A stretch of 64,000 bases of DNA. Origin: Mytilus galloprovincialis. Its lineage: Eukaryota; Mollusca; Bivalvia; Mytilida; Mytilidae. Location: NCBI RefSeq assembly GCF_965363235.1, contig NC_134849.1, forward strand, positions 52,336,122 through 52,400,121, in the 5' to 3' direction. Below are positions 1 through 64,000 of the stretch, in pieces (within the stretch, counting starts at the first letter, position 1; every line of letters begins with the position of its first letter). The position numbers and the translations under genes were made by a program. Below the pieces are notes generated by a model. That model had not been told where the DNA came from, made no database searches, and was given only the letters and a program-made list of their open reading frames with translations.

Positions 1-64
1 AAGTATCAACAATGTCTTAAACAAACAATAGACAAATTCTCTATTGTTAGTCTAAATTTAAAAA

Positions 65-235
65 AAGAAGATGTGGTATGATTGCCAATAAGACAACTAT
101 CAACGAGAGACCAAAATGACACAGAAATTTACAACTATAGGTCACCGTGCGGCCTTCAACAATAAGCAAAGCCCATACCACAAGGTCAGTTATAAAAGTC
201 CCCGAAATGACACTGTAAAACAATTCAAATTGCAT
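65..235 (+). repeat. Dispersed mussel repeat, family 1 (SINE-like)
   Basis: The segment begins with an 'agatgtggtatgattgcca'-type head followed by 'gacaactatc'. The same head recurs near 14750-14800 and 57690-57900, and an inverted fragment lies at about 8630-8770. Four diverged copies in one window mark it as a dispersed short element. I do not know its class. Confidence 0.6.
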
Positions 236-659
236 ATTTTAGAGCATGAATGTTGGTTTTCAAAAATGATTCTAACAGAGTATAATTGTCGGTGCCTTAT
301 TTAGGTATGTATGTTAATATACGTTTACTGTTTATATTTTAAGAGATCACAAATTGACAGCAAACACAATGTGTCTAAACTGTCCTGTATTTTCTTCTTC
401 GGATATTTGTGAAATTTGACCAAGTACAGTACCTGACTTATGGATTTATTATTCACCTCTTTTCATATATTTCATGAATAGTCTAACGAAGTTAAAATTC
501 TTTTAACGTTTAATCTAGCATGTGATTTCTTTTTATTACAAGTATTTGCCTTTTAGTTGGTGATTGATAATATAATTACTTTCAAAATCGGTCATTTAAA
601 AAAAAATCATTTCTGTAAATTCGTAAATTATTCATGTCTGATAAATTCATCATGTTTTA

Positions 660-790
660 CTTAATGTAATGCGTCGTTGTTCTCCTCTTATATTTAATGC
701 GTTTCCCTCAGTTTTAGTTTGTTACCCCGATTTTGTTTTTTGCCCATGGATTTATGAGTTTTGAACAGCGGTATACTACTTTATTTACCC
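660..790 (+). repeat. Dispersed mussel repeat, family 2 fragment
   Basis: A stretch reading 'tgcgtttccctcagtttta' through 'gaacagcggtatactac' is present in inverted orientation at about 28675-28800. No coding capacity is visible in either copy. Confidence 0.6.
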
Positions 791-1232
791 GAAACAATAT
801 TACGTAATTAGTAAAAAAAATAAGAAAACTTTCATGTTAATGAGAATAAACCTTTAGAACAGCTTCAGTTTGTATAGTTGAACAAAGACCTAAACATGCT
901 AAACGATCAAATTGCTAAAATTCACCGAGCAGCTTAAAAAACAAAATGTGTTGATTTATGACCTGTTCCTGTTTCAAAGTATTTAGAATTATCTCTGGAA
1001 CATCCCACACATTGAATCACTACTAGTTGTAACGTTATATGTTGTTTTATTCATATCAAGTTTTGCCCTTGAAAGTTGTATATGTACGGATTCCACGTAA
1101 CTTTTCTTTATATATAGTAATTTCTTGTCTGGTTTTAAATAGAAACTTTTTACTCATAGTTAGGCTGACTATTTTTTTCAATGGATTTTTTTTAGTCGTA
1201 ATAACATGTTTGCACCTTTTGATAAATAATAC

Positions 1233-1391
1233 CTGTTACTAGATTGATATAGTTTTGCTTTTCTTCGGAATCAATCCTGATGAGATCTCCCGATGAGCAT
1301 GTAATCTCTCTAGCCTTGACCTCCGATCCAAATTGGTAACATAGATCAAGTTGTCTGTAGTAGAAGAAATCACCTGGACAACGACCACTAC
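1233..1391 (-). CDS. C-type-lectin-like exon of paralogue B
   Basis: This minus-strand exon is 159 nt, exactly the length of exon 2 of the complete paralogue A (14531-14373). It is bounded by an AG acceptor (after a T-rich tract) and a GT donor in the same phase (1-1). The translation starts SGRCPGDFFYYRQLDLCYQF and continues to a C..GDLIRIDSEEKQNYI segment. This closely matches the paralogue (TGRCPVGFIFYKQLDLCYKF and GELLRIDSEVKQNYI). It encodes the N-terminal half of a C-type-lectin-like fold, with three cysteines and the helix-2 region. The frame is fully open. The upstream PAN exon at about 6290-6092 is damaged, so the gene may be a pseudogene or may use another first exon. The last exon was not found in the window. 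Confidence 0.8.
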
Positions 1392-3308
1392 CTAGTGAAA
1401 AAAAAACAACATCTAAATTAAATAAAAAATCACAGCATAGGCTTGTTCAAAGTTAAACAATAGCTGTTGAAAACACTACTAATTCATACCTTTCTTTGAC
1501 TATTTATCTCGCTGTTGTTGTAGACTCCGTTTAATTTTCTTAGTCAACAACCTTCATGACTAGTCATCTGCCCCTAACCCTTTTAGATGTGTGTCTCCTA
1601 AGCTACAGAAGTTGGAATCTTTAATAAGTTTAAATAGTTCTGGATTTTTGTTTTACTTTAAAAGCTGTGTATACACAGTTTAATGATGATTTAAATATAT
1701 TAGAAAAACAAAGGATATGGGGCATACATATATCATTGATTTCGTCCATCTATAATAAAACTGCTGTGTTGTAACATGTGTAACATTATATATAATTATA
1801 TATAAAAAAAAGACTAGTAAAAAAAATGAGTTATGCCCTCTCATAATTGAACAAATCTAGACACATTCACGTTCATGTACACATGGAAATGTGGACCAAG
1901 TTACCACCAAGCATCAACAATAGTGCAAATATATTTGTTTGAAAAACTAACAATGGGAGGCAAATAGTTTGACCTATAATAAGCAGTCAGTAATTGAATT
2001 ATCTATTAAGAAATTAAAATATTTCAAACATAAAGTCATAATTTTCCATTAAACTGACCAGAAAATATTAGTGATAAAAACAAGTACTTTAAATATAAGA
2101 TGGTCTCTTTTGTGTGTCTATTTCATCCTGTATATATGGAGTGTATGCAGTACGGATATGTAGTCACTATGCTCGATTATATGTGGATACGATTAAATAA
2201 TTAGATATACAAATCAAAAGCAATCAGTGTCACTCATTGAGTGATAAGTGCTTATCATATTCCTAGTTATATATGTTGGTTAGTTATACCGCTATAAACT
2301 TGGTATACCAGTTATAAGAAAGTTCACAATCTACCCCCAAATGCCGATACATGATGAGACACAAAAAAGTATATCCTGTTTTTGAGAAATATTAGCAATC
2401 TTATCTTTCATTATCTTTTTATATAAAAGTAAATTAAAGAATATGTCTTTTCAAGGTTGTTTCTCAAATTCTCGTATTAACTGAAAGGACTTCAGAACAT
2501 AAAGAAATAAATCTGTATTTGCTTCACTTTGAATAACTTTAAAAATAATATTCTTCCATACACTTAATGTTTTTATTGTCGGAAAATCATATAAAGAGTA
2601 TTAAAATATTATATATATATAAACAAAGTTCTACTTGGTATTGAGAAGATTGAAAAACTCTTTCCGACATTTTATGTTAAAACATAGATTTACTATTCAA
2701 ATTTGACAAACACAGATATGAAAATGTATTGTAAAATAAACCAGTTAATTCGTAACTATAAATTTTACACGTATCTCAAAAGGGTTATCAAAAAAAGATT
2801 TGTTTTAGAATGTTGTTCTTGACAAAGATGTTTTAATATTTGTGAAGATATTTTAATATAACTTTATAGAATAAGAGATTCGACTTTAATTCATTCTCTT
2901 CCTAAACAAAGCTGTCTCTTTATTCTTGTTTTTATGTGTAATTTCCGATTTGTTTTTGCACTCTATCAATTATTTCCTCATATTTTTTTTTATCTTTATT
3001 AAACCTTTCCCCGTTGAATTCTTCGCCCCAAATTCTGTGTTTATATAATTGTTAACTATATCCTCTTTCTCTGGTGTTTAGATCCATTATTTTTTTTAAA
3101 AATTATTTTTCTCACTGCCAATTCTTTTTTAAACATTATACCTAATGAATTTGGGATTGTTTTTTCCACACTACTTGGATGACAATATATTGCATCTAAA
3201 AACTATTTTTCCTGGCTCTAGCTGAGTTTAACTGTTGTATAACGACAATTCTAATGCAACAACGTTTGTAACGTTCATTTTGATTGGATAACGTCACTTT
3301 CTTACATG

Positions 3309-3329
3309 GCATCAATTGACAATTGATGC
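3309..3329. repeat. Short perfect palindrome
   Basis: GCATCAATTG and CAATTGATGC are separated by a single A. It lies just left of the larger foldback at 3418-3582, which contains similar 'catcaattt' motifs, so it may be part of the same element. Confidence 0.6.
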
Positions 3330-3417
3330 TATGGGACGTACGCGCAAGCGCAGACGGCATATGACAGATTTTAAATACATGTTTTAACGTTGTTTTTTGT
3401 CCGTTTAATTAGAATAG

Positions 3418-3582
3418 AGATAACAATATTGTATTTTAAGCTCCGACGGCATCAATTTGGGATTTGATGGTCGCAAATACCCTTTTACTGTCTCTGCTAA
3501 CACGTAGCCAGTAAACTTAATTTGCGACCACCAAATCCCCAATTGATACTGTCGGAGCTTCAAATACAATACAGTTATCTCC
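3418..3582. mobile_element. Foldback element, about 62-bp arms
   Basis: The left arm (about 3418-3479) contains 'gctccgacggcatcaattt' and 'gatttgatggtcgcaaat'. The right arm (about 3520-3582) is its near reverse complement, with 'atttgcgaccaccaaatc' and 'aattgatactgtcggagc'. About 40 nt separates the arms. There is no coding capacity; this is a MITE/foldback-type structure. Confidence 0.75.
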
Positions 3583-3885
3583 TAAATATCAATTGGATAC
3601 TTGGCAAATTGTTTTAAATTTCATAATCGATATTAGTATAATAGATTCTAAAACAATCATCAATTAATCTTTTATAGAACATATATGTACAAATTAAGCC
3701 AATTGATCCTCCCATTCACGTGTGTATGCATAATTTAATAAATTGTTTCTTTATCAAATGAAAGAAAAAAAAATCAGTACCAATTTCACAGATTTTAATC
3801 AGAATGAGACCTTTTTGTTCATAATTTATTAAGCTTCTTTCTATGCTTTTATGCAATCTTTGACATTAATGAATTGACAAAAAAA

Positions 3886-3960
3886 ACGCGCGTCTGGCGT
3901 ACTAAATTATAATCTTGATACCTTTGATAATTATTGACTTTGTCAAAACAAAATACCATG
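3886..3960 (+). repeat. 3' fragment of a hammerhead-bearing repeat
   Basis: The segment 'acgcgcgtctggcgtac' followed by 'taaattataatcttgatacc' matches the 3' half of the ribozyme (stem III, cleavage site, stem I) and the following tail of the 34.9-36.3 kb array. The CUGAUGA half is missing, so it is a truncated, inactive copy. Confidence 0.7.
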
Positions 3961-4151
3961 ATACAAAAATACTTGTAGTGTGGTATTATCATGTAACGAA
4001 ATGTAAATATCTACGTGTCTTGATGAATTTGTTGCATGTTTTATGAAACTTTGTGACCCATTTTCTGCAATACCCCCAAATGTTTTAGTTTAAGACTAAG
4101 GTTCTGTATTGGTGTCCATATTAATAAAGCATGTAAATCCTTTTACGTCTA

Positions 4152-4557
4152 TTAAGGATGTACTTAGGTGAGGTTTTGAAATTCGTGTCAAATGTTCGGA
4201 CTCCTTGCTGTTTTTCCATGCAATACAAGGTAAAATATTTAACCCCATAACACCCATCTATTTTTTCATATAAGACTTAATAGGTCATGAAAGGTCATTT
4301 ACCAAAAATTTAGAAGATTCTTGATTTTCTTTCTTTTGTTTTGAGACCAAAATAATATCAATACAAATATAAGGTAAAAGCCCGAGTCGGCCTTTTCCTG
4401 CCATATTTTAAATCCCAAATATCTCGAAAAGGAAGTCCATTACCTATCAATATTTTTAGCTTTTTTTATCCTTAAAGGATGCTCCTCCAGCTTAAAGTAT
4501 CAATTCAAAAATCTTGATTTATTAATTTTCACCTAACCTCACTAAGTACATCCTTAA
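4152..4557. mobile_element. TTAA-flanked MITE (piggyBac-like ends)
   Basis: The left end TTAAGGATGTACTTAGGTGA and the right end CACTAAGTACATCCTTAA form terminal inverted repeats of about 23 bp with one base deleted in the right arm. Both outer ends are TTAA, the target site of piggyBac-type transposases. The interior (about 360 bp) has no ORF, so it is non-autonomous. Class assignment is by the ends only. Confidence 0.75.
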
Positions 4558-5288
4558 CGTATTGCATTTTTAAAACTCATCTTTTTAATCTTAAAATTTT
4601 TCCATATGAGAGTTATCACCCAATATATTGGTTTGCATGATTTGATACTCAGAACCGTAAACGCTTCAGGTTTTCTTCAAAATGTTCATTTCTTCCTCAA
4701 GATAATCTATTAAATCTGGAATAAAGCACTCCGGTTGCACATAATAAACAACTAGTAATTTCTGTTTTGTCTCTGCTATGCGTGGTATGTTTAGATAAAT
4801 CAGAAACTAGAGACATAAAGTATTTGAAATGACATCCAAGAACAGAAATTTGAGGTCAATTTACACCGATTCAATATACAGTGTACATGTCTTTGAAAAA
4901 ATGATAAAATTGAGTCCTTTATCAAACGTCACAATGTGTTAAAAATACGTATGTGATAGTGTCATGAAAAATCAAATGATAACATGGAGATTTAATAATT
5001 TAAGTGCGTTAATAAAGGAGACTGCTGAAACAGAAAATATTATTACACTCTTATATAAAAGTAAAAGCCCGTGTACAGATCGTCTCATAATTATTATTCC
5101 TCTATGGCCCCACTTTCTCGTCACATACATGTTAAGTAGTATATCTGTTTTAAAAACAAATCCTTCCATTAGGAATTGGAAAAGGTTACAAATTACATAA
5201 ATATCATTCAGAGTTATACAATTTAATTCACCAGATTTGAAATGGTAGGATTATTTAACTAAGCGCTGAATACGAGTTCTAACATTAT

Positions 5289-5432
5289 AAGTTATCTACG
5301 TTCATATCCGTAGATATGGATATTTTAACACCATGAAGTACCCCAGTACACCATGAGGCGTAGCCGAAGGATATACAGGGTACTGGAGGGTGTTAAAATA
5401 TCCATTTCTACGGATATGAACGTATATAACGA
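5289..5432. mobile_element. Foldback element, about 44-bp arms
   Basis: The left arm (5289-5332) runs through 'ctacgttcatatccgtagat' to 'ggatattttaacacc'. The right arm (5389-5432) is its near reverse complement ('ggtgttaaaatatcc', 'cggatatgaacgtat'). The 56-nt spacer holds a second, weaker self-complementary segment around 'agtaccccagtac' and 'gtactgga'. It is non-coding. Confidence 0.75.
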
Positions 5433-6091
5433 ATTTATCCCCGGTCTTATTCCGAATCGAGCGAGTTTAGTTGAAATTGAAATTCGGGTACAAAGTGTTA
5501 CATGAAAACAACGTTTTTTTTCATTATATAAATTTTTTTTATTGAAATTTGGAAATTTTACATATTTTTTACGGGGTGTTGGGCACAACCTTTGGTAGAA
5601 CCTTACATGTAGTCAAATATAAGACGTTTTTAATACGGAGACAGAGAAACTGGATTGAGTCAAATTTGGCGCTTAATGTTGTGTGAGTTACGTAACAGAT
5701 GGTGTGACGTCAACGTGGGTCATTTGAATGGCTAGGTCAGTAGTCCCATTCCTTGCAAATGTGGCAGTCAAATAATGCATTTAATGAAATGAGTGTAAAT
5801 AATCGGCATAATAGGACAAATGCGTTAATGAATATTTAATTACAAACATCATGGATAATATACAGAATTCAATATTTCACAAGGAGCAATCATGGAACTA
5901 AGGAAAACTTGCGTGAGGTTCCCCGGGATAATGGTTAGCAACATCCGGGGATATGGGTTAGCAGCACCCAGGGGCTATGGGTGTTGTAACGACGTGCGTT
6001 AACCAATCAAAATCGTAGATATATACTAAGCCGAGGAGAATTATATATATAATTTCTTATATATACTCAAGATAACACATAAAACACTTAC

Positions 6092-6290
6092 GATTTCGAG
6101 TGAAATAAATCTTCCATCCTGGTGCTGTCTTGGAAGGAGAGGTAAACAAGAATGGATCAGGGTGTAATATGCAGACCCATGTAACAGCATTGAAGAAAAA
6201 AGATACACAGCGAGCATTGAATAAACACATCAGGTCATTAAAGATTGCATATTTTGGCTTTAACATTGATTCACTGATAGGGTCTTTGCA
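6092..6290 (-). pseudogene. Damaged PAN/apple-domain exon of paralogue B
   Basis: The minus-strand translation near the 3' end reads CLFNARCVSFFFNAVTWVCI, then a DPF..SKTAPGWKIYF segment. It matches the PAN-like exon of paralogue A (CSMNRRCVSFFFNTLTQMCI, SAPGWRFYI). A phase-1 GT donor at 6091-6090 is in the equivalent place. Upstream, an SVNQC segment aligns with SVTEC of A, but about 26 extra nucleotides then follow. They introduce an in-frame TAA and shift the frame before homology resumes. No signal peptide is visible upstream. A downstream ATG could give an internally started product, but it would lack a secretion signal. I therefore call it a broken exon, unless the extra bases are removed by an unrecognised splice. 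Confidence 0.65.
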
Positions 6291-6379
6291 TCGGAACTAA
6301 ACACATTTATTTCTAAAAAAACAGTTGTTGGCATGACACGGGTTATGTTCTTCTCATATATTTTATGATAGTATGATAC

Positions 6380-6990
6380 TAAACCCCTAACGGGAGGGAT
6401 TGTACCTGATATTCATATGATGAAGACATAATCTTTCAATCAGTTTAATTGAGGTCTGGAGCTGGCATGTCAGTTAATTGCTAGTAGTCTGTTGTTATTT
6501 ATGTATTATTGTCATTTTATTTATTTTCTTTTGTTACATCTTTTGACATCAGACTCGGACTTCTCTTGAACTGAATTTTAATGTGCGTATTGTTATTCTT
6601 TTACTTTTCTACATTGGCTAGAGGTATAGGGGGAGGGTTGAGATCTCATAAACATGTTTAACCCCGCCGCAATTTTGCGCCTGTCCCAAGTCAGGAGCCT
6701 CTGGCCTTTGTTAGTCTTGTATGATTTTAAATTTTAGTTTCTTGTGTATAATTCGGAGTTTAGTATGACGTCCATTATCACTGTACTATTATGCATATTT
6801 TAGGGGCCAGCTGAAGGACACCTACGGGTGCGGGAATTCTCGCTACATTGAAGACCCATTGGTTGCCTTCGGCTGTTGTTTGCTCTATGGTCGGGTGGTT
6901 GTCGCTTTGACATATTCACCATTTCCTTTCTCAATTTTATTAAATTTTACATCATTGCACATTCGCCAACTGAAGTTGAAAGTAATGTTT
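6380..6990 (+). repeat. Dispersed mussel repeat, family 3, near full length
   Basis: The copy runs from 'cccctaacgggagg' through 'ggtatagggggagggttgag' and 'gcgcctgtcccaagtcagg' to 'caccatttcctttctcaatt'. Other copies are at 33425-33775 (+), 17320-17470 (+, 3' part) and about 14345-13830 (inverted), with a decayed piece near 8480-8550. No conserved ORF is seen; its class is unknown to me. Confidence 0.75.
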
Positions 6991-7839
6991 CAGCAGCGTT
7001 AACATCTTCATACCTTTCATTAAAATCATGTCTGATATGGGCTGTTATTTCATTTATTCCGATGACCAGTGTCAGTGACGTTATGGAAATAACAATTACC
7101 GAGTAAAACAGCATATTTTCACAGTTCGTCTGTAAACTTTAGTTATATACAAATCTGATCTTGTTTTAAATATTTTTACCAATGATTCAAACACTGTTAA
7201 AGGTGTAATAGTTTTAATTACAAAACTGTTTACATATCAATGTAACGTTTAATATAAAAAGCAACGCATCTCCTTTATGATGATTACATTCTTCTCTAAG
7301 GGATAATTTTATTCAGAACTTACCTACAAAACAAGTGCTTCAGTTGGCCATGTGATCCCCTCAGCGAACATGATATATGTACATGAACATAATGCATCAA
7401 GTGTTTCCGGTTGATACCAAACAAATGTGGGAAACAGCAAATAAATCGTGTACTTTAATAACGTGATTATAAATAGATATATATTGAACTTTACATGTCA
7501 TATTTGAGTAATGTAAACAAGTAAACAACAAAAGCTCATAAAATAACTAAAATAAACAATATGGTATTGATTTGTCGTGTTTCCATATTTCAAAGTTGAA
7601 GACCTCATATTAACTAGTACATTATTGTAAAATGATGCCATAGTTGTTTATCGATGCCAAAATTAGTAAATGTTTTCTAATAATAAACCAAAAACATAAA
7701 AAAGTAAAAGATTTGTTAGAAAACTATCACCAGCCTAGTTGTCAGCATTTCTGTGTTGACATGAGTTATCATTTATATGGTTATCATCATAAATGAAATG
7801 TTGATAAAATGTTTCGAAGTACTATGGATCTACAATCCA
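6991..7839. other. Intergenic sequence, nothing recognised
   Basis: This is AT-rich sequence between the two lectin paralogues. I found no exon with splice signals and no clear repeat. Confidence 0.4.
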
Positions 7840-8010
7840 GGAATAGATGACCTTAGGCGGTAATTGACAACTTCTCTGGGAATTTTTAAGGTCTCTAACG
7901 TCTTTAACTTCGTATTTTATTTGGTTTTTTAACTTGTTTCGTTCGATAAGTCGTTTGCCGACGTTTCGGCTTATAAAAGATTAATCCTGGTATCTATGGT
8001 GAGTCCATCC
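7840..8010 (+). repeat. Highly diverged relative of the hammerhead repeat
   Basis: Blocks such as 'aggaatagatgaccttag' and, after the ribozyme position, 'attaatcctggtatc' align in order with the 354-bp array units. At the ribozyme position (about 7942-7985) 'gataagtc', a 7-nt loop, 'gac' and 'gtttcg' occupy the places of GAUGAGUC, the loop, GAC and GAAACG. Stem II is kept but the catalytic core is not. It is probably a dead copy of an older lineage. Confidence 0.45.
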
Positions 8011-8629
8011 CAGTAGCATTATCACATTTAGGTAAAGGTAAATATATATGTAAACATTCCAAAAAACTATTTAATGCTTCTTATAGTATCATACCAACAC
8101 GTGCACAAAGTGTCAGTTGTTGATTTTAAAAGAATTAAAGCAGAATATCCAGTAGATGACCGTGCTTATTTAAATAATTTAAAACAATACTTTGTTGCTA
8201 CATATTACGCTGGAACATCACCTGTTCACATCGTTGAAGTTTTCAAAATTCTATAGTCCATTACATATAGCATTATATATGTTTTTATTCAATTTAACAT
8301 GGTCATTTTTTGATAATGAACATGGTGAATATTAAGAATGCGTTGGAATTTTCAATCAAATGATCATGTAATCACTTTTAGTTACTTTGACGTTATCATA
8401 ACCTTTAATTTCAATCACGGAATATTACACGCTTCACTGTGGTCAAACGATTCATTCCCTTTAAGCTGAAAAGGAAATTTTAAGTTGAAACATTGAAAAT
8501 CCGCTGCATTTGTTTGCACCTGTCCTAAGTCTGGAACCTGTTGCTTTGTTGATGTGGTTCAACGGTGTTTTTGTTTTTGTTTTTAATATAAAATAGACCT
8601 TTGGTTTTCCTATTTGTTATACACTAGTC

Positions 8630-8770
8630 ATTTTGGGACCCTTTATAGCTTGCTGTTCGGTGTGAGTCAAGGCTGCGTGTAGTAAGCCGTACTGTGACCT
8701 GTACTTGCTTTCTTTTTTGTACATTGTGACTTGGATGGAGATTTGTTTTATTATCACACATACCATATGT
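8630..8770 (-). repeat. Dispersed repeat, family 1, inverted fragment
   Basis: On the minus strand the order is a 'catatggtatgtgtgataa' head, then 'ccatccaagtcac', then 'ggtcacagtacgg' and 'agcaagctataaaggg'. This is the layout of the 57690-57900 copy. Confidence 0.55.
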
Positions 8771-9664
8771 TTTTATTTCTACTTGTATATATTTGGGAAA
8801 GCACTTCAGACGCACAAAATAAATAAAAGGTGTAATTTCGTAAAGTTTTATAATTTTACAACATTTGGTTAGTTGGGATAAACATTTAATTCTACTGCAA
8901 TCAACAATAAATAATAGCATTTTTAGAAGTATTTATGAATAGAAATGAGATGCGAGAAGAATGCCGAGTGTCAAATTGAATTGTAAAGCTGAATTGAAGA
9001 TCACGGTTTTACGCTTAAATTGGCTTCTGCGAACATAAAACATACGTTTTTTTTATTATAAAGATGTAATTCATTATTCATATATAATTTAAATGAATCG
9101 GTCATAGTTTTACCTTGAAAGGAAATCAATATTTTAAGATTGTATAAATGAATCATCAAATTTCATTTTCGTGTTCTTGATAGAATATTACAGTTGCGAT
9201 AAATATCACTAAAACACAGGAGCTGGATTTGTTTCACGAAAACTAAGTGAAATGAAATAAAATCTAAAAGAAGGCATTATTTTCATTCATCAACACAGAG
9301 AGTGGTAAATTCAGTTCGCAGCCATTGATGGTTTAAATTGGAGTTGGTTGTTAGTATCTGTATGGCTAAATTAGAAACAAACATAAGTACTTGTATCTTA
9401 ATTTTTAATACCTAAAACAATTGAAACAATAACACATACAGTTTTCTTCATGACAATTATAGTTATATAATGAATAAAGATATTTCGTGTATTACACTTA
9501 ATAAAGTTTGATGTTTCGATACTTTGAAAACATAGGAATCAAACATGGTGGTCTAGATGAGAAAGCTAACTCAATAAAACTAACAAAAGATGTTGATCAT
9601 TGCAAAGCACATAATTCCTAAAAATCGAAAAGGGAATTTGATAGGATTGATTTATTTAAGAAAG

Positions 9665-9722
9665 ATGAGGAAGAGGAAGAGGAGGAAGGGGAGGTCGAGG
9701 AGGAGGAGGAGGAGGAGGAAAT
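9665..9722 (+). repeat. GGA/GAG purine microsatellite
   Basis: The tract is an almost pure purine run of GAGGAA/GGA units. It creates a spurious arginine-rich reading frame, which I did not call as a gene. Confidence 0.9.
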
Positions 9723-10291
9723 ATTCTTACATCTACATTTATTTTTCAATACACAATGCCAGGAACAACATGAACAATTTCATATCAAAACGTTTATGAT
9801 CAAGTGAAAAATAGATGATTCCCGAACATCAAACGATTTATTTGTAATGTGTGTGATGGGTACAGGCAAATAAACTTTTGTCCTTGAAAGTCAAATCATA
9901 GAATACATACATTACAATGTTGCCAATTTCAAAATATCAAATACAAAGTAATTTGAATTACCCTTTTTATTGGCAATTTTTATTAAAGAAACATTCTCTT
10001 GTTCTAAAAAATAGGTTTTCTCTAAGTTCTTTAAATTCAATGAGTGTTTGATAGTGTTATTAAAATGAAAACACATTTTAACTCACACAGAAGATTGGTT
10101 CTGACGGGACGGTATGTATATTTAGTAACGCTTCTTCCACTTCTTTATATCTTTCATCTGCTCAAATTTAATTCGTATTTGGAAGAGGAAAACTTCGCAT
10201 TTTACTATTAGGACACCATTGTCCATTTCTTTGAGCATGAAAAGTGTTATGAAATGTTTATAATCGTGTTTGTGCTGCACCCTTAAGGCAA

Positions 10292-10515
10292 TCATCGATA
10301 TTCACATAGGTAACTGCACGTCTTTGTATCAGAGGTAATGAACCAATTGTAATTACTCTGTCTGATGATACGCAGGCGTTTTGCTGAAGACTTATTAGGC
10401 TGGCCTGTGCCCCATCTAAAATAAGTCATTGGAGTACCATCACTATATGTCCAACCATCTCCTGTATTAATGCCTTGTATACAAATTGAATTATCGTAAA
10501 CAAGTCCTATGTCAT
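10292..10515 (-). CDS. Lectin A exon 3: second half of lectin-like domain and stop
   Basis: The acceptor is TTTCAG; 2 nt complete the split codon and 74 codons follow, including TGA (10294-10292). It encodes GWTYSDGTPMTYFRWGTGQP, then SNYNWF and TCSYLCEYR, typical of the last strands of a C-type-lectin fold. On the minus strand, possible AATAAA signals lie at 9984-9979 and 9971-9966, about 310 nt past the stop. Confidence 0.85.
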
Positions 10516-13500
10516 CTGAAATATAATTGTTGATTTAAAAAAAATCTGGTATAAATACTAAGATAGGTCTCTTAAAAACTTTACATTCGAAATTAGTTCA
10601 ATATTCAAATTTGTATTACTCGAACAGACCCTAGTAAAGTGAATCAAAGTATTTTCTAAACCTAATCGAAACACAGTTCAAATATATATTGAGACAAAGT
10701 TTAAAAACTATCCACAACATATGATCCGATTTGATAAAAAAAAAACAAATAAAAATATAAATCAATTGCTTTAAAAACAATTGTAAACGGTCTTTCCCCT
10801 CTTTGAAACATGATTGATTGATATGTGTGTGTTTGTTTGTTTGTTTGTTTGTTTGTTTGTGTAAGGGGTCTATAGTATTGTGTTACTGGAGAAGTTTCAT
10901 GTTTAGTTTGGAAAGTTTTTATTTTATGTCAGGTCCAGCGCGCGACTCTCGCGCCAGATTTAGGAGACATCACGTGACGCGGGATTATAATAACGAAAAC
11001 TTTTAGTACCTTTATTTCTCTTAGGTGGGGATGTTGAACAGACAACATGTATATAATAGAGACGGAATGCACACAATGTAATTTCGTTTGTCATTGTAGG
11101 AAATTGACATTTTGATCACAGTTCACGGGCAGTGCCTGCTTTGGATTTAATTCATCCGGTGTAACTTTAAAACACGTTTAATGATTATTTTCTTATAATA
11201 TACATTTTTCAGCACCACTTTGTAACACGTATTAGTATTTCAATCTAGGAGCGGACATTTTATTGTAGGATTTTACTGAGATTTACGGACCTAGCAAGTG
11301 ATTTTTACGGCATTGCGATTTCTTTTTTCTATGTAAATTCTTAAAAGGTAGCTACACAACGTTGTTTTATGAAATTTTAGTACATGTATGCCCTGCTGAC
11401 TGAAAATTTTCAGATCGATCGGACTTGTTGTTTCAGAGTATAACTGATAACAAGCATGTGCATTTGTTTCAGAAGAGATGTAAGAACAATATTGAAATTC
11501 AATTCTTCTTGAATAATTGAGTGTATTTTCCTTCCATATTGTTTTAAATATTCTGTCATAAATAAACTGTCATACATATTGATTGATTGATTGATTGATT
11601 GGTTGGTTGGTTGGTTTGTTTGTTTATAACTTAAACACTTGGGATAGGTCTCTTGAAACAAGCGAAAACAAAAACCAAATGAGACCTTGGACCCCGTATT
11701 AAACACACGAGACGGAAACATGCATACATCCAATGTACGAGCTTTGGACACCGGTATACTACTGTCGTCTTAATTCATACATGACCATACGTATTTCTTT
11801 TCAGAATAGCACAAACAATCCGATGTTCATTTTCCGCGTATGATATCACATAATACAACTTAATATCGGATGGTTATTCTTCATCAGTAAGACGACGATT
11901 TCATTAGGTGCCCCTAGGAGCAGTATCTGCCTTCCCTTCCTGGAGCACCTGAGATCACCACCAGTTTCTGATGAGGTTAGTGCTTCTCATTTTTCAGTTT
12001 CATGTGTTATGTATTGTATACTGTTGTTTGTATTTTAGTCGTTTTTCGTGTTTTTTTGACATGGGATTGTCAGGTAGACTTCAAGTTTTGAGTTTGATAT
12101 ATGCATTTAAGCATGAAATCGTTGTGTTAGTACTTTTTTCTGTGTAGTGTTTTATTGAATATTCTTGTCGTCCTGTTTCTTGTGTCATAGTAATGCCTTT
12201 TCACCAACTTAGATTTTTGATTATTTACTCTTTTTCTTCATTTCATTCGGTTTATGAACTTAAAATATAAGATGCTAAACCCTATTCAAATTGATATGCT
12301 GCATTGTTTTATCTTCACCAGTATAAATCAATAAATGAACAGACCATTATATTTTTAAGAAGTGACTTCAGATTTCATTTATGATAATATTTGCATATTG
12401 CTTTATTAATCTGAGACTCCCAAGACATATATAATTTTGCTGTATACATGTATACATTTAGATCTTTCACTTAATATACTATATTTCTTTAATTCATTTT
12501 CTTTCAACTAAATTAATTGACTATGAAGTTTATTTCAAAATTTCAATTTCCGTGAAAAAAATCATTAGTATATATAAATCCTGTACATATAAATTCTGAT
12601 AAAGAGATTCATTTTTTTCTGTAGATATTTCTAAACTCAAATGAAATTAAAACTACTTGCAATGTGATGGGAATAGAAATTCAATGAGGAAATCTGATTT
12701 ATGCAAATATTTTAAAACTTTTATCCTCGTTTTTTGAAATTGTCCTGTTGCATTGAAAATTACAGTCTAATTTATTAAGTATTGTAGGTCAACTATTCAC
12801 TACTGTCTTTATAAAATTAAACGAAAGTTTTAAATAATAAACAGGGAATCTAAAGACCGATTATATCTTTCAAATTCTTTAACTGACAAACACATTAAAA
12901 TACAGCCAAAATCAATCATTGGCAAAAAATGATTGCAGTTACTAAGAGTGAGATCAAAGTAATTTACATAGTGATATAATGTATACCTTTCCTTCACTCC
13001 AATATATATGGCCGTAATCGAGATTAAAAATTTAGATAGTTATCTTTCAAATTCTTTAACTGACAAACACATTAAAATACAGCCAAAATCAATCATTGGC
13101 AAAAAATGATTGCAGTTACTAAGAGTGAGATCAAAGTAATTTACATAGTGATATAATGTATACCTTTCCTTCACTCCAATATATATGGCCGTAATCGAGA
13201 TTAAAAATTTAGATAGTTACTTCATACATCGACAGGAAGACACGATATTGTACATGTCAAAGCCTACAAAAATGTTATGACAAGGGCCCCTTGAATTCGA
13301 AATATAACAATATTGTGATATACCAAATAACTTCCTTTGGATGTTTATAAGACATAAAGTCTATTGGGCAACATAATTCTTATTTTTGAATTTTTGTAAT
13401 TAGCGCTTCAATCTTATTACAAACTACCAAATTAGTCTAATTTTGCGATCTTGTCATTAACATTTAGATATGAGCAACATTTTTATCAACAAAAAAAATG

Positions 13501-16157
13501 TTAATGTGTGTATTATTCACCGATTCAGTTGACTGTGTGAGATCTAGCAAACAAACACTCACATGTTTGATATATACATCAAGGCAAATCTCTAAAATAC
13601 TAAAATTTACTTTGAATCTTAGATATTTGCAGTTTGAGCTGAATTTTCATAATAAACACTTTTAGTCAGAACTGGTAACTAAATTACATTTGTAATTGTG
13701 AAAGCCTCGAACGTTGGAAATTCGGAATTAATTGAGTGAAAGTTTATCTGTTTATACAAAGTAAAAGTACATACGTATTTAATCTCTATTTGTTTGAAAG
13801 AATGATAAAGTTGAGAATGAAAATGGAGAATGTGTCAACAACAACTCGACCAAAGAGCAAAAACAAGCACAAGGCCACTAATGGATCTTCAACACAGCGA
13901 GAAAATCCCGCAACCAGAGGCGGGATTCAGGTGGCCTTTGAACCCAAATACATGTATGTACTAATTCAGTGAAAATGGACGTCACACGTGATAAAATGAT
14001 AATTCAAAACTAACAAAGGCCAGATGCTCTTAACTTTGGACAGGCACACACATGCGGCGGGGTTAAACATGTTTAGTGATATCTCACCCCTCTCCCTATA
14101 CCTCTAGCCTATGTAGAATAAATAAACACTCATCTATATATGGCACAGTAAAACTCACTTTAATCCGAGTCCGATGTCAGAATAGGTAACAGAAGAAACT
14201 AAGCAAATTGACAAGGATACATAAATTAACAAAGGACTATTACCATTTAATGACAGGTGAGCTCCAGACATCATGAACTAAACTGATTGAAAGATTATGT
14301 CTACATTATATGAAACTCAAGCACCCTATCTCCCGTTAGGTATCATACCATCATTAAATGTATTCTACCTACCAGTGACTTTCATTATATAGTTCTGTTT
14401 CACCTCAGAATCAATTCTAAGTAGTTCTCCAAATGGACAAGAAATGTCCAACACTTGGACAGTTGGTCTAAATTTGTAACACAAATCTAGTTGTTTATAA
14501 AAGATGAACCCTACAGGACAACGACCAGTGCCTGAAAAAAAAAAATATAATGTTGTGAAGGCAAAAATAATGCATTCAGTATGATGCAATAATACGAAGT
14601 AGCAAAAACGGAATGCGTACAGCAAATATTTATTGACATTTTCATTTACAATACCAATGCTACTGCATCAGATGCTCATAAGTCAGCTATACTATGACAC
14701 TAAATGTTTGATTTCTTTGCTAGATTTTATAAAAAAGGCTTTATAAATAAGAAGATGTAGTATGAGTGCCAATGTAATAAATCTCTATCCAAGACTGTTC
14801 TTTAATTCACAGTTGTTGCGTGATCGTCAGTTTGTAAAGAGTTCGGCTGAAACTGGTGCTAGAGACCATCGTAAACTTGTAATGAGATGGTGTAAGAGCT
14901 TCTGATCCTTGTCGAAGGCCTCACTGTGATATTGAGATGAAGAACAGGAATTAAAGCGCTTTTCCTTTGCTTTTAGTGTTTTGCTGGATACCCGATAGCC
15001 TTTCTTTTCTAACATAAAACGATAATAATTAAATCAAAATGAATTATCCAATGTTCGATGCACATTACTAAATTCATCTCAACGAGTGTACTTAACTGTG
15101 CTCTAATTTGTTTCCCCTTCATTTGTCAGAGTAGTATTACAGCATTTAGATATTAATAAATGTGTTAGTCATGTATATCAATTTGTTATCCGATGAAAAA
15201 AGAAGAGATGTAAAAAATGTCATTAATCTAGAAATATAAAATAAAAACATAATGACGTGACTGCATGGAAAGTATTTGTCATCCTGAAAATCCGACAAAA
15301 ATAGCTGTTTTCCATCTACAATGCAACAACCTTGTACTGTGTAACAACTCTAGTTTAAGCTCATGTGTAAAAGGATCATTTGACTAACGAAAGCTATATT
15401 TAGAACAAAATGCCTATTTGATCCAGTGATCTAGTTGTTTTTATCACTAGAAAGAGGGAGATATCGAGGCGAAGTTGTCAATATCACAAGAGTATTCTAC
15501 CAAATCATGTATCAAAAACCTGTCAACATTGAGGTTGTGAGTTCGAATCCCGCACAAGGCAGACTTAAAACCTAAATTGACTATGTTCCTATTAAAGGTA
15601 GGTGGTTTTCACCAGGCACTCGGCTTCCATCATCAATAATGTTTAGCCATGGCGTTGTCAGTTTGTTTTAGATTTATGAGTTTGAGTGTCCCTTTTGTAT
15701 CTTTCGTCCCTCTTTGGTATCTTTCGTCCCTCTTTTGTATCTTTCGTCCCTCTTTTACCGCCACAAAATATCACCATAGTTCTTAAAGTGGCGTTAAACA
15801 GCAACCAATCAATCAAATTCACAAATTAAATATGATATTGAACTTACGTTCTTGTGTTATATAAAACCTCCATCCAGGTGCCGATTTAGTTCTTACTGTA
15901 TAAGTAAAAGGGTCCGAATGTAAAATACACATTTGTGTCAAAGTGTTGAAGAAAAAGGATACACAGCGACGATTCATGGAACATTTAGTCCCACATTCGG
16001 TCACTGATTTAGTAAAAAGTGTTTCCTCAGCATTTTCAGTTTCAAAGGTATCATCCAGTTCTTGCAATCTCCGAGCTGAAATGACTGATATTCCGTTAAC
16101 TAGGTTAAAAAATAGAAGCAGCTGAACAAAAAATGTTTTAAACACCATTTTTGTCAT
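10292..16157 (-). CDS. Secreted PAN plus C-type-lectin-like protein (paralogue A), 3 exons
   Basis: A complete gene of exons 16157-15848, 14531-14373 and 10515-10292 gives 693 nt, 230 residues plus stop. All junctions are phase 1 with GT-AG signals. Residues 1 to about 22 (MTKMVFKTFFVQLLLFFN...) form a hydrophobic signal peptide, so the product should be secreted. About residues 48-102 resemble a PAN/apple domain (CGTKC, RRCVSFFFN, MCIL, SAPGWRFY). Residues 104-230 form a C-type-lectin-like domain: CP/LCY start, a helix-2 segment ending GELLRIDSEVKQNYI, then GWTYSDGTPMTYFRWGTGQP and the terminal TCSYLCEYR. The usual cysteine after the QPN segment is replaced by a basic run (KRLRIIRQS), so the canonical disulfide and calcium site may be altered. 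Family knowledge suggests carbohydrate or protein binding, often in molluscan immunity or extracellular matrix; the ligand cannot be inferred here. Confidence 0.85.
10825..10862 (+). repeat. GTTT microsatellite
   Basis: About seven perfect GTTT units follow a short GT run. Confidence 0.95.
11579..11625 (+). repeat. ATTG/GTTG/GTTT microsatellite
   Basis: Consecutive ATTG, GTTG and GTTT tetramers grade into one another. Confidence 0.95.
11905..12060 (+). repeat. Diverged retroelement 3' tail
   Basis: The blocks 'aggtgcccctaggagcag', 'ggagcacctgagatcacc' and 'catgtgttatgtattg' match, in order, the tail at about 41940-42160, where it follows reverse-transcriptase remnants. Related tails are at about 61385-61530 and 62430-62540. 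Confidence 0.6.
12864..13217 (+). repeat. Exact tandem duplication, 2 x 177 bp
   Basis: Unit 12864-13040 (starting 'tatctttcaaattcttt', ending 'aaaaatttagatagt') is repeated immediately at 13041-13217. I saw no mismatch between the two. This implies a very recent duplication or an assembly artefact. Confidence 0.95.
13830..14345 (-). repeat. Dispersed repeat, family 3, inverted copy
   Basis: The minus-strand order is 'cctaacgggaga', 'ggtatagggagaggggtgag', 'catgtttaaccccgccgca', then a 3' end related to 'attctcattttcattctcaa'. This corresponds to 6380-6990. The sense-strand reading frame across it is a by-product of the repeat. Confidence 0.7.
14373..14531 (-). CDS. Lectin A exon 2: first half of lectin-like domain
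   Basis: The exon is 159 nt, phase 1-1. The acceptor follows a run of ten T and CAG; the donor is G then GTAGGT. It encodes residues 104-156, TGRCPVGFIFYKQLDLCYKF through KQNYIMKVTG. A paralogous exon of identical length is at 1391-1233. Confidence 0.87.
14827..15008 (-). CDS. Possible alternative terminal exon in lectin A intron 1
   Basis: A minus-strand open stretch of 182 nt follows an acceptor (TTATGTTAG). It is in the correct phase to join exon 1 and ends in TGA. Joining would give a PAN-only product with a lysine/serine-rich tail (starting QKKGYRVSSK). There is no homologue in the window and no domain. It may be fortuitous. Confidence 0.3.
15490..15815 (+). mobile_element. tRNA-derived SINE
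   Basis: A pol III B-box-like segment ('gagttcgaatcccgcac') near 15540 is followed by a body. A piece with three tandem 'gtatctttcgtccctct' units is included, as is typical of retroelement tails here. The 3' end is 'aagtggcgttaaacagcaac' plus 'caatcaatcaaat', a tail I recognise from molluscan SINEs. Confidence 0.6.
15848..16157 (-). CDS. Lectin A exon 1: signal peptide and PAN-like domain
   Basis: The start is the first ATG of the open frame (16157-16155); a second in-frame ATG follows three codons later and would also keep the signal peptide. The exon encodes 103 codons plus one base and ends at a strong donor (GAAC then GTAAGT). The PAN-like segment has the pattern CGTKC, RRCV, QMCIL and the SAPGWRFYI ending. 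Confidence 0.85.
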
Positions 16158-17319
16158 AACCTCTTTCTTAAATATTTTTTTATGTTTTTTTATCTTTAAA
16201 AATTCTCAAGATGGGCATCAGATGTACTGAAAGAACTATACACCTTTCAAATTAAGGCTGATCTACTATTGGTTGAGTTATAATGAAAGCAATCAATGAA
16301 ATAAAATATTTTCAATGAAATCTTTTCACAGTAGTATTTGAATGAAGAGATTTCTTTTTAATTTCTATTCAGTAAGTATGGTTAATGCCAACACAAAAAT
16401 TCTTAATAACGACCCTGAGTGTACGGTTTTAATCAATAGGCAGAATATTATTTTTAAGACAAATTGAATGAATATACCATTGATCCTTCAATTTAGCTAT
16501 TAACCAGAAGGAAATACACAATTGAATGAATTTGCAGTATTTTATTAGCTAGAATTATATCGTATACTGCCAAGATACATTTGTAGCAACACGACGGTTG
16601 CTCCATGCAGAGCAGGATCTGCATACCCTCATGAGAGAACTCTCAGTCTTTCGTTTTGTATGTTGAGTTTTGTGTGCTGTTATTTGTCGTTTCTTCGATA
16701 TTCGTTTTTTCCCACACGGTATCTTTCATCTCTCTCGTATGTTGATACATTTTTGTTAAAGTGTGCATTATTGAAATCTTAAAGAGAAAGTCAAAACTAA
16801 GTTTATTATGTTGCTAAATATAGGACTCGTGTGTTGTTTTAGGTTTAGAGGAAAAAAATTGAAGACCAAACAGCCTTTTCAGTTCTACCAGTGATTTTCC
16901 CTAAAACTTTGTGTGAAAGTTTTTCATGATTTTGGGAACAACATATGATAAAAATATCAGGAGTCACGGACTTCTTTTTTGTCACTATAGCAACCTCAGT
17001 TTTGTGTTTTCTCGAATATTGACATATTTGCTTTTTATCTAAATTGTAAAAAAATCCCATTAGGTCAAATCTTCAAGCATAATTCTTGTTTTATGTTAAA
17101 CAGTGGATTAGTAACTATAAATTAAAGATTCAATAGTTTAATATTCTTGTTGTTTTTATCTTACAAAATATGATTTATTTCATTCCCGCAAAAAATAAAA
17201 CGTAAGAATGTTAAACGTTTCCAGTACTGAAAAAATATCTACCTGTGAATTCTTCATGAAAATTTCAAAAAGAAAAGTGCTTCAAATGAAGCAAAACAAA
17301 AAGATACTAGTATATATTT
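16158..17319. other. Upstream region of lectin A
   Basis: The sequence is AT-rich with no clear promoter motif. A decayed retroelement tail ('gagcaggatctgcataccct') lies at about 16590-16760. No exon was supported. Confidence 0.45.
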
Positions 17320-17470
17320 GTTTAGTGGCCAGCTGAAAGACGCCTCCAGGTGCGAGAATTTCTCGTTGCATTGAAGACCTGTTGGTGACCTTCTGCTGTT
17401 GTCTGCTCTATGGTCGAGTTGTTGTCTCTTTGGCAAATTCCCCATTTCCATTCTCAATTTTATTAGAATT
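17320..17470 (+). repeat. Dispersed repeat, family 3, 3' fragment
   Basis: It matches the last 150 bp of the 6380-6990 copy ('ggccagctgaaagacgcct' to 'ccatttccattctcaattt'). Confidence 0.8.
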
Positions 17471-17939
17471 TGGATTTTCAAAAGATACAGCCTCGAGCAT
17501 CATTGAAGAAACACTAACTGTTGGAATGCATATCCGTATATGTTATAAAACGACCGTTTGTAACTAATAACCAGATATCATCTCGCCGTGAACATAACGA
17601 AGGCAATAATAGAGCAGGTATAACGTATTTCCGGACCAAACGTATTAGGCTCATTTAGTTAGTAATTATCCATCTCTATATATTAATTTGTGAAGTAATG
17701 GTTTGATGTTCGTCATTTTATTTTGCGGCTTTAGTGTTGTTTGTTTTGTTTAATGTATAGCTTAGTATTTTTGATAAAAGAAACTGTTTAGTACTTACCT
17801 AATTCAAGTTGTGTGTTATAATCCAATTATCCATATAATATATACATCTACACACGCTTAAAAAACACGTGTCTCATGTCTATCTCTAGATTAGCCTTTC
17901 GTGACAAGGTAACACTACGACTATTGAAATTATATTTTA

Positions 17940-18060
17940 ATATAGCGGATGTGGTCGAGTGGTCTAGAGCGCTGGACATGAGGCTAAGCGATTGGTGCTG
18001 TAGTGTATCAAAGGTGTGAGTTCGAATCCCGCTGAGGGACGAACAAAAAATGTCAGTAGA
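17940..18060 (+). mobile_element. tRNA-derived SINE head
   Basis: A-box-like 'gtggtcgagtggtctagagc' and B-box-like 'gtgtgagttcgaatcccgct' are spaced about 60 nt apart. They follow 'agcggat' and precede non-tRNA sequence and an AT tract. The cloverleaf is degenerate, so this is a tRNA-derived SINE, not a tRNA gene. Confidence 0.65.
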
Positions 18061-18097
18061 AAATCTAACTCTGACACTGTTTGGAGTAATTTTCAGA

Positions 18098-18098
<1 letters not shown>

Positions 18099-18161
<63 letters not shown>
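18099..18161. repeat. (TA)n microsatellite
   Basis: About 31 uninterrupted TA units at the 3' end of the SINE-like segment. A reading frame through it is spurious. Confidence 0.97.
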
Positions 18162-18163
<2 letters not shown>

Positions 18164-18229
18164 AGTAAAACCAACTAAGAGTCCCCTGTCCTCAGCTCTA
18201 AAGACTGTTTTATAAAGGAACCTGTTTTT

Positions 18230-18500
18230 TCACTTGATTTATATAAGAAGGGTTTAGTAGGACTACTAGTTTTTGAATATCAGATAGATTTGGAAGCATA
18301 GAATTATCTATTGCCATGTCATTAAAACGTTTTATACGTAAAACATTATTGATTTGACAGTGGAGGAGAAAGTGATTTTCATCTTCTAAGGTTTTACAAG
18401 TTGGACATGTTCTATTGTCTCGAGGTATTTTTTTCTGCCCTTCTCAATGAGCAAATTATGGTCACTAATTTTAATTTTTGTAAATAAACGTCTAGTTTCA
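18230..18500 (-). pseudogene. LINE ORF2 C-terminal remnant
   Basis: The minus-strand translation reads DNRTCPTCKTLEDENHFLLH then C and further residues to KLVVLLNPSYINQV. The CPTC...HFLLHC pattern is typical of the region after the RT domain in LINE-type ORF2 proteins. A single-base frameshift separates it from an upstream KISDHNLLIEKGRKK segment of the same protein. It is a truncated, non-functional copy. Confidence 0.65.
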
Positions 18501-19395
18501 AAATTTTGATATTTTAGATAAAATTCTTGGTCTTGTTTGACTTTAATAGTGAATACAAACCGACAGTGCAGGGGCTGTTCCGTTAGTCAAGGTCGTTAAA
18601 AACTACCATCGTCGCGAATAAAAAGTCTTACATTTTAAACTTATATTGATAAAAAAAAAACAGGTAAAATACACAATCTAATATATGATAAAAAAGAAAC
18701 AAGTTGCTTTCTTTAAAAAAAGTAAAAGCAATACGTGAACATAAAACCGCTGACTCCCGGGTCACCAAAAGATTGGTGCTGTTTCTGTGTGTGCTTTTGG
18801 ATTGAACTAATTAACTGTGGACCTAAGTAGCCAGTTGAAAGTGTATGTAGCTGCTATTTGAATAAACATTTGAAAGCTCGACTATTTCATTTTTTACTTA
18901 GGGGTGTACATAATTTTTCCGATGATAACCCTTTTTCAAATCCCAATATCTACGAACCGGTTGACCTATGCAAATTGCACAAACCAATCGATCGCAATAT
19001 AAATTTATGCACTGCTTTATAATCTGAAATTATTGGTGCATTTATTTTATCTATCATATCTTAATATTTTGTGTCCTGCATGAGTGTCTTCATATTCTCA
19101 ACTCGTTCAACTTATGGAAGCTATCTGTACTCGTGGTAGATGATGTATTATAGATACATTTACAGTCCTATGTCAATGTACAGTGAAACATGTAGCATGC
19201 AATTGATTGGGACCTCTTATAACGACATAAAAAATCTCATATTTTTTAAGGATTTCCTGATTTTACAGGGAAACTTGGTTTTGCCGAAGATATATCAATT
19301 CCGTAGTTTGATGAATACCTGTACATACTCTCAAAATAACCAATTCATATAAAAAAGCATGAAGATATAAAAAGATACCAGAATTGAAATGGTGT

Positions 19396-19437
19396 GCGCC
19401 AGACGCGTTCAAGTCTACAAAATAGCATCAGTGACGC
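19396..19437 (-). repeat. Degenerate hammerhead of the retrozyme family
   Basis: On the minus strand, stem I GCGTCA and its partner TGGCGC survive. CTGATGA has become CTGATGC and GAAA has become TTGAA. The copy is not expected to cleave. Confidence 0.65.
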
Positions 19438-20499
19438 TCGAATAAAACAAGTTTAAAGGCCAAATTCATAACAAAGTTGAGGAATATATTCCTTGGGTTG
19501 GAAATCCTTTGCTATTTTAAAAGGCCAAAGTTTAGAATAGGACAGGGACTCAAAATAGAGAAAAAAGAGAAACAGCTAGAGGTCAGAATAATATTAGTCA
19601 TGATGACTGAGCTTGAAATACACATGTCAAGCTCTTACTTGCGTGTCCCGAATCTAGATTAGAAAAACTCAAATGCGCTTTGAAGAGTTAAATTAACATT
19701 ATTGCATGCACGCGATATTTTAGCGCACGAAATAGTAAATAGAAAGCATACGCACTGATACCCAAGAACAGAATACGTATTAGCGTCATCACATATATTG
19801 ATTGAAACGAATGTCAAACTATCTTCTCCACGTGGTTTGACACTTGAAATGTGATCTATAATGTGAATGAATCAAGACGTGTAGAATAGTTGGTCATCAC
19901 TGGACAGTGAATACAATTTTTACAACAGTACTATAGTACAAATACTCAGTCTATGGAAGAAGCGTATCGATAAAAACTTGTTTTATATCATATAGCGATA
20001 TTGTCTAATATCAATTGTAAATATGCAGACATTCCATGCGAAAAATGTTGTTTTCGGCAACGAAAAATTAAGAAAATACTAACTTTAAAACTTATTTTTC
20101 ATATATAAACAATTTTCAAAACCGTACCAAAGTACAAATACTGTAGATGTTATATAAAGGTTAAACTATGAAAATATTCAAAATGGCCGCTTCCAAACCA
20201 TCAATATATGAAGTCCTCAGATGACAGTCCTTGTCAGCTGTGATGCATGTACCATATGACTATATAATACCTTCCTGCAGCAAGCGTTTAACTAACTAGT
20301 ACAAGTGAACACGGTTACCAAGGAAGTCGAAAGTTGAAAGTCGAAAATGGCGGGAGATACGGCCATTTCTAAATGGCGGCCGCTTGATCTCTACAAATTT
20401 ATAAAAAACAAGAAGTAATTGTAACAGGATGGTGTTACGAAGTCTCCCAAACAAATCTCCCATAACTCGCCATTCATATGGTCCCATGTTCATTTGATT

Positions 20500-21925
20500 T
20501 GATTTTTTGTCCCATACAAGAATATATATGGCTTACGGGTGGGGATTTCCACCATTTACAAGTATTCAAACAGGAGGGGGTGGTGGTGACCCCCTAGGGA
20601 CTTTACCTACATTTCATTTGATTTGTTTTATTGTCTAATACAAGAATATATATGGTTTAGGGGTTGAGACGTTGACCGTTTACAAGTTTTCAAACAAGAG
20701 GGGGTGGGGTGACCCCTCAGGACTTCCCATTTATATCATTTCATTTGTTTTATTGTCCCCTACAAGAATATATATGGTTTAGGGGTGGGAATCTGGACTG
20801 TTTACAAGATGATAGCACATTCTCAAATTGAAGAGGGTGGGGGCGACCCTCAGGAACTTCCCTTTAATTTCATTTGATTAGGTTTATTGTCCCATACAAG
20901 AATATATATGGTTTAGGGGTGGGGATGTTGACCGTTTACAAAGTTTCAATTAAGAGGAGGTGGGGTGACCCCCTAGGGACTTCCCTTTTATTTTATTTCA
21001 TTTGTTTTATTGTCCCCTACAAAAATATATATGGTTTAGGGGTGGGGATCTGAACCGTTTACAAAATAATAGTACATTCTCAAATTGAACGGGGTGGGGT
21101 GACCCCCAGGAACTTTCATTTAATTTCATTTAATTAGTTTTATTGTCCCGTACAAGAATATATATGGTTTAGGGGTGGGGATGTTGACCGTTAACAAGTT
21201 TTCAAACAAGAGGGGTGGGTTGACTCCCTAGGGACTTCTCTTTTATTTTATTTCATTTGTTTTATTGTCCCCTACAAGAGTATATATGGTTTAGGGGTGG
21301 TGATGTTGACCGTTTTCAAGTTCTCAAACAAGAGGGGGTAGGGTGACCCCCTCGGGACTTCCCTTTTATTTCATTTCATTTGTTTCATTGTCCCCTACAA
21401 GAATATATATGGTATAGGGTTGGGGATCTGGACCGTTTACAAGATAATTGTACATTCTCAAATTGAACGGGTAACGGTGACCCCCAGGAACTTCCATTTA
21501 ATTTCATTTGATTAGTTTTATTGTTCCGTACAAGAATATATATGGTTTAGGAGTGGGGATCTGGACCGTTTACAAGATAATAGCACATTCTCAAATTGAA
21601 CGGGGTGGGGATGACACCCTTTTTATTTAATTTCATTTGTTTTATTGTCCCTTACAAGAATATATATGGTTTAGGGGTGGGGATCTGAACCGTTTACAAG
21701 ATAATAGCACATTCTCAAATTGAACGGGGTGTGGATGACCTTCCCTTTAATTTCATTTGATTTGTTTTATCGTCTATTCAAACATATATATGGTTTAGGG
21801 GTGGGGATCTGGACCGTTTACAAGATAAAAGCATATTCTCAAATTGAAGGGGTGGGGATGACCCCCAGGGACTCCCCTGCATTTCATGTGATTTGTTTTA
21901 TTGCCTATAATCATTTCTGAAGACT
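20500..21925 (+). repeat. Minisatellite, 11 units of about 122-133 bp
   Basis: The anchor 'caagaatatatatggttta' recurs near 20520, 20645, 20767, 20900, 21025, 21158, 21280, 21402, 21535, 21658 and 21784. Units come in two lengths, about 122-126 and 133 bp. The longer ones carry an extra 'aatagcacattctcaaattg'-type segment. Every unit contains a 'ggggtggggat'-type G-rich block. Confidence 0.9.
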
Positions 21926-22246
21926 GTATGTATCTATCACTTACAGTTTTCAAGTTATATTCATTTGAAAATTTTAGAAAATAAAATTCCATAGGGTTCT
22001 ATAGTAAACCCCTCCCTTCTTTCTGGCCCCAAAATACCCCTCAATAGACCCCAATGCACAAACGAAAGATTGATGGCTCACCTAGACATATTAGTCTAAC
22101 ATCCTATAAAACCTTAAGCTAATCTGACCAGGGGTTTTGGAGAAACGCTGCGGACAAGTTCGTTTTTAATGTGGCGGAAGAGAAAGAAAAAAAAAGAAAA
22201 AGAAAAAGAAGAAGAATAAAAATAATAAGAACTGAGCAAAAACAAT

Positions 22247-22274
22247 AAGTCTCCAAACTTTGTTTGGGAGACTT
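22247..22274. repeat. Terminal palindrome AAGTCTCC...GGAGACTT
   Basis: AAGTCTCCAAAC and GTTTGGGAGACTT can form a 12-bp hairpin with one extra base. The same motif occurs once at 20440, on the other side of the minisatellite, so it probably marks the ends of the inner element. Confidence 0.7.
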
Positions 22275-23394
22275 AAAAATCGTGAAAATGATATTAGAGA
22301 AGACATTGATATGAAACCTAGTTAATAGAATAACAGTGCTGATTCCAATTGTCTAGTTGAACAACATTTTTAAAAATATTACCCATATTGAATGGCTGCC
22401 ATCTTGAAAAATCTTGAAATTTTTAAACCCAAATAGGTAGCCATTATTCGATAAAAATAAAAATGTAAAGTGACAAAAATATACAAATTTAATTGTTTGA
22501 GCTATATAAACAGGACAAAAAGCGAGCCTATCCCCCTCTCCTCTCGATTTTTTTTTTCTGTTTTGTAGCGGGTACAAATAATTTTATATTTTCCGACAAT
22601 GTACTTTTATTGTTTTTATCCAAAAGTTCACACCCAACACTTGAAACTTGTGTTTTTAAAATTTGAATCATGGTCTTTAATGCTTAAAAGTAATCGACAT
22701 AGTTAAAACGCGGACCACGAAAAGGATATTAAAATGATCTATTACGATAAAAGCAATATTCATACAACTAAAGCATAAAAAGATTTGTATACATGTCATT
22801 TATAAAAGTTGGCTGATTATAGGATAATTTGTTTTGTTGATATTGGGGAAGGTAGTACATTGTACTTATAAAGTACTTTGAAATGTCAATTGAATTTTTT
22901 GAATTTTGTCACGTTGTACAACTGGAAATATATACATGTAATCAATAGAATTTTTAAATGTTCTGTAACATATGTGTGAATAATTGTGATAATTTTCTTT
23001 GTCTACAAAATTTTTTGAAAAAGTACAATGCGTACTGACAAATTAGTTAAACGCTTGCTGCAGGAAGGTATTATATAGTCATATGGTACAAGCATCATAG
23101 ATGACAAGGACTGTCATCTGAGGACTTCATATATTGATGGTTTGGAAGCTATCTTGAATGATAGCCATTTAACAAACATTAATTTCCAAGATGTCATTAT
23201 TCGCTATTTCTATTAATTCACTGTTTGCATTCAAACTTTTTTGTTAATTTATATTGGATATTCACAAAGTGGTCAGATAAGGCGTGCACATGTAAAGGAA
23301 TATTCACATATATCAGTTTAGCTTGAAAAATCCATGTTGACTGAATATTTGAAATAATTAAGAATGCAGATCCTTTAAAAATTCAAGGCTTTAT

Positions 23395-24115
23395 TTATTG
23401 ATTTGATTTATTTCCAGCAGTCCTTCTTGTACTGTTCTGCTATTTTCCTTAGCCAGGTTCATGCCAAAAGGAAACCTGGATGAATACCGTCAGTTAGAAG
23501 TGTGAAATTGGCTTTAGACTTTTTTCAGGTTTTCTGTGTTTTCCTTTTTTCACTGTTATATTGTAGATGAGGTCTGTGCTAAAATATGGAGAGTGGCGGT
23601 TAGATTAATCGTTTAGACTTCTTATTTCATGATTTAGTTGATATACTTGTCTGGTTAATTCTGTGTCTTGATCTACAAAAGTCTCTGGGTGAGGGTGACC
23701 TTTTTGTTTGTTGTATTTCAGGATTGAATATATAGGGTCTTTAAAAAAGTTACTTTACAGCCGGGGTATCTTTTAATGATGTTTATTATCTTGCTAAAAT
23801 ATTTTATTATGTGGTCTATGGTTTCGTCGCCAGTTTGTGATGTAATTGATAGACATTTTCCTTGTTTAGATATGAGGTCACAAGTACCAAGCCAAACGTA
23901 CAGCCAAATGTTACCAAGAGTTTTAACTTGTTCTGCAATGATATTTTCCAAATATTGAACACGTTTCTGGACTTTTTTTAGAAGATTTACTCTTACTCCA
24001 CCATATAATTTCCCTTTCGGACCGGTGAGTTTCCTTACCCTGCAACAAGCGCTCCTTGCTATCTGTTAGGACTACCCAGGTACGGGTTTTTACGTCACCG
24101 TAAGGCAGCCTGTAT
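23395..24115 (-). pseudogene. Decayed retroelement ORF with SGNH-hydrolase-like motifs
   Basis: The minus-strand translation gives, in order, TWVVLTDSKERLLQG, then an open segment with GNIWLYVWLGTCDLISKQGK and IKRYPGCKVTFL. After several frameshifts and stops, LLTDGIHPGFLLA and TWLRKIAEQYKKDCW follow. The order DSK (block I), G-x-C-D (block III) and DGIHP (block V) fits an SGNH/GDSL esterase fold. Esterase domains of this kind occur in ORF1 of some LINEs, and I recognise this sequence type as repeated in bivalves. Frameshifts at both ends make it non-functional. Confidence 0.6.
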
Positions 24116-24289
24116 TTTACCAGAAATGTTGTGAGACTGTTTAATGACGTGAATTTCCTTTGTTATATTTATCAGACAACGCACGAATATTTACAGATTG
24201 GAAAATGAAAATATATATACAGTTCTACCTGTCAGCCAAATAGTGTTGTACCGGAATGGTTTTGTTGTTGTTGTACCTCCGGCGGGAAA

Positions 24290-24560
24290 CATTTTACATT
24301 TGAATCGCAAACTACTTTGAAAGTCAATATGTCCGTTCGTCCCACTTCAGGTTAAAGTTTTTGATCGAGGTAGTTTTTTTTTGATGAAGTTGAAGTCCAA
24401 TCAACTTGAAACTTAGTACACATGTTTCCTAATATATGATCTTTCTAATTTTAATGCCAAATTAGATATTTTCTTCCCATTTTCATGGTCCAAAGAGCAT
24501 AGCAAATTAAAGTGCGCATGGGGCGTCCGTGTACTATGGACACATTCTTGTTTTTTGTAA
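24290..24560 (+). repeat. Dispersed mussel repeat, family 4
   Basis: The segment from 'ccacttcaggttaaagttt' through 'gaagtccaatcaacttgaaa' to 'tgtactatggacacattctt' is one I recognise as repeated in mussel genomes. There is only one copy here, so support inside the window is weak. Confidence 0.45.
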
Positions 24561-25159
24561 GATGCAAGGATTTTTTTTTTTGATGTAATTATTATGTAAC
24601 ATATATGAATGAATATTTAATAATTTCAAAGCTGCTAACGTATCTTGTCATATACAATAATTATTTCTTGATTGCAACTCTGAAAATATTCTGACTTCAA
24701 TTATTGTTAGTTTTTACAGATACTTTAGTATATACTAATTTGTATATATTTCTTTGATTTCTTCATGTTCTTTTACATGTTCATTAATACAATTGAATAC
24801 TTTTGATACTAATATTATCTTTCTGTTTTCCAATAAATATTAAAACCAGAATGTTCTCTCCTCAGTCTATGATAAAAATTCACAAAATCACGTGGTTAAA
24901 TCTTCAGACATAATTAATTTACATGTTACCATGATAAATCTATATGCACAATACCACATTATAAAATGACTTAGACACACACGATATACTGGGGTCGTTT
25001 CAAAACAAATAATAATTGCGTTGTCATCATTGAATTTTTCATGCCAGACGGGAGAATTCAATAATTTTACCATATTTGCTGTTATACCCTAAGTGTGCAT
25101 TTAGGATTGAATCTAACTGGAAATTGAAGTTTGATTGGCTGCGTTGAAACATGTCATTG

Positions 25160-25770
25160 ACAATCGTATTACATCTCTATGTCTTTAAAAGATGCAGAAG
25201 ACAAATTTGGTAAAATTCAAATAGATTTGATGGAGAATCCATGCTTATATATCCCATTTGTACATCTTGAATAACTATTACAAGAATTTCAATTTGTACA
25301 ATTCTTTCAAGAAATGCACAGAAGTATGGTTTGCAGACTGAATACAGTCAAAGGGGGGACATTCACAAACTTGTACGATGAGCTGTAGTTCTGTCACTTT
25401 TACCACCCAATACAGTTTTAGATGTTTGGTTTTTAATGAACTTGAGGGCATTGATGATGCAGAACCCTTACCATCAATCCTTATCTTTACAAACTATAAA
25501 ACCATCTTCATGTATATGAACAACGATAGCCTATTGAACCACAACGCAACATAAGGTCCTAGAACAAAAAACCATTACGAAGATGGCATAGTAAACTATA
25601 GAAGTTAGTAAAGGCACCTCAACCAAAGCATGATAAAGTTGTTGAGACAAAAAGATGCCTTCCATGCTCTCACACTTATCCAGTTCATAGCCTGTGGAAA
25701 ACATGTCCCAAGAAAGAGAAATACAGGGAAATAGATAATAGACTGCAAACACTAAAAACAAGGTAACATA
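25160..25770 (+). pseudogene. Possible decayed coding sequence, unrecognised
   Basis: The base composition is less AT-rich than the flanks. Short open segments (for example MHRSMVCRLNTVKGGTFTNL and SLWKTCPKKEKYREIDNRL) are joined only by stops and frameshifts. It looks like an old degraded mobile-element ORF or processed pseudogene. I could not assign a family. Confidence 0.3.
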
Positions 25771-27879
25771 ATCAGTATGACGAACTTTCTACTGTCGAGT
25801 ATGGCCATGCTGCTTCTCATCTCCTGCATATTGGTTAAGACTTTGTATTCTCTTGTATATTCAATAATACGTTATGTATTACTGTGTGAGTGCTATGATT
25901 AATGTCATGTTAGTGTACTTTTGGTGCTTTGTTTAGTGTTATTCAAAATGTAGTGCATTGATTCAAAGAATGATTTTAAAAATTATTATTAAAATTTCAA
26001 TTGATTTTATTTACTTTTATATTTTAATGTTTGCACCAAAATAAATGCAATTGCTTGTGAATACCATCAAGCCTAGAAGTTCTTTCGAATATTATTTACA
26101 CAAAATGTGCTTTGAAAATATTTTATAAAATAATGTAATATAAATTATTTTTCTTTATTTTCCACAAGAGGTACCTGGGTTTTCCTTGATTCATCAGTTC
26201 TGTGTTTTTACAAAATAATTCTTCATAATCCCATTGATAACATAAAAAATATGTAGGAATAACCAGAATAAACCAGATAAAATGTAATAAAGTAAACAAA
26301 AGACATTTCCGTATATTTGTCCGCTACAAAGCATATGCCGATGACTTTAAGTTTAAGTTCGATACCAAAAAATATATATCAAAATATATCGCAAAACACT
26401 TTTGAGGACCCTCCTGAATTTTTAGTGTGGATAATATTTGGCGAATAATTACTCTTAGACTAGACATTTCCCTGAAACATTTCATCTTCGATTTGTAAGA
26501 AAACGTACCCGAAGTTCTCAATGTCAACTTTAAATAGTCCCACGTAAAACTTTGAGCCCTACGTTCATATTGAAGACAAAACATTTTCCACAAATGAAAG
26601 GTTAGAGAATAGATGGCAATAAGTCCAGAATAAAAAAATATTTAAAAAATATAGAGTTAAACGGGCCAAAAATAAAGAATATGTGGTTCTAACATAAAAA
26701 GAAAAGAAAAAAAAATAATCGCCTTAAAATTTAGAAAAATACAGAAATGATGGACCGTATTAGTTAATGTACATGCCAAATCCAGACCATTCACAAAAGT
26801 GTCTTAGTTATGTATGTTTTTTCGTATTCATTTTTCCTGTTCTAAAATTGATGACTATTAGTATTGTAATACATGTAAAAAATATCTACTGCATCCTGTC
26901 CTTTTTCAGTTGACCGTTGTCGTGACACTTTATGTCATTCCAAAAGGCGCTTGGGGAACTGTTGATAACTACTTTTTATTATTATTATAATTACATGGTT
27001 CCATACTAAATATTAATATTCTTTGTGAAAAGGGGCTACCTTAAAAACTAGAGATCCTAAAACAGAATTCAACAATCACAATTTGTAAATGGACATCAAA
27101 GCCAAAATTGCGCACACTGTTTTTGATGGTAAGTATCGACGATACCGTCAGTTTTTTGAGAACACAATCCACAAAAAAGTTTCCATCAGTCAATTTTTGT
27201 GTTTTACTGATGCTAACTAACTCTATCGTATGACGAGTTAAATATCGAGAGTAACTCTGATTTATATATTTAGCTTCGCCCCGAAAATAACACACGGTTT
27301 CATATTGGAATTATCGTTTTAAAGGAGATGATAAGGTTTATCTTAAAAATGATGGAAATCTTATGTGTTTGGTGCATCAAAGTTATGCTTTTTTTTTCTG
27401 GTAAAAATATTGTTTTCCACAAATTTGAATTAGCTAAATTTTCGTATCTTGATTAAAATTGTATTTTAAACTGAACAGGATGACCTTTTGTCGAGTTTGA
27501 TGACACTGCCGGATCCGGAAATTTTGCATAAATGGGAGCCCAATGACTACCTAAGAAGGAGGCCCACTCTGGTCATGTTTAAGTCATTCCCTATATACAC
27601 TGATATAATCAACTTAATTTTTTCCCGGAAAAGAGGTGCCTGGACCCCCTGACTCCCCTCTAAATCCGCCTTTGGATGTTGAATATTTATACAGAAATTT
27701 AGTTCAAATCTTTTTTAAGAGTTATAGGCAGTTGGATTATAAAGTATGGTAACATTAATGCGTTTCTTTTGTTGCTGAGTGCATATGACATCTGTAGAAC
27801 TAATTCTTATTTTATTAATATCTATATATACTGTGTTGTAATCTTTAAGTATTTTCAATGATATTAAGTTATAAAATTA

Positions 27880-28045
27880 ATATATAAAGTTACGAAATGT
27901 CCCAATTGTGCATTTGATTAGAAAAAGTAGCCAATGAACTGAAGTTTAATTGAAAATTGTAAATGATTGGGAAAGAATTATAAGGATTATAATAAACACA
28001 TTATTCTAGAGGTTACATGCATATACGTGAAACCTGGGTTGCTCT
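27880..28045 (+). repeat. Thrice-repeated non-coding block
   Basis: The core 'gtttaattgaaaattg', 'aaggattataataaacacat' and 'ctagaggtta' recurs upstream of gene 2 (about 52640-52790) and inside gene 2 intron 3 (about 62240-62390). The third location argues for a dispersed repeat rather than a promoter, but the first two precede the genes at comparable distances. Confidence 0.55.
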
Positions 28046-28674
28046 AGACTTACACATCGATAACCTCAGTCTAGAAAAAAGTGTTTGATCCTATAGTAAT
28101 ATTATATAAGTTACTGGAAGTTGTTAATAAATTTAGTGTTATTATTAAATCAGACTATATCACGTATCTAATGTTTTATAGGTACAAAAAAAAGAGATTA
28201 AAACAATGAAAGACAAAAAAAAAAAACCCAAAAAACAATGGATTCCCAAGTAATGATTCAAATGGTCAATACCAACAATTTTACGTAGCGTTCACTGTTT
28301 AACCTACTCCAATATTTGTGCTAGATTGTTTGCATGCAGTACGTTATCCAGTTAAAATGAAAATTTAGGAAGCAAATCATGCGTTCGCGAGCATTAAAAA
28401 GCAGTAATTTTTGTTCTATGATAAGTTTTGCATTTTTTGTCGTTTTTTTCAATGTGCTTTGTCTGTGTGGCTTTTTGTGTTTCTTTCTTGTGTGTGGTTT
28501 GGCTCTAGATTTGTACTGATACATCTAGTCATTGTGTTATTCAGCCGTGGTAAATGTTTGTTAATATATTTGTTTGATTCTATAGTGATTAAAATAATAA
28601 TACAACGTAGAATGCTTTATCCCTATTTTGACATTTTTACCTATGATGTCTGTTTTTTTTCTTAAATAAAGGCA

Positions 28675-29150
28675 ACAGTAGTATACCGCTGTTCAAAACT
28701 CATAAATCCATGGACAAAAAACAAAATCGGGGTAACAAACTAAAACCGAGGGAAACGCATTAAATATAAGAGGAGAACAACGACATAACACTAAAATGTA
28801 ACACACATAAACAAAATCCCACGAGAATAACAACTATAACATATATAACATTAAAACCAAATATATGAATCTGGGACAGACAAGTACCGTGACACGTCTT
28901 ACCGCAATGCAAATTTACACTCAAAAATAAGAGAAAACAAACGACACAACGTTATAATGTAATACACACAGAAACGAACTATAATATAACAATGGCCACA
29001 TTCCTGACTTGGTACAGGGCATTTTTAAAGGAAAAAATGGTGGGTTGAACCTGGTTTTGTGGCATGCCAAACCTCGCACTTTTATGGCTATGTGAAATAT
29101 AACATTAAAATGACAACACAGAACTACAATATAAAACATCACTGTAGACT
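28675..29150 (-). repeat. Dispersed repeat, family 2, inverted copy
   Basis: The left part is the reverse complement of 660-790. The right part has 'ggtgggttgaacctggtttt', also seen at about 50890. No gene is visible. Confidence 0.65.
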
Positions 29151-30150
29151 GTCATAATAGTAAGAGTTTGAGCTAGCTATAGAACCAGGTTTAACCATGC
29201 GAAAATGCTTGAACCAAGACAGTAACATGACAATTGTTGTCCATTTATTTGGTGTATTTGAGATTTTGATTTCGCCCCATGACTCGGGACATTCTGTTTT
29301 GAATTTTCCTCAGAGTTCAGTTATGTTTTGTGATTTTACTTTTTGTTCATAATCTAACATGCTTCATGTTTGACATGTACGAATACTTATCGAAGAAATG
29401 AACTATTATGCATAACATGTATTTATCGACTAAATGAACTGTAATTATACATAATCATGTATTTTTGTTCGTCACATATGCTCTGTTAAAATACACAAAT
29501 ATATCAGTAGGTGTTTTACCTGGTAAGTTAAAGTATGCATAATTTTTTATACTTTGTTGGATTGTTACATTTTTTTTAATGAGAACTACTGAAAAGTTAA
29601 GAATTAGAGGAGACGTATATTTTAAGGTAAGCTTTCTTTTGTAAATTAAATTTGTTATTCTGAAGATAAAAAAAAAGAAGTTAGAACTTCAATATTTAAA
29701 TGGACAGTTTAAATTCCTAATCGTTTACAGTTTACTTTAGACATTTGCGTTTTGGAATTCAATTACTGTAAGATTTTTGATTAACACTTTCTTTCTAAAT
29801 AGTATACATTATATCGGTAAGAAAAAAATGGTTCTAATTTTTCGCGATGACATTAATAGATTTATCATAAACATTTTTTATTGATAATTATTCATTATAA
29901 ATAGTAATATTTATAAAAATGAAAAAAAATATATAGTCAATTATAATCTAGTTTATTTTTTATTGATATTTTTACCTGAGTTTACATGTAAAATGAATGC
30001 ACGCAAATGTAATCAAAAGCTGCGCGCAAACGTAAAACACTTTAATCCCCAAATGCGCGCAAACATAGTGCGCCCGTTAACATATTTCTTTTCAGGCTTA
30101 AATTTAATCAAAGGTATCAAAATTTAACTTGATCTCTTTATTTTTTGTAG

Positions 30151-30330
30151 ATATTTGTTATTTTCAGCCAGTAATTGGTCAATATAAAATGTTTTTCGCA
30201 GAAGTGATAGTCCGTAAATCGGCAATTGCATCTCTTGTTTACTTTCTTGCAATTATTCTTCCTGAACGGAAAGTAGATCCACCCGGAATCTATGAGAAAC
30301 CCTTCACAGAAATGTATGATTATATTGTTG
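30151..30330 (+). CDS. GMC gene 1 exon 1 (or first visible exon)
   Basis: A T-rich tract and TAG acceptor at 30150 are shared with gene 2 (54528), so the exon probably begins at 30151 and an unseen upstream exon exists. The first ATG in the conserved frame is 30189-30191 ([20 protein letters not shown]), residues 1-47. The donor is GTTG then GTAAGC, phase 1. Confidence 0.8.
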
Positions 30331-33300
30331 GTAAGCTTTTTTGACGTGACTATTTTTGCTTAAAATAAGAAATCATGTAGGGTAACTACAGCCGGCAAGC
30401 CTTGGTTGACTCCGCTTATTGCTTGACTGAAAGGTTTGACGAGTGCAGCTTATTTTTAAAACGAAATAGTTATCAAAGGTACCGGGATTATAATTTAGTA
30501 CGCCAGACGCGCGTTTCGTCTACATAAGACTCATCAGTGACGCTCAAATCAAAATAGTTATAATGCCAAACAAATAAAAAGTTGAAGAGCAATAAGGATC
30601 CAAAATTCCAAAAAGTTGTGCCAAATACGGCTAAGGTAATCTATGCCTGGGATAGAAAAATCCTTAATTTTTCGAAAAATTCAAAGTTTTGTAAACAGAA
30701 AATTTATAAAAATGACCACATTATTGATATTCATGTCAACACCGAAGTGCTGACTATTGGACTGGTGATACCCTCGGGGACGAAACGTCCACCGAAAGTG
30801 TCATCTATTTTTCTTCATAAATGATGGTCAATGTTGTGGATGATGAAAATGTCGGTTAACGATTGTATACCTTTATTCATGATACATTGTCCGACCATTT
30901 AATGTGGCAATATGTAACTTTAAATCAACGAGATAAATTTGTTTGTAGTCAACATGTTCAATATATACTAATCTTGTCATTTGTAATAGACTCATGATAT
31001 TTTCTTTTTCATAATTTAGTACACATATAGTCAGCTTTTATTATACATGGTATATGGTATCAAATATGTTTCTTTTTCACAACCTACTGACATTAAATAA
31101 CATCTTATTTTTAGCGGCGGTTAGGTCTTTTAAAGAAATGAGAAATGGGGCGCTCTGAATCAAAACCGATCATAAAGTTTTGTAAAATTACATCAATATT
31201 GATGTTTGTTATCGTGTTTAATTAGAATACTCTACATACCTTGCAATATTAGATATACGTCACCTGTAATCAATCTTGTGTTTGACTTGTTAAAGGCAGA
31301 TCAATGAAATATTGGTATTCCGATCAAAGTGTTACGCGTAATGTATTTGTTTAAACAGAATTGTTTAGACAGGTCCTACTATTTTCTTTATCAATCCAAT
31401 TGATGTTGATAGGTTTTAGACACACGTTAACTTCGTATTGAACTGCTATCAAGCCGTTAAACAATAAATTGAACTGCTATCAAGCCGTTAAACAATAAAA
31501 GAAACAGTCTGGTTCAATCAAAGACCAAGTGTGCTTCAAACTTTCATTGTTCCTTTGACCGATAAATAGACAATAACTGTTTAGTGTCTTTAAATATCAG
31601 CTGTATTTGTATGAGGCTCAGAAACAGATGCAGTGCGAGTTTTAGCGAGATATTATTCCTGTTTCGAGCAATTTAAAGAACATAAACAGTTATTGTCTTT
31701 ATCCTGCAATCAATATTGTATATTGTTTTTGCTTTGACACAAAAACTCACATGTTTGAGCTCACCCGGCCCGAAGGGCCAAGTGAGCTTTTCTCATCACT
31801 TGGCGTCCGTCGTCGTCCGTCGTCGTGCGTCGTCGTCGTTAACTTTTTACATTTTGAACTTCTTCTAGAGAACCACTGAATGGAATGAAACTAAACATGG
31901 CATGAATGTTCCTTATGAAGTGCTGACCAAGTGTTGTTACTTTGTAGCCGATCCAACATCCAAGATGGCCGCCAGCATGGGAACTTAGTTTAACATAGGA
32001 CCCTATGGGAAATGCATACAAATGACTTCTTTTAGAGAACCACTGAATGGAATAAAACAAAACACAGCATAAATGTTCCTTATGAGGTGCTGACCACGTG
32101 TTGTTATTTTGTAGCTGATCCATTATCCAAGATGGCCTCCAGCGGAGGACTTAGTTTAACATAGGACACTACGGGAAATACATACAAATGACTTATTTTA
32201 GTGAAACACTAAATGGAATGAAACCAAACATAACATGAATGTTTCTTAATAAGATACTGACCAAGTGTTGTTATTTTGTTGCCATTACAACATCCAAGAT
32301 GGCCGCCAGTGGGGGGACTTAGTTTAATATAGGACCCTATGGGAAATGCATACAAAAGTCTTCTTCTAAGGAACCACTGAATTGAATGAAATCAAACATA
32401 GCATGAATGTTCCTTTCCTTATGAGGTGCTGGCCAAGTGTTGTTACTTTTACCCAAATTTTATATTTTTTTATATGATTTCAAAAACCCAAGTAGAATCA
32501 GGTGAGCGATACAGGCTCTTGAGAGCCTCTAGTTGCATTTATTGTCAATTTAAAATTCCCTGAAGCCCTCGTAGTAATACTAAAATCACACATTCAGATT
32601 CAGCTGGAGATGGGTTCATAAAAAAAGAACGTCGAATAGTCAACAATAATACATCGCCCGAGGTGAATAATTATCTATTCTAACATGACAACTTATTTCA
32701 ACAGTAGAAAAAAAATAACAAAACATTGTGTAATTTTAAACAGAAGTGGACGAGTTGTTCTACGCTTCAGAATATGAACCGAACTCGACATTCACGTAAT
32801 ATGTATGCTGAAATAGACATGGCTGATTTTCTTAAACATGTAAACATTCAAGTTTTGAAGTCGATGATTGTCGTCGTAGAAAATACTGCTATATGTTTGA
32901 CTGTTATCAAAAACATGATTCTTATTTCTCTGAAGAAATGTTCGAAAACTAGCAGAACGTATAAAAGTAATCGCGAATTCGCATTAGGTAAAACAATACG
33001 TCATTGGAATGCGACTGCAATACACATCTGTAGATCACGTAGAAATTAATAAACATGTTGTTTTCTATTTTTTACATCACTGGGTCGATACCTCTGCTAA
33101 TGGACTATCAGTCCCCGGGAGTATCATCAGCTCAGTAGTGAATGCTTCAGTACTGACATGATTTAACAAACTTTACTAAAAATTTTCGTTTATAAATTTT
33201 CAAATTATATTGAAACTAAGGTTTCAACTCCCGCAGGCAAAGTTGGCTTTAGATGAATTTGGCTATTTCTATTAGATATTTTTGACATAGAGCTCTTCAA

Positions 33301-36300
33301 CGATTTTCGGTACTTATACATCTTCAGATTTTAAATGTTTGGCTTTGAGCGTTCCTGATGAAGGTAAATCCAGAAAAGCGCTTCGGACGCAAGAAATTAT
33401 TAAACGTGTAGTTTTACTTTTACTTTTTTTACTTTTCTATATTGGTTAGAGGTATAGGGGGAGGGTTGAGATCTCACAAACATGTTTAACCCCGTCGCAT
33501 TTTTGCGCCTGTCCCAAGTCAGGAGCCTCTGGCCTTTGTTAGTCTTGTATTATTTTAATTTTAGTTTCTTGTGTACAATTTGGAAATTAGTATGGCGTTC
33601 ATTATCACTGGACTAGTATATATTTGTTTAGGGGCCAGCTGAAGGACGCCTCCGGGTGCGGGAATTTCTCGCTACATTGAAGACCTGTTGGTGACCCTCT
33701 GCTGTTGTTTTTTATTTGGTCGGGTTGTTGTCTCTTTGACACATTCCCCATTTCCATTCTCAATTTTAGTTTTCCATTTTATGTTCATACAACACTAGTC
33801 CGGCAGTGGGTGGAGCTTTAGAGCGATATCTGTATAGTATACAGATACAGCATAGCGATATCTGTAGGGCTGTATCTGTTTATAAGACACCTAATTGTAG
33901 GATAAAAGAAGTTCTAAAACACGACTATTTATCAAGTGAATTTACTGTACGGCTAGCGACTACACAAGGTAAACTTTAGTTTTTTTGTAATTATATTTTG
34001 TAGTGGGAGCTGGTTCTGCAGGTAGTGTAGTTGCCACTCGGCTTTCGGAAGATTGTGATACTTCAGTTCTTCTGCTGGAAGCTGGAATATCAGATTTGGA
34101 ACCTGATGACGTAACTCAAATACCATCTCTATGGGCTTCCCTCATAGGTTCAGAAAAAGATTGGGGATATCGTACTGTTCAACAAAAGTACTCCCATCTT
34201 GCTTATGAAAATGAGGTAATATCTTTTTTGATATAAATAATTTTTTGAATAAAGTAAATGTTGACAATGGAACTTCTAATAGGAACTCCTTTTACGGCTA
34301 AAACTGTATTACTTTTACTATGAAGTTTTGAAAAAAATCATATCCTGGAATTGAAAGTTCATATACCTTACTATTTTTTCAAAGGCCAAATTATAGGACT
34401 GTGCGGCATATCGATGTTCAACGTGTATATGCCCGAACTTCTCATAGTTTAAACTAACACTAATTTTCATAATTACTCCTACTTCCACTTTAGGGTTACC
34501 ACATATTTCAATATAATCAATATACACATGTATATTTACTGGTAACATTCCAAAGTTATGTCTCTATGAGATGCAACACAAAGAGCATGACTTGGAACCA
34601 GTATGTAAACAAAATTAATTTTCTATAAATAATCTAGATCTCCCCAAAAAAGGAGTAGTTTGAGAAACAGCTGTATTTACAATACACAACCTAATCAAAC
34701 ATTTATTCAAATAGAAAACTCTCTGAAACCAGTTTTTCTCACATGAATACTCATTTACCAGAATTATAGCCTTATAGAAATTACTGCATACACTCAAATT
34801 TTTACTTCACAGTACATTTTTATACCCTCTCCCCTATTTCAATTTTTGAAAGAATTTGAAACTCTAATTATTGACAACTTACCCTATTTAAAATAAATAT
34901 AACTATTTACACCACTGGGTCGATGCCACTGCTGGTGGACGTTTCGTTACCGGGGGTATTACCAGCCCAGTAGTCAACACTCAATATTGTGGTTATTTTT
35001 TTTTATAAATTTCCCGTTTACAAAACTTTGAATTTTTCGGAAAACTAAGGATGTTCCTATCCCAGGAATAGATTACCTTAGCCGTATTTGGCACAACTTT
35101 TGGGAATTTTGGATCCTCAATGCTCTTCAACTTTGTACTTGTTTGGCTTTTTAGATATTTTGATATGAGCGTCACTGATGAGTCTTATGTAGACTAAACG
35201 CGCGTCTGGCGTACAAAATTATAATCCTGGTACTTTGATAACTATTTACACCACTAGGTCGATGCCACTGCTGGTGGACGTTTCGTCCCCGAGGGTATCA
35301 CCAGCCCAGTAGTCAACACTTCGGTGTTGACATGAATATCAATATTGGGGTCATTTTTATAAATTTCCCGTTTACAAAACTTTGAATTTTTCGGAAAACT
35401 AAGGATGTTCCTATCCCAGGAATAGATTACCTTAGCCGTATTTGGCACAACGTTTTGGAATTTTGGATCCTCAATGCTCTTTAACTTTGTACTTGTTTGG
35501 CTTTTTAAATATTTTGATATGAGCGTCACTGATGAGTCTTATGTAGACGAAACGCGCGTCTGGCGTACAAAATTATAATCCTGGTACTTTGATAACTATT
35601 TACAACACTGGGTCGATGCCACTGCTGGTGGACGTTTCGTTCCCGAGGGTATCACCAGCCCAGTAGTCAACTCTTCGGTGTTGATATGAATATCAATATT
35701 GCGGTCATTTTTATAAATTTCCCGTTTACAAAACTTTGATTTTTTCGGAAAACTAAGGACTTTCCTATCCCAGGAATAGATTACCTTAGCCGTATTTGGC
35801 ACAACGTTTTGGAATTTTGGATCCTCAATGCTCTTCAACTTTGTACTTGTTTGGTTTTTTAAATATTTTGATATGAGCGTCACTAATGAGTCTTATGTAG
35901 ACGAAACGCGCGTCTGGCGTACAAAATTATAATCCTGGTACTTTGATAACTATTTACACCACTGAGTCGATGCCACTGCTGGTGGACGTTTCGTCCCCAA
36001 GGGTATCACCAGCTCAGTAGTCAACATTTAGGTGTTGACATGAATATCAATAATATGGTCATTTTTATAAATTTCCTGTATACAAAACTTTGAATTTTAC
36101 GAAAAAATAAGGACTTTCTTATCCCAGGCATAGATTACCTTAGCCGTATTTGGCACAACTATTTGGACTTATGGATCCTCAATGCTCTTCAACTATATAT
36201 TTGTTTGACTTTATAAATATTTTAATATGAGCGTCACTGATGAGACTTTTGTAAAAGAAACGCGCGTCTTGCGTACTAAATTATAATCCTGGTACCTTTT

Positions 36301-39300
36301 ATAACCAATTAAGATATAAATTCACTTAAAATGTTATAGAGATGACTGCTAACATCTGATTTTTGCATAACTTCCAAGCATAGTTATAGTTATTGCATAA
36401 AGACATTTGAAATCATAAAATCATAGCGTTTACAAGTTAAATTGTATGTTTTATGACCCAGGGGTAGACAATTTTACATGTTTTATGCCTCTGGGGCCTC
36501 AAATTTCCTAAATTATTTTGCTGTTTCTAGCAGTATAAAATATTTAGTACATATTCAGGATAGAACACATTATTGTTAGTATTGTTGATATATTTGTGTA
36601 TTGCTAGCTTGTATTTTCTGATACCCGCGCAGACAAAAAACGCAGATTTAGCCGTTACTGCTTACTATTTGGCTATCGACAGGACACAAACACCCCGAAG
36701 CCAAACCCGATATGAATTTCATTGACCCTATTAATACCGTATTAGGACAATTGAACTCTGTGTAACCAGTTTATCCTGATTTTGTTATATATATTCAAAT
36801 TCAATATTAGGAGACTATCAACCAAATTTATTTTAATTTAAAACTGAGAAAAAATATTATGATATTCAAAAATACTTAACATTTTTGACAGGAAAGATGC
36901 ACATTTTATTTTTCTATTTCATATATTATAAACATAGAGAGCTTACATAGCACAAGGCAAAGTGCTTGGGGGTTCATCGTCGATAAATGCACAAAATATT
37001 GTAAGAGGCAGTCGTAACAACTATGATCAGTGGGAACACGAAGGGGCAGTCGGTTGGGGATACGACGATGTTCTGCCCTTCTTCAGAAAACTCGAAAATG
37101 CTACAGATACATCTTACGGAGACTCAAGTAGGATATACTTTTATTCTTGGAGAATACTATTGTAGTATTATATTTACCAAACCAAACTTTACTCAAGGTT
37201 AGTAAATGAAGACATCCAACTAACGGAAATAGGTACTAATTTTTACGAACAAATAGACATTGAATACTAAAACCGATGCTTTATTACTATCTGAGTTGTA
37301 ATTCTATCTGTTTTTTTTCATTTTTTCTCTCCGTTTAAAACGTTAGGATATATATTAAATTAAATGAGAAATAACATGATGTCATATTATTAGTTACATG
37401 GTGTATTGTTGACCTAATACGATATATATCGGGTGAGTAAATTCTATACGTGTTGAGAGTTCTTCCATATCGAATTTACTGACCCAGATATATCGTATTA
37501 CGTCACTAGCACTCGTGTAACGAATTTATCCAAACGAGTATCTACACATGTGATATTTTGACTAGCGGCCTAGCAAAGTGATCATGTCTTAAAAGTTAAA
37601 ATACTACTTCAATTTGTCCATACAGAACACAAATGCCAACAATGAATTTTGTTTAGCTTTTATGAATTCATTTCGATCGTTCATTACATGTATCAATTTC
37701 TTCATCTGTTGAATCCTATCTGATTTCTTTTTTTCTTAAAAGGCCAAGTGAGCTTTTCTCATCATTTGGCATCATTCGTCCGTTGTCCATCGTCCGTCGT
37801 CGTCGTCTTCGTCCGTCGTACATCGTCCGTCGTCGTCGTCGTTGTCGTCCGTCGTCTTCGTCGTAAACTTTTACAAAAATCTTTACCTCTGAAACTACTG
37901 GGCCAAAATCAACCAAACTTCGTCACAATCATCATTGGGGTATTTATTGAAACAAATGTGTCCAGTGATCCGGCCAACCAACCAAGATGGCTGCAGTGGC
38001 TCAAGATAGAACATAAGGGGGTAAAATGTAGATTTCGCTTATAAATCTGAACCCAATGCATTTAGAACAAATCTGCCATGGAGTTAAATTGTTTATCATA
38101 TCAAGATAAACTACCCTGTAATTTCAGATGAATCGTACAACCGGTTGTTGGGTTGCTGTCCCTGAATTAGTAATTTTAAGAAAACTTTCCGGTTTTGGTT
38201 ATTATCTTGAATATTATTTAGATGAGATAAACTGTAAACAGCAATAATGTTCAGCAAAGTAAGATGTGCAAATAAGTCAGCATGACCAAAATGGTGATTT
38301 GACCCCCTTAAGGAGTTTTTTCCCTTTATAGTCATTTTTTACCAGTTTTTCTTAAATTTTTGTTATCTTTTACAAAAGTCTTCTCCTTTGAAACTACTGC
38401 GCCAAATTTAACATAACTTAGCCACAATAATAATAAGACTATCTAGTTTCAAATTGTCTGTGGTGAACCAGCCAACCACCCAAGATGGCCGCCATGGGTA
38501 AAAAACATAGGGGTCAAATTTAGAGTTCGGCTTTTAACTCTGAAACCAAAGCATTTAGAGTACATCTAACATGGTGTTAAATTGTTTATCTATCTGCCCT
38601 GTAATTTTCAGATGAATTGTACAACTGATTGTTCGGTTGCTGCCCTCCGATTGGTAAACTATAAGGACATTTTGTTTTTAGTTATTATCTTGAATATTAT
38701 TATAGATATAGATTAACTATAACAGCATAATGTTAAGCAAATAAAAATCTACAAATAAGTCAACATGACCAAAATAGTCAGTTGACCACTTATATTGTCC
38801 TTTATACATTTTTAGCAATTTTCATTAATTTGGTAAATTTTTGTAACTTTTTACAAAATGTTTTCCTCTCTAACTAAAGGGCCAAGTTCATTAGAGATAG
38901 AGAAAATTGCAAGTAGTAAGAATGTGCAGTAAAATAAGATCTACAAACACATCACCATCACCAAAGACAATTGTGTCATGAATCCATCTGTGTTCTTTGT
39001 TTGAGATGCACATAGACCAAGGTGAGCGACACAGGCTCTTAACTAGTTTGTTTTCTAGGGAAATTAACACCATTATGCCTACAATAAAAACTTGGTAGCT
39101 TTAACTATGTTTTATGAACTTATTTCAACTTTTTATCATTAATTTCCTCGTCTAAATAACCCTTTCAGAGTTTTCCTCAACACTTTGTTGTTTTTATAAA
39201 GGGTTATGGGATCTTTTTTGTTTTGATAGTGGATATACTCCTTACTTACCTCATATGGTAACTAAGCATGTATGATAACTAAACCTATAGTTTTTGAGAC

Positions 39301-42300
39301 ACCTTGTATCAAATACACATAGTCAGTCCTTTAACCAATCAACTATAGGAGGAAAGAGTAGAGTTGTTATGCCATTAAAATAAATTTACAAGCTGTTTTG
39401 TTAGATTTTGAAAATCATTCCACATCTCTTTATTGTTGTAATTAAATTAAAATTCCTTGAAAACCTAAGGTAGATATATACCAAGCATAGAGGCCTTAGC
39501 CAAGTTGGACATAACCTTTTTAAACTTATATTCATAATTCCATGTTTTTCAAATTCTTAATATTATTTATAATCTAGCTGTTTAAATTCAATGCAAAATG
39601 AAGATCTGAAGTATAAAGCTATTACCTATTATCTTTGGTAAGGTTTAAATGTTGCAAATGGAATGGAGCAATCTTATATCATTATTGGCAAAATGAGTCT
39701 TTATACATATATATATACCCTTTCTATATACTGCTTATATTTTTTAAATTAATCACAAAGTACACCAAATTATCAAAAATCATGAACAGAAGGATTGGTT
39801 TATAATCAATTGCAGACAATTTCGTTTCAGTCATATATGAAAGTTCAAATGTTTTATAGCTTTACGAGGACTTCATGGACCTATAGTAATAAAAGAGACT
39901 ACTGGGAGTATTTTACAGCCATTTTACCAAACAGCGGCAAAAGAAATTGGATTTTCTACAGTAGATTGTAATAGTGATGATCCGATAGGTAGTTTACAAG
40001 TTAATAATTTAATTTTGAATGTAACGCGTCTTCTGATTAGATGATTGTTTTTTTTGTCTATCAGCTCATGGACGTAATTTCTTCATGTGACCGTGACGTC
40101 TTCAACGTTGTTTTTCTTATAATTTACTCTGGCTTTAAATTAAATTATAAGGAATGACTGTAATATTTTGTCTGTCTATTAGAAATGACATCATAAATGC
40201 CGTGCACACAAAACAAACAGTAATATGCTAAGATCTGATATGTAGATTATTAGGGTGGTTTTTCACTATAATGAATACACATACGTGTCTTGCACGGTCG
40301 GTAGTTATTATCTAGAGCGATCAAAGAAAACTGAAAACAAGAGTTTACAGTTTGCTGCCTTTATTCAAATCTAGTTAATCTATTTTACCATTAAACAAGT
40401 CAAAATAAAAACAAAATAAGTAAAAACATAAAATGAAGGATGCACTTATACTAAGAAAATTAAATCTAGAATTTAGTATTGATACTGTCAGTCATAAGAG
40501 CATTAGTAAAGGAACAGAGTGAGCTAAATTAAGTCCTGGTTGGATCGGACCGGGGTTCTTAACAAATTAATTTGTTTAATGAAACTATCAAACAAAACTC
40601 TCAGAGAAGTGTGATTATCAACTAGTTAAAAAAAGCAGGTTTAACCCGCCATTTTTTAACAATGATTTAAAAGTCACTTTAAAACTCAACATATACCCTC
40701 ATGACACTTACTAAAGAGGAAATCCTTGATAATAGGTCTGTTCTATGTTCCTTTTGAATTTCAACCAAAGATATAGAACTATATCTTACATAACTGTATT
40801 CAGTACCCATGGCCAATAAGTGTCCTTACAAATAACGGTATACTGGTAGGTCTTCCAATTACTCCACGAAACCTCTTTCTAAATAATAAATATCTATTCC
40901 ATCAGCAATCAAAGCTTAAAAGCTATTGCGAAACTGTTTGTTTTAGAGGTGGCGTGAATCAGATGTTGATACTAAACAATTCCAAAGATCTATTAGAGTA
41001 CATACAATCTAAGACTCTTTTATCTTACAATAGTATTACAACATTTGACTTTTTCTACACTTTACAAAAGTACTCCCCATTGCAAATAAAAGACACATTA
41101 AAAGAGTTGGTAATGCTTCGTTTCATAAAAAAAGAATAGCCAACTTAAATGCAAGTATCTTGTCTTAGGGAGGAATAAATCCTTCCTTGAAAAGAATTCC
41201 TCTTATTCAAACAAAACATTCTTGATTTCAACTTTTCCTACATATAGTATTTATGGTCTTTAACTCAGCCCAATATAGCAGGAAACAGTTTGTTTGTTTT
41301 ACATATAATATTTTAGGTTTTTGTAAAAATCAGATGAATGTCAAAGACGGCAAACGTTGCAGTACATCGACCTGTTACCTTAGGCCAGCCTTAGAAAGAC
41401 GCAACTTGCAAGTCAGTTTGCGATCCCATGTAACAAAGGTAACGAGTTTCTGTTTCTATATGTTTTACTTTAAAGAACGTCTATGACCATGCGCAATTCT
41501 TAGTACTCTACTATCAAAGTCGGAACAATTAAGAGATTGCAAATAATGAAGAAGAGAGATAACTCGTTATTGCCCTTAGTAAATGTTGTGTTATAGTATT
41601 ATTGTACAAGCGGTTTCAATACTGGAGGTATCTTTGCTACCATGTCCATAAAAGCAATAGGTTTTATAGAGAACACAACAGTCCCGATAAAACTGTGATA
41701 CATGCACAACAATTTTAAACGGCAACGGCAGAGCATAAGCCGGCAATACATACGTATAGTTTATACTTTGATTTTGAATTTTACGCCATCATGAGTTGGT
41801 TGGCCGTTATGAAATAACCTTTTCACAAATGATATCGGATATGTTCCTTACGTCGTAACTACAATCCTCTTCCCTTTAATGAATGTGACCTACCGAACTA
41901 GACTATTTACCGGATTTGTTCTAACATGAGCAACACGGCGGGTGCCACATGTTGAGCAGGATCTGCTTACCCTTCCGGAGCACCCGATATCACCCCTAGT
42001 TTTTGGTGGGGTTCGTGTTGCTTATTCTTTAGTTGTCTATGTTGTATAATGTGTACTATTGTTTGTCTGTTTGTTTTTTTATTTTTAGCTTTATTTTTTT
42101 ATTTATGAGTTTGACTATCCCTCTGTTATCTTTCGTCCCTCTTTTACTCTATATACAATTTAATAAGTAATTCATAACTCTTGAGTATGTCGCCAAGACT
42201 AAATGACAGCACGGAATTCCAATGGACGGTAATAAAAAGTTCTTAAATGTGTTTATTTAAGGGCGAAATTTGTCTAAAGTGAAAATGACTGCCTAACACA

Positions 42301-45300
42301 ATTTTCAATTTCCGGGTCAATACCTCTGCTGGTGGACTATCAGTCCCCGAGAGTATCATTAGCTCAGTAGTTAGTACTGATAAACCTTTCTAAAATTGTC
42401 CTTTTATAAATTTTGAAATTATTTAGAAACTAAGGTTTTAACTCCCTTAGGCAAAGTTGACTTTAAATGAGTTTGGCTATTTATTTTAAGTATTTTTGTC
42501 ACATAGGTCTTCAACGGTTTCGGCTTCGAATTTCAAACGTTTGGCCCTTTGAGCGTTCCAGAGGAAGGTAAATCCAGACAAAGCGCTTCGGACGCATATA
42601 ACTTATTTTACGTCTTGTTTTCATTTTTTTTTACAATAAAAATGACTATGAATCTAATATTAAATTTGAAATTAAAATTTATCCTTCAACTTAAGTGCAT
42701 TCACATTGGAATTATTTTTCGATATACAAATATTTTACTAAATTATGTTTGAATCCCATTGTATATCTTTCCTGCTTGTAGATAAAAACTAAACATTTAT
42801 CTATTATCTATGACATACAGGTTTTAATAAGAAATAACAAAGCTGTTGGAGTTGAATTTATCAAAGATGGAAAGAGACAACGGATATTTGCAAAACATGA
42901 AGTTATTCTTTCAGCTGGATTCATACACTCTGCTCAGATTTTGATGCTCTCGGGAATCGGCCCTCGCAAACATCTTCAACAAATGAAGGTAATATACAAA
43001 AAAGGTGTTTTCACGTTTTGCAATTGGGAATACGTAGGATATCTCGCACGTTTTGGTAGCTTTGTTTTTGTTTTGTTTTTGCTTACACATACATTCTAGT
43101 TGAAACCGATTAACTATGTTTTTCGTTATCGTTGGTCCAAAGCAGAAATTGAAATGAATGCCACTCACCAATTTCATGCAAACTTTTGTTGGATTTAAAG
43201 AAGTCTTATTCGAAGTAAACAGCTGAACAGCTTATTCATATTCAGATAACATTTCACTTCAATCTTCAATGATTATTTACTGCTTTTTACTATCTTTTGT
43301 TTATTTGTGTCGTCTGCGTGCTTTATCATTGATGTATATGCTATACTTTCATTGATTTGTAGTTGATTGGTTTCTTTTATGAAAATATGTTAATATGTAC
43401 ACTATTTCAAAATTCAAAACGTGATAAACAAATTTGGAGTAAGATGTACTTATTCAAACAAAAAATGAGAAGCATTGAAATGTTTCGTCCAGACAATACA
43501 ATAGCTCATTTGAACAGAAACACCAAAAAAACGTGTTTTATTCTACTGAATATACATATGCATACGTTGCCAATAGTAGTTTACCACCGTACACATGTAA
43601 TAAATCGATGACGTACATCAATCAATGTAATAAACAAAATCTAACGACATGAACTCATGAGAAAACAAGAGCCACACATGTAGATATGGAAGCGCTTCTG
43701 CTAATCATGAGGTTATGTCATAATATAAGCGAATAATCAGCTTTTACAATAGGTTAAATAAACCCATCACGATTCAAACTTTATACTTACACCAGACGCG
43801 CGTTTCGTCTACGAAAGACTCATCAGTGCCCCTCGAAACAAAAATGTTCAGCTAAGAAAATATCAAAGATATGATATGTCTCCTTCTACAGATACCATTA
43901 AAAGTTGATCTACCTGTTGGACAGAATTTGTATGATCACTTGCTGTTTGCTGTTCAATATAACATAACTGCGCCATTGAATATTAACCAAAAAAAGGCTT
44001 CAGAACCAGAAAGAATTCTTGATTATATTTTCAACAGAAAAGGCAAGTAATGAAACTTAAAACATTTAATGATTTTTTTCAGGTTCCAATTTTTCATGCT
44101 TACGTTTGTATTATTTTTATCAAATGTGCCACGAAACAATAACTCTAAAGTGATAAGATTCATTTATTGTGTAAAGTGTTATTTAAAATACCGTTAGGCA
44201 TTTGCATAATATAAAGTAAACAAAATTGAATACAAAATTTTTAAAACAGGGTATTTGGTACAGGCGTTTGTTTTTATTTACTTAAGACCTATCAGTAATG
44301 CTTGAGTAACAAATACCAAATACAAATAAACAACACATTATAACGGTCTAAATAGAAAACTATGTTTTATCATATGACTACGCCGAGTAAACACATGAAA
44401 AGTAAAAATTGAAAAACCTTCGAATTATAAACACGTCTATATCAATATCTTAATATGTATTTTGTAGGACTTTTTTCAAGAAACGCAGTTGAAGGAATAA
44501 TTTTTCAAAATGTCAACCCGCTATATACAAGAGGTCCACAAATTGAACTTCTGTTAACTAACCGGGCCTACGAAGAGGGTTTTGTTCGTAAGCCATATCC
44601 GGCATTTAAAAAAGAAGTATATACAATAACTTTAAATTAATTTTAAGTATCTTTTTGAACATTTTTTCTGTTCTAGGACAGCAGTCTAGTTTAGCTGGAA
44701 TACAAACCACAGATTAACGTACCAAAAGACTGTACTTTTGAACGATTCTATTCAAATCTTATTTTTACAAATTTGAAGTGTATATAATATATGTTAAATA
44801 GGTCAATGAGTAAGTCTCAATAATGTTTAAGTTATGTTTAACCCCAGACAAACAATTTGCATATCGTAATTAACTAACAGTGAAGAGAACTTAATTTGTT
44901 CTCTAAACAAATATTTTCATCGTGATTGAATTTTGTTAAATATTATTTTTGCAAAAATATCTATTTAAGGTGGTACCCAACACTTTCACTAAAATTAATT
45001 TGGCTCGTTTAATTTTCATAAAATTTTGACAAAATATTTACTTTGACCCTTGGACAAAAATATAAAAATTTTAAAAATTTTGAACCAACCGTTTTGTCAG
45101 AAAAATTACACTGGTTATATAGCAATTTGACAAACACCAATTTTGATCATTGAGAAGCTTAATAGTCCTTTTACAACACAACGTAATTAAAACGTTTAGC
45201 TGACTTTACAGAGTTATCTCCCTGTAGTGTTAGGTACCACCTTAAATTTAAAATCTAAGGCAATGCGGTTCTAATAACACGACACACATAACATTAGGGT

Positions 45301-47990
45301 GTTTTACACATGGTTAGTATTTCGTACAAATGTTACATTTCAGATTGTAAAAGAACATTTAAAACGTGTTGCTGAAAACAGTTTTATAGCGAGAATGTTC
45401 TTATTACAACCTAGAAGTAAAGGTTATTTGCGGCTTTCGGACAATTCGCCATTTAGTTCTCCTATTATAGATCCACGATATCTTTCTCACCCAGAGGACA
45501 TTGAAGACTTTGTAAGAGGTATAATAATGATGTAACAACTATTCTGTAACACCTTGATAGAAAAAGTAAAATAACGATACTGAGCTCTAAAGGAAAAATC
45601 AAAACGGAAAGTCCCTCATCAAATGAAAAATTAAAACGGAAAGTCTCGAATCAAATAGCAAATCGAACAAATCAAACGAATGGATAACAACTGTAATATT
45701 CTGGACTTTGTATAGGCATCTTCTTATATAGAAAATGGGGAATTAAATCTGGATTTATAGCTACTCAACCTCAACAGTCGTATTAAATTTAATTATATTG
45801 ACATCGATGTTTGAACAAATCAAACAAACAAAAAATGTCAAAAGTAGGGGTATAGCAGTCAACACTTGTTATAATATTAATCACTATAAAAACAAACAAA
45901 TCAACAAAGAATCACAAACAGGCAAACATACACAGCACATCAGTAAAAACGAAAATGAAGATTAAACAACACAATGACGGGATGTACAAGTACTGAGCCT
46001 CGTCAAATGGACTTTACCACAAACAGTATTAACAGTAGAATGGAAAGTATTGTTCGACATGTACTTGATTGAAAGTACCAGTATTGCAATAATTGACATT
46101 ATCTATCGTTAAAATAGTGTTTTTGTTTCAATTAAGGTGGTACCCAACACTTTAACTAATAAAATAAACGGTACCAATTTTCTTGCACCAGATGCGCATT
46201 TCGACAATACATGTCTCTTCAGTGATGCCTTTAACCAAAATATTTGAAATCCAAAGCTTACATAAAAGATGAAGAGCTATAATCAGAAGGGTCCAAAAAG
46301 TATAGCCAAATCCGTGAAAGGAATCGGAGTTTTGCATAAGGGAGACACATTGGCTCGTTTAATTTTCTTAACATTTTGACAAAGTATTTACTTTGACCCT
46401 TTGACTAAAAAATAAAAGAATTTAAAAAGTTGAACCAACTGTTATATCAGAAAAATTACACTGGTTATATAGCAGTTTGACAAACATTTATTTTGATCAT
46501 TGAGAAGCTTAATACTCCCTTAACAACAGAATATAATTAAAACGTTTAGCTGATTTTACAGAGTTTTCTCCCTGTAGTATTAGGTACCACCTTAATTTAT
46601 TGTTTAATTTTAAAATTATTCCCTTTGTGAAAGCAGTCCAGATTTTTTTTTCACTTGTCAATAGTCAATTGCATACGTTTATATATTTTTACAAAATTCT
46701 GTAATCACAATTATTGGAGAAAATATATTTAACAAAAACACACAATAAACTTTCTGTCAATAAGATATTTCACATAAGGTATATCATACGCTATTGTATT
46801 GGATCACGTTCAAATATAATTTCAGGCATTCGGTTTATGCGTTCATTAGAACAAACTCGAGCATGGAAATCTATCGGGGCTACTTTGGTTAGACAAGATG
46901 TACCTGGACATTGTAGTGAATACATTTTTGATTCGGATAATTACTGGAGGTGTATTGGACGTCATTTTATGACAACGGCATCTCATTTTATAGGCACATG
47001 TAGAATGGGGTCAGTTAATGACCCGTCGGTTGTTGTTGATTCAAGATTAAGGTATAGTTAATTTCACAACATATTTTGTATCGTACCTCAAAACATCTAC
47101 AACTGTCTTTTCAAAATTATTATTCATAACAGATTTTTATTTTTAACAACGTTTGAAATGAAAGGTAAAGGAACCACTACTGTTTGGACTCTTTGATTTT
47201 AAGATTAAAAATTATATCATGGAAATATTCTGAAGTCATTCGTCGTCTGCCAGTTTTTTGTACATTGATGCTTTGTATTTTCTGTATGTTGCTTGCGCTT
47301 CAAACAAAATTCAAACACTGAATGAAAATAACCTCATGTTAAGATATTTTTATGTGTATGAAATTATAAGCCAATACAAAAAGATAGTGTTTAAAAGGTA
47401 CAAGGATTATAATTATACATTTTAAACTTTCTTCTTCATATTCTTAATTTATTGTTAATTCTGTTATTCAAATATCGTTAATGTAACGCATACGAAGTAT
47501 GCAATATTCGTGTAATTCTCTGCTTCAGTTATGTTGTAAGTGAACATATTTTGTGAATGATTTAATTGTTGATGTATCACGCCTTCTGGTTGGCTGAACG
47601 TCATAACGTGTGACCGTTACGTCCTACACGTTTTTTTAATTAATTATTCCTTAAAAATGGAATCTAGGATAACATTATCAGTACTGACTAATATATATTT
47701 TTTTGACTACTCGAAATAACCTTAAATAAAATATAAACACTTTTAATGCAGCAAAGTTTCGATTTTATTTCATAACAGATATGAACAAATATTACAGTGG
47801 CCATTCTTTAGTTTTACAAATCAACATACTTTTGTCTAACAGGGTTATTGGTATCAAGAACCTCCGAGTGGCAGATGCATCCGTTATGAGATATCTTCCT
47901 TCAGGTCATACAAACGCACCAGCCATGATGATTGGGGAGAAAGCTGCAGACATGATCAGACGTGATAGAACGCACAGATATAACATCTAG
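30189..47990 (+). CDS. GMC-family flavin oxidoreductase, gene 1, complete, 11 exons
   Basis: Exons 30189-30330, 34004-34215, 36938-37127, 39860-39988, 41317-41438, 42821-42988, 43892-44042, 44468-44616, 45344-45518, 46826-47051 and 47843-47990 sum to 1812 nt: 603 residues and a stop, normal for the family. All phases join without a stop. An N-terminal hydrophobic stretch (about residues 10-24) may be a signal or membrane anchor. [12 protein letters not shown] (residues 43-54) is the FAD-binding dinucleotide motif. [11 protein letters not shown] (125-135) and [18 protein letters not shown] (296-313) are the two GMC signatures. [10 protein letters not shown] and PSGHTNAP supply the catalytic pair His533/His577. 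The family oxidises alcohols using FAD (choline dehydrogenase, glucose dehydrogenase and relatives). The substrate cannot be deduced; a His-His pair, rather than His-Asn, resembles glucose oxidase and aryl-alcohol oxidase. An upstream in-frame segment before the ATG is partly conserved in gene 2, so an upstream exon is possible. Confidence 0.93.
30465..30812 (-). mobile_element. Single retrozyme-like unit in intron 1
   Basis: This is one monomer, in inverted orientation relative to the 34.9-36.3 kb array, with the hammerhead at its plus-strand left end (30500-30543). Its plus strand keeps the open frame found opposite the ribozyme in array units ([36 protein letters not shown]). Confidence 0.8.
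30500..30543 (-). ncRNA. Hammerhead ribozyme, intact core
   Basis: Read on the minus strand: stem I GCGTCA, core CTGATGA, stem II GTC with a 7-nt loop and GAC, GAAA, palindromic stem III (ACGCGCGT), cleavage after GTC, then TGGCGT pairing back to stem I (6 bp, one G-U, one U-G). All invariant core bases are present. The two-base-pair stem III resembles hammerheads that act as dimers. Confidence 0.85.
31438..31499 (+). repeat. Tandem duplication, 2 x 31 bp
   Basis: The unit 'ttgaactgctatcaagccgt' plus 'taaacaataaa' occurs twice without mismatch. Confidence 0.95.
31755..32532 (+). mobile_element. Hairpin-ended repeat (family 5) with internal about 170-bp tandem units
   Basis: The left end is a hairpin (AGCTCACCCGGCCC, GAA, GGGCCAAGTGAGCT) followed by CGTCGTC repeats. 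The right end is 'aggtgagcgatacaggctct' then a small hairpin ending in 'ctctag'. Inside, a unit containing 'gaaccactgaatggaatgaa' and 'catccaagatggccgccag' repeats about four times. Related copies: 37741-39045 and, inverted, 63210-64000. No protein is coded. Confidence 0.75.
32700..33079. other. Intronic sequence, nothing recognised
   Basis: A 107-codon plus-strand open frame is present (32726-33049), but it lacks homology within the window, splice support or a domain I recognise. I do not call it a gene. Confidence 0.4.
33080..33405 (+). mobile_element. Second-lineage retrozyme-like unit
   Basis: It shares the order of the 354-bp units: 'cactgggtcgatacctctgc', a 'tcagtccccgggagtatca' block, 'agctcagtagt', then 'ctaaggtttcaactccc', ending in a hammerhead-like motif (33349-33390). 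A sister copy is at 42310-42600. Confidence 0.65.
33349..33390 (+). ncRNA. Hammerhead-like ribozyme, second lineage
   Basis: Stem I GCGTTC, core CTGATGA (33355-33361), a short GG/CC stem II flanked by an A-A mismatch, GAAA, palindromic stem III AAGCGCTT, C as cleavage residue (TTC), then GGACGC pairing with GCGTTC over 6 bp. The fold matches the hammerhead plan, but the A-A at the base of stem II replaces the usual G-C, so activity is uncertain. Confidence 0.6.
33425..33775 (+). repeat. Dispersed repeat, family 3, 5'-truncated
   Basis: It closely matches 6600-6990, including 'gaggtatagggggagggttg' and 'ggggccagctgaaggacgcc'. Confidence 0.85.
34004..34215 (+). CDS. GMC gene 1 exon 2: FAD-binding motif
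   Basis: Residues 48-118. The acceptor is TTTTGTAG followed by TGGGAGC, completing GTG (Val48) of VVGAGSAGS. The exon contains TSVLLLEAG, where the Glu binds the FAD ribose, and ends YSHLAYENE at a phase-0 GTAATA donor. Confidence 0.92.
35169..35212 (+). ncRNA. Hammerhead, array unit 1 (core mutated)
   Basis: CTGATGA and all stems are intact, but GAAA reads TAAA. The G at that position is essential for catalysis in the family, so this copy should be inactive. Confidence 0.8.
35523..35566 (+). ncRNA. Hammerhead, array unit 2 (intact)
   Basis: All conserved residues are present: CTGATGA, GTC-loop-GAC stem II, GAAA, palindromic ACGCGCGT stem III, GTC cleavage site at 35558-35560, and stem I GCGTCA/TGGCGT. 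The predicted cleavage is between 35560 and 35561. Confidence 0.88.
35877..35920 (+). ncRNA. Hammerhead, array unit 3 (core mutated)
   Basis: The stems and GAAA are intact, but CTGATGA reads CTAATGA. The lost G is an invariant core residue. Confidence 0.8.
36231..36274 (+). ncRNA. Hammerhead, array unit 4 (stem II lost)
   Basis: CTGATGA and GAAA are kept, but the distal strand of stem II is AAA instead of GAC, abolishing pairing, and stem I gains a mismatch (TTGCGT). Confidence 0.75.
36938..37127 (+). CDS. GMC gene 1 exon 3: first GMC signature
   Basis: Residues 119-181: [20 protein letters not shown], then [20 protein letters not shown] and FRKLENA. The acceptor is ACATAG at phase 0; the donor is TCAA then GTAGGA at phase 1. 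Confidence 0.92.
37128..39859 (+). other. GMC gene 1 intron 3
   Basis: Its two ends (about 37128-37350 and 39360-39859) align with intron 3 of gene 2. The middle is occupied by family 5 sequence (37741-39045). Confidence 0.75.
37741..39045 (+). mobile_element. Hairpin-ended repeat, family 5, large copy
   Basis: It starts 'aggccaagtgagcttttctc' with a CGT/CGTC tract, contains two about 510-bp internal units (starting near 37866 and 38377, each with 'accaagatggc' or 'cccaagatggc'), and ends 'aggtgagcgacacaggctct'. It has the same termini as the 31755-32532 element but different internal units. Confidence 0.75.
39860..39988 (+). CDS. GMC gene 1 exon 4
   Basis: Residues 182-224: [20 protein letters not shown], then [18 protein letters not shown]. 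The acceptor is TTTATAG; the donor is ATAG then GTAGTT. The length (129 nt) is identical to exon 4 of gene 2. Confidence 0.92.
40500..41270 (+). pseudogene. Reverse-transcriptase retroelement remnant (N-terminal part)
   Basis: Broken frames give [51 protein letters not shown] and then [15 protein letters not shown]. These follow the order of a bivalve retroelement RT that I recognise. In that family TFDF is followed by STLYT, here degraded. Stops and frameshifts abound. It ends just before exon 5. Confidence 0.6.
41317..41438 (+). CDS. GMC gene 1 exon 5
   Basis: Residues 225-265: [19 protein letters not shown], then [20 protein letters not shown]. This is the usual 'R.S....YL.....R.NL.V' region of the family. 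It lies between two retroelement remnants (40500-41270 and 41790-42160). The donor is AAAG then GTAACG. Confidence 0.88.
41790..42160 (+). repeat. Retroelement 3' end and tail
   Basis: It contains 'ttacgtcgtaactacaatcc', 'gcgggtgccacatgttgag', 'cggagcacccgatatcaccc', and the 'tatctttcgtccctctttt' tail motif. The inverted equivalent at 58080-58270 is contiguous with RT-coding sequence, linking the tail to that element. Confidence 0.7.
42310..42600 (+). repeat. Second-lineage retrozyme-like unit, inactive
   Basis: It aligns with 33080-33405. The ribozyme position (42553-42595) keeps stem I (GCGTTC/GGACGC) and stem III, but CTGATGA reads CAGAGGA and GAAA reads GACAAA. Confidence 0.65.
42821..42988 (+). 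CDS. GMC gene 1 exon 6: second GMC signature
   Basis: Residues 266-321: [45 protein letters not shown]. Acceptor TACAG, donor AAG then GTAATA, phase 0-0. Confidence 0.93.
42989..43891 (+). other. GMC gene 1 intron 6
   Basis: Nothing was recognised except the hammerhead fragment at 43789-43832 on the minus strand. Confidence 0.7.
43789..43832 (-). ncRNA. Hammerhead fragment, core intact, stem I weak
   Basis: On the minus strand CTGATGA, GTC-loop-GAC, GAAA and ACGCGCGTC are intact. The flanking stem I strands (GGGGCA and TGGTGT) pair poorly. Adjacent body sequence of the repeat is missing. Confidence 0.7.
43892..44042 (+). CDS. GMC gene 1 exon 7, GC donor
   Basis: Residues 322-371: [20 protein letters not shown], then [11 protein letters not shown]. 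The reading frame continues into exon 8 only if the donor is AAAAG then GCAAGT, a consensus GC-AG splice site. The nearby GT (44047) would give a stop in exon 8. Confidence 0.88.
44043..44467 (+). other. GMC gene 1 intron 7 (GC-AG)
   Basis: A 425-nt intron beginning GCAAGT and ending TTTGTAG. No repeat was recognised. Confidence 0.8.
44468..44616 (+). CDS. GMC gene 1 exon 8
   Basis: Residues 372-421: [16 protein letters not shown], then [18 protein letters not shown] and PAFKKE. Acceptor TTTGTAG; donor AAAGAA then GTATAT. An alternative donor at CGTAAG gives a stop in exon 9. Confidence 0.85.
44965..45245. mobile_element. TTAA MITE in intron 8
   Basis: A 281-bp element. The left end TTAAGGTGGTACCCAACACT and the right end AGTGTTAGGTACCACCTTAA are inverted repeats, with TTAA at both tips (piggyBac-type target). 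A second copy is at 46132-46595. No ORF. Confidence 0.88.
45344..45518 (+). CDS. GMC gene 1 exon 9
   Basis: Residues 422-479: [20 protein letters not shown], then [20 protein letters not shown] and [18 protein letters not shown], the substrate-domain strand region typical of GMC enzymes. Acceptor TTTCAG, donor AGAG then GTATAA. Confidence 0.92.
46132..46595. mobile_element. TTAA MITE interrupted by a retrozyme-like insertion
   Basis: Both ends match the MITE at 44965-45245 (TTAAGGTGGTACCCAACACT; ATTAGGTACCACCTTAA). Between about 46160 and 46350, some 185 bp absent from the other copy interrupts it. That insert begins with a hammerhead on the minus strand and continues with diverged retrozyme body sequence. 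Confidence 0.85.
46185..46228 (-). ncRNA. Diverged but intact hammerhead ribozyme
   Basis: Minus strand: stem I GCATCA, core CTGAAGA (the variable N is A), stem II GACA with loop and TGTC, GAAA, palindromic stem III ATGCGCAT, cleavage after ATC, then TGGTGC pairing GCATCA. Each stem differs in sequence from the array copies but still pairs, so the RNA fold has been conserved. Confidence 0.82.
46826..47051 (+). CDS. GMC gene 1 exon 10: first catalytic His
   Basis: Residues 480-554. It ends with [13 protein letters not shown] and VVVDSRLR, containing the conserved active-site His (about residue 533). Acceptor TTTCAG, donor TTAAG then GTATAG, phase 2. Confidence 0.92.
47052..47842 (+). other. 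GMC gene 1 intron 10
   Basis: AT-rich; nothing recognised. Confidence 0.7.
47843..47990 (+). CDS. GMC gene 1 exon 11: C-terminus and stop
   Basis: Residues 555-603: [20 protein letters not shown], then [18 protein letters not shown], and a basic tail ending TAG. The second active-site position is His577, where many dehydrogenases of the family have Asn. Confidence 0.93.
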
Positions 47991-48075
47991 ACCCGTATTG
48001 ACTCAATGAAATATTTTATGGATTGAGTCGTTGAAATTATTTAATGTCTTGATAAAATGTGCTGTACTGAAACAG

Positions 48076-48081
48076 AATAAA
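48076..48081 (+). terminator. Polyadenylation signal of GMC gene 1
   Basis: AATAAA lies 86 nt after the stop and is followed by a GT-rich stretch ('gaaggtgttctttctg'). Confidence 0.75.
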
Positions 48082-48099
48082 GACTTTTGAATTGAAGGT

Positions 48100-49130
48100 G
48101 TTCTTTCTGAATTTTAAATCTGTCAAGATGGTTTTCTCTTGACAGCGGGTAGATGTCTTAACAAAATTATACCACATATATAAAGATAAGGCGTTTATTT
48201 ATAGTAAATTTGTATTATTGTCAAATATTTTACTCCGTCATTTGAAAATCAACACTCTGAGTGCTAGAAAACATTGCATACTAGATAAATCGTTTTTCTT
48301 GTTTTGGTAGTGTGAATATGTTACATTTCATTCTAAATTCAGTCTTAATTAAAATCTGCCTGTGTTTGTATATACATATTTGTTCGCACCAGACAGTTGT
48401 CAAGTCGATATTCCAATACACCATTAAAAACGGACTAGATATAGCAGCAAAATACATGTGTATTGTTGGAAATATTCCTATACGAAGAACCCCAGAATAT
48501 ATGTTATCTCCCTAGTTTGAATATTATTATAATTTTTTTCCAGTCGTCAATCACCAATTTGTAAGACAGTTGTTGATGAATGCCATCTTACTTGAAACAA
48601 ATTGCCGTTTTATTGTTGAATATATAATTTTTGTGAAACACCAAATAGTTTTATTGATATTGACAAAATCGTATGAGCAATCCTAATCAGACATGATTCC
48701 ATCATAGATACACAACTTTACTTGATTAAAAACTTTCAGCAAACTTACAATTACATTTGATAAAGACAACCTCTCGTTAAAGTACAAATAAAATTATATA
48801 TATATATATACGAGAATACACAACATGCCACTAATACTATAAAAATGTCATACGCCGTGGTGCCCACCTGGTCATCTTTTATCAGGAACATTGAAAGCCA
48901 AACATTTGAAAGCCGTGTTATGATTACCAAGCCTCGTCTAAAAGTGACATGATAATACATAGACATTAAAAGGAAATCTGCAAAGGTAGATAAAATAACA
49001 CCGCTAGCATATATGATATATCACTGAAACGATTGTAAAGTTGACACCGAGTATTTATCTTCATCTCTATAAGGTCTTTGCTAACGGTTATCTATACATT
49101 TAAACCTTTATCGGATCCTGAAATGCAGTT
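48100..49130. other. Intergenic after GMC gene 1
   Basis: No gene was recognised. A short (TA)n run is at about 48797-48811. Confidence 0.5.
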
Positions 49131-49640
49131 TTGTAAATGTACATACTCTGACAACTACCTCGTGGTTGCTTCGGTAAAATAACGAAGGGATGATTTCAAT
49201 TTCACCACCTAGAACACTTGGTTTAATAGCTACATTGTAAACACTAACTCTCTATCACAAAAATCATGATGAGACACACAAGCCATGGATTATCGTCGCA
49301 ACTTGATCATATATATTCCGTATAAAGTCGCTGCTTGTTATTTTTCTTCAAAAAAATGCAAAGTTTAGAATTAGGAAGCTGAAATGATCTCCTTTGTCAT
49401 AAAAATTTGTTTTCAACTGCCCCTTATTGTCGAATTTTAGGTGTGAGTCAAGATATGAGGCAGAATTAACTGTGTCTGTTGTATCCGTTATCTTAGATTC
49501 AATGTGATAGATGCGTATAACATGGATCGAACCGCAATTTAAATGCTTCGACGATTTACATTCAACAAGTCTACACATTTGTAAAGTAAATGCTGCGAAG
49601 GTCTGTTTGGCTTTTCTACACGTACACAACTATTTGCATT
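49130..49640 (-). pseudogene. Retroelement RT C-terminal remnant
   Basis: The minus strand gives YHIESKITDTTDTVNSASYL, DSHLKFDNKGQLKTNFYDKG and DHFSFLILNF. It parallels the remnant at 58080-58620 ([19 protein letters not shown]). The SASYLDL stretch is the post-YIDD motif of this retroelement family. Downstream frames are broken. Confidence 0.7.
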
Positions 49641-49762
49641 GAGACCATTACCGTGACGTCAGCCAAGTCATTTACCGTGGTTTCTTTTTGTAGAATTTTA
49701 TGCTGAAATTGACTCACCAAACAATAGCGTTGGATTCGTCTGTGTGCCTAATTTAATTAAGG

Positions 49763-49897
49763 GGTGTCTGGATATACGCCTGAGGTTGCCTATGGTCAAC
49801 CATAGGTACCTATGGTTTGATAATTTATACACAAATTATCAAACCATAGATACCAACGGGTAACCATAGGCCGCCTCAGGCGTATATTCAAACACAC
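49763..49897. mobile_element. Foldback element, about 65-bp arms
   Basis: The left arm ('gtctggatatacgcctgagg', 'cctatggtttgataattt') and the right arm ('aaattatcaaaccatag', 'cctcaggcgtatattcaaac') are almost contiguous, giving a nearly complete hairpin of 135 nt. Non-coding. Confidence 0.85.
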
Positions 49898-49985
49898 ACT
49901 TAGTTTGAATTAGCTTATTTACTAATTTTTGTTCACTAATAGATCTGATTTTAAAACTTAGATTTTACTTTTGTAATTTGTATAT

Positions 49986-50438
49986 CGTCGCTGGGCTTCT
50001 AAAATGTCGTATATGACTTTTTTGGCTAAAAATACTTCTTGACACCAATGGTCTGGGCGGGTGGAAATCTTTTGTATTACAAAATAGCTTACAGTTAGAC
50101 CAATCAAAATGTGCGAAACAAGACATATTACAAAATTGCCAATATCAGTTCTTTGTAAAGTTTGCTTCCAAAATCTTGTATGAAAACTTGAAAATCGTTG
50201 TCGAATGGCTTTGGGAAAAAAATAATTGTACATTTCTCTATTTCTGTGAAAATAATTTAAGTTCTTGGATAATCCAGAAATGTCAAAGTTTTTATTTCAC
50301 TGCTATTTACAAAAATGTTTAAGTTCACATACGACATTATGGAAGCATGCATTTTGCCAAAATTTTCAAAGCCTGTTTGTGAGATATTTTTTTTCTTGAA
50401 AAATTTGTTATTTACAACATTTTAGAAGCCCAGCGACG
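49986..50438. mobile_element. MITE with perfect 22-bp inverted ends
   Basis: CGTCGCTGGGCTTCTAAAAT plus GT at the left is perfectly inverted at the right (50417-50438). It is 453 bp long with no ORF beyond a 91-codon shadow frame. I found no convincing target-site duplication. Confidence 0.8.
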
Positions 50439-50769
50439 TTATGCCTTCACAGGGAATCAAACCCCGCATTGAAATCTGTTATGTGTGAATGCCATTGACA
50501 CATCGACAAAACCTGTCGGCTACAAATGGGTTTCAATCTAGGTTTTTATTTCATATATAATAATGAACATATCATACATATGTAGTTAGAGTGCTTTACA
50601 GGTAAAATCTTAGAATAAGTTTATTTAAAATAGGATATTTATTTTTTCAAATATAGTTGCACAGGAAGGAAATCTAATTTTAAATAGATAAGTATTTTAC
50701 ATTTCCGTGGCTTTTCAATGTTTTAACAGTAATAAATGAACATGTATCCAAGTAAAATCACAAATTTAC

Positions 50770-51010
50770 TAAACTCCGAGGAAAATTAAAAAAAGAGAGT
50801 TCATAATCAAATGTCAAAATCAAATGATAAAACACATCAAACGAATTCACAACTGTCATATTCCTTACTTGGTAAATGTAGAAAATGGTGGATTGAACCT
50901 GGTTTTAAAGCGCTAAACCTCTCACTTTAATGACAGTCGCATCATATTCTGTTGTTTTTACAACGATGCGAGAACAAAACAGACATAATCAGTAAAATAG
51001 TAAAAATAAG
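50770..51010 (-). repeat. Dispersed repeat, family 2 relative
   Basis: It shares 'ggtggattgaacctggtttt' and neighbouring blocks with 28990-29080. Confidence 0.5.
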
Positions 51011-51675
51011 GTTACAGCAGTCATCACTGTGTTACAATCTCAGAAAAACAAACATATACAAAAACACAAAAAATATCTATCAAATTAAAAAACACATTCC
51101 TTGTTTCGCGTGTTGGGCGTCAGAATAGAGATATATATAGTAAGATAAATATTATGTACTTTTTTTTATTTGAAAAGTACTTAGTTAATTTTCGCTTTCT
51201 GCATCTTTCAACGAGGCATACATATTGACATTTAGAATAATGATGGATAATGGAGATCAACAGTTTTAACATTTAATAAGACCATAGATTTTTTTTAAGA
51301 AAAGCCAGGTGCTACAAATACATACATTTTATGTACATGATATAGTACATATTAAGTGATTGCAATCGAAACAATATTACTTTTATTATCAATACTTTCA
51401 TAATCATCAGTCACATTTCATACTTACTCTGCTAAAAATACTGTCAAATAAAAGGTCTTAAATGAAAGGTCTTTTTAATTTTGAAAGACTCATATTATCT
51501 TCGTTGACCAATGAATTAACAAAGCTACATTTTCTTCGAGCAAGTTTAAAAGAACCGAAAGATTTGTAAGACGGAGCATTACTTAAAGAACAAGTAAATT
51601 TAAAGTTAGTCAAGATACCCAAAGTTACAACAATTGTATGTATGTGAAGTTAGTGTCCGGTTCGTTTCATTATTA

Positions 51676-51790
51676 AATATTTCAACTAGGTGCTGGAATA
51701 AATATTCAACTAGGTGTTAAAAAATATTCAACTAGGTGTTAAAAAATATTCAACTAGGTGTTAAAAAATATTCAACTAGGTGCTGGAACG
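51676..51790 (+). repeat. Minisatellite, about 5 units of 22-25 bp
   Basis: The unit 'atattcaactaggtgttaaaa' is repeated, with outer units reading 'ggtgctggaa'. Confidence 0.95.
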
Positions 51791-51899
51791 TGTGTCGATA
51801 TTCAACTGCCTAAGTTAATATTAATAGAAATTTGTGTTCTTTAAAGAAAGATAAAATGCAGTCGTAGTTATACTTTTAAGACTAAAACTTTATGTTAGA

Positions 51900-54545
51900 C
51901 ATAAAAACAAATTTCAAAATATATCGCAAAACCCTACCAGAGACCCTTATGATTCTTTAATGGCGATAACATTTGGCGAATATTTAGACTAATTATGAAT
52001 ACAGATATTTCCCTAGAACATTTCATCTTCGATTTGTTAGAAACTGTAACAGTTTGCCCCTCCGTTTATATAAACATATTGGCTATTCCTGCTTGACCCG
52101 CTAATGTCCCGCATGAACTTTAGACGTCATACAACAATCACTTTTCCATTGTGCCGTCATATATTTTCTATTACGACGTCAAAATTTTACGGCAACTTTT
52201 GTGATGTGCACTAATAGGCGGACAAAACGATGAGGAGTATTGAAGACGAAATATTTTCCCCAGATAAGGGCCTGAATGAGTTACAAACAAATTGAGATTG
52301 AAAAAAAAAACACAAATTATAACTGTTTGTTCTAGTCTAATGACATGAATGATTAATAAAAAGACATTAATCATGTTAATGAATGCATTAAATCTTGAAA
52401 AATGTATAATTTTTCAATAAAATCGAATTCCTACAAAAATCATGAATCAGCTTGGCGCATCATCTTCAGGGGAAAACTTGAGATCAAATGAATTAAAACT
52501 TAAGATTATTTCGTTTCTTGTACGCCTAAAGTTGCATAATATCTAATTTGTAAAAGTAAAATGTGTGCGGTAGGTGTTATTTCATTTAAGAATCTTTTGC
52601 ATAACGAATAAAGTCAATATTGTGGCCTACTTCTTAGTTGCAAAATGTCAAGTGTACATTTAATGGGAACTACTAGCCAATGTACTGAAAAGTTAATTGA
52701 AAATTGCTCATGACTGGTTAAGCATTAAAAGGCTGCAACACATTTTTAGAGGTTATTGGTGTGTAAACTGGTATATCCCAGTGTATCTCGGTCGTGCTTG
52801 AACTTGTTAAAAAAGATATTTTGAGAATTGCAAGGAAATTAAAGTGCAGAACGTTATTCTAGAAATAATATAGAACATCATTTGTTTTTGCACCAAAAAC
52901 ATTCAGTCCTGAGACTATATTTATTTGTATTGTCGAAAGAACACATTTTTGTACAGAGAATTATTTTTTTTTATGTTTTCCTATCAAAATCCTTAGTATC
53001 ATGTTGATTAATCAACGATGATTTAATTAATCAGAAAATGTTTGAAAATTTTATAATTGTTTACAATTGCCTACGTACTTTTTCAGTTTCATTGACGAAA
53101 TTCTTGACGTTTACCAAAATTTACATACATTGAGACCATGAGCAAAATTCAGACATTTGTAGCTATAACTAATTTGTCTTCTAGATAGATGTAAATAGTG
53201 TTTTCAGAAACCCCAGATGCACCTGACATTTTCTGAAAAGTTAGACTCTTTATAAGGACAATTGGTGATACGAAATACAGACATACTGAATTCAATATAA
53301 CTCTCAAGTATATCTTAAAAGAAGTAATTTTTGTTGTATGATAACTTTTGTATTCTTGTTGTTCGTTTTTACTAATATGATTAAATTGTCTGTGAGGCTT
53401 TTTGTGTTTCTTTCTTGTATGTGGCTTGGCTCTAGATATGTACTTATACATCCCGTCATTGTGTTATAGAGCCATTGTAAATGTTTGTGTATATATTTGT
53501 TTGTTTTTACAGTGATTGGAATAATTACACAACGTTTACTGCTTTTCCCCTATTTTGACAATTTCCCCTATTATGTCTGTGGTTTTTTTACACATCGCTG
53601 TATATATAATTAAATGTATACGACTGTCATACAAGTGAAATGTTTAGCGAGCTACAGAACCAGTTTACACCCCCCCTTTTCCCCACTTTCTTATTTAAGA
53701 ACATGATTGAACCAAGACAGGAATATGACAGTTGTTGTCCATTCGTTTGATGTGTTTGACCATTTGATTTTGATCTTTGAATCGGGACATTATGTTTTGA
53801 TTATTCCTCGGAGAACAGTATTTTTGTTTATAATCTAACATGCTATGACATTTACAAATACTTATCGAAGAAACGAACCGTAACACATAATCATGTATTT
53901 TCTTTCATCACAGATTATCATTAGGTGTAAAACCTGGTAATTTAGATGATGCATACCTTTATATTTTGTTGTATTGTTACATTATCATTTGATAACAGCT
54001 TCTGAAAAGGTAAAATTTTAGGGTGACGTTCTTTTTTTATTCTTTTTAGTTTTAAATGGAGATTTGTCGTTTTGAAAATAAAACATTCAAAAAGATGAAG
54101 TTAGGAATGTTATGTCTAAACCAGATATATAAGATTCATAACCGATTACAGTATAAATTTTACGTTTGTTAAACACGTTTTGAAATTCAATAAACAAATA
54201 ACCTCTGAAGAAAATTTGTATTTCATAAAGTAAACATGTCATTACTTTTAGGGATTACATTGGTAAAAATTAGACATGGTTTTAATGTTTCTCAATGACA
54301 TGCTCAGATAAATCATAAATATTTTTAATTTATAAATCATAATTGCAATTGAAATTTGATACCTTTAAACTACATGTATATATACGTGTTATAGAAATTA
54401 CTTCTTCTTGTACAAATTGTTAAAACATCAAATTCCTTTTCAGTTCCTTGTTGATATGATATATTCCTTTCCAGACTTACATAAAATCAAGATAGTTGAA
54501 TTCGATTGGATTGTTTTGAATCTTTTTGTAGATATTTATCACCCA
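51900..54545 (+). repeat. Upstream part of the GMC duplication, copy 2
   Basis: It aligns in order with 26380-30150 (see that entry), ending at the shared TTTTTGTAG acceptor in front of exon 1 of gene 2. No separate gene was recognised. Confidence 0.75.
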
Positions 54546-54705
54546 ATAGTTGGTCAACAGAAAATGTTTTTCGCAGAAGTGATTTTGCGAAAATCAGCAA
54601 TTGCATCACTTGTATACTTTCTTACGATGGTTCTTTTAGAACGGAAATCAGATCCACCAGGGGTTTATGATAAACCCTTCAAAGAAATGTATGATTACAT
54701 CGTCG
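54529..54705 (+). CDS. GMC gene 2 exon 1
   Basis: The coding part is from ATG 54564 ([20 protein letters not shown]) to YDYIV with a phase-1 donor (GTCG then GTAAGT). The same acceptor as gene 1 precedes it; the stretch between acceptor and ATG is partly conserved. Confidence 0.82.
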
Positions 54706-57700
54706 GTAAGTTTTTAACTTTGTAGTTTAGACAGATAACTTAGGTTTGTGATCGTACAAAGATATTTGTTGAAGATTGCGTTCTTTTTTCCTAATAACTA
54801 TAGTCAGTTTTTTGCATGATGAAAATTTAAAAGCTTTAATACGATTATATTTCATATCAAAAAGAATGTACATTATTTCATGATGAATTAACAAAGAGTT
54901 TACATGTAAATACGCATAGTGTATTTATGTGTATGTGGCAATGTTAAAATTCTTTCACAACCAATGTAACCATTAGTAATTAATAGGGATGTTAAAAGAT
55001 CTAATACTCGGATACTCGGTCATAATACTCGAGAACCGAAAAGTTTAGATTTTAGGTGGGATGCAGTGGTTTTTTTTATTACCTTTCTTAAACATATTAA
55101 CGAAAGACAAACGTATTTCAAACATAGCTTGATTCTTTGGGGGTTTTTTTGTGTGTCAATTAAACAATGAATTACCGACCGCCGTTTCTACAAATAACCT
55201 ATATTATAGCAATCATTATTTGTGTACGTGTTCATGAACCAAGTTCCAAAAAAATTAAAAATATGTGCATATAAGTCCGACTCAGTAGACAATATTTGTA
55301 TCATCTGTTTCTGATGAGTTTTTTTTTTAAATACGACTTTAATTTGTAAACAACAATATTGGACTTCAAATTACAAGTGCTTTTTCGTGTTGCTCGGTCT
55401 TATCTTTTCTGTGTTTTGTTTTTCTGCACTATCAGTTGTCTGATATTTTTTTAGCAATACAATACAATATGCTTTTATCTCAAAAACACTCCGTCACATT
55501 GACATGTGAAACAAGAGGTAAATTACAAAAAATACAAAATACAATCACATACAATTAAAGAAATAAATAAACAACTAGCCATGACGTTGTCAGTCTATTT
55601 TCGACTTCTGGGGTTGAAAATGTCGTTCTCATACTTTTGCATATCTATAAACTGTAAATTAAACATGTTTCAAAACAGTTAAGTGTCCAATGAAGAGCAA
55701 TTCAATTAATTTAAGTGTCCATCTCATACCAATCACGTTTACATAGAAGTCTTGATTAATAAACAAAGTACGGCTTGTGATGAGTTAATTATCAATCCAT
55801 GAAAGTGTTGTTATGTGTACAAACACCGTTATAAATGTCTCTAATCAGTTGCGTAGAGTTCATCACATGTCAATATGATTTTGTTCTGGTTTTCGCTATA
55901 TCTTTTTGAAAATGAACTTTATCTTATACTTAATAGAAAAATGAAATAAAAAAAAAATAGGTCACCGTTCATTTGCGCTCACAATCTGCCTTCGAAAGAA
56001 GCATACATTTTTGATAATGTTGTTTTTTTCTGTTGAACTAATAAGAGAAATAGCGGTAATATCGAAATAAAAAAAAAACTTAATTACGGAAATCGCTTAA
56101 ATTTTACAATTATTTAGTTTATGTACTGCTTATTCGTAAACAACAATAAAAAAAAATAGGTCACCGATGAGTTAAAAAAGATATTTCAATTTTAATGCAA
56201 AAAATAGCATTTTGCACCAAAGTGAGATAATTTGGAGCTTTTTCAATGGTATCTACGTTTTAAAAGTCACCTGGGGCCAACACGAATTGATTTTTTTAAA
56301 TGATTTTCGTACCATATGATAAAGTAAGAACTACTCAAGGTAACTAATAAAATTTGTAATGAAAAATAAATTTTTATTTTTTTTTTCTGAAAATCTTATA
56401 CACGCGAGCCTCTTTAACATGTACAACAAACTGTTCTCGAGTACTCGGCCTTCCAAGCCAGTACCAGTCGAACAATTGACATAACAAAAAGTTAATAGCT
56501 GAATACATCTGTTTCAATTTAATTTTCAAGGTGCAAGATAGCTTGGTTTCGAAGTTCACTCCAGTAGCAGACCTATCTTAAGTTAAATCTTCCGCCGTCA
56601 TCATAAATGGGACAATCCAAAGTCCAAATGTGCTTGAACACTACTTTGATTTGGGTCCTTAGACAATTTAAAGCAGTTTTAAAACACCACAACTTATCAA
56701 GTAAACTTACTATACAGCTATTGACTACATACATCTGTACGAATAGGTAAACTTTGTAAGAAGAGCAAACTTTGTACGAATAGGTAAACTCTAAACGTAA
56801 AGGTTAACTTGGTATGAATTGGTAAACTCTGTACGAATAGGTAAACTCTGTACGAATAGGTTAACGCTGTAAGAATAGGTTAACTTTGTGTGAATATGTA
56901 AACTATATAAATATGTTGTTTGTTATATTTTGTTGTAGGAGCTGGTTCTGCAGGTAGTGTTGTTGCCTTTCGATTATCGGAAGAATATGACACTTCAGTT
57001 CTTTTGTTGGAAGCTGGAATGTCAGATATGGAACCAGATGACGTAACCCAAATACCATCTCTGTGGGGTTTTCTTATAGGTTCAGAGAAAGATTGGGGAT
57101 ATCATTCTGTTCAACAAAAGTACTCCCATTTTGCTTATGAAAATGAGGTTATATCTTTTTTATATCAATAATTTTTTTGAATAAAGTTACATAATGGTGT
57201 CTTTTTTTTTGCAGGTGAGCGATTGACATGTTTACAGAACTATTGTCGCGAACGAAAATCAATATAAAAATAAATAACATTTGAGTCAGGTTGAAACGGT
57301 TAAGTAAGAGAATCGACATTAGTTCAACGTTTGTTTAATAGAATAAGAAACATATATATTAAAACGGTCCAATAGACTGAATCAAACAGTTTATGCTAAG
57401 TATTTCAAGTCAAACATGTGGTTTAGCTGAAAAAATCGTATACCATTTCGCTTTGGTGACAAATTTCATACCAGTAGTTCATATTTGTATGTTCGATTTG
57501 TCAAAATCACAATCCAATCTTCTTTCCATCTATTGTAGCATCTGATAATGCGACTAAGTGTGGATTTTAAATTTCAATTATGAATGCCACGAATGCATAT
57601 ATTGTTATACACCCATAACAGAGAACCCTTGTTTAATTGCGGTGTTTTATGTTTGTTGTAAGACATGTAAACACGCTTAAATAAGATATAAGATGAATTG

Positions 57701-60700
57701 GTATGAGTGCCAATGAGACAACTTTCCATCCAAGTCATATTTATAAAAGAAAACCATTAAAGGCCAATGTACTGTCTCACACCAACCAGCAAACTGTAAA
57801 GGCTCCCATAAATTACTAGCATAACATCAACAAGTGATAATGCACTGAACTTTTACATTTGACTTATGACACAATCATGACAATGTAAATACAAAATTAA
57901 TGAAATAAGGTGTGATATGTAAAACAATTTCAATCAACCATAACTTGAAAACAATGCCCCCACACGCAATAATGTACAGAGGTTAATGAATAATTTTGTT
58001 GTTAGGTATATACAGTAATGACGATAGGAAATATTTTTTTACAAATTAAATAACTTTGTTGTTCATAGTACAATAACTGAATTGAAGGGTAAGCAGATCC
58101 TGCTCCACATGTGGCACCCGTCGTGTTGCTTATCTGATAAAAAATCCGGTAAATAGTCTAATTCGGTAGGTCACATTCAAGAAAGGGAAGGAGATTGTAG
58201 TTACGACGTAAGGAACATATCCGATATCATTTGTGAAACGGTTATTCCATAACGGTCAACCAACTCGTGATGGCGTCCGTAAAATTTACGAAGGGATGAT
58301 TTTAACTTCACCATTTGGAACTCTTGGTTTAAAAGCTTCCTTTTGAGCAGCAACCCTCTAGCAAGCAAATCATGATAGGAAATGCAAGCATGGAAATATC
58401 GTATCAATTGGGAGGTATATACCTCGTATGCAGGTGCTCCTGAATGTTGCTACTTAAAAATTGAAAGTTCACAATTGGAAAGCTGAAATCATCTGTTTTG
58501 TCGTAAAGTTTTGTTTTCAACCGACCCTCAATTTCTAGATGTAAGTCAAGATATGAGGCCGACTGAACTGTATCTGTAGTATCTTCTATCTCTAGTTCGA
58601 TGGGATAAATACGTTCCACATAGTCCCCAATTTTGAATTATTTAGTGAAAGAACATCATCTATATAGCGGAAAGTAGAGTTAAAGGATATTGCTAATTTC
58701 TTATCTTTCTTTAGAAGCACATCTTAATTTTACTAAATTTTTTTATTAATATAGAGGGCTTACATAGCACAAGGCAAAGTGCTTGGAGGTTCATCGTCGA
58801 TCAATGCACAAAATATTGTAAGAGGCAGTCGTAACAACTATGATCAATGGGAACACGAAGGGGCAATCAGTTGGGGATACGACGATGTTCTTCCCTTCTT
58901 CAGAAAACTCGAAAATGCTACAGATACATCTTACGGAGACTCAAGTATGATATACTTTTATTCTTAAAGAATAGTTTTGTAGTATTAAACTTACCGAATT
59001 TATATATACAGCTAGGTAAATTTCAATAAATGATCTGTTATTTTGCATTTGAAAGAATTAACATTTGTAATATTTCAAAGCTACTAAATTAACAAAAATC
59101 TGTACTTACAAATTATAAGAACAAAAGGACATTGCACACTAAGAACTGATTATGATTAACTGGTGTATTACTATCTGAATTGTGATTCGATCTGCTATTT
59201 CAATGCTTCTCCGTTTAACACTTAATGATATATATTTAGCAGAGAAGTCACTGATAGTTTGGTAGAAATGCATGACGATGGTTTCATCGATGACAAAACT
59301 CTTTAATATTTGAAACCAGACAATCCAAAACCGGGCAGATTTTATCTTTTACCTAAAATTCATAAGGCCAATAACCAAGAAAGACCTATAGTTTCAGCGA
59401 ACGGTCATCCGACGGAAAAAATATCGGAATTTGTTGACTTCCATCTTCGTCAACATGTTGAAGACTTACCATCTCACATCAAAGATACAACCGATTATCT
59501 AAGAAAAATGCAGGCCTTAAATCCACTCCCCTCCGACACGACTCTTGTTTCCATGGATGTCACCTCCCTCTACACTAATATTCCACATGCAGATGGTATC
59601 GATGCATGTAAAAAAGTTTGGAATTCCAGACCAGTGAAATATCCACCTACCGAATGTCTGGTCAAAATGCTCACGCTGGTACTTAAGAAAAACAACTTCA
59701 CTTTTGATGGAGATCATTATTTGCAAGTAAATGGAACTGCCATGGGCACCAAAATGGCTCCGTCATATGCCAACATATTTATGGGCAAATTAGAGAAACA
59801 AATCCTTGAAACTTCCATCGAAAAACCGCTTTCCTGGTTTAGATTTATAGATGATGTGGATATGAAATGGAATAAAAGCGACGAGGATTTAGATACTTTT
59901 ATCACTCATGCCAACAACATACATCCTAGTATCAAATTTACTCATGAGAATTCTAAATCCAAAATCGCCTTCCTCGATACTTCAAGTTCGCTCACAGAGG
60001 GCATCATATCTACAGATTTATATTCTAAACCTACTGACACTCATCAATATTTGTCCCCTAAAAGTTGCCATCCTGCTCATCTTACCAAGAGCATTCCATA
60101 CAGTCAGGCACTTAGAGTCAAGCGAATATGTTCCAACACAGAAACAACTAAAAGACAACTACGTCAACTTGAAACTCGCTTGAAGAAAAGGGGCTACAAA
60201 CACAGAAATATCAAAAAAAGCTTTCAAAAAGCGGAGTCAATTCCGAGGAGTGAACTATTGGAATACAAAGTTAAAAAGAAAAATAAAAGGACTCCATGTG
60301 TTCTTACTTACCACCCATCTCTCAAAAACAGCTTTGGTGTCATTCGTGGGCATTGGAAATCAGTTGAAAAGAATTCCAAACTATCCAAGATTTTTCCCGA
60401 GCCTCCAATGATAGCTTTTAGGCAACCTAGTAGTCTGCGGAACATGCTGGTGCGGGCTGAAGTGTCTGATAATAGAAGTACTTCTGGAGAATGTCGTTCG
60501 TGTGAAGAAAAACGCTGCAAATGCTGCCTACAGATGCAGCATTCATCAACATTTCACAGTAAGGCAACCGAAAACAACTATAAGATATTTTGCAATGTTA
60601 CCTGCAAAGGTATGAATGTTATTTACATACTAGAATGTTCGGTTTGTGGCCTCCAATATGTTGGTGAGTCAAAGCAGCCTTTCCACAAACGCCTCAATGG

Positions 60701-61170
60701 CCATAGGAGTGATATCTCTAAGAAGCCACTTCTCCCAGTTTCTCAGCACTTCAGACAGTCGGGTCACAAACCTGATGACTTTAACCGCATGAAAATTCTA
60801 GTGATTGAACAGAACATTCGCTGGAGTGATGCCCAGCGACAGGTTCGGGAAAGCTTTTGGATAAAGGAACTTAATGTACATCATCCAAACGGAATCAATA
60901 AGAAATACTAACGGTTTTGTTTTTCACTCATTTTTATTGTTAATATACACAGTCACGTATATTGAATTATAGTGTTTTGTTTATATTATTATATTCAGGA
61001 TTTTGGATTAAAATCAATCGACCAAAACTTACCTGTATTATCAGTATTGTTAAAACTTATGACACTTGAAGAAGGCGATTTGTTGAGCCGAAATATTTGT
61101 CTACACGATTTAATAACAACATTTTCGTATTATAACATCTTATATCAGTACCGTTGTGCAAATCTTTAGA

Positions 61171-61204
<34 letters not shown>

Positions 61205-63023
61205 ACTCGTCTAAACATCAACCCAACAATGTTATATCTGTAAATTTGCTTTCGCAAATTTTTGGTTCTTCCCTCTCCCTTCTACATCTGTTGTAGAGTT
61301 GTCACCGACTCAGACGTACTTATATATATATACATACATATATATGTGCGTGTGTATATCCAACTTAAAGAGGAACATCATGGTTTCATAAAAATTTAGT
61401 TTTCTATGTTGTGTCATGTGTTCTGTTGTTTGTCTGTTTTTCTTTTTCATTTTTAGCCAGGCGTTGTCAGTTTATTTTCGATTTATGAGTTGGACTGTCC
61501 CTCTTGTATCTTTCGTCCCTCTTCTGTTGTCAACATAAATTAATTTACAAACTGTTTTGTTAGATTTTGAGAACTGTGGTCATTTGTATCTTTGTCAATC
61601 ATTCCACATCTCCTTATTGTTGTAAATAAAGTAAAAAAATTGCAAACCTAAGGTTGGTATATACAAAGCAAAGAGGCCTTAGCCAAATTGGACTTTCACT
61701 TTTAAAACCTATATTTATAATTCAATAATTTTATATGATTTGCATATCTGTAAATACTTAAATTGGATTGGTCACTTAGAATTTTTCTCTTAGTTTACAA
61801 TTGGATAAACCATGTTTCCGAAACTACTTTCGTAATCTGTTCATGCGCGATACACAAGCTTGCAGGAATCCAGGGATTTTCAGAAAATTAAAATTAAAAT
61901 ATAAATGCATAACAATTGTGTCTATTCTATTGCATATATAAGAAAAAAAAAGAAATAAATAAAATGCACTAGATCTTGGAAAATGTGTAAAGTTAAGATA
62001 AAATTCTGCAAAATGTGATGAATGATTAAGCAAATTTACGTCATAACAAAACACGACGTCATTCGAATGAAATTTTCATTGGAAAGATTATCTGGTTACT
62101 TGAACGCTTCAAGTTCGGATAATAATTCAATCAAATAATTTTGTTGAGGTAGGTGCTAATTTATTTTAGATTCCGTTGCAGCTTTTGAACATTTATGGAT
62201 TTTGGAAAGTCAATATGGCGGCCAACTCCTTATTTATGACATTTTTCTCATTTGTGCATTTGATGGTTATTATAGTAGCGTTTACACAAACATATGCATG
62301 TTAATTGAAAATTGCGAATTTTAGCATAAGAATTATAAGGATTAAACACATTTTTTCTAGAGGTTATTGGTGTGTAAACCGGGACTCATATTCACAAACT
62401 TTAAACAGAAGTCCTTCGAACTTTGTTTATTCTTTAGTTTTCTATGTTGTGTCGTGTGAGCTGTTGTTTGTTTGTTCTTTTCATTGTTAGCCATGGCGTT
62501 GTCAGTTTGACTGTCCCGTTGGTATCTATCGTCCCTCCTTTGTGAGTTAATCGCCCCTGTGTTCATATCAATTACCTCTGGAAAAAAAATAATCCTATAA
62601 TGTTTTTTTTTTATTTTTAATAATTTTCATACTGTAGCTATTTTGATTAAATGTTAAATGAAGATCTTGAGTAAGGGGCTAACACCTTTTATCTTTGGTG
62701 AGTTTTTTTAAGTAAATGCAATGTGAAATTGTTATTGGCAAAGTGTGTCTTTTTAAAAAAAAAATATCCTTTCTACATACTGCTTGTATGGTTTTATCAA
62801 TCACTAAAAACTTGAAAATATCAAAACAATTGGTTTATAATCAATTGTAGACAAGTCTGTTTCAGTCATATTTGTGAATTCATATGTTTTATAGCTTTAC
62901 GAGGACTGCATGGACCTATCAACATAAAAGAGACTACTGAGAGTATTTTACAGTCATTCCATCAAACAGCGGCAAAGGAAATAGGATTTTCTACAGTAGA
63001 TTGTAATAGTGATGATCCGATAG
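54564..63023 (+). CDS. GMC-family flavin oxidoreductase, gene 2, partial (exons 1-4)
   Basis: A tandem paralogue of gene 1. Exons 54564-54705, 56939-57147, 58755-58944 and 62895-63023 encode about 223 residues in one open frame. The rest lies beyond the right edge. Exons 1, 3 and 4 have exactly the lengths of gene 1's; exon 2 is 3 nt shorter because its acceptor has moved. Conserved parts are the hydrophobic N-terminus, the FAD motif (GAGSAGS), LLLEAG and [11 protein letters not shown]. Differences are mostly silent in exon 3, suggesting selection on the protein. The loss of one Val from IVVGAG could weaken FAD binding. Intron 3 has gained a Penelope-like element and retroelement tails. Alternative: a young pseudogene, if later exons are broken. 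Confidence 0.88.
54706..56938 (+). other. GMC gene 2 intron 1
   Basis: AT-rich. Apart from the 21-bp minisatellite at its 3' end, nothing was recognised. A block before exon 2 (about 56660-56730) aligns with 33890-33970 of gene 1. Confidence 0.7.
56735..56902 (+). repeat. Minisatellite, about 8 units of about 21 bp, next to exon 2
   Basis: The unit 'ctgtacgaataggtaaact' is repeated with variants up to about 36 nt before the acceptor. Gene 1 has a single related segment ('acaaggtaaacttta') at the equivalent place. Confidence 0.9.
56939..57147 (+). CDS. GMC gene 2 exon 2, shifted acceptor
   Basis: It starts GAGCTGG after TTGTTGTAG; the aligned gene 1 sequence is TTGTAG then TGGGAGCTGG. Joining exon 1 gives YDYIVGAGSAG, one Val fewer than gene 1. 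The exon ends YSHFAYENE with donor GTTATA. Confidence 0.85.
57690..57900 (+). repeat. Dispersed repeat, family 1
   Basis: 'gaattggtatgagtgccaat', 'gagacaactttccatccaag' and 'caccaaccagcaaactgtaa' follow the family order seen in the other copies. Confidence 0.7.
58080..58620 (-). pseudogene. Retroelement RT C-terminal region and 3' tail
   Basis: On the minus strand: [56 protein letters not shown], then after a frame break [40 protein letters not shown] and [14 protein letters not shown]. The tail ('ccacatgtggagcaggat') follows. I recognise this as the C-terminus of a common bivalve RT element, related to Penelope-type RTs by its post-catalytic YLDL motif. It is truncated. Confidence 0.75.
58755..58944 (+). 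CDS. GMC gene 2 exon 3
   Basis: 190 nt, as in gene 1. [20 protein letters not shown] is identical; V-G to I-S near [14 protein letters not shown] are the only amino-acid changes I saw. Confidence 0.92.
59239..61379 (+). mobile_element. 5'-truncated Penelope-like element
   Basis: The left junction is mapped by comparison: gene 1 intron 3 and gene 2 intron 3 agree up to 'gatatatatt' (37343-37352 versus about 59230-59239), after which RT-coding sequence begins abruptly. The 3' end after the ORF carries 'gaagaaggcgatttgttgag' and (TA)n tracts (61170-61202, 61320-61345). The exact 3' boundary is unclear. Confidence 0.75.
59310..60911 (+). CDS. Penelope-like RT plus GIY-YIG endonuclease
   Basis: A 533-residue open frame. 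Homology begins upstream (59242-59303, [20 protein letters not shown]) but is cut by a TAA at 59304-59306, so the visible frame is 5'-truncated and probably not translated from a natural start. RT motifs: [11 protein letters not shown] (9-19), [10 protein letters not shown] (81-90), [15 protein letters not shown] (142-156), FIDD (179-182, usual YIDD) and KIAFLDTS. A cysteine-rich linker ([12 protein letters not shown]) precedes the GIY-YIG nuclease (about 434-515), where VIYILEC, QYVG, HKRL, GHR and RESFWIKEL give the catalytic Tyr, Arg, His and Glu. Both catalytic centres look intact. The family integrates by target-primed reverse transcription; this copy looks dead only because of its 5' truncation and stop. 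Confidence 0.9.
61385..61530 (+). repeat. Retroelement/SINE 3' tail
   Basis: 'ttagttttctatgttgtgtc', 'aggcgttgtcagtttatttt' and 'tgtatctttcgtccctcttc' match the tail motif at 42010-42150. Confidence 0.75.
62240..62390 (+). repeat. Third copy of the 27880-28045 block
   Basis: 'gttaattgaaaattgcga', 'aattataaggattaaacaca' and 'ctagaggttattggtgtgta' match the upstream blocks of genes 1 and 2. It is directly followed by a retroelement tail (62430-62540). Confidence 0.65.
62430..62540 (+). repeat. Retroelement/SINE 3' tail
   Basis: 'tagttttctatgttgtgtcg', 'gccatggcgttgtcagtttg' and 'ggtatctatcgtccctcct'. Confidence 0.75.
62895..63023 (+). CDS. GMC gene 2 exon 4
   Basis: 129 nt, as in gene 1: [20 protein letters not shown], then [16 protein letters not shown] and NSDDPI. 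Donor GTAGAT. Confidence 0.92.
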
Positions 63024-63209
63024 GTAGATTATTAGTTAGTATTAATGGTGTGGGTGGTTATTAACTATCATGACTACCCATAAGGGTCTTGAACGGTCGG
63101 TAGGTGTTATTAAGAGCGCTCAAAGTAAACCAAGAATGAGAATTTACAGTAAGTCGCCTATATTCAAATCTAGTGAATATATTTTAAGATAAACCAAGTC
63201 AAAATAACT
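63024..63209 (+). other. Start of GMC gene 2 intron 4
   Basis: It aligns with the start of gene 1 intron 4 around 40230-40400 ('agggtggtttttcactat' versus 'ggtgtgggtggttattaact'; 'gtcttgaacggtcggtag'). Confidence 0.65.
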
Positions 63210-64000
63210 AGAGGCTCTAAAGAGCATGTGTCGCTCACCTTGGTGTTTGTGCATATTAAATAAAGGACACAGATGGATTCGTGACAAAACTTTGATTTGG
63301 TGATTGTGATTTGTTTGTAGATCTTACTTTACTGAACATTCTTGCTGCTTACAGATATCTCTATATATAATGAACTTGGCCCAGTCGTAAGGGTGGAAAA
63401 TATTTTGTACAGATTTTAAAAATAAAAAAAAAATATATGAAATTCTTTAAAATTGACAATAAAGGGCAATAACTCCTTAAGGGGTAATTTGATCGTTTGG
63501 ATGATGTTAACTTATTTGCAGGTCGTACTTTGCTGCACATTATTGCTGTATACCGTTTATTTTTTTCTATATTAATATTAAAGATAATAACCAAAAGCTG
63601 TAAAATTTTCTTAAAAATACCAATTTAGGGACAGCAACCCCACAACGGGTTACCTGATTGGTCTGAAAATTTCAAAGCAGATAGATCTTGGCCTAACTAG
63701 CCATTTTATCCCGTCAGATTTGCCTTAAGTGCTCTTGGTTTCAGAGATATTAGCCGAAACTGCATTTTACCCTATGTACTATTTGTTATCCATGTCGGCC
63801 ATCTTGGTTCGCGGGATGGACATCGGACACATTTTAAAACAACTTACCCCTATGATGATTGTGAACATGTTTGGTTAAATTAGTCGTTGTTGTTTGAGAT
63901 AAATAGATTTTTTTTTTAAAATACAAAAATTTATGAAAAATTGTTTACAATTGACCATTTTGATTATATTGACTTATTTAAAGATATTACTTTGCTGAAC
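63210..64000 (-). mobile_element. Hairpin-ended repeat, family 5, inverted, cut by window end
   Basis: It starts 'ctagaggctctaaagagcat' and 'gtgtcgctcacct', the reverse complement of the right end of the 31755 and 37741 elements, and continues with the same internal units in reverse ('catgtcggccatcttggttc'). Confidence 0.75.

Follow-up and report, generated by a model that had tools for sequence, protein, structure and literature searches.

Retrozyme inserts of Mytilus galloprovincialis share a fixed 3′ end downstream of the hammerhead, which suggests how tandem arrays arise

Comparison of a four-unit tandem array of hammerhead repeats in the mussel Mytilus galloprovincialis with its relatives in the genome (1.385 Gb searched) revealed that most sampled inserts end at a fixed position shortly downstream of the hammerhead cut, while their 5′ ends are scattered and their lengths form a continuum. 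We consider it fairly probable (roughly 0.7) that such inserts are copied from a circular RNA template, from a fixed internal start and with random run-off, likely by a Penelope-like enzyme, and that the array studied here is a composite.

The array lies in a 64-kb window, the whole stretch of DNA that was analysed (NC_134849.1, positions 52,336,122-52,400,121). By profile it occupies 34899..36311 on the plus strand, from circle position 32 to +42, where position 1 is the first base 3′ of the hammerhead cut. The tandem organization with a 354-bp period proposed in a preliminary description was borne out: there are four units, which match one another above chance (E 0.0), and the first bases after the four cut sites (35207, 35561, 35915, and 36269) are separated by three intervals of exactly 354. 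Four units of this length fall within the tandem repeats of ~150-450 bp, from dimers up, that characterize animal retrozymes. Assignment to the retrozyme-type repeats with type I hammerheads also held, based on matches to the Rfam model RF00163 and on the same class having been published from M. galloprovincialis (PMC7229834).

The claim that a complete hammerhead motif recurs four times was correct as to the family but not as to completeness, as only copy 2 (35523..35566, plus strand; cut site 35560/35561) is intact, having all core bases and helices. Copy 1 (35169..35212, plus; would-be cut 35206/35207; 30.0 bits against RF00163) reads GACTAAA, with core base G12 changed, and copy 3 (35877..35920, plus; would-be cut 35914/35915; 25.3 bits) reads CTAATGA, with core base G5 changed, in what we take to be the usual numbering of the invariant core bases. 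Copy 4 (~36231..36274, plus; would-be cut 36268/36269) was located by motif match; its core letters are kept, its stem II and stem I are altered, and it gave no RF00163 match at E up to 5. The three matches (E 2e-05 to 0.007) all lie below the RF00163 gathering score of 34 bits, so that the covariance-model check proposed for 35523-35566 did yield a match, at 33.0 bits, but one that is 1 bit short of the threshold. Ribozyme function at the locus is probably mostly dead, given one intact hammerhead in four, and copy 2 is the only copy predicted to self-cleave. With damage in every ribozyme but copy 2, two adjacent cuts would not be expected; release of unit-length RNA from the locus appears unlikely, and the suggestion of self-cleavage of its transcripts into unit-length circles was unsupported. 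We interpret the array as an animal (non-LTR) retrozyme copy that is old and has partly decayed in the genome.

Exon pieces of a GMC oxidoreductase gene flank the array on the same strand. The upstream piece (33991..34215, plus) was recognized by its domain and in-frame join, and a stretch with the downstream exon (36938..37162, plus; exon start 36938) matches GMC_oxred_N at E 5e-13. The two join in frame, with GT at 34216 and AG at 36937, which agrees with the earlier placement of the array in a sense intron of an oxidoreductase gene. A paralogous intron was tried as a stand-in for the site without the array; the introns did not align. As a class, animal retrozymes have no coding capacity; in the array, stop-to-stop frames of 94 and 98 aa run along the minus strand.

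The idea that this placement is special did not survive a profile search, in which retrozyme relatives were found at nine places in the window, array included, on both strands. A single dispersed copy at 30464..30806 (minus) is 5′ truncated, ends at +41, and carries an intact hammerhead (30500-30543, 33.0 bits). Two old copies, at 33038..33412 and 42312..42601 (both plus), belong to hammerhead subfamily III (AGCGCT stem III), and a copy at 46178..46324 (minus) belongs to subfamily II (CTGAAGAGACA...TGTCGAAATGCGCATC). The remaining copies are all 5′ truncated: two decayed ones (7725..7993, plus; 19374..19484, minus), a short one with a hammerhead core of 24.9 bits (43768..43848, minus), and a very short one ending at +43 (3880..3938, plus). 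All nine places cross the cut, with 3′ ends from +12 to +43. A laxer alignment extends two of the window copies beyond the tail, to +53 and +127, which counts against a fixed 3′ end. We did not treat a 23-base match at 47392-47414 as a copy.

Genome-wide, exact matches to one pattern of the intact core numbered 12,411 (reversed-pattern control, 0), split nearly evenly between the forward (6083) and reverse (6328) strands. Scoring with RF00163 reached 74 of the 224,653 first-look candidates and reported 37 matches, 29 of them above the cut-off, which indicates a true hammerhead family. The hammerhead helices covary across subfamilies, with 92.7% of cells paired, a value reached by 0 of 500 shuffles. 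Folding of the whole retrozyme unit was not better than that of shuffled sequences (z -0.32). A conserved block was observed just downstream of the proposed fixed start, from about +44 to +125. It has a consensus fold whose covariation term has the wrong sign (+1.62), and double changes occur in 4 of its 30 pairs; a structure for the block is therefore no more than suggested. A search of a viral collection gave no match, as did a literal search for the retrozyme sequence in papers. A genome-collection search gave two matches, L001 and L002, the first of which reads (by eye) into a gammaproteobacterium start codon and looks like chance.

The ends and lengths of the inserts were mapped in a main sample of 81 clusters (55 of subfamily A and 26 of subfamily B) from the first 100 listed places, in the first 12.9 Mb of contig C1. 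These places were picked for an intact hammerhead plus three bases past the cut, and crossing of the cut is therefore built into the sample. The 3′ ends fell in narrow bands past the cut, +40 to +44 in 45/55 A clusters and +46 to +50 in 21/26 B clusters (66/81 together); in wider bands (A, +33 to +47; B, +42 to +54) the counts were 51/55 and 23/26, a total of 74/81, with seven clusters outside. The 3′ positions had a mean resultant length of 0.92 over all 81 and 0.9985 after filtering to the bands. This is a fixed end at an internal site downstream of the hammerhead, as Penelope-like mobilization calls for. By contrast, the 5′ ends of the 32 inserts longer than one unit were spread (resultant 0.20, Rayleigh p ~0.28) and did not pile up at the hammerhead cut, where one of 29 such inserts began within 4 nt versus 0.74 expected. 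Insert lengths ran continuously from 0.24 to 4.25 units without a break at one unit; binned per unit of length, the 74 in-band inserts numbered 45, 20, 5, 3, and 1, and an exponential distribution was not rejected (simulated p 0.14). Target-site duplications were not detectable at the 74 loci (longest shared word, mean 4.58 versus 4.54 in shuffled pairings), and the flanks of these loci show no excess of shared words of the sort that the 4-bp target duplication of LTR (plant) retrozymes would leave.

Tail sites numbered 9,618. Among places selected on the retrozyme 3′ tail sequence, GGTACCTTTGATAACTATT, and not on the hammerhead, 18 of 20 carried retrozyme sequence beyond the search pattern. 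In the other two, L090 and L093, the match covers only 29 bp, 21 of which are the search pattern itself. At 25 by-catch places outside the hammerhead-fetched loci, 14 inserts ended between +2 and +47 and 11 elsewhere. Fragments, places at the end of a stretch, and two subfamily II copies are among those 11.

Truncation at the 5′ end together with a fixed 3′ end is a hallmark of SINEs and LINEs, and these elements could in principle be ordinary SINEs moved by a LINE through a common 3′ tail, with a linear transcript ending at +41/+48 and an unimportant hammerhead. The 29-bp matches at L090 and L093 could likewise belong to some other element that carries this tail. Yet the DNA upstream of the tail in those two places matches neither the other place nor anything compared, and both are thus apparently very short inserts. 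In addition, a linear single-unit transcript could not template the inserts of 1.1-4.25 units, and compensating changes preserve the hammerhead helices across subfamilies. We regard movement as an ordinary SINE as very improbable.

We give just as little credence to a satellite DNA origin, in which unequal crossing-over or slippage multiplied one unit and the hammerhead was a passenger; the data already disfavour it. Tandem, head-to-tail units of exact period are what it would produce, and the private variants shared by the upstream units of the array (see below) could reflect local multiplication. Set against this, 45 of the 74 inserts are shorter than one unit and have the same fixed 3′ end as the arrays. 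Together with the continuous lengths, this is not the pattern expected of whole-unit duplication, and inserts of 1.1-1.4 units with scattered 5′ ends are hard to derive from duplication of a single unit.

The ancestry of units within arrays was examined through private variants, meaning those absent from all other loci. In subfamily A, these were shared at 6.07/kb within arrays versus 0.21/kb between loci, a 29-fold difference (44 within-array pairs), and in subfamily B at 11.08/kb versus 0.71/kb, a 16-fold difference (11 within-array pairs). Rare variants were present in every unit at 15 of 23 multi-unit loci, by a count whose rarity limit disfavours sharing between loci; the private-variant test is free of that limit. 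The window array is among the eight loci with no rare variant common to all units. Its upstream units have two private variants in common in each pair, whereas the 3′-most unit (35951..36304, plus) has none in common with them and, by the rare-variant count, shares 0 or 1 with the other units and none across all four. The window array thus appears, from its variants, to be a composite in which the three upstream units have a common ancestry and the 3′ unit a different one. A test of best blastn identity opposed shared ancestry, as only 25 of 59 units were closer to a unit inside their own array, with all units doing so at 6 of 22 loci. That test is confounded because the outside matches are mostly short and to a conserved stretch, and variant sharing was used instead. 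Unit lengths also agree within loci: single-unit intervals range from 353 to 368, plus one of 336, and the loci with two readable intervals gave 353/353, 355/355, and 356/356. L018 also has a 711 interval, which presumably spans two units that differ in length.

These observations bear on the form of the copied RNA. If the same family instead used as template a linear multimer, transcribed from an existing array and left uncut, with reverse transcription from the same fixed start, the 3′ end would again be fixed, the 5′ ends would be scattered, and lengths would exceed one unit; DNA alone cannot tell such a template from a circle. The differing ancestry of the 3′ unit of the window array is what a mixed template of this kind could leave. 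Against it, the units of one array often have private variants in common, and the equal intervals within loci look like one unit recopied. Mussel hammerheads are also known to self-cleave (kobs about 0.1 per min), with circles exceeding linear RNA (PMC7229834). We therefore judge the linear template to be unlikely, though considerably less so than the SINE or the satellite. We put at about even odds the idea that retrotransposition in an animal is templated directly by a covalently closed RNA circle, with a fixed start, a random number of turns, the length distribution preserved, and a Penelope-like enzyme acting in trans.

Overall, the fixed 3′ ends, scattered 5′ ends, continuous lengths, and shared private variants fit a model in which target-primed reverse transcription copies an endless template, probably a circle. 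In such a cycle, the type I hammerhead would cut the repeat RNA and one unit would be closed into a circle, as published for the mussel and as we infer here. A reverse transcriptase would then start at a fixed nucleotide, ~41 nt (A) or ~48 nt (B) past the cut, joined to the target DNA, as the fixed 3′ end of the inserts suggests. The enzyme would run backwards along the endless template and drop off at random, consistent with the scattered 5′ ends and continuous lengths; a stop within one turn would leave a truncated single copy, and further turns a tandem array. The conserved block at about +44 to +125 may serve as the recognition site of the enzyme.

The enzyme itself is most likely that of a Penelope-like element, a kind known to initiate reverse transcription internally, downstream of its own hammerhead (PMC11167929, Frangieh et al. 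2024). As described there, Penelope-like elements resemble the retrozyme in having genomic 3′ ends (the 'tail') at the start, in forming tandem copies, and in needing RNA beyond the start; unlike the retrozyme, they code for the enzyme. In the anole element, the start lies 111-118 nt into the ORF (PMC11167929), which we calculate to be 85-92 nt past the cut, compared to ~41-50 for the retrozyme. The window contains a candidate for this type of partner. An apparently 5′-truncated ORF piece at 59307..60908 (plus) has reverse transcriptase and GIY-YIG domains, a pair from which we take it to be Penelope-like, and it is followed by a hammerhead-like relic recognized by eye at 61061..61101 (plus), where a whole-window Rfam search gave no match. 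Two genomic copies of this element are alike to ~70 nt past the relic cut, after which both run into (TA)n. That end, ~70 nt versus 41-48 for the retrozyme (n=2), counts against partnership, and comparison of this one element, in two copies, did not bring out a tail in common with the retrozyme.

Among known systems, the closest are the non-LTR retrozymes published from M. galloprovincialis, which have type I hammerheads from two similar ribozyme families, thousands of copies, a repeat of 350-390 bp, and abundant circRNA (Cervera and de la Pena 2020, PMC7229834). The likeness is in these described features. About 5000 type I motifs were counted there versus 12,411 exact one-pattern matches here, and the part of that report consulted describes no fixed insertion end, in contrast to the fixed 3′ end and length continuum found here (PMC7229834). 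Newt satellite 2 and axolotl retrozymes, vertebrate elements likened by description, also have hammerhead repeats of ~330-353 bp (PMC7229834). Plant LTR retrozymes, which are non-coding and have circular RNA, likewise carry a hammerhead and occur as dimers to tetramers in DNA; features of their own are type III hammerheads, LTRs, a tRNA primer site, and 4-bp target duplications (PMC7761336), the last being the trait checked in the mussel inserts and not detected.

The mussel retrozyme class is already known, and the fixed start was not found in print in the literature searched, supplements aside. A review describes animal retrozymes as lacking a conserved motif that points to a mobilizing element (PMC7761336), and the discussion of the mussel retrozymes, in the part consulted, leaves the priming of the circle and the enzyme open (PMC7229834). 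The fixed start base, the adjoining conserved block, and a measurable length distribution provide a testable handle on both the RNA form that is copied and the enzyme that starts on it. The ends and lengths of inserts across the genome suggest how retrozyme arrays arise, in that one insertion event may be enough to produce a tandem hammerhead repeat.

The window contains a retrozyme array of four 354-bp units arranged head-to-tail on the plus strand (34899-36311, delimited by repeat search and profile), which runs from position 32 to +42 on a circle whose position 1 is the first base 3' of the hammerhead cut. The 354-nt recurrence reported in the preliminary description was reproduced exactly, as successive cut sites are 354 nt apart in all three intervals. 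Its assignment of the motifs to hammerhead ribozymes was borne out in part: the Rfam type I covariance model matched copies 1-3, counted 5' to 3' (30.0, 33.0, and 25.3 bits), none of which reached the gathering score of 34, and gave no match to copy 4. Genome-wide scoring with this model covered 74 of 224,653 first-look candidates; 29 of the 37 matches reported were above the cut-off. On reading the sequence, copy 1 has lost G12 and copy 3 G5 (hammerhead core numbering; both bases are important), the helices of copy 4 are changed, and copy 2 is undamaged. A single cut by copy 2 at 35560/35561 is plausible. The array as a whole is probably inert, because release of a unit requires two adjacent functional ribozymes.

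The array lies, as had been proposed, in sense orientation within a GMC oxidoreductase gene, in the intron at 34216-36937, and the exons flanking this intron join in frame. The profile detected retrozyme relatives at eight further places in the window, and since these are equally distributed over the strands (four on each), the sense placement requires no special explanation. GMC oxidoreductase exons occur in two sets (28500-48000 and 53400-63200), which seem to represent a tandem duplication; between the sets, DNA identity was 89 and 91% for two exons, and the array-bearing intron gave no alignment. The alignment between the two gene copies ends at 59236, near the apparent 5' end of an ORF piece (59307-60908, plus strand) with matches to reverse transcriptase and GIY-YIG domains, a pair from which we take it to be a Penelope-like element. 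A repeated coding-like stretch (58204-58637, minus strand, and 49152-49516) gives the impression of another retroelement. The window also has a perfect 177-bp tandem duplication (12864-13219), a longer tandem array of mixed 124, 256, and 378 bp periods (20489-21903), and a SECIS-like match, possibly due to chance (6355-6419; 30.9 bits, gathering score 35).

In the source assembly (1,384,861,812 bases, 331 contigs), a 35-base hammerhead pattern had 6083 forward and 6328 reverse matches, and the reversed control pattern had none. The first 100 listed matches, from 73 kb to 12.9 Mb of contig C1, gave 79 stretches and 81 clusters, entry requiring a hammerhead and three bases beyond the cut. These inserts have a fixed 3' end. 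Downstream of the last cut, the typical sequence is ...GGTACCTTTGATAACTATT in subfamily A and ...GGTATCTATGATGAGTTTATTT in subfamily B, each followed by locus-specific DNA. By alignment, the end falls at +40 to +44 in 45 of 55 clusters of subfamily A and at +46 to +50 in 21 of 26 of subfamily B. Wider bands hold 74 of the 81, the others being L022 (minus strand), the two-ribozyme cluster of L045, L069, L076, L044, L057, and L062; the mean resultant length for all 81 was 0.92.

Three checks each relaxed the hammerhead-based sampling in part. In the window, each of the nine places found by profile extends across the cut, with its 3' end at +12 to +43; weak copies reach about +30 by eye, and under a laxer alignment two copies extend beyond the tail. 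By-catch in the sampled stretches came to 34 places, nine of them in stretches that an Rfam hammerhead had selected. Among the remaining 25, the end lies at +2 to +47 in 14; the 11 that end elsewhere include short fragments, places at stretch ends, and two copies of subfamily II in which the tail continues by eye. The tail pattern alone occurs 9,618 times in the genome, and 20 places outside the hammerhead list were taken from these. Retrozyme sequence extends beyond the search pattern in 18 of them (the shortest clear insert, L109, is 44 bp); in L090 and L093 the match is just 29 bp, 21 of which are the pattern, and the DNA upstream has no match among the remaining sampled sequences. Fifteen of the 20 end within +41 to +50, and five continue into another unit at the stretch edge. 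Three of the 18 are one repeated locus: L098, L099, and L100 (C1, ~2,395,900, ~2,402,200, and ~2,408,400) carry one insertion with identical flanks, ~6.2 kb apart, which looks like a segmental triplication.

The 5' ends are scattered. Inserts span 84-1502 bp, or 0.24-4.25 units, and fall into successive unit-wide length bins as 49, 21, 7, 3, and 1 for all 81 clusters and 45, 20, 5, 3, and 1 for the 74 within the bands, for which an exponential model was not rejected (p 0.14). Inserts longer than one unit had no preferred 5' position (29 inserts, p ~0.36; all 32, p ~0.28), and one of the 29 began within 4 nt of the hammerhead cut, where 0.74 was expected. As there is no excess at the cut, the enzyme apparently does not copy a cut linear RNA to its end. 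Reverse transcription of an RNA circle at a nicked target would offer an endless template, and would yield a fixed start and a random stop.

Shared variants suggest that each array came from one template. Variants found in two units and absent from other loci occurred at 6.07 per kb within arrays versus 0.21 between loci in subfamily A, and at 11.08 versus 0.71 in subfamily B. Rare variants were common to all units in 15 of 23 multi-unit loci; the other eight had none. In the window array, each pair of the three upstream units has two private variants in common and the 3' unit shares none with them, which indicates a composite array; it could be, for example, a three-unit insertion beside an older copy. 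At loci L025 and L029, hammerheads are spaced 145 and 225 nt apart rather than by one unit, probably through nested or adjoining insertions.

Across the A/B, II, and III hammerheads of the window and sample, compensating changes preserve the helices: 92.7% of cells were paired, compared with 80.9% in shuffles and at best 50.0% with partners slid (12 rows, stem II cut to two pairs because of gaps in four). Conservation is visibly strong across subfamilies at about +44 to +125, directly downstream of the start.

The mussel retrozyme class is already published (PMC7229834), and the authors regard Penelope-like elements as a strong candidate for mobilising retrozymes. The literature searched yielded no description of the fixed start, the length continuum, or the one-template test, although these results may overlap with the supplementary model or sequences of PMC7229834. 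According to PMC11167929, Penelope-like elements have an internal start downstream of their own hammerhead, where their genomic tails end; retrozyme inserts are alike in that their genomic 3' end also lies at a fixed internal point past the hammerhead, the presumed start. Two copies of the window's Penelope-like element remain alike for ~70 nt beyond a putative relic cut. By this analogy, we infer that the fixed start of mussel retrozymes may be due to a Penelope-like enzyme.
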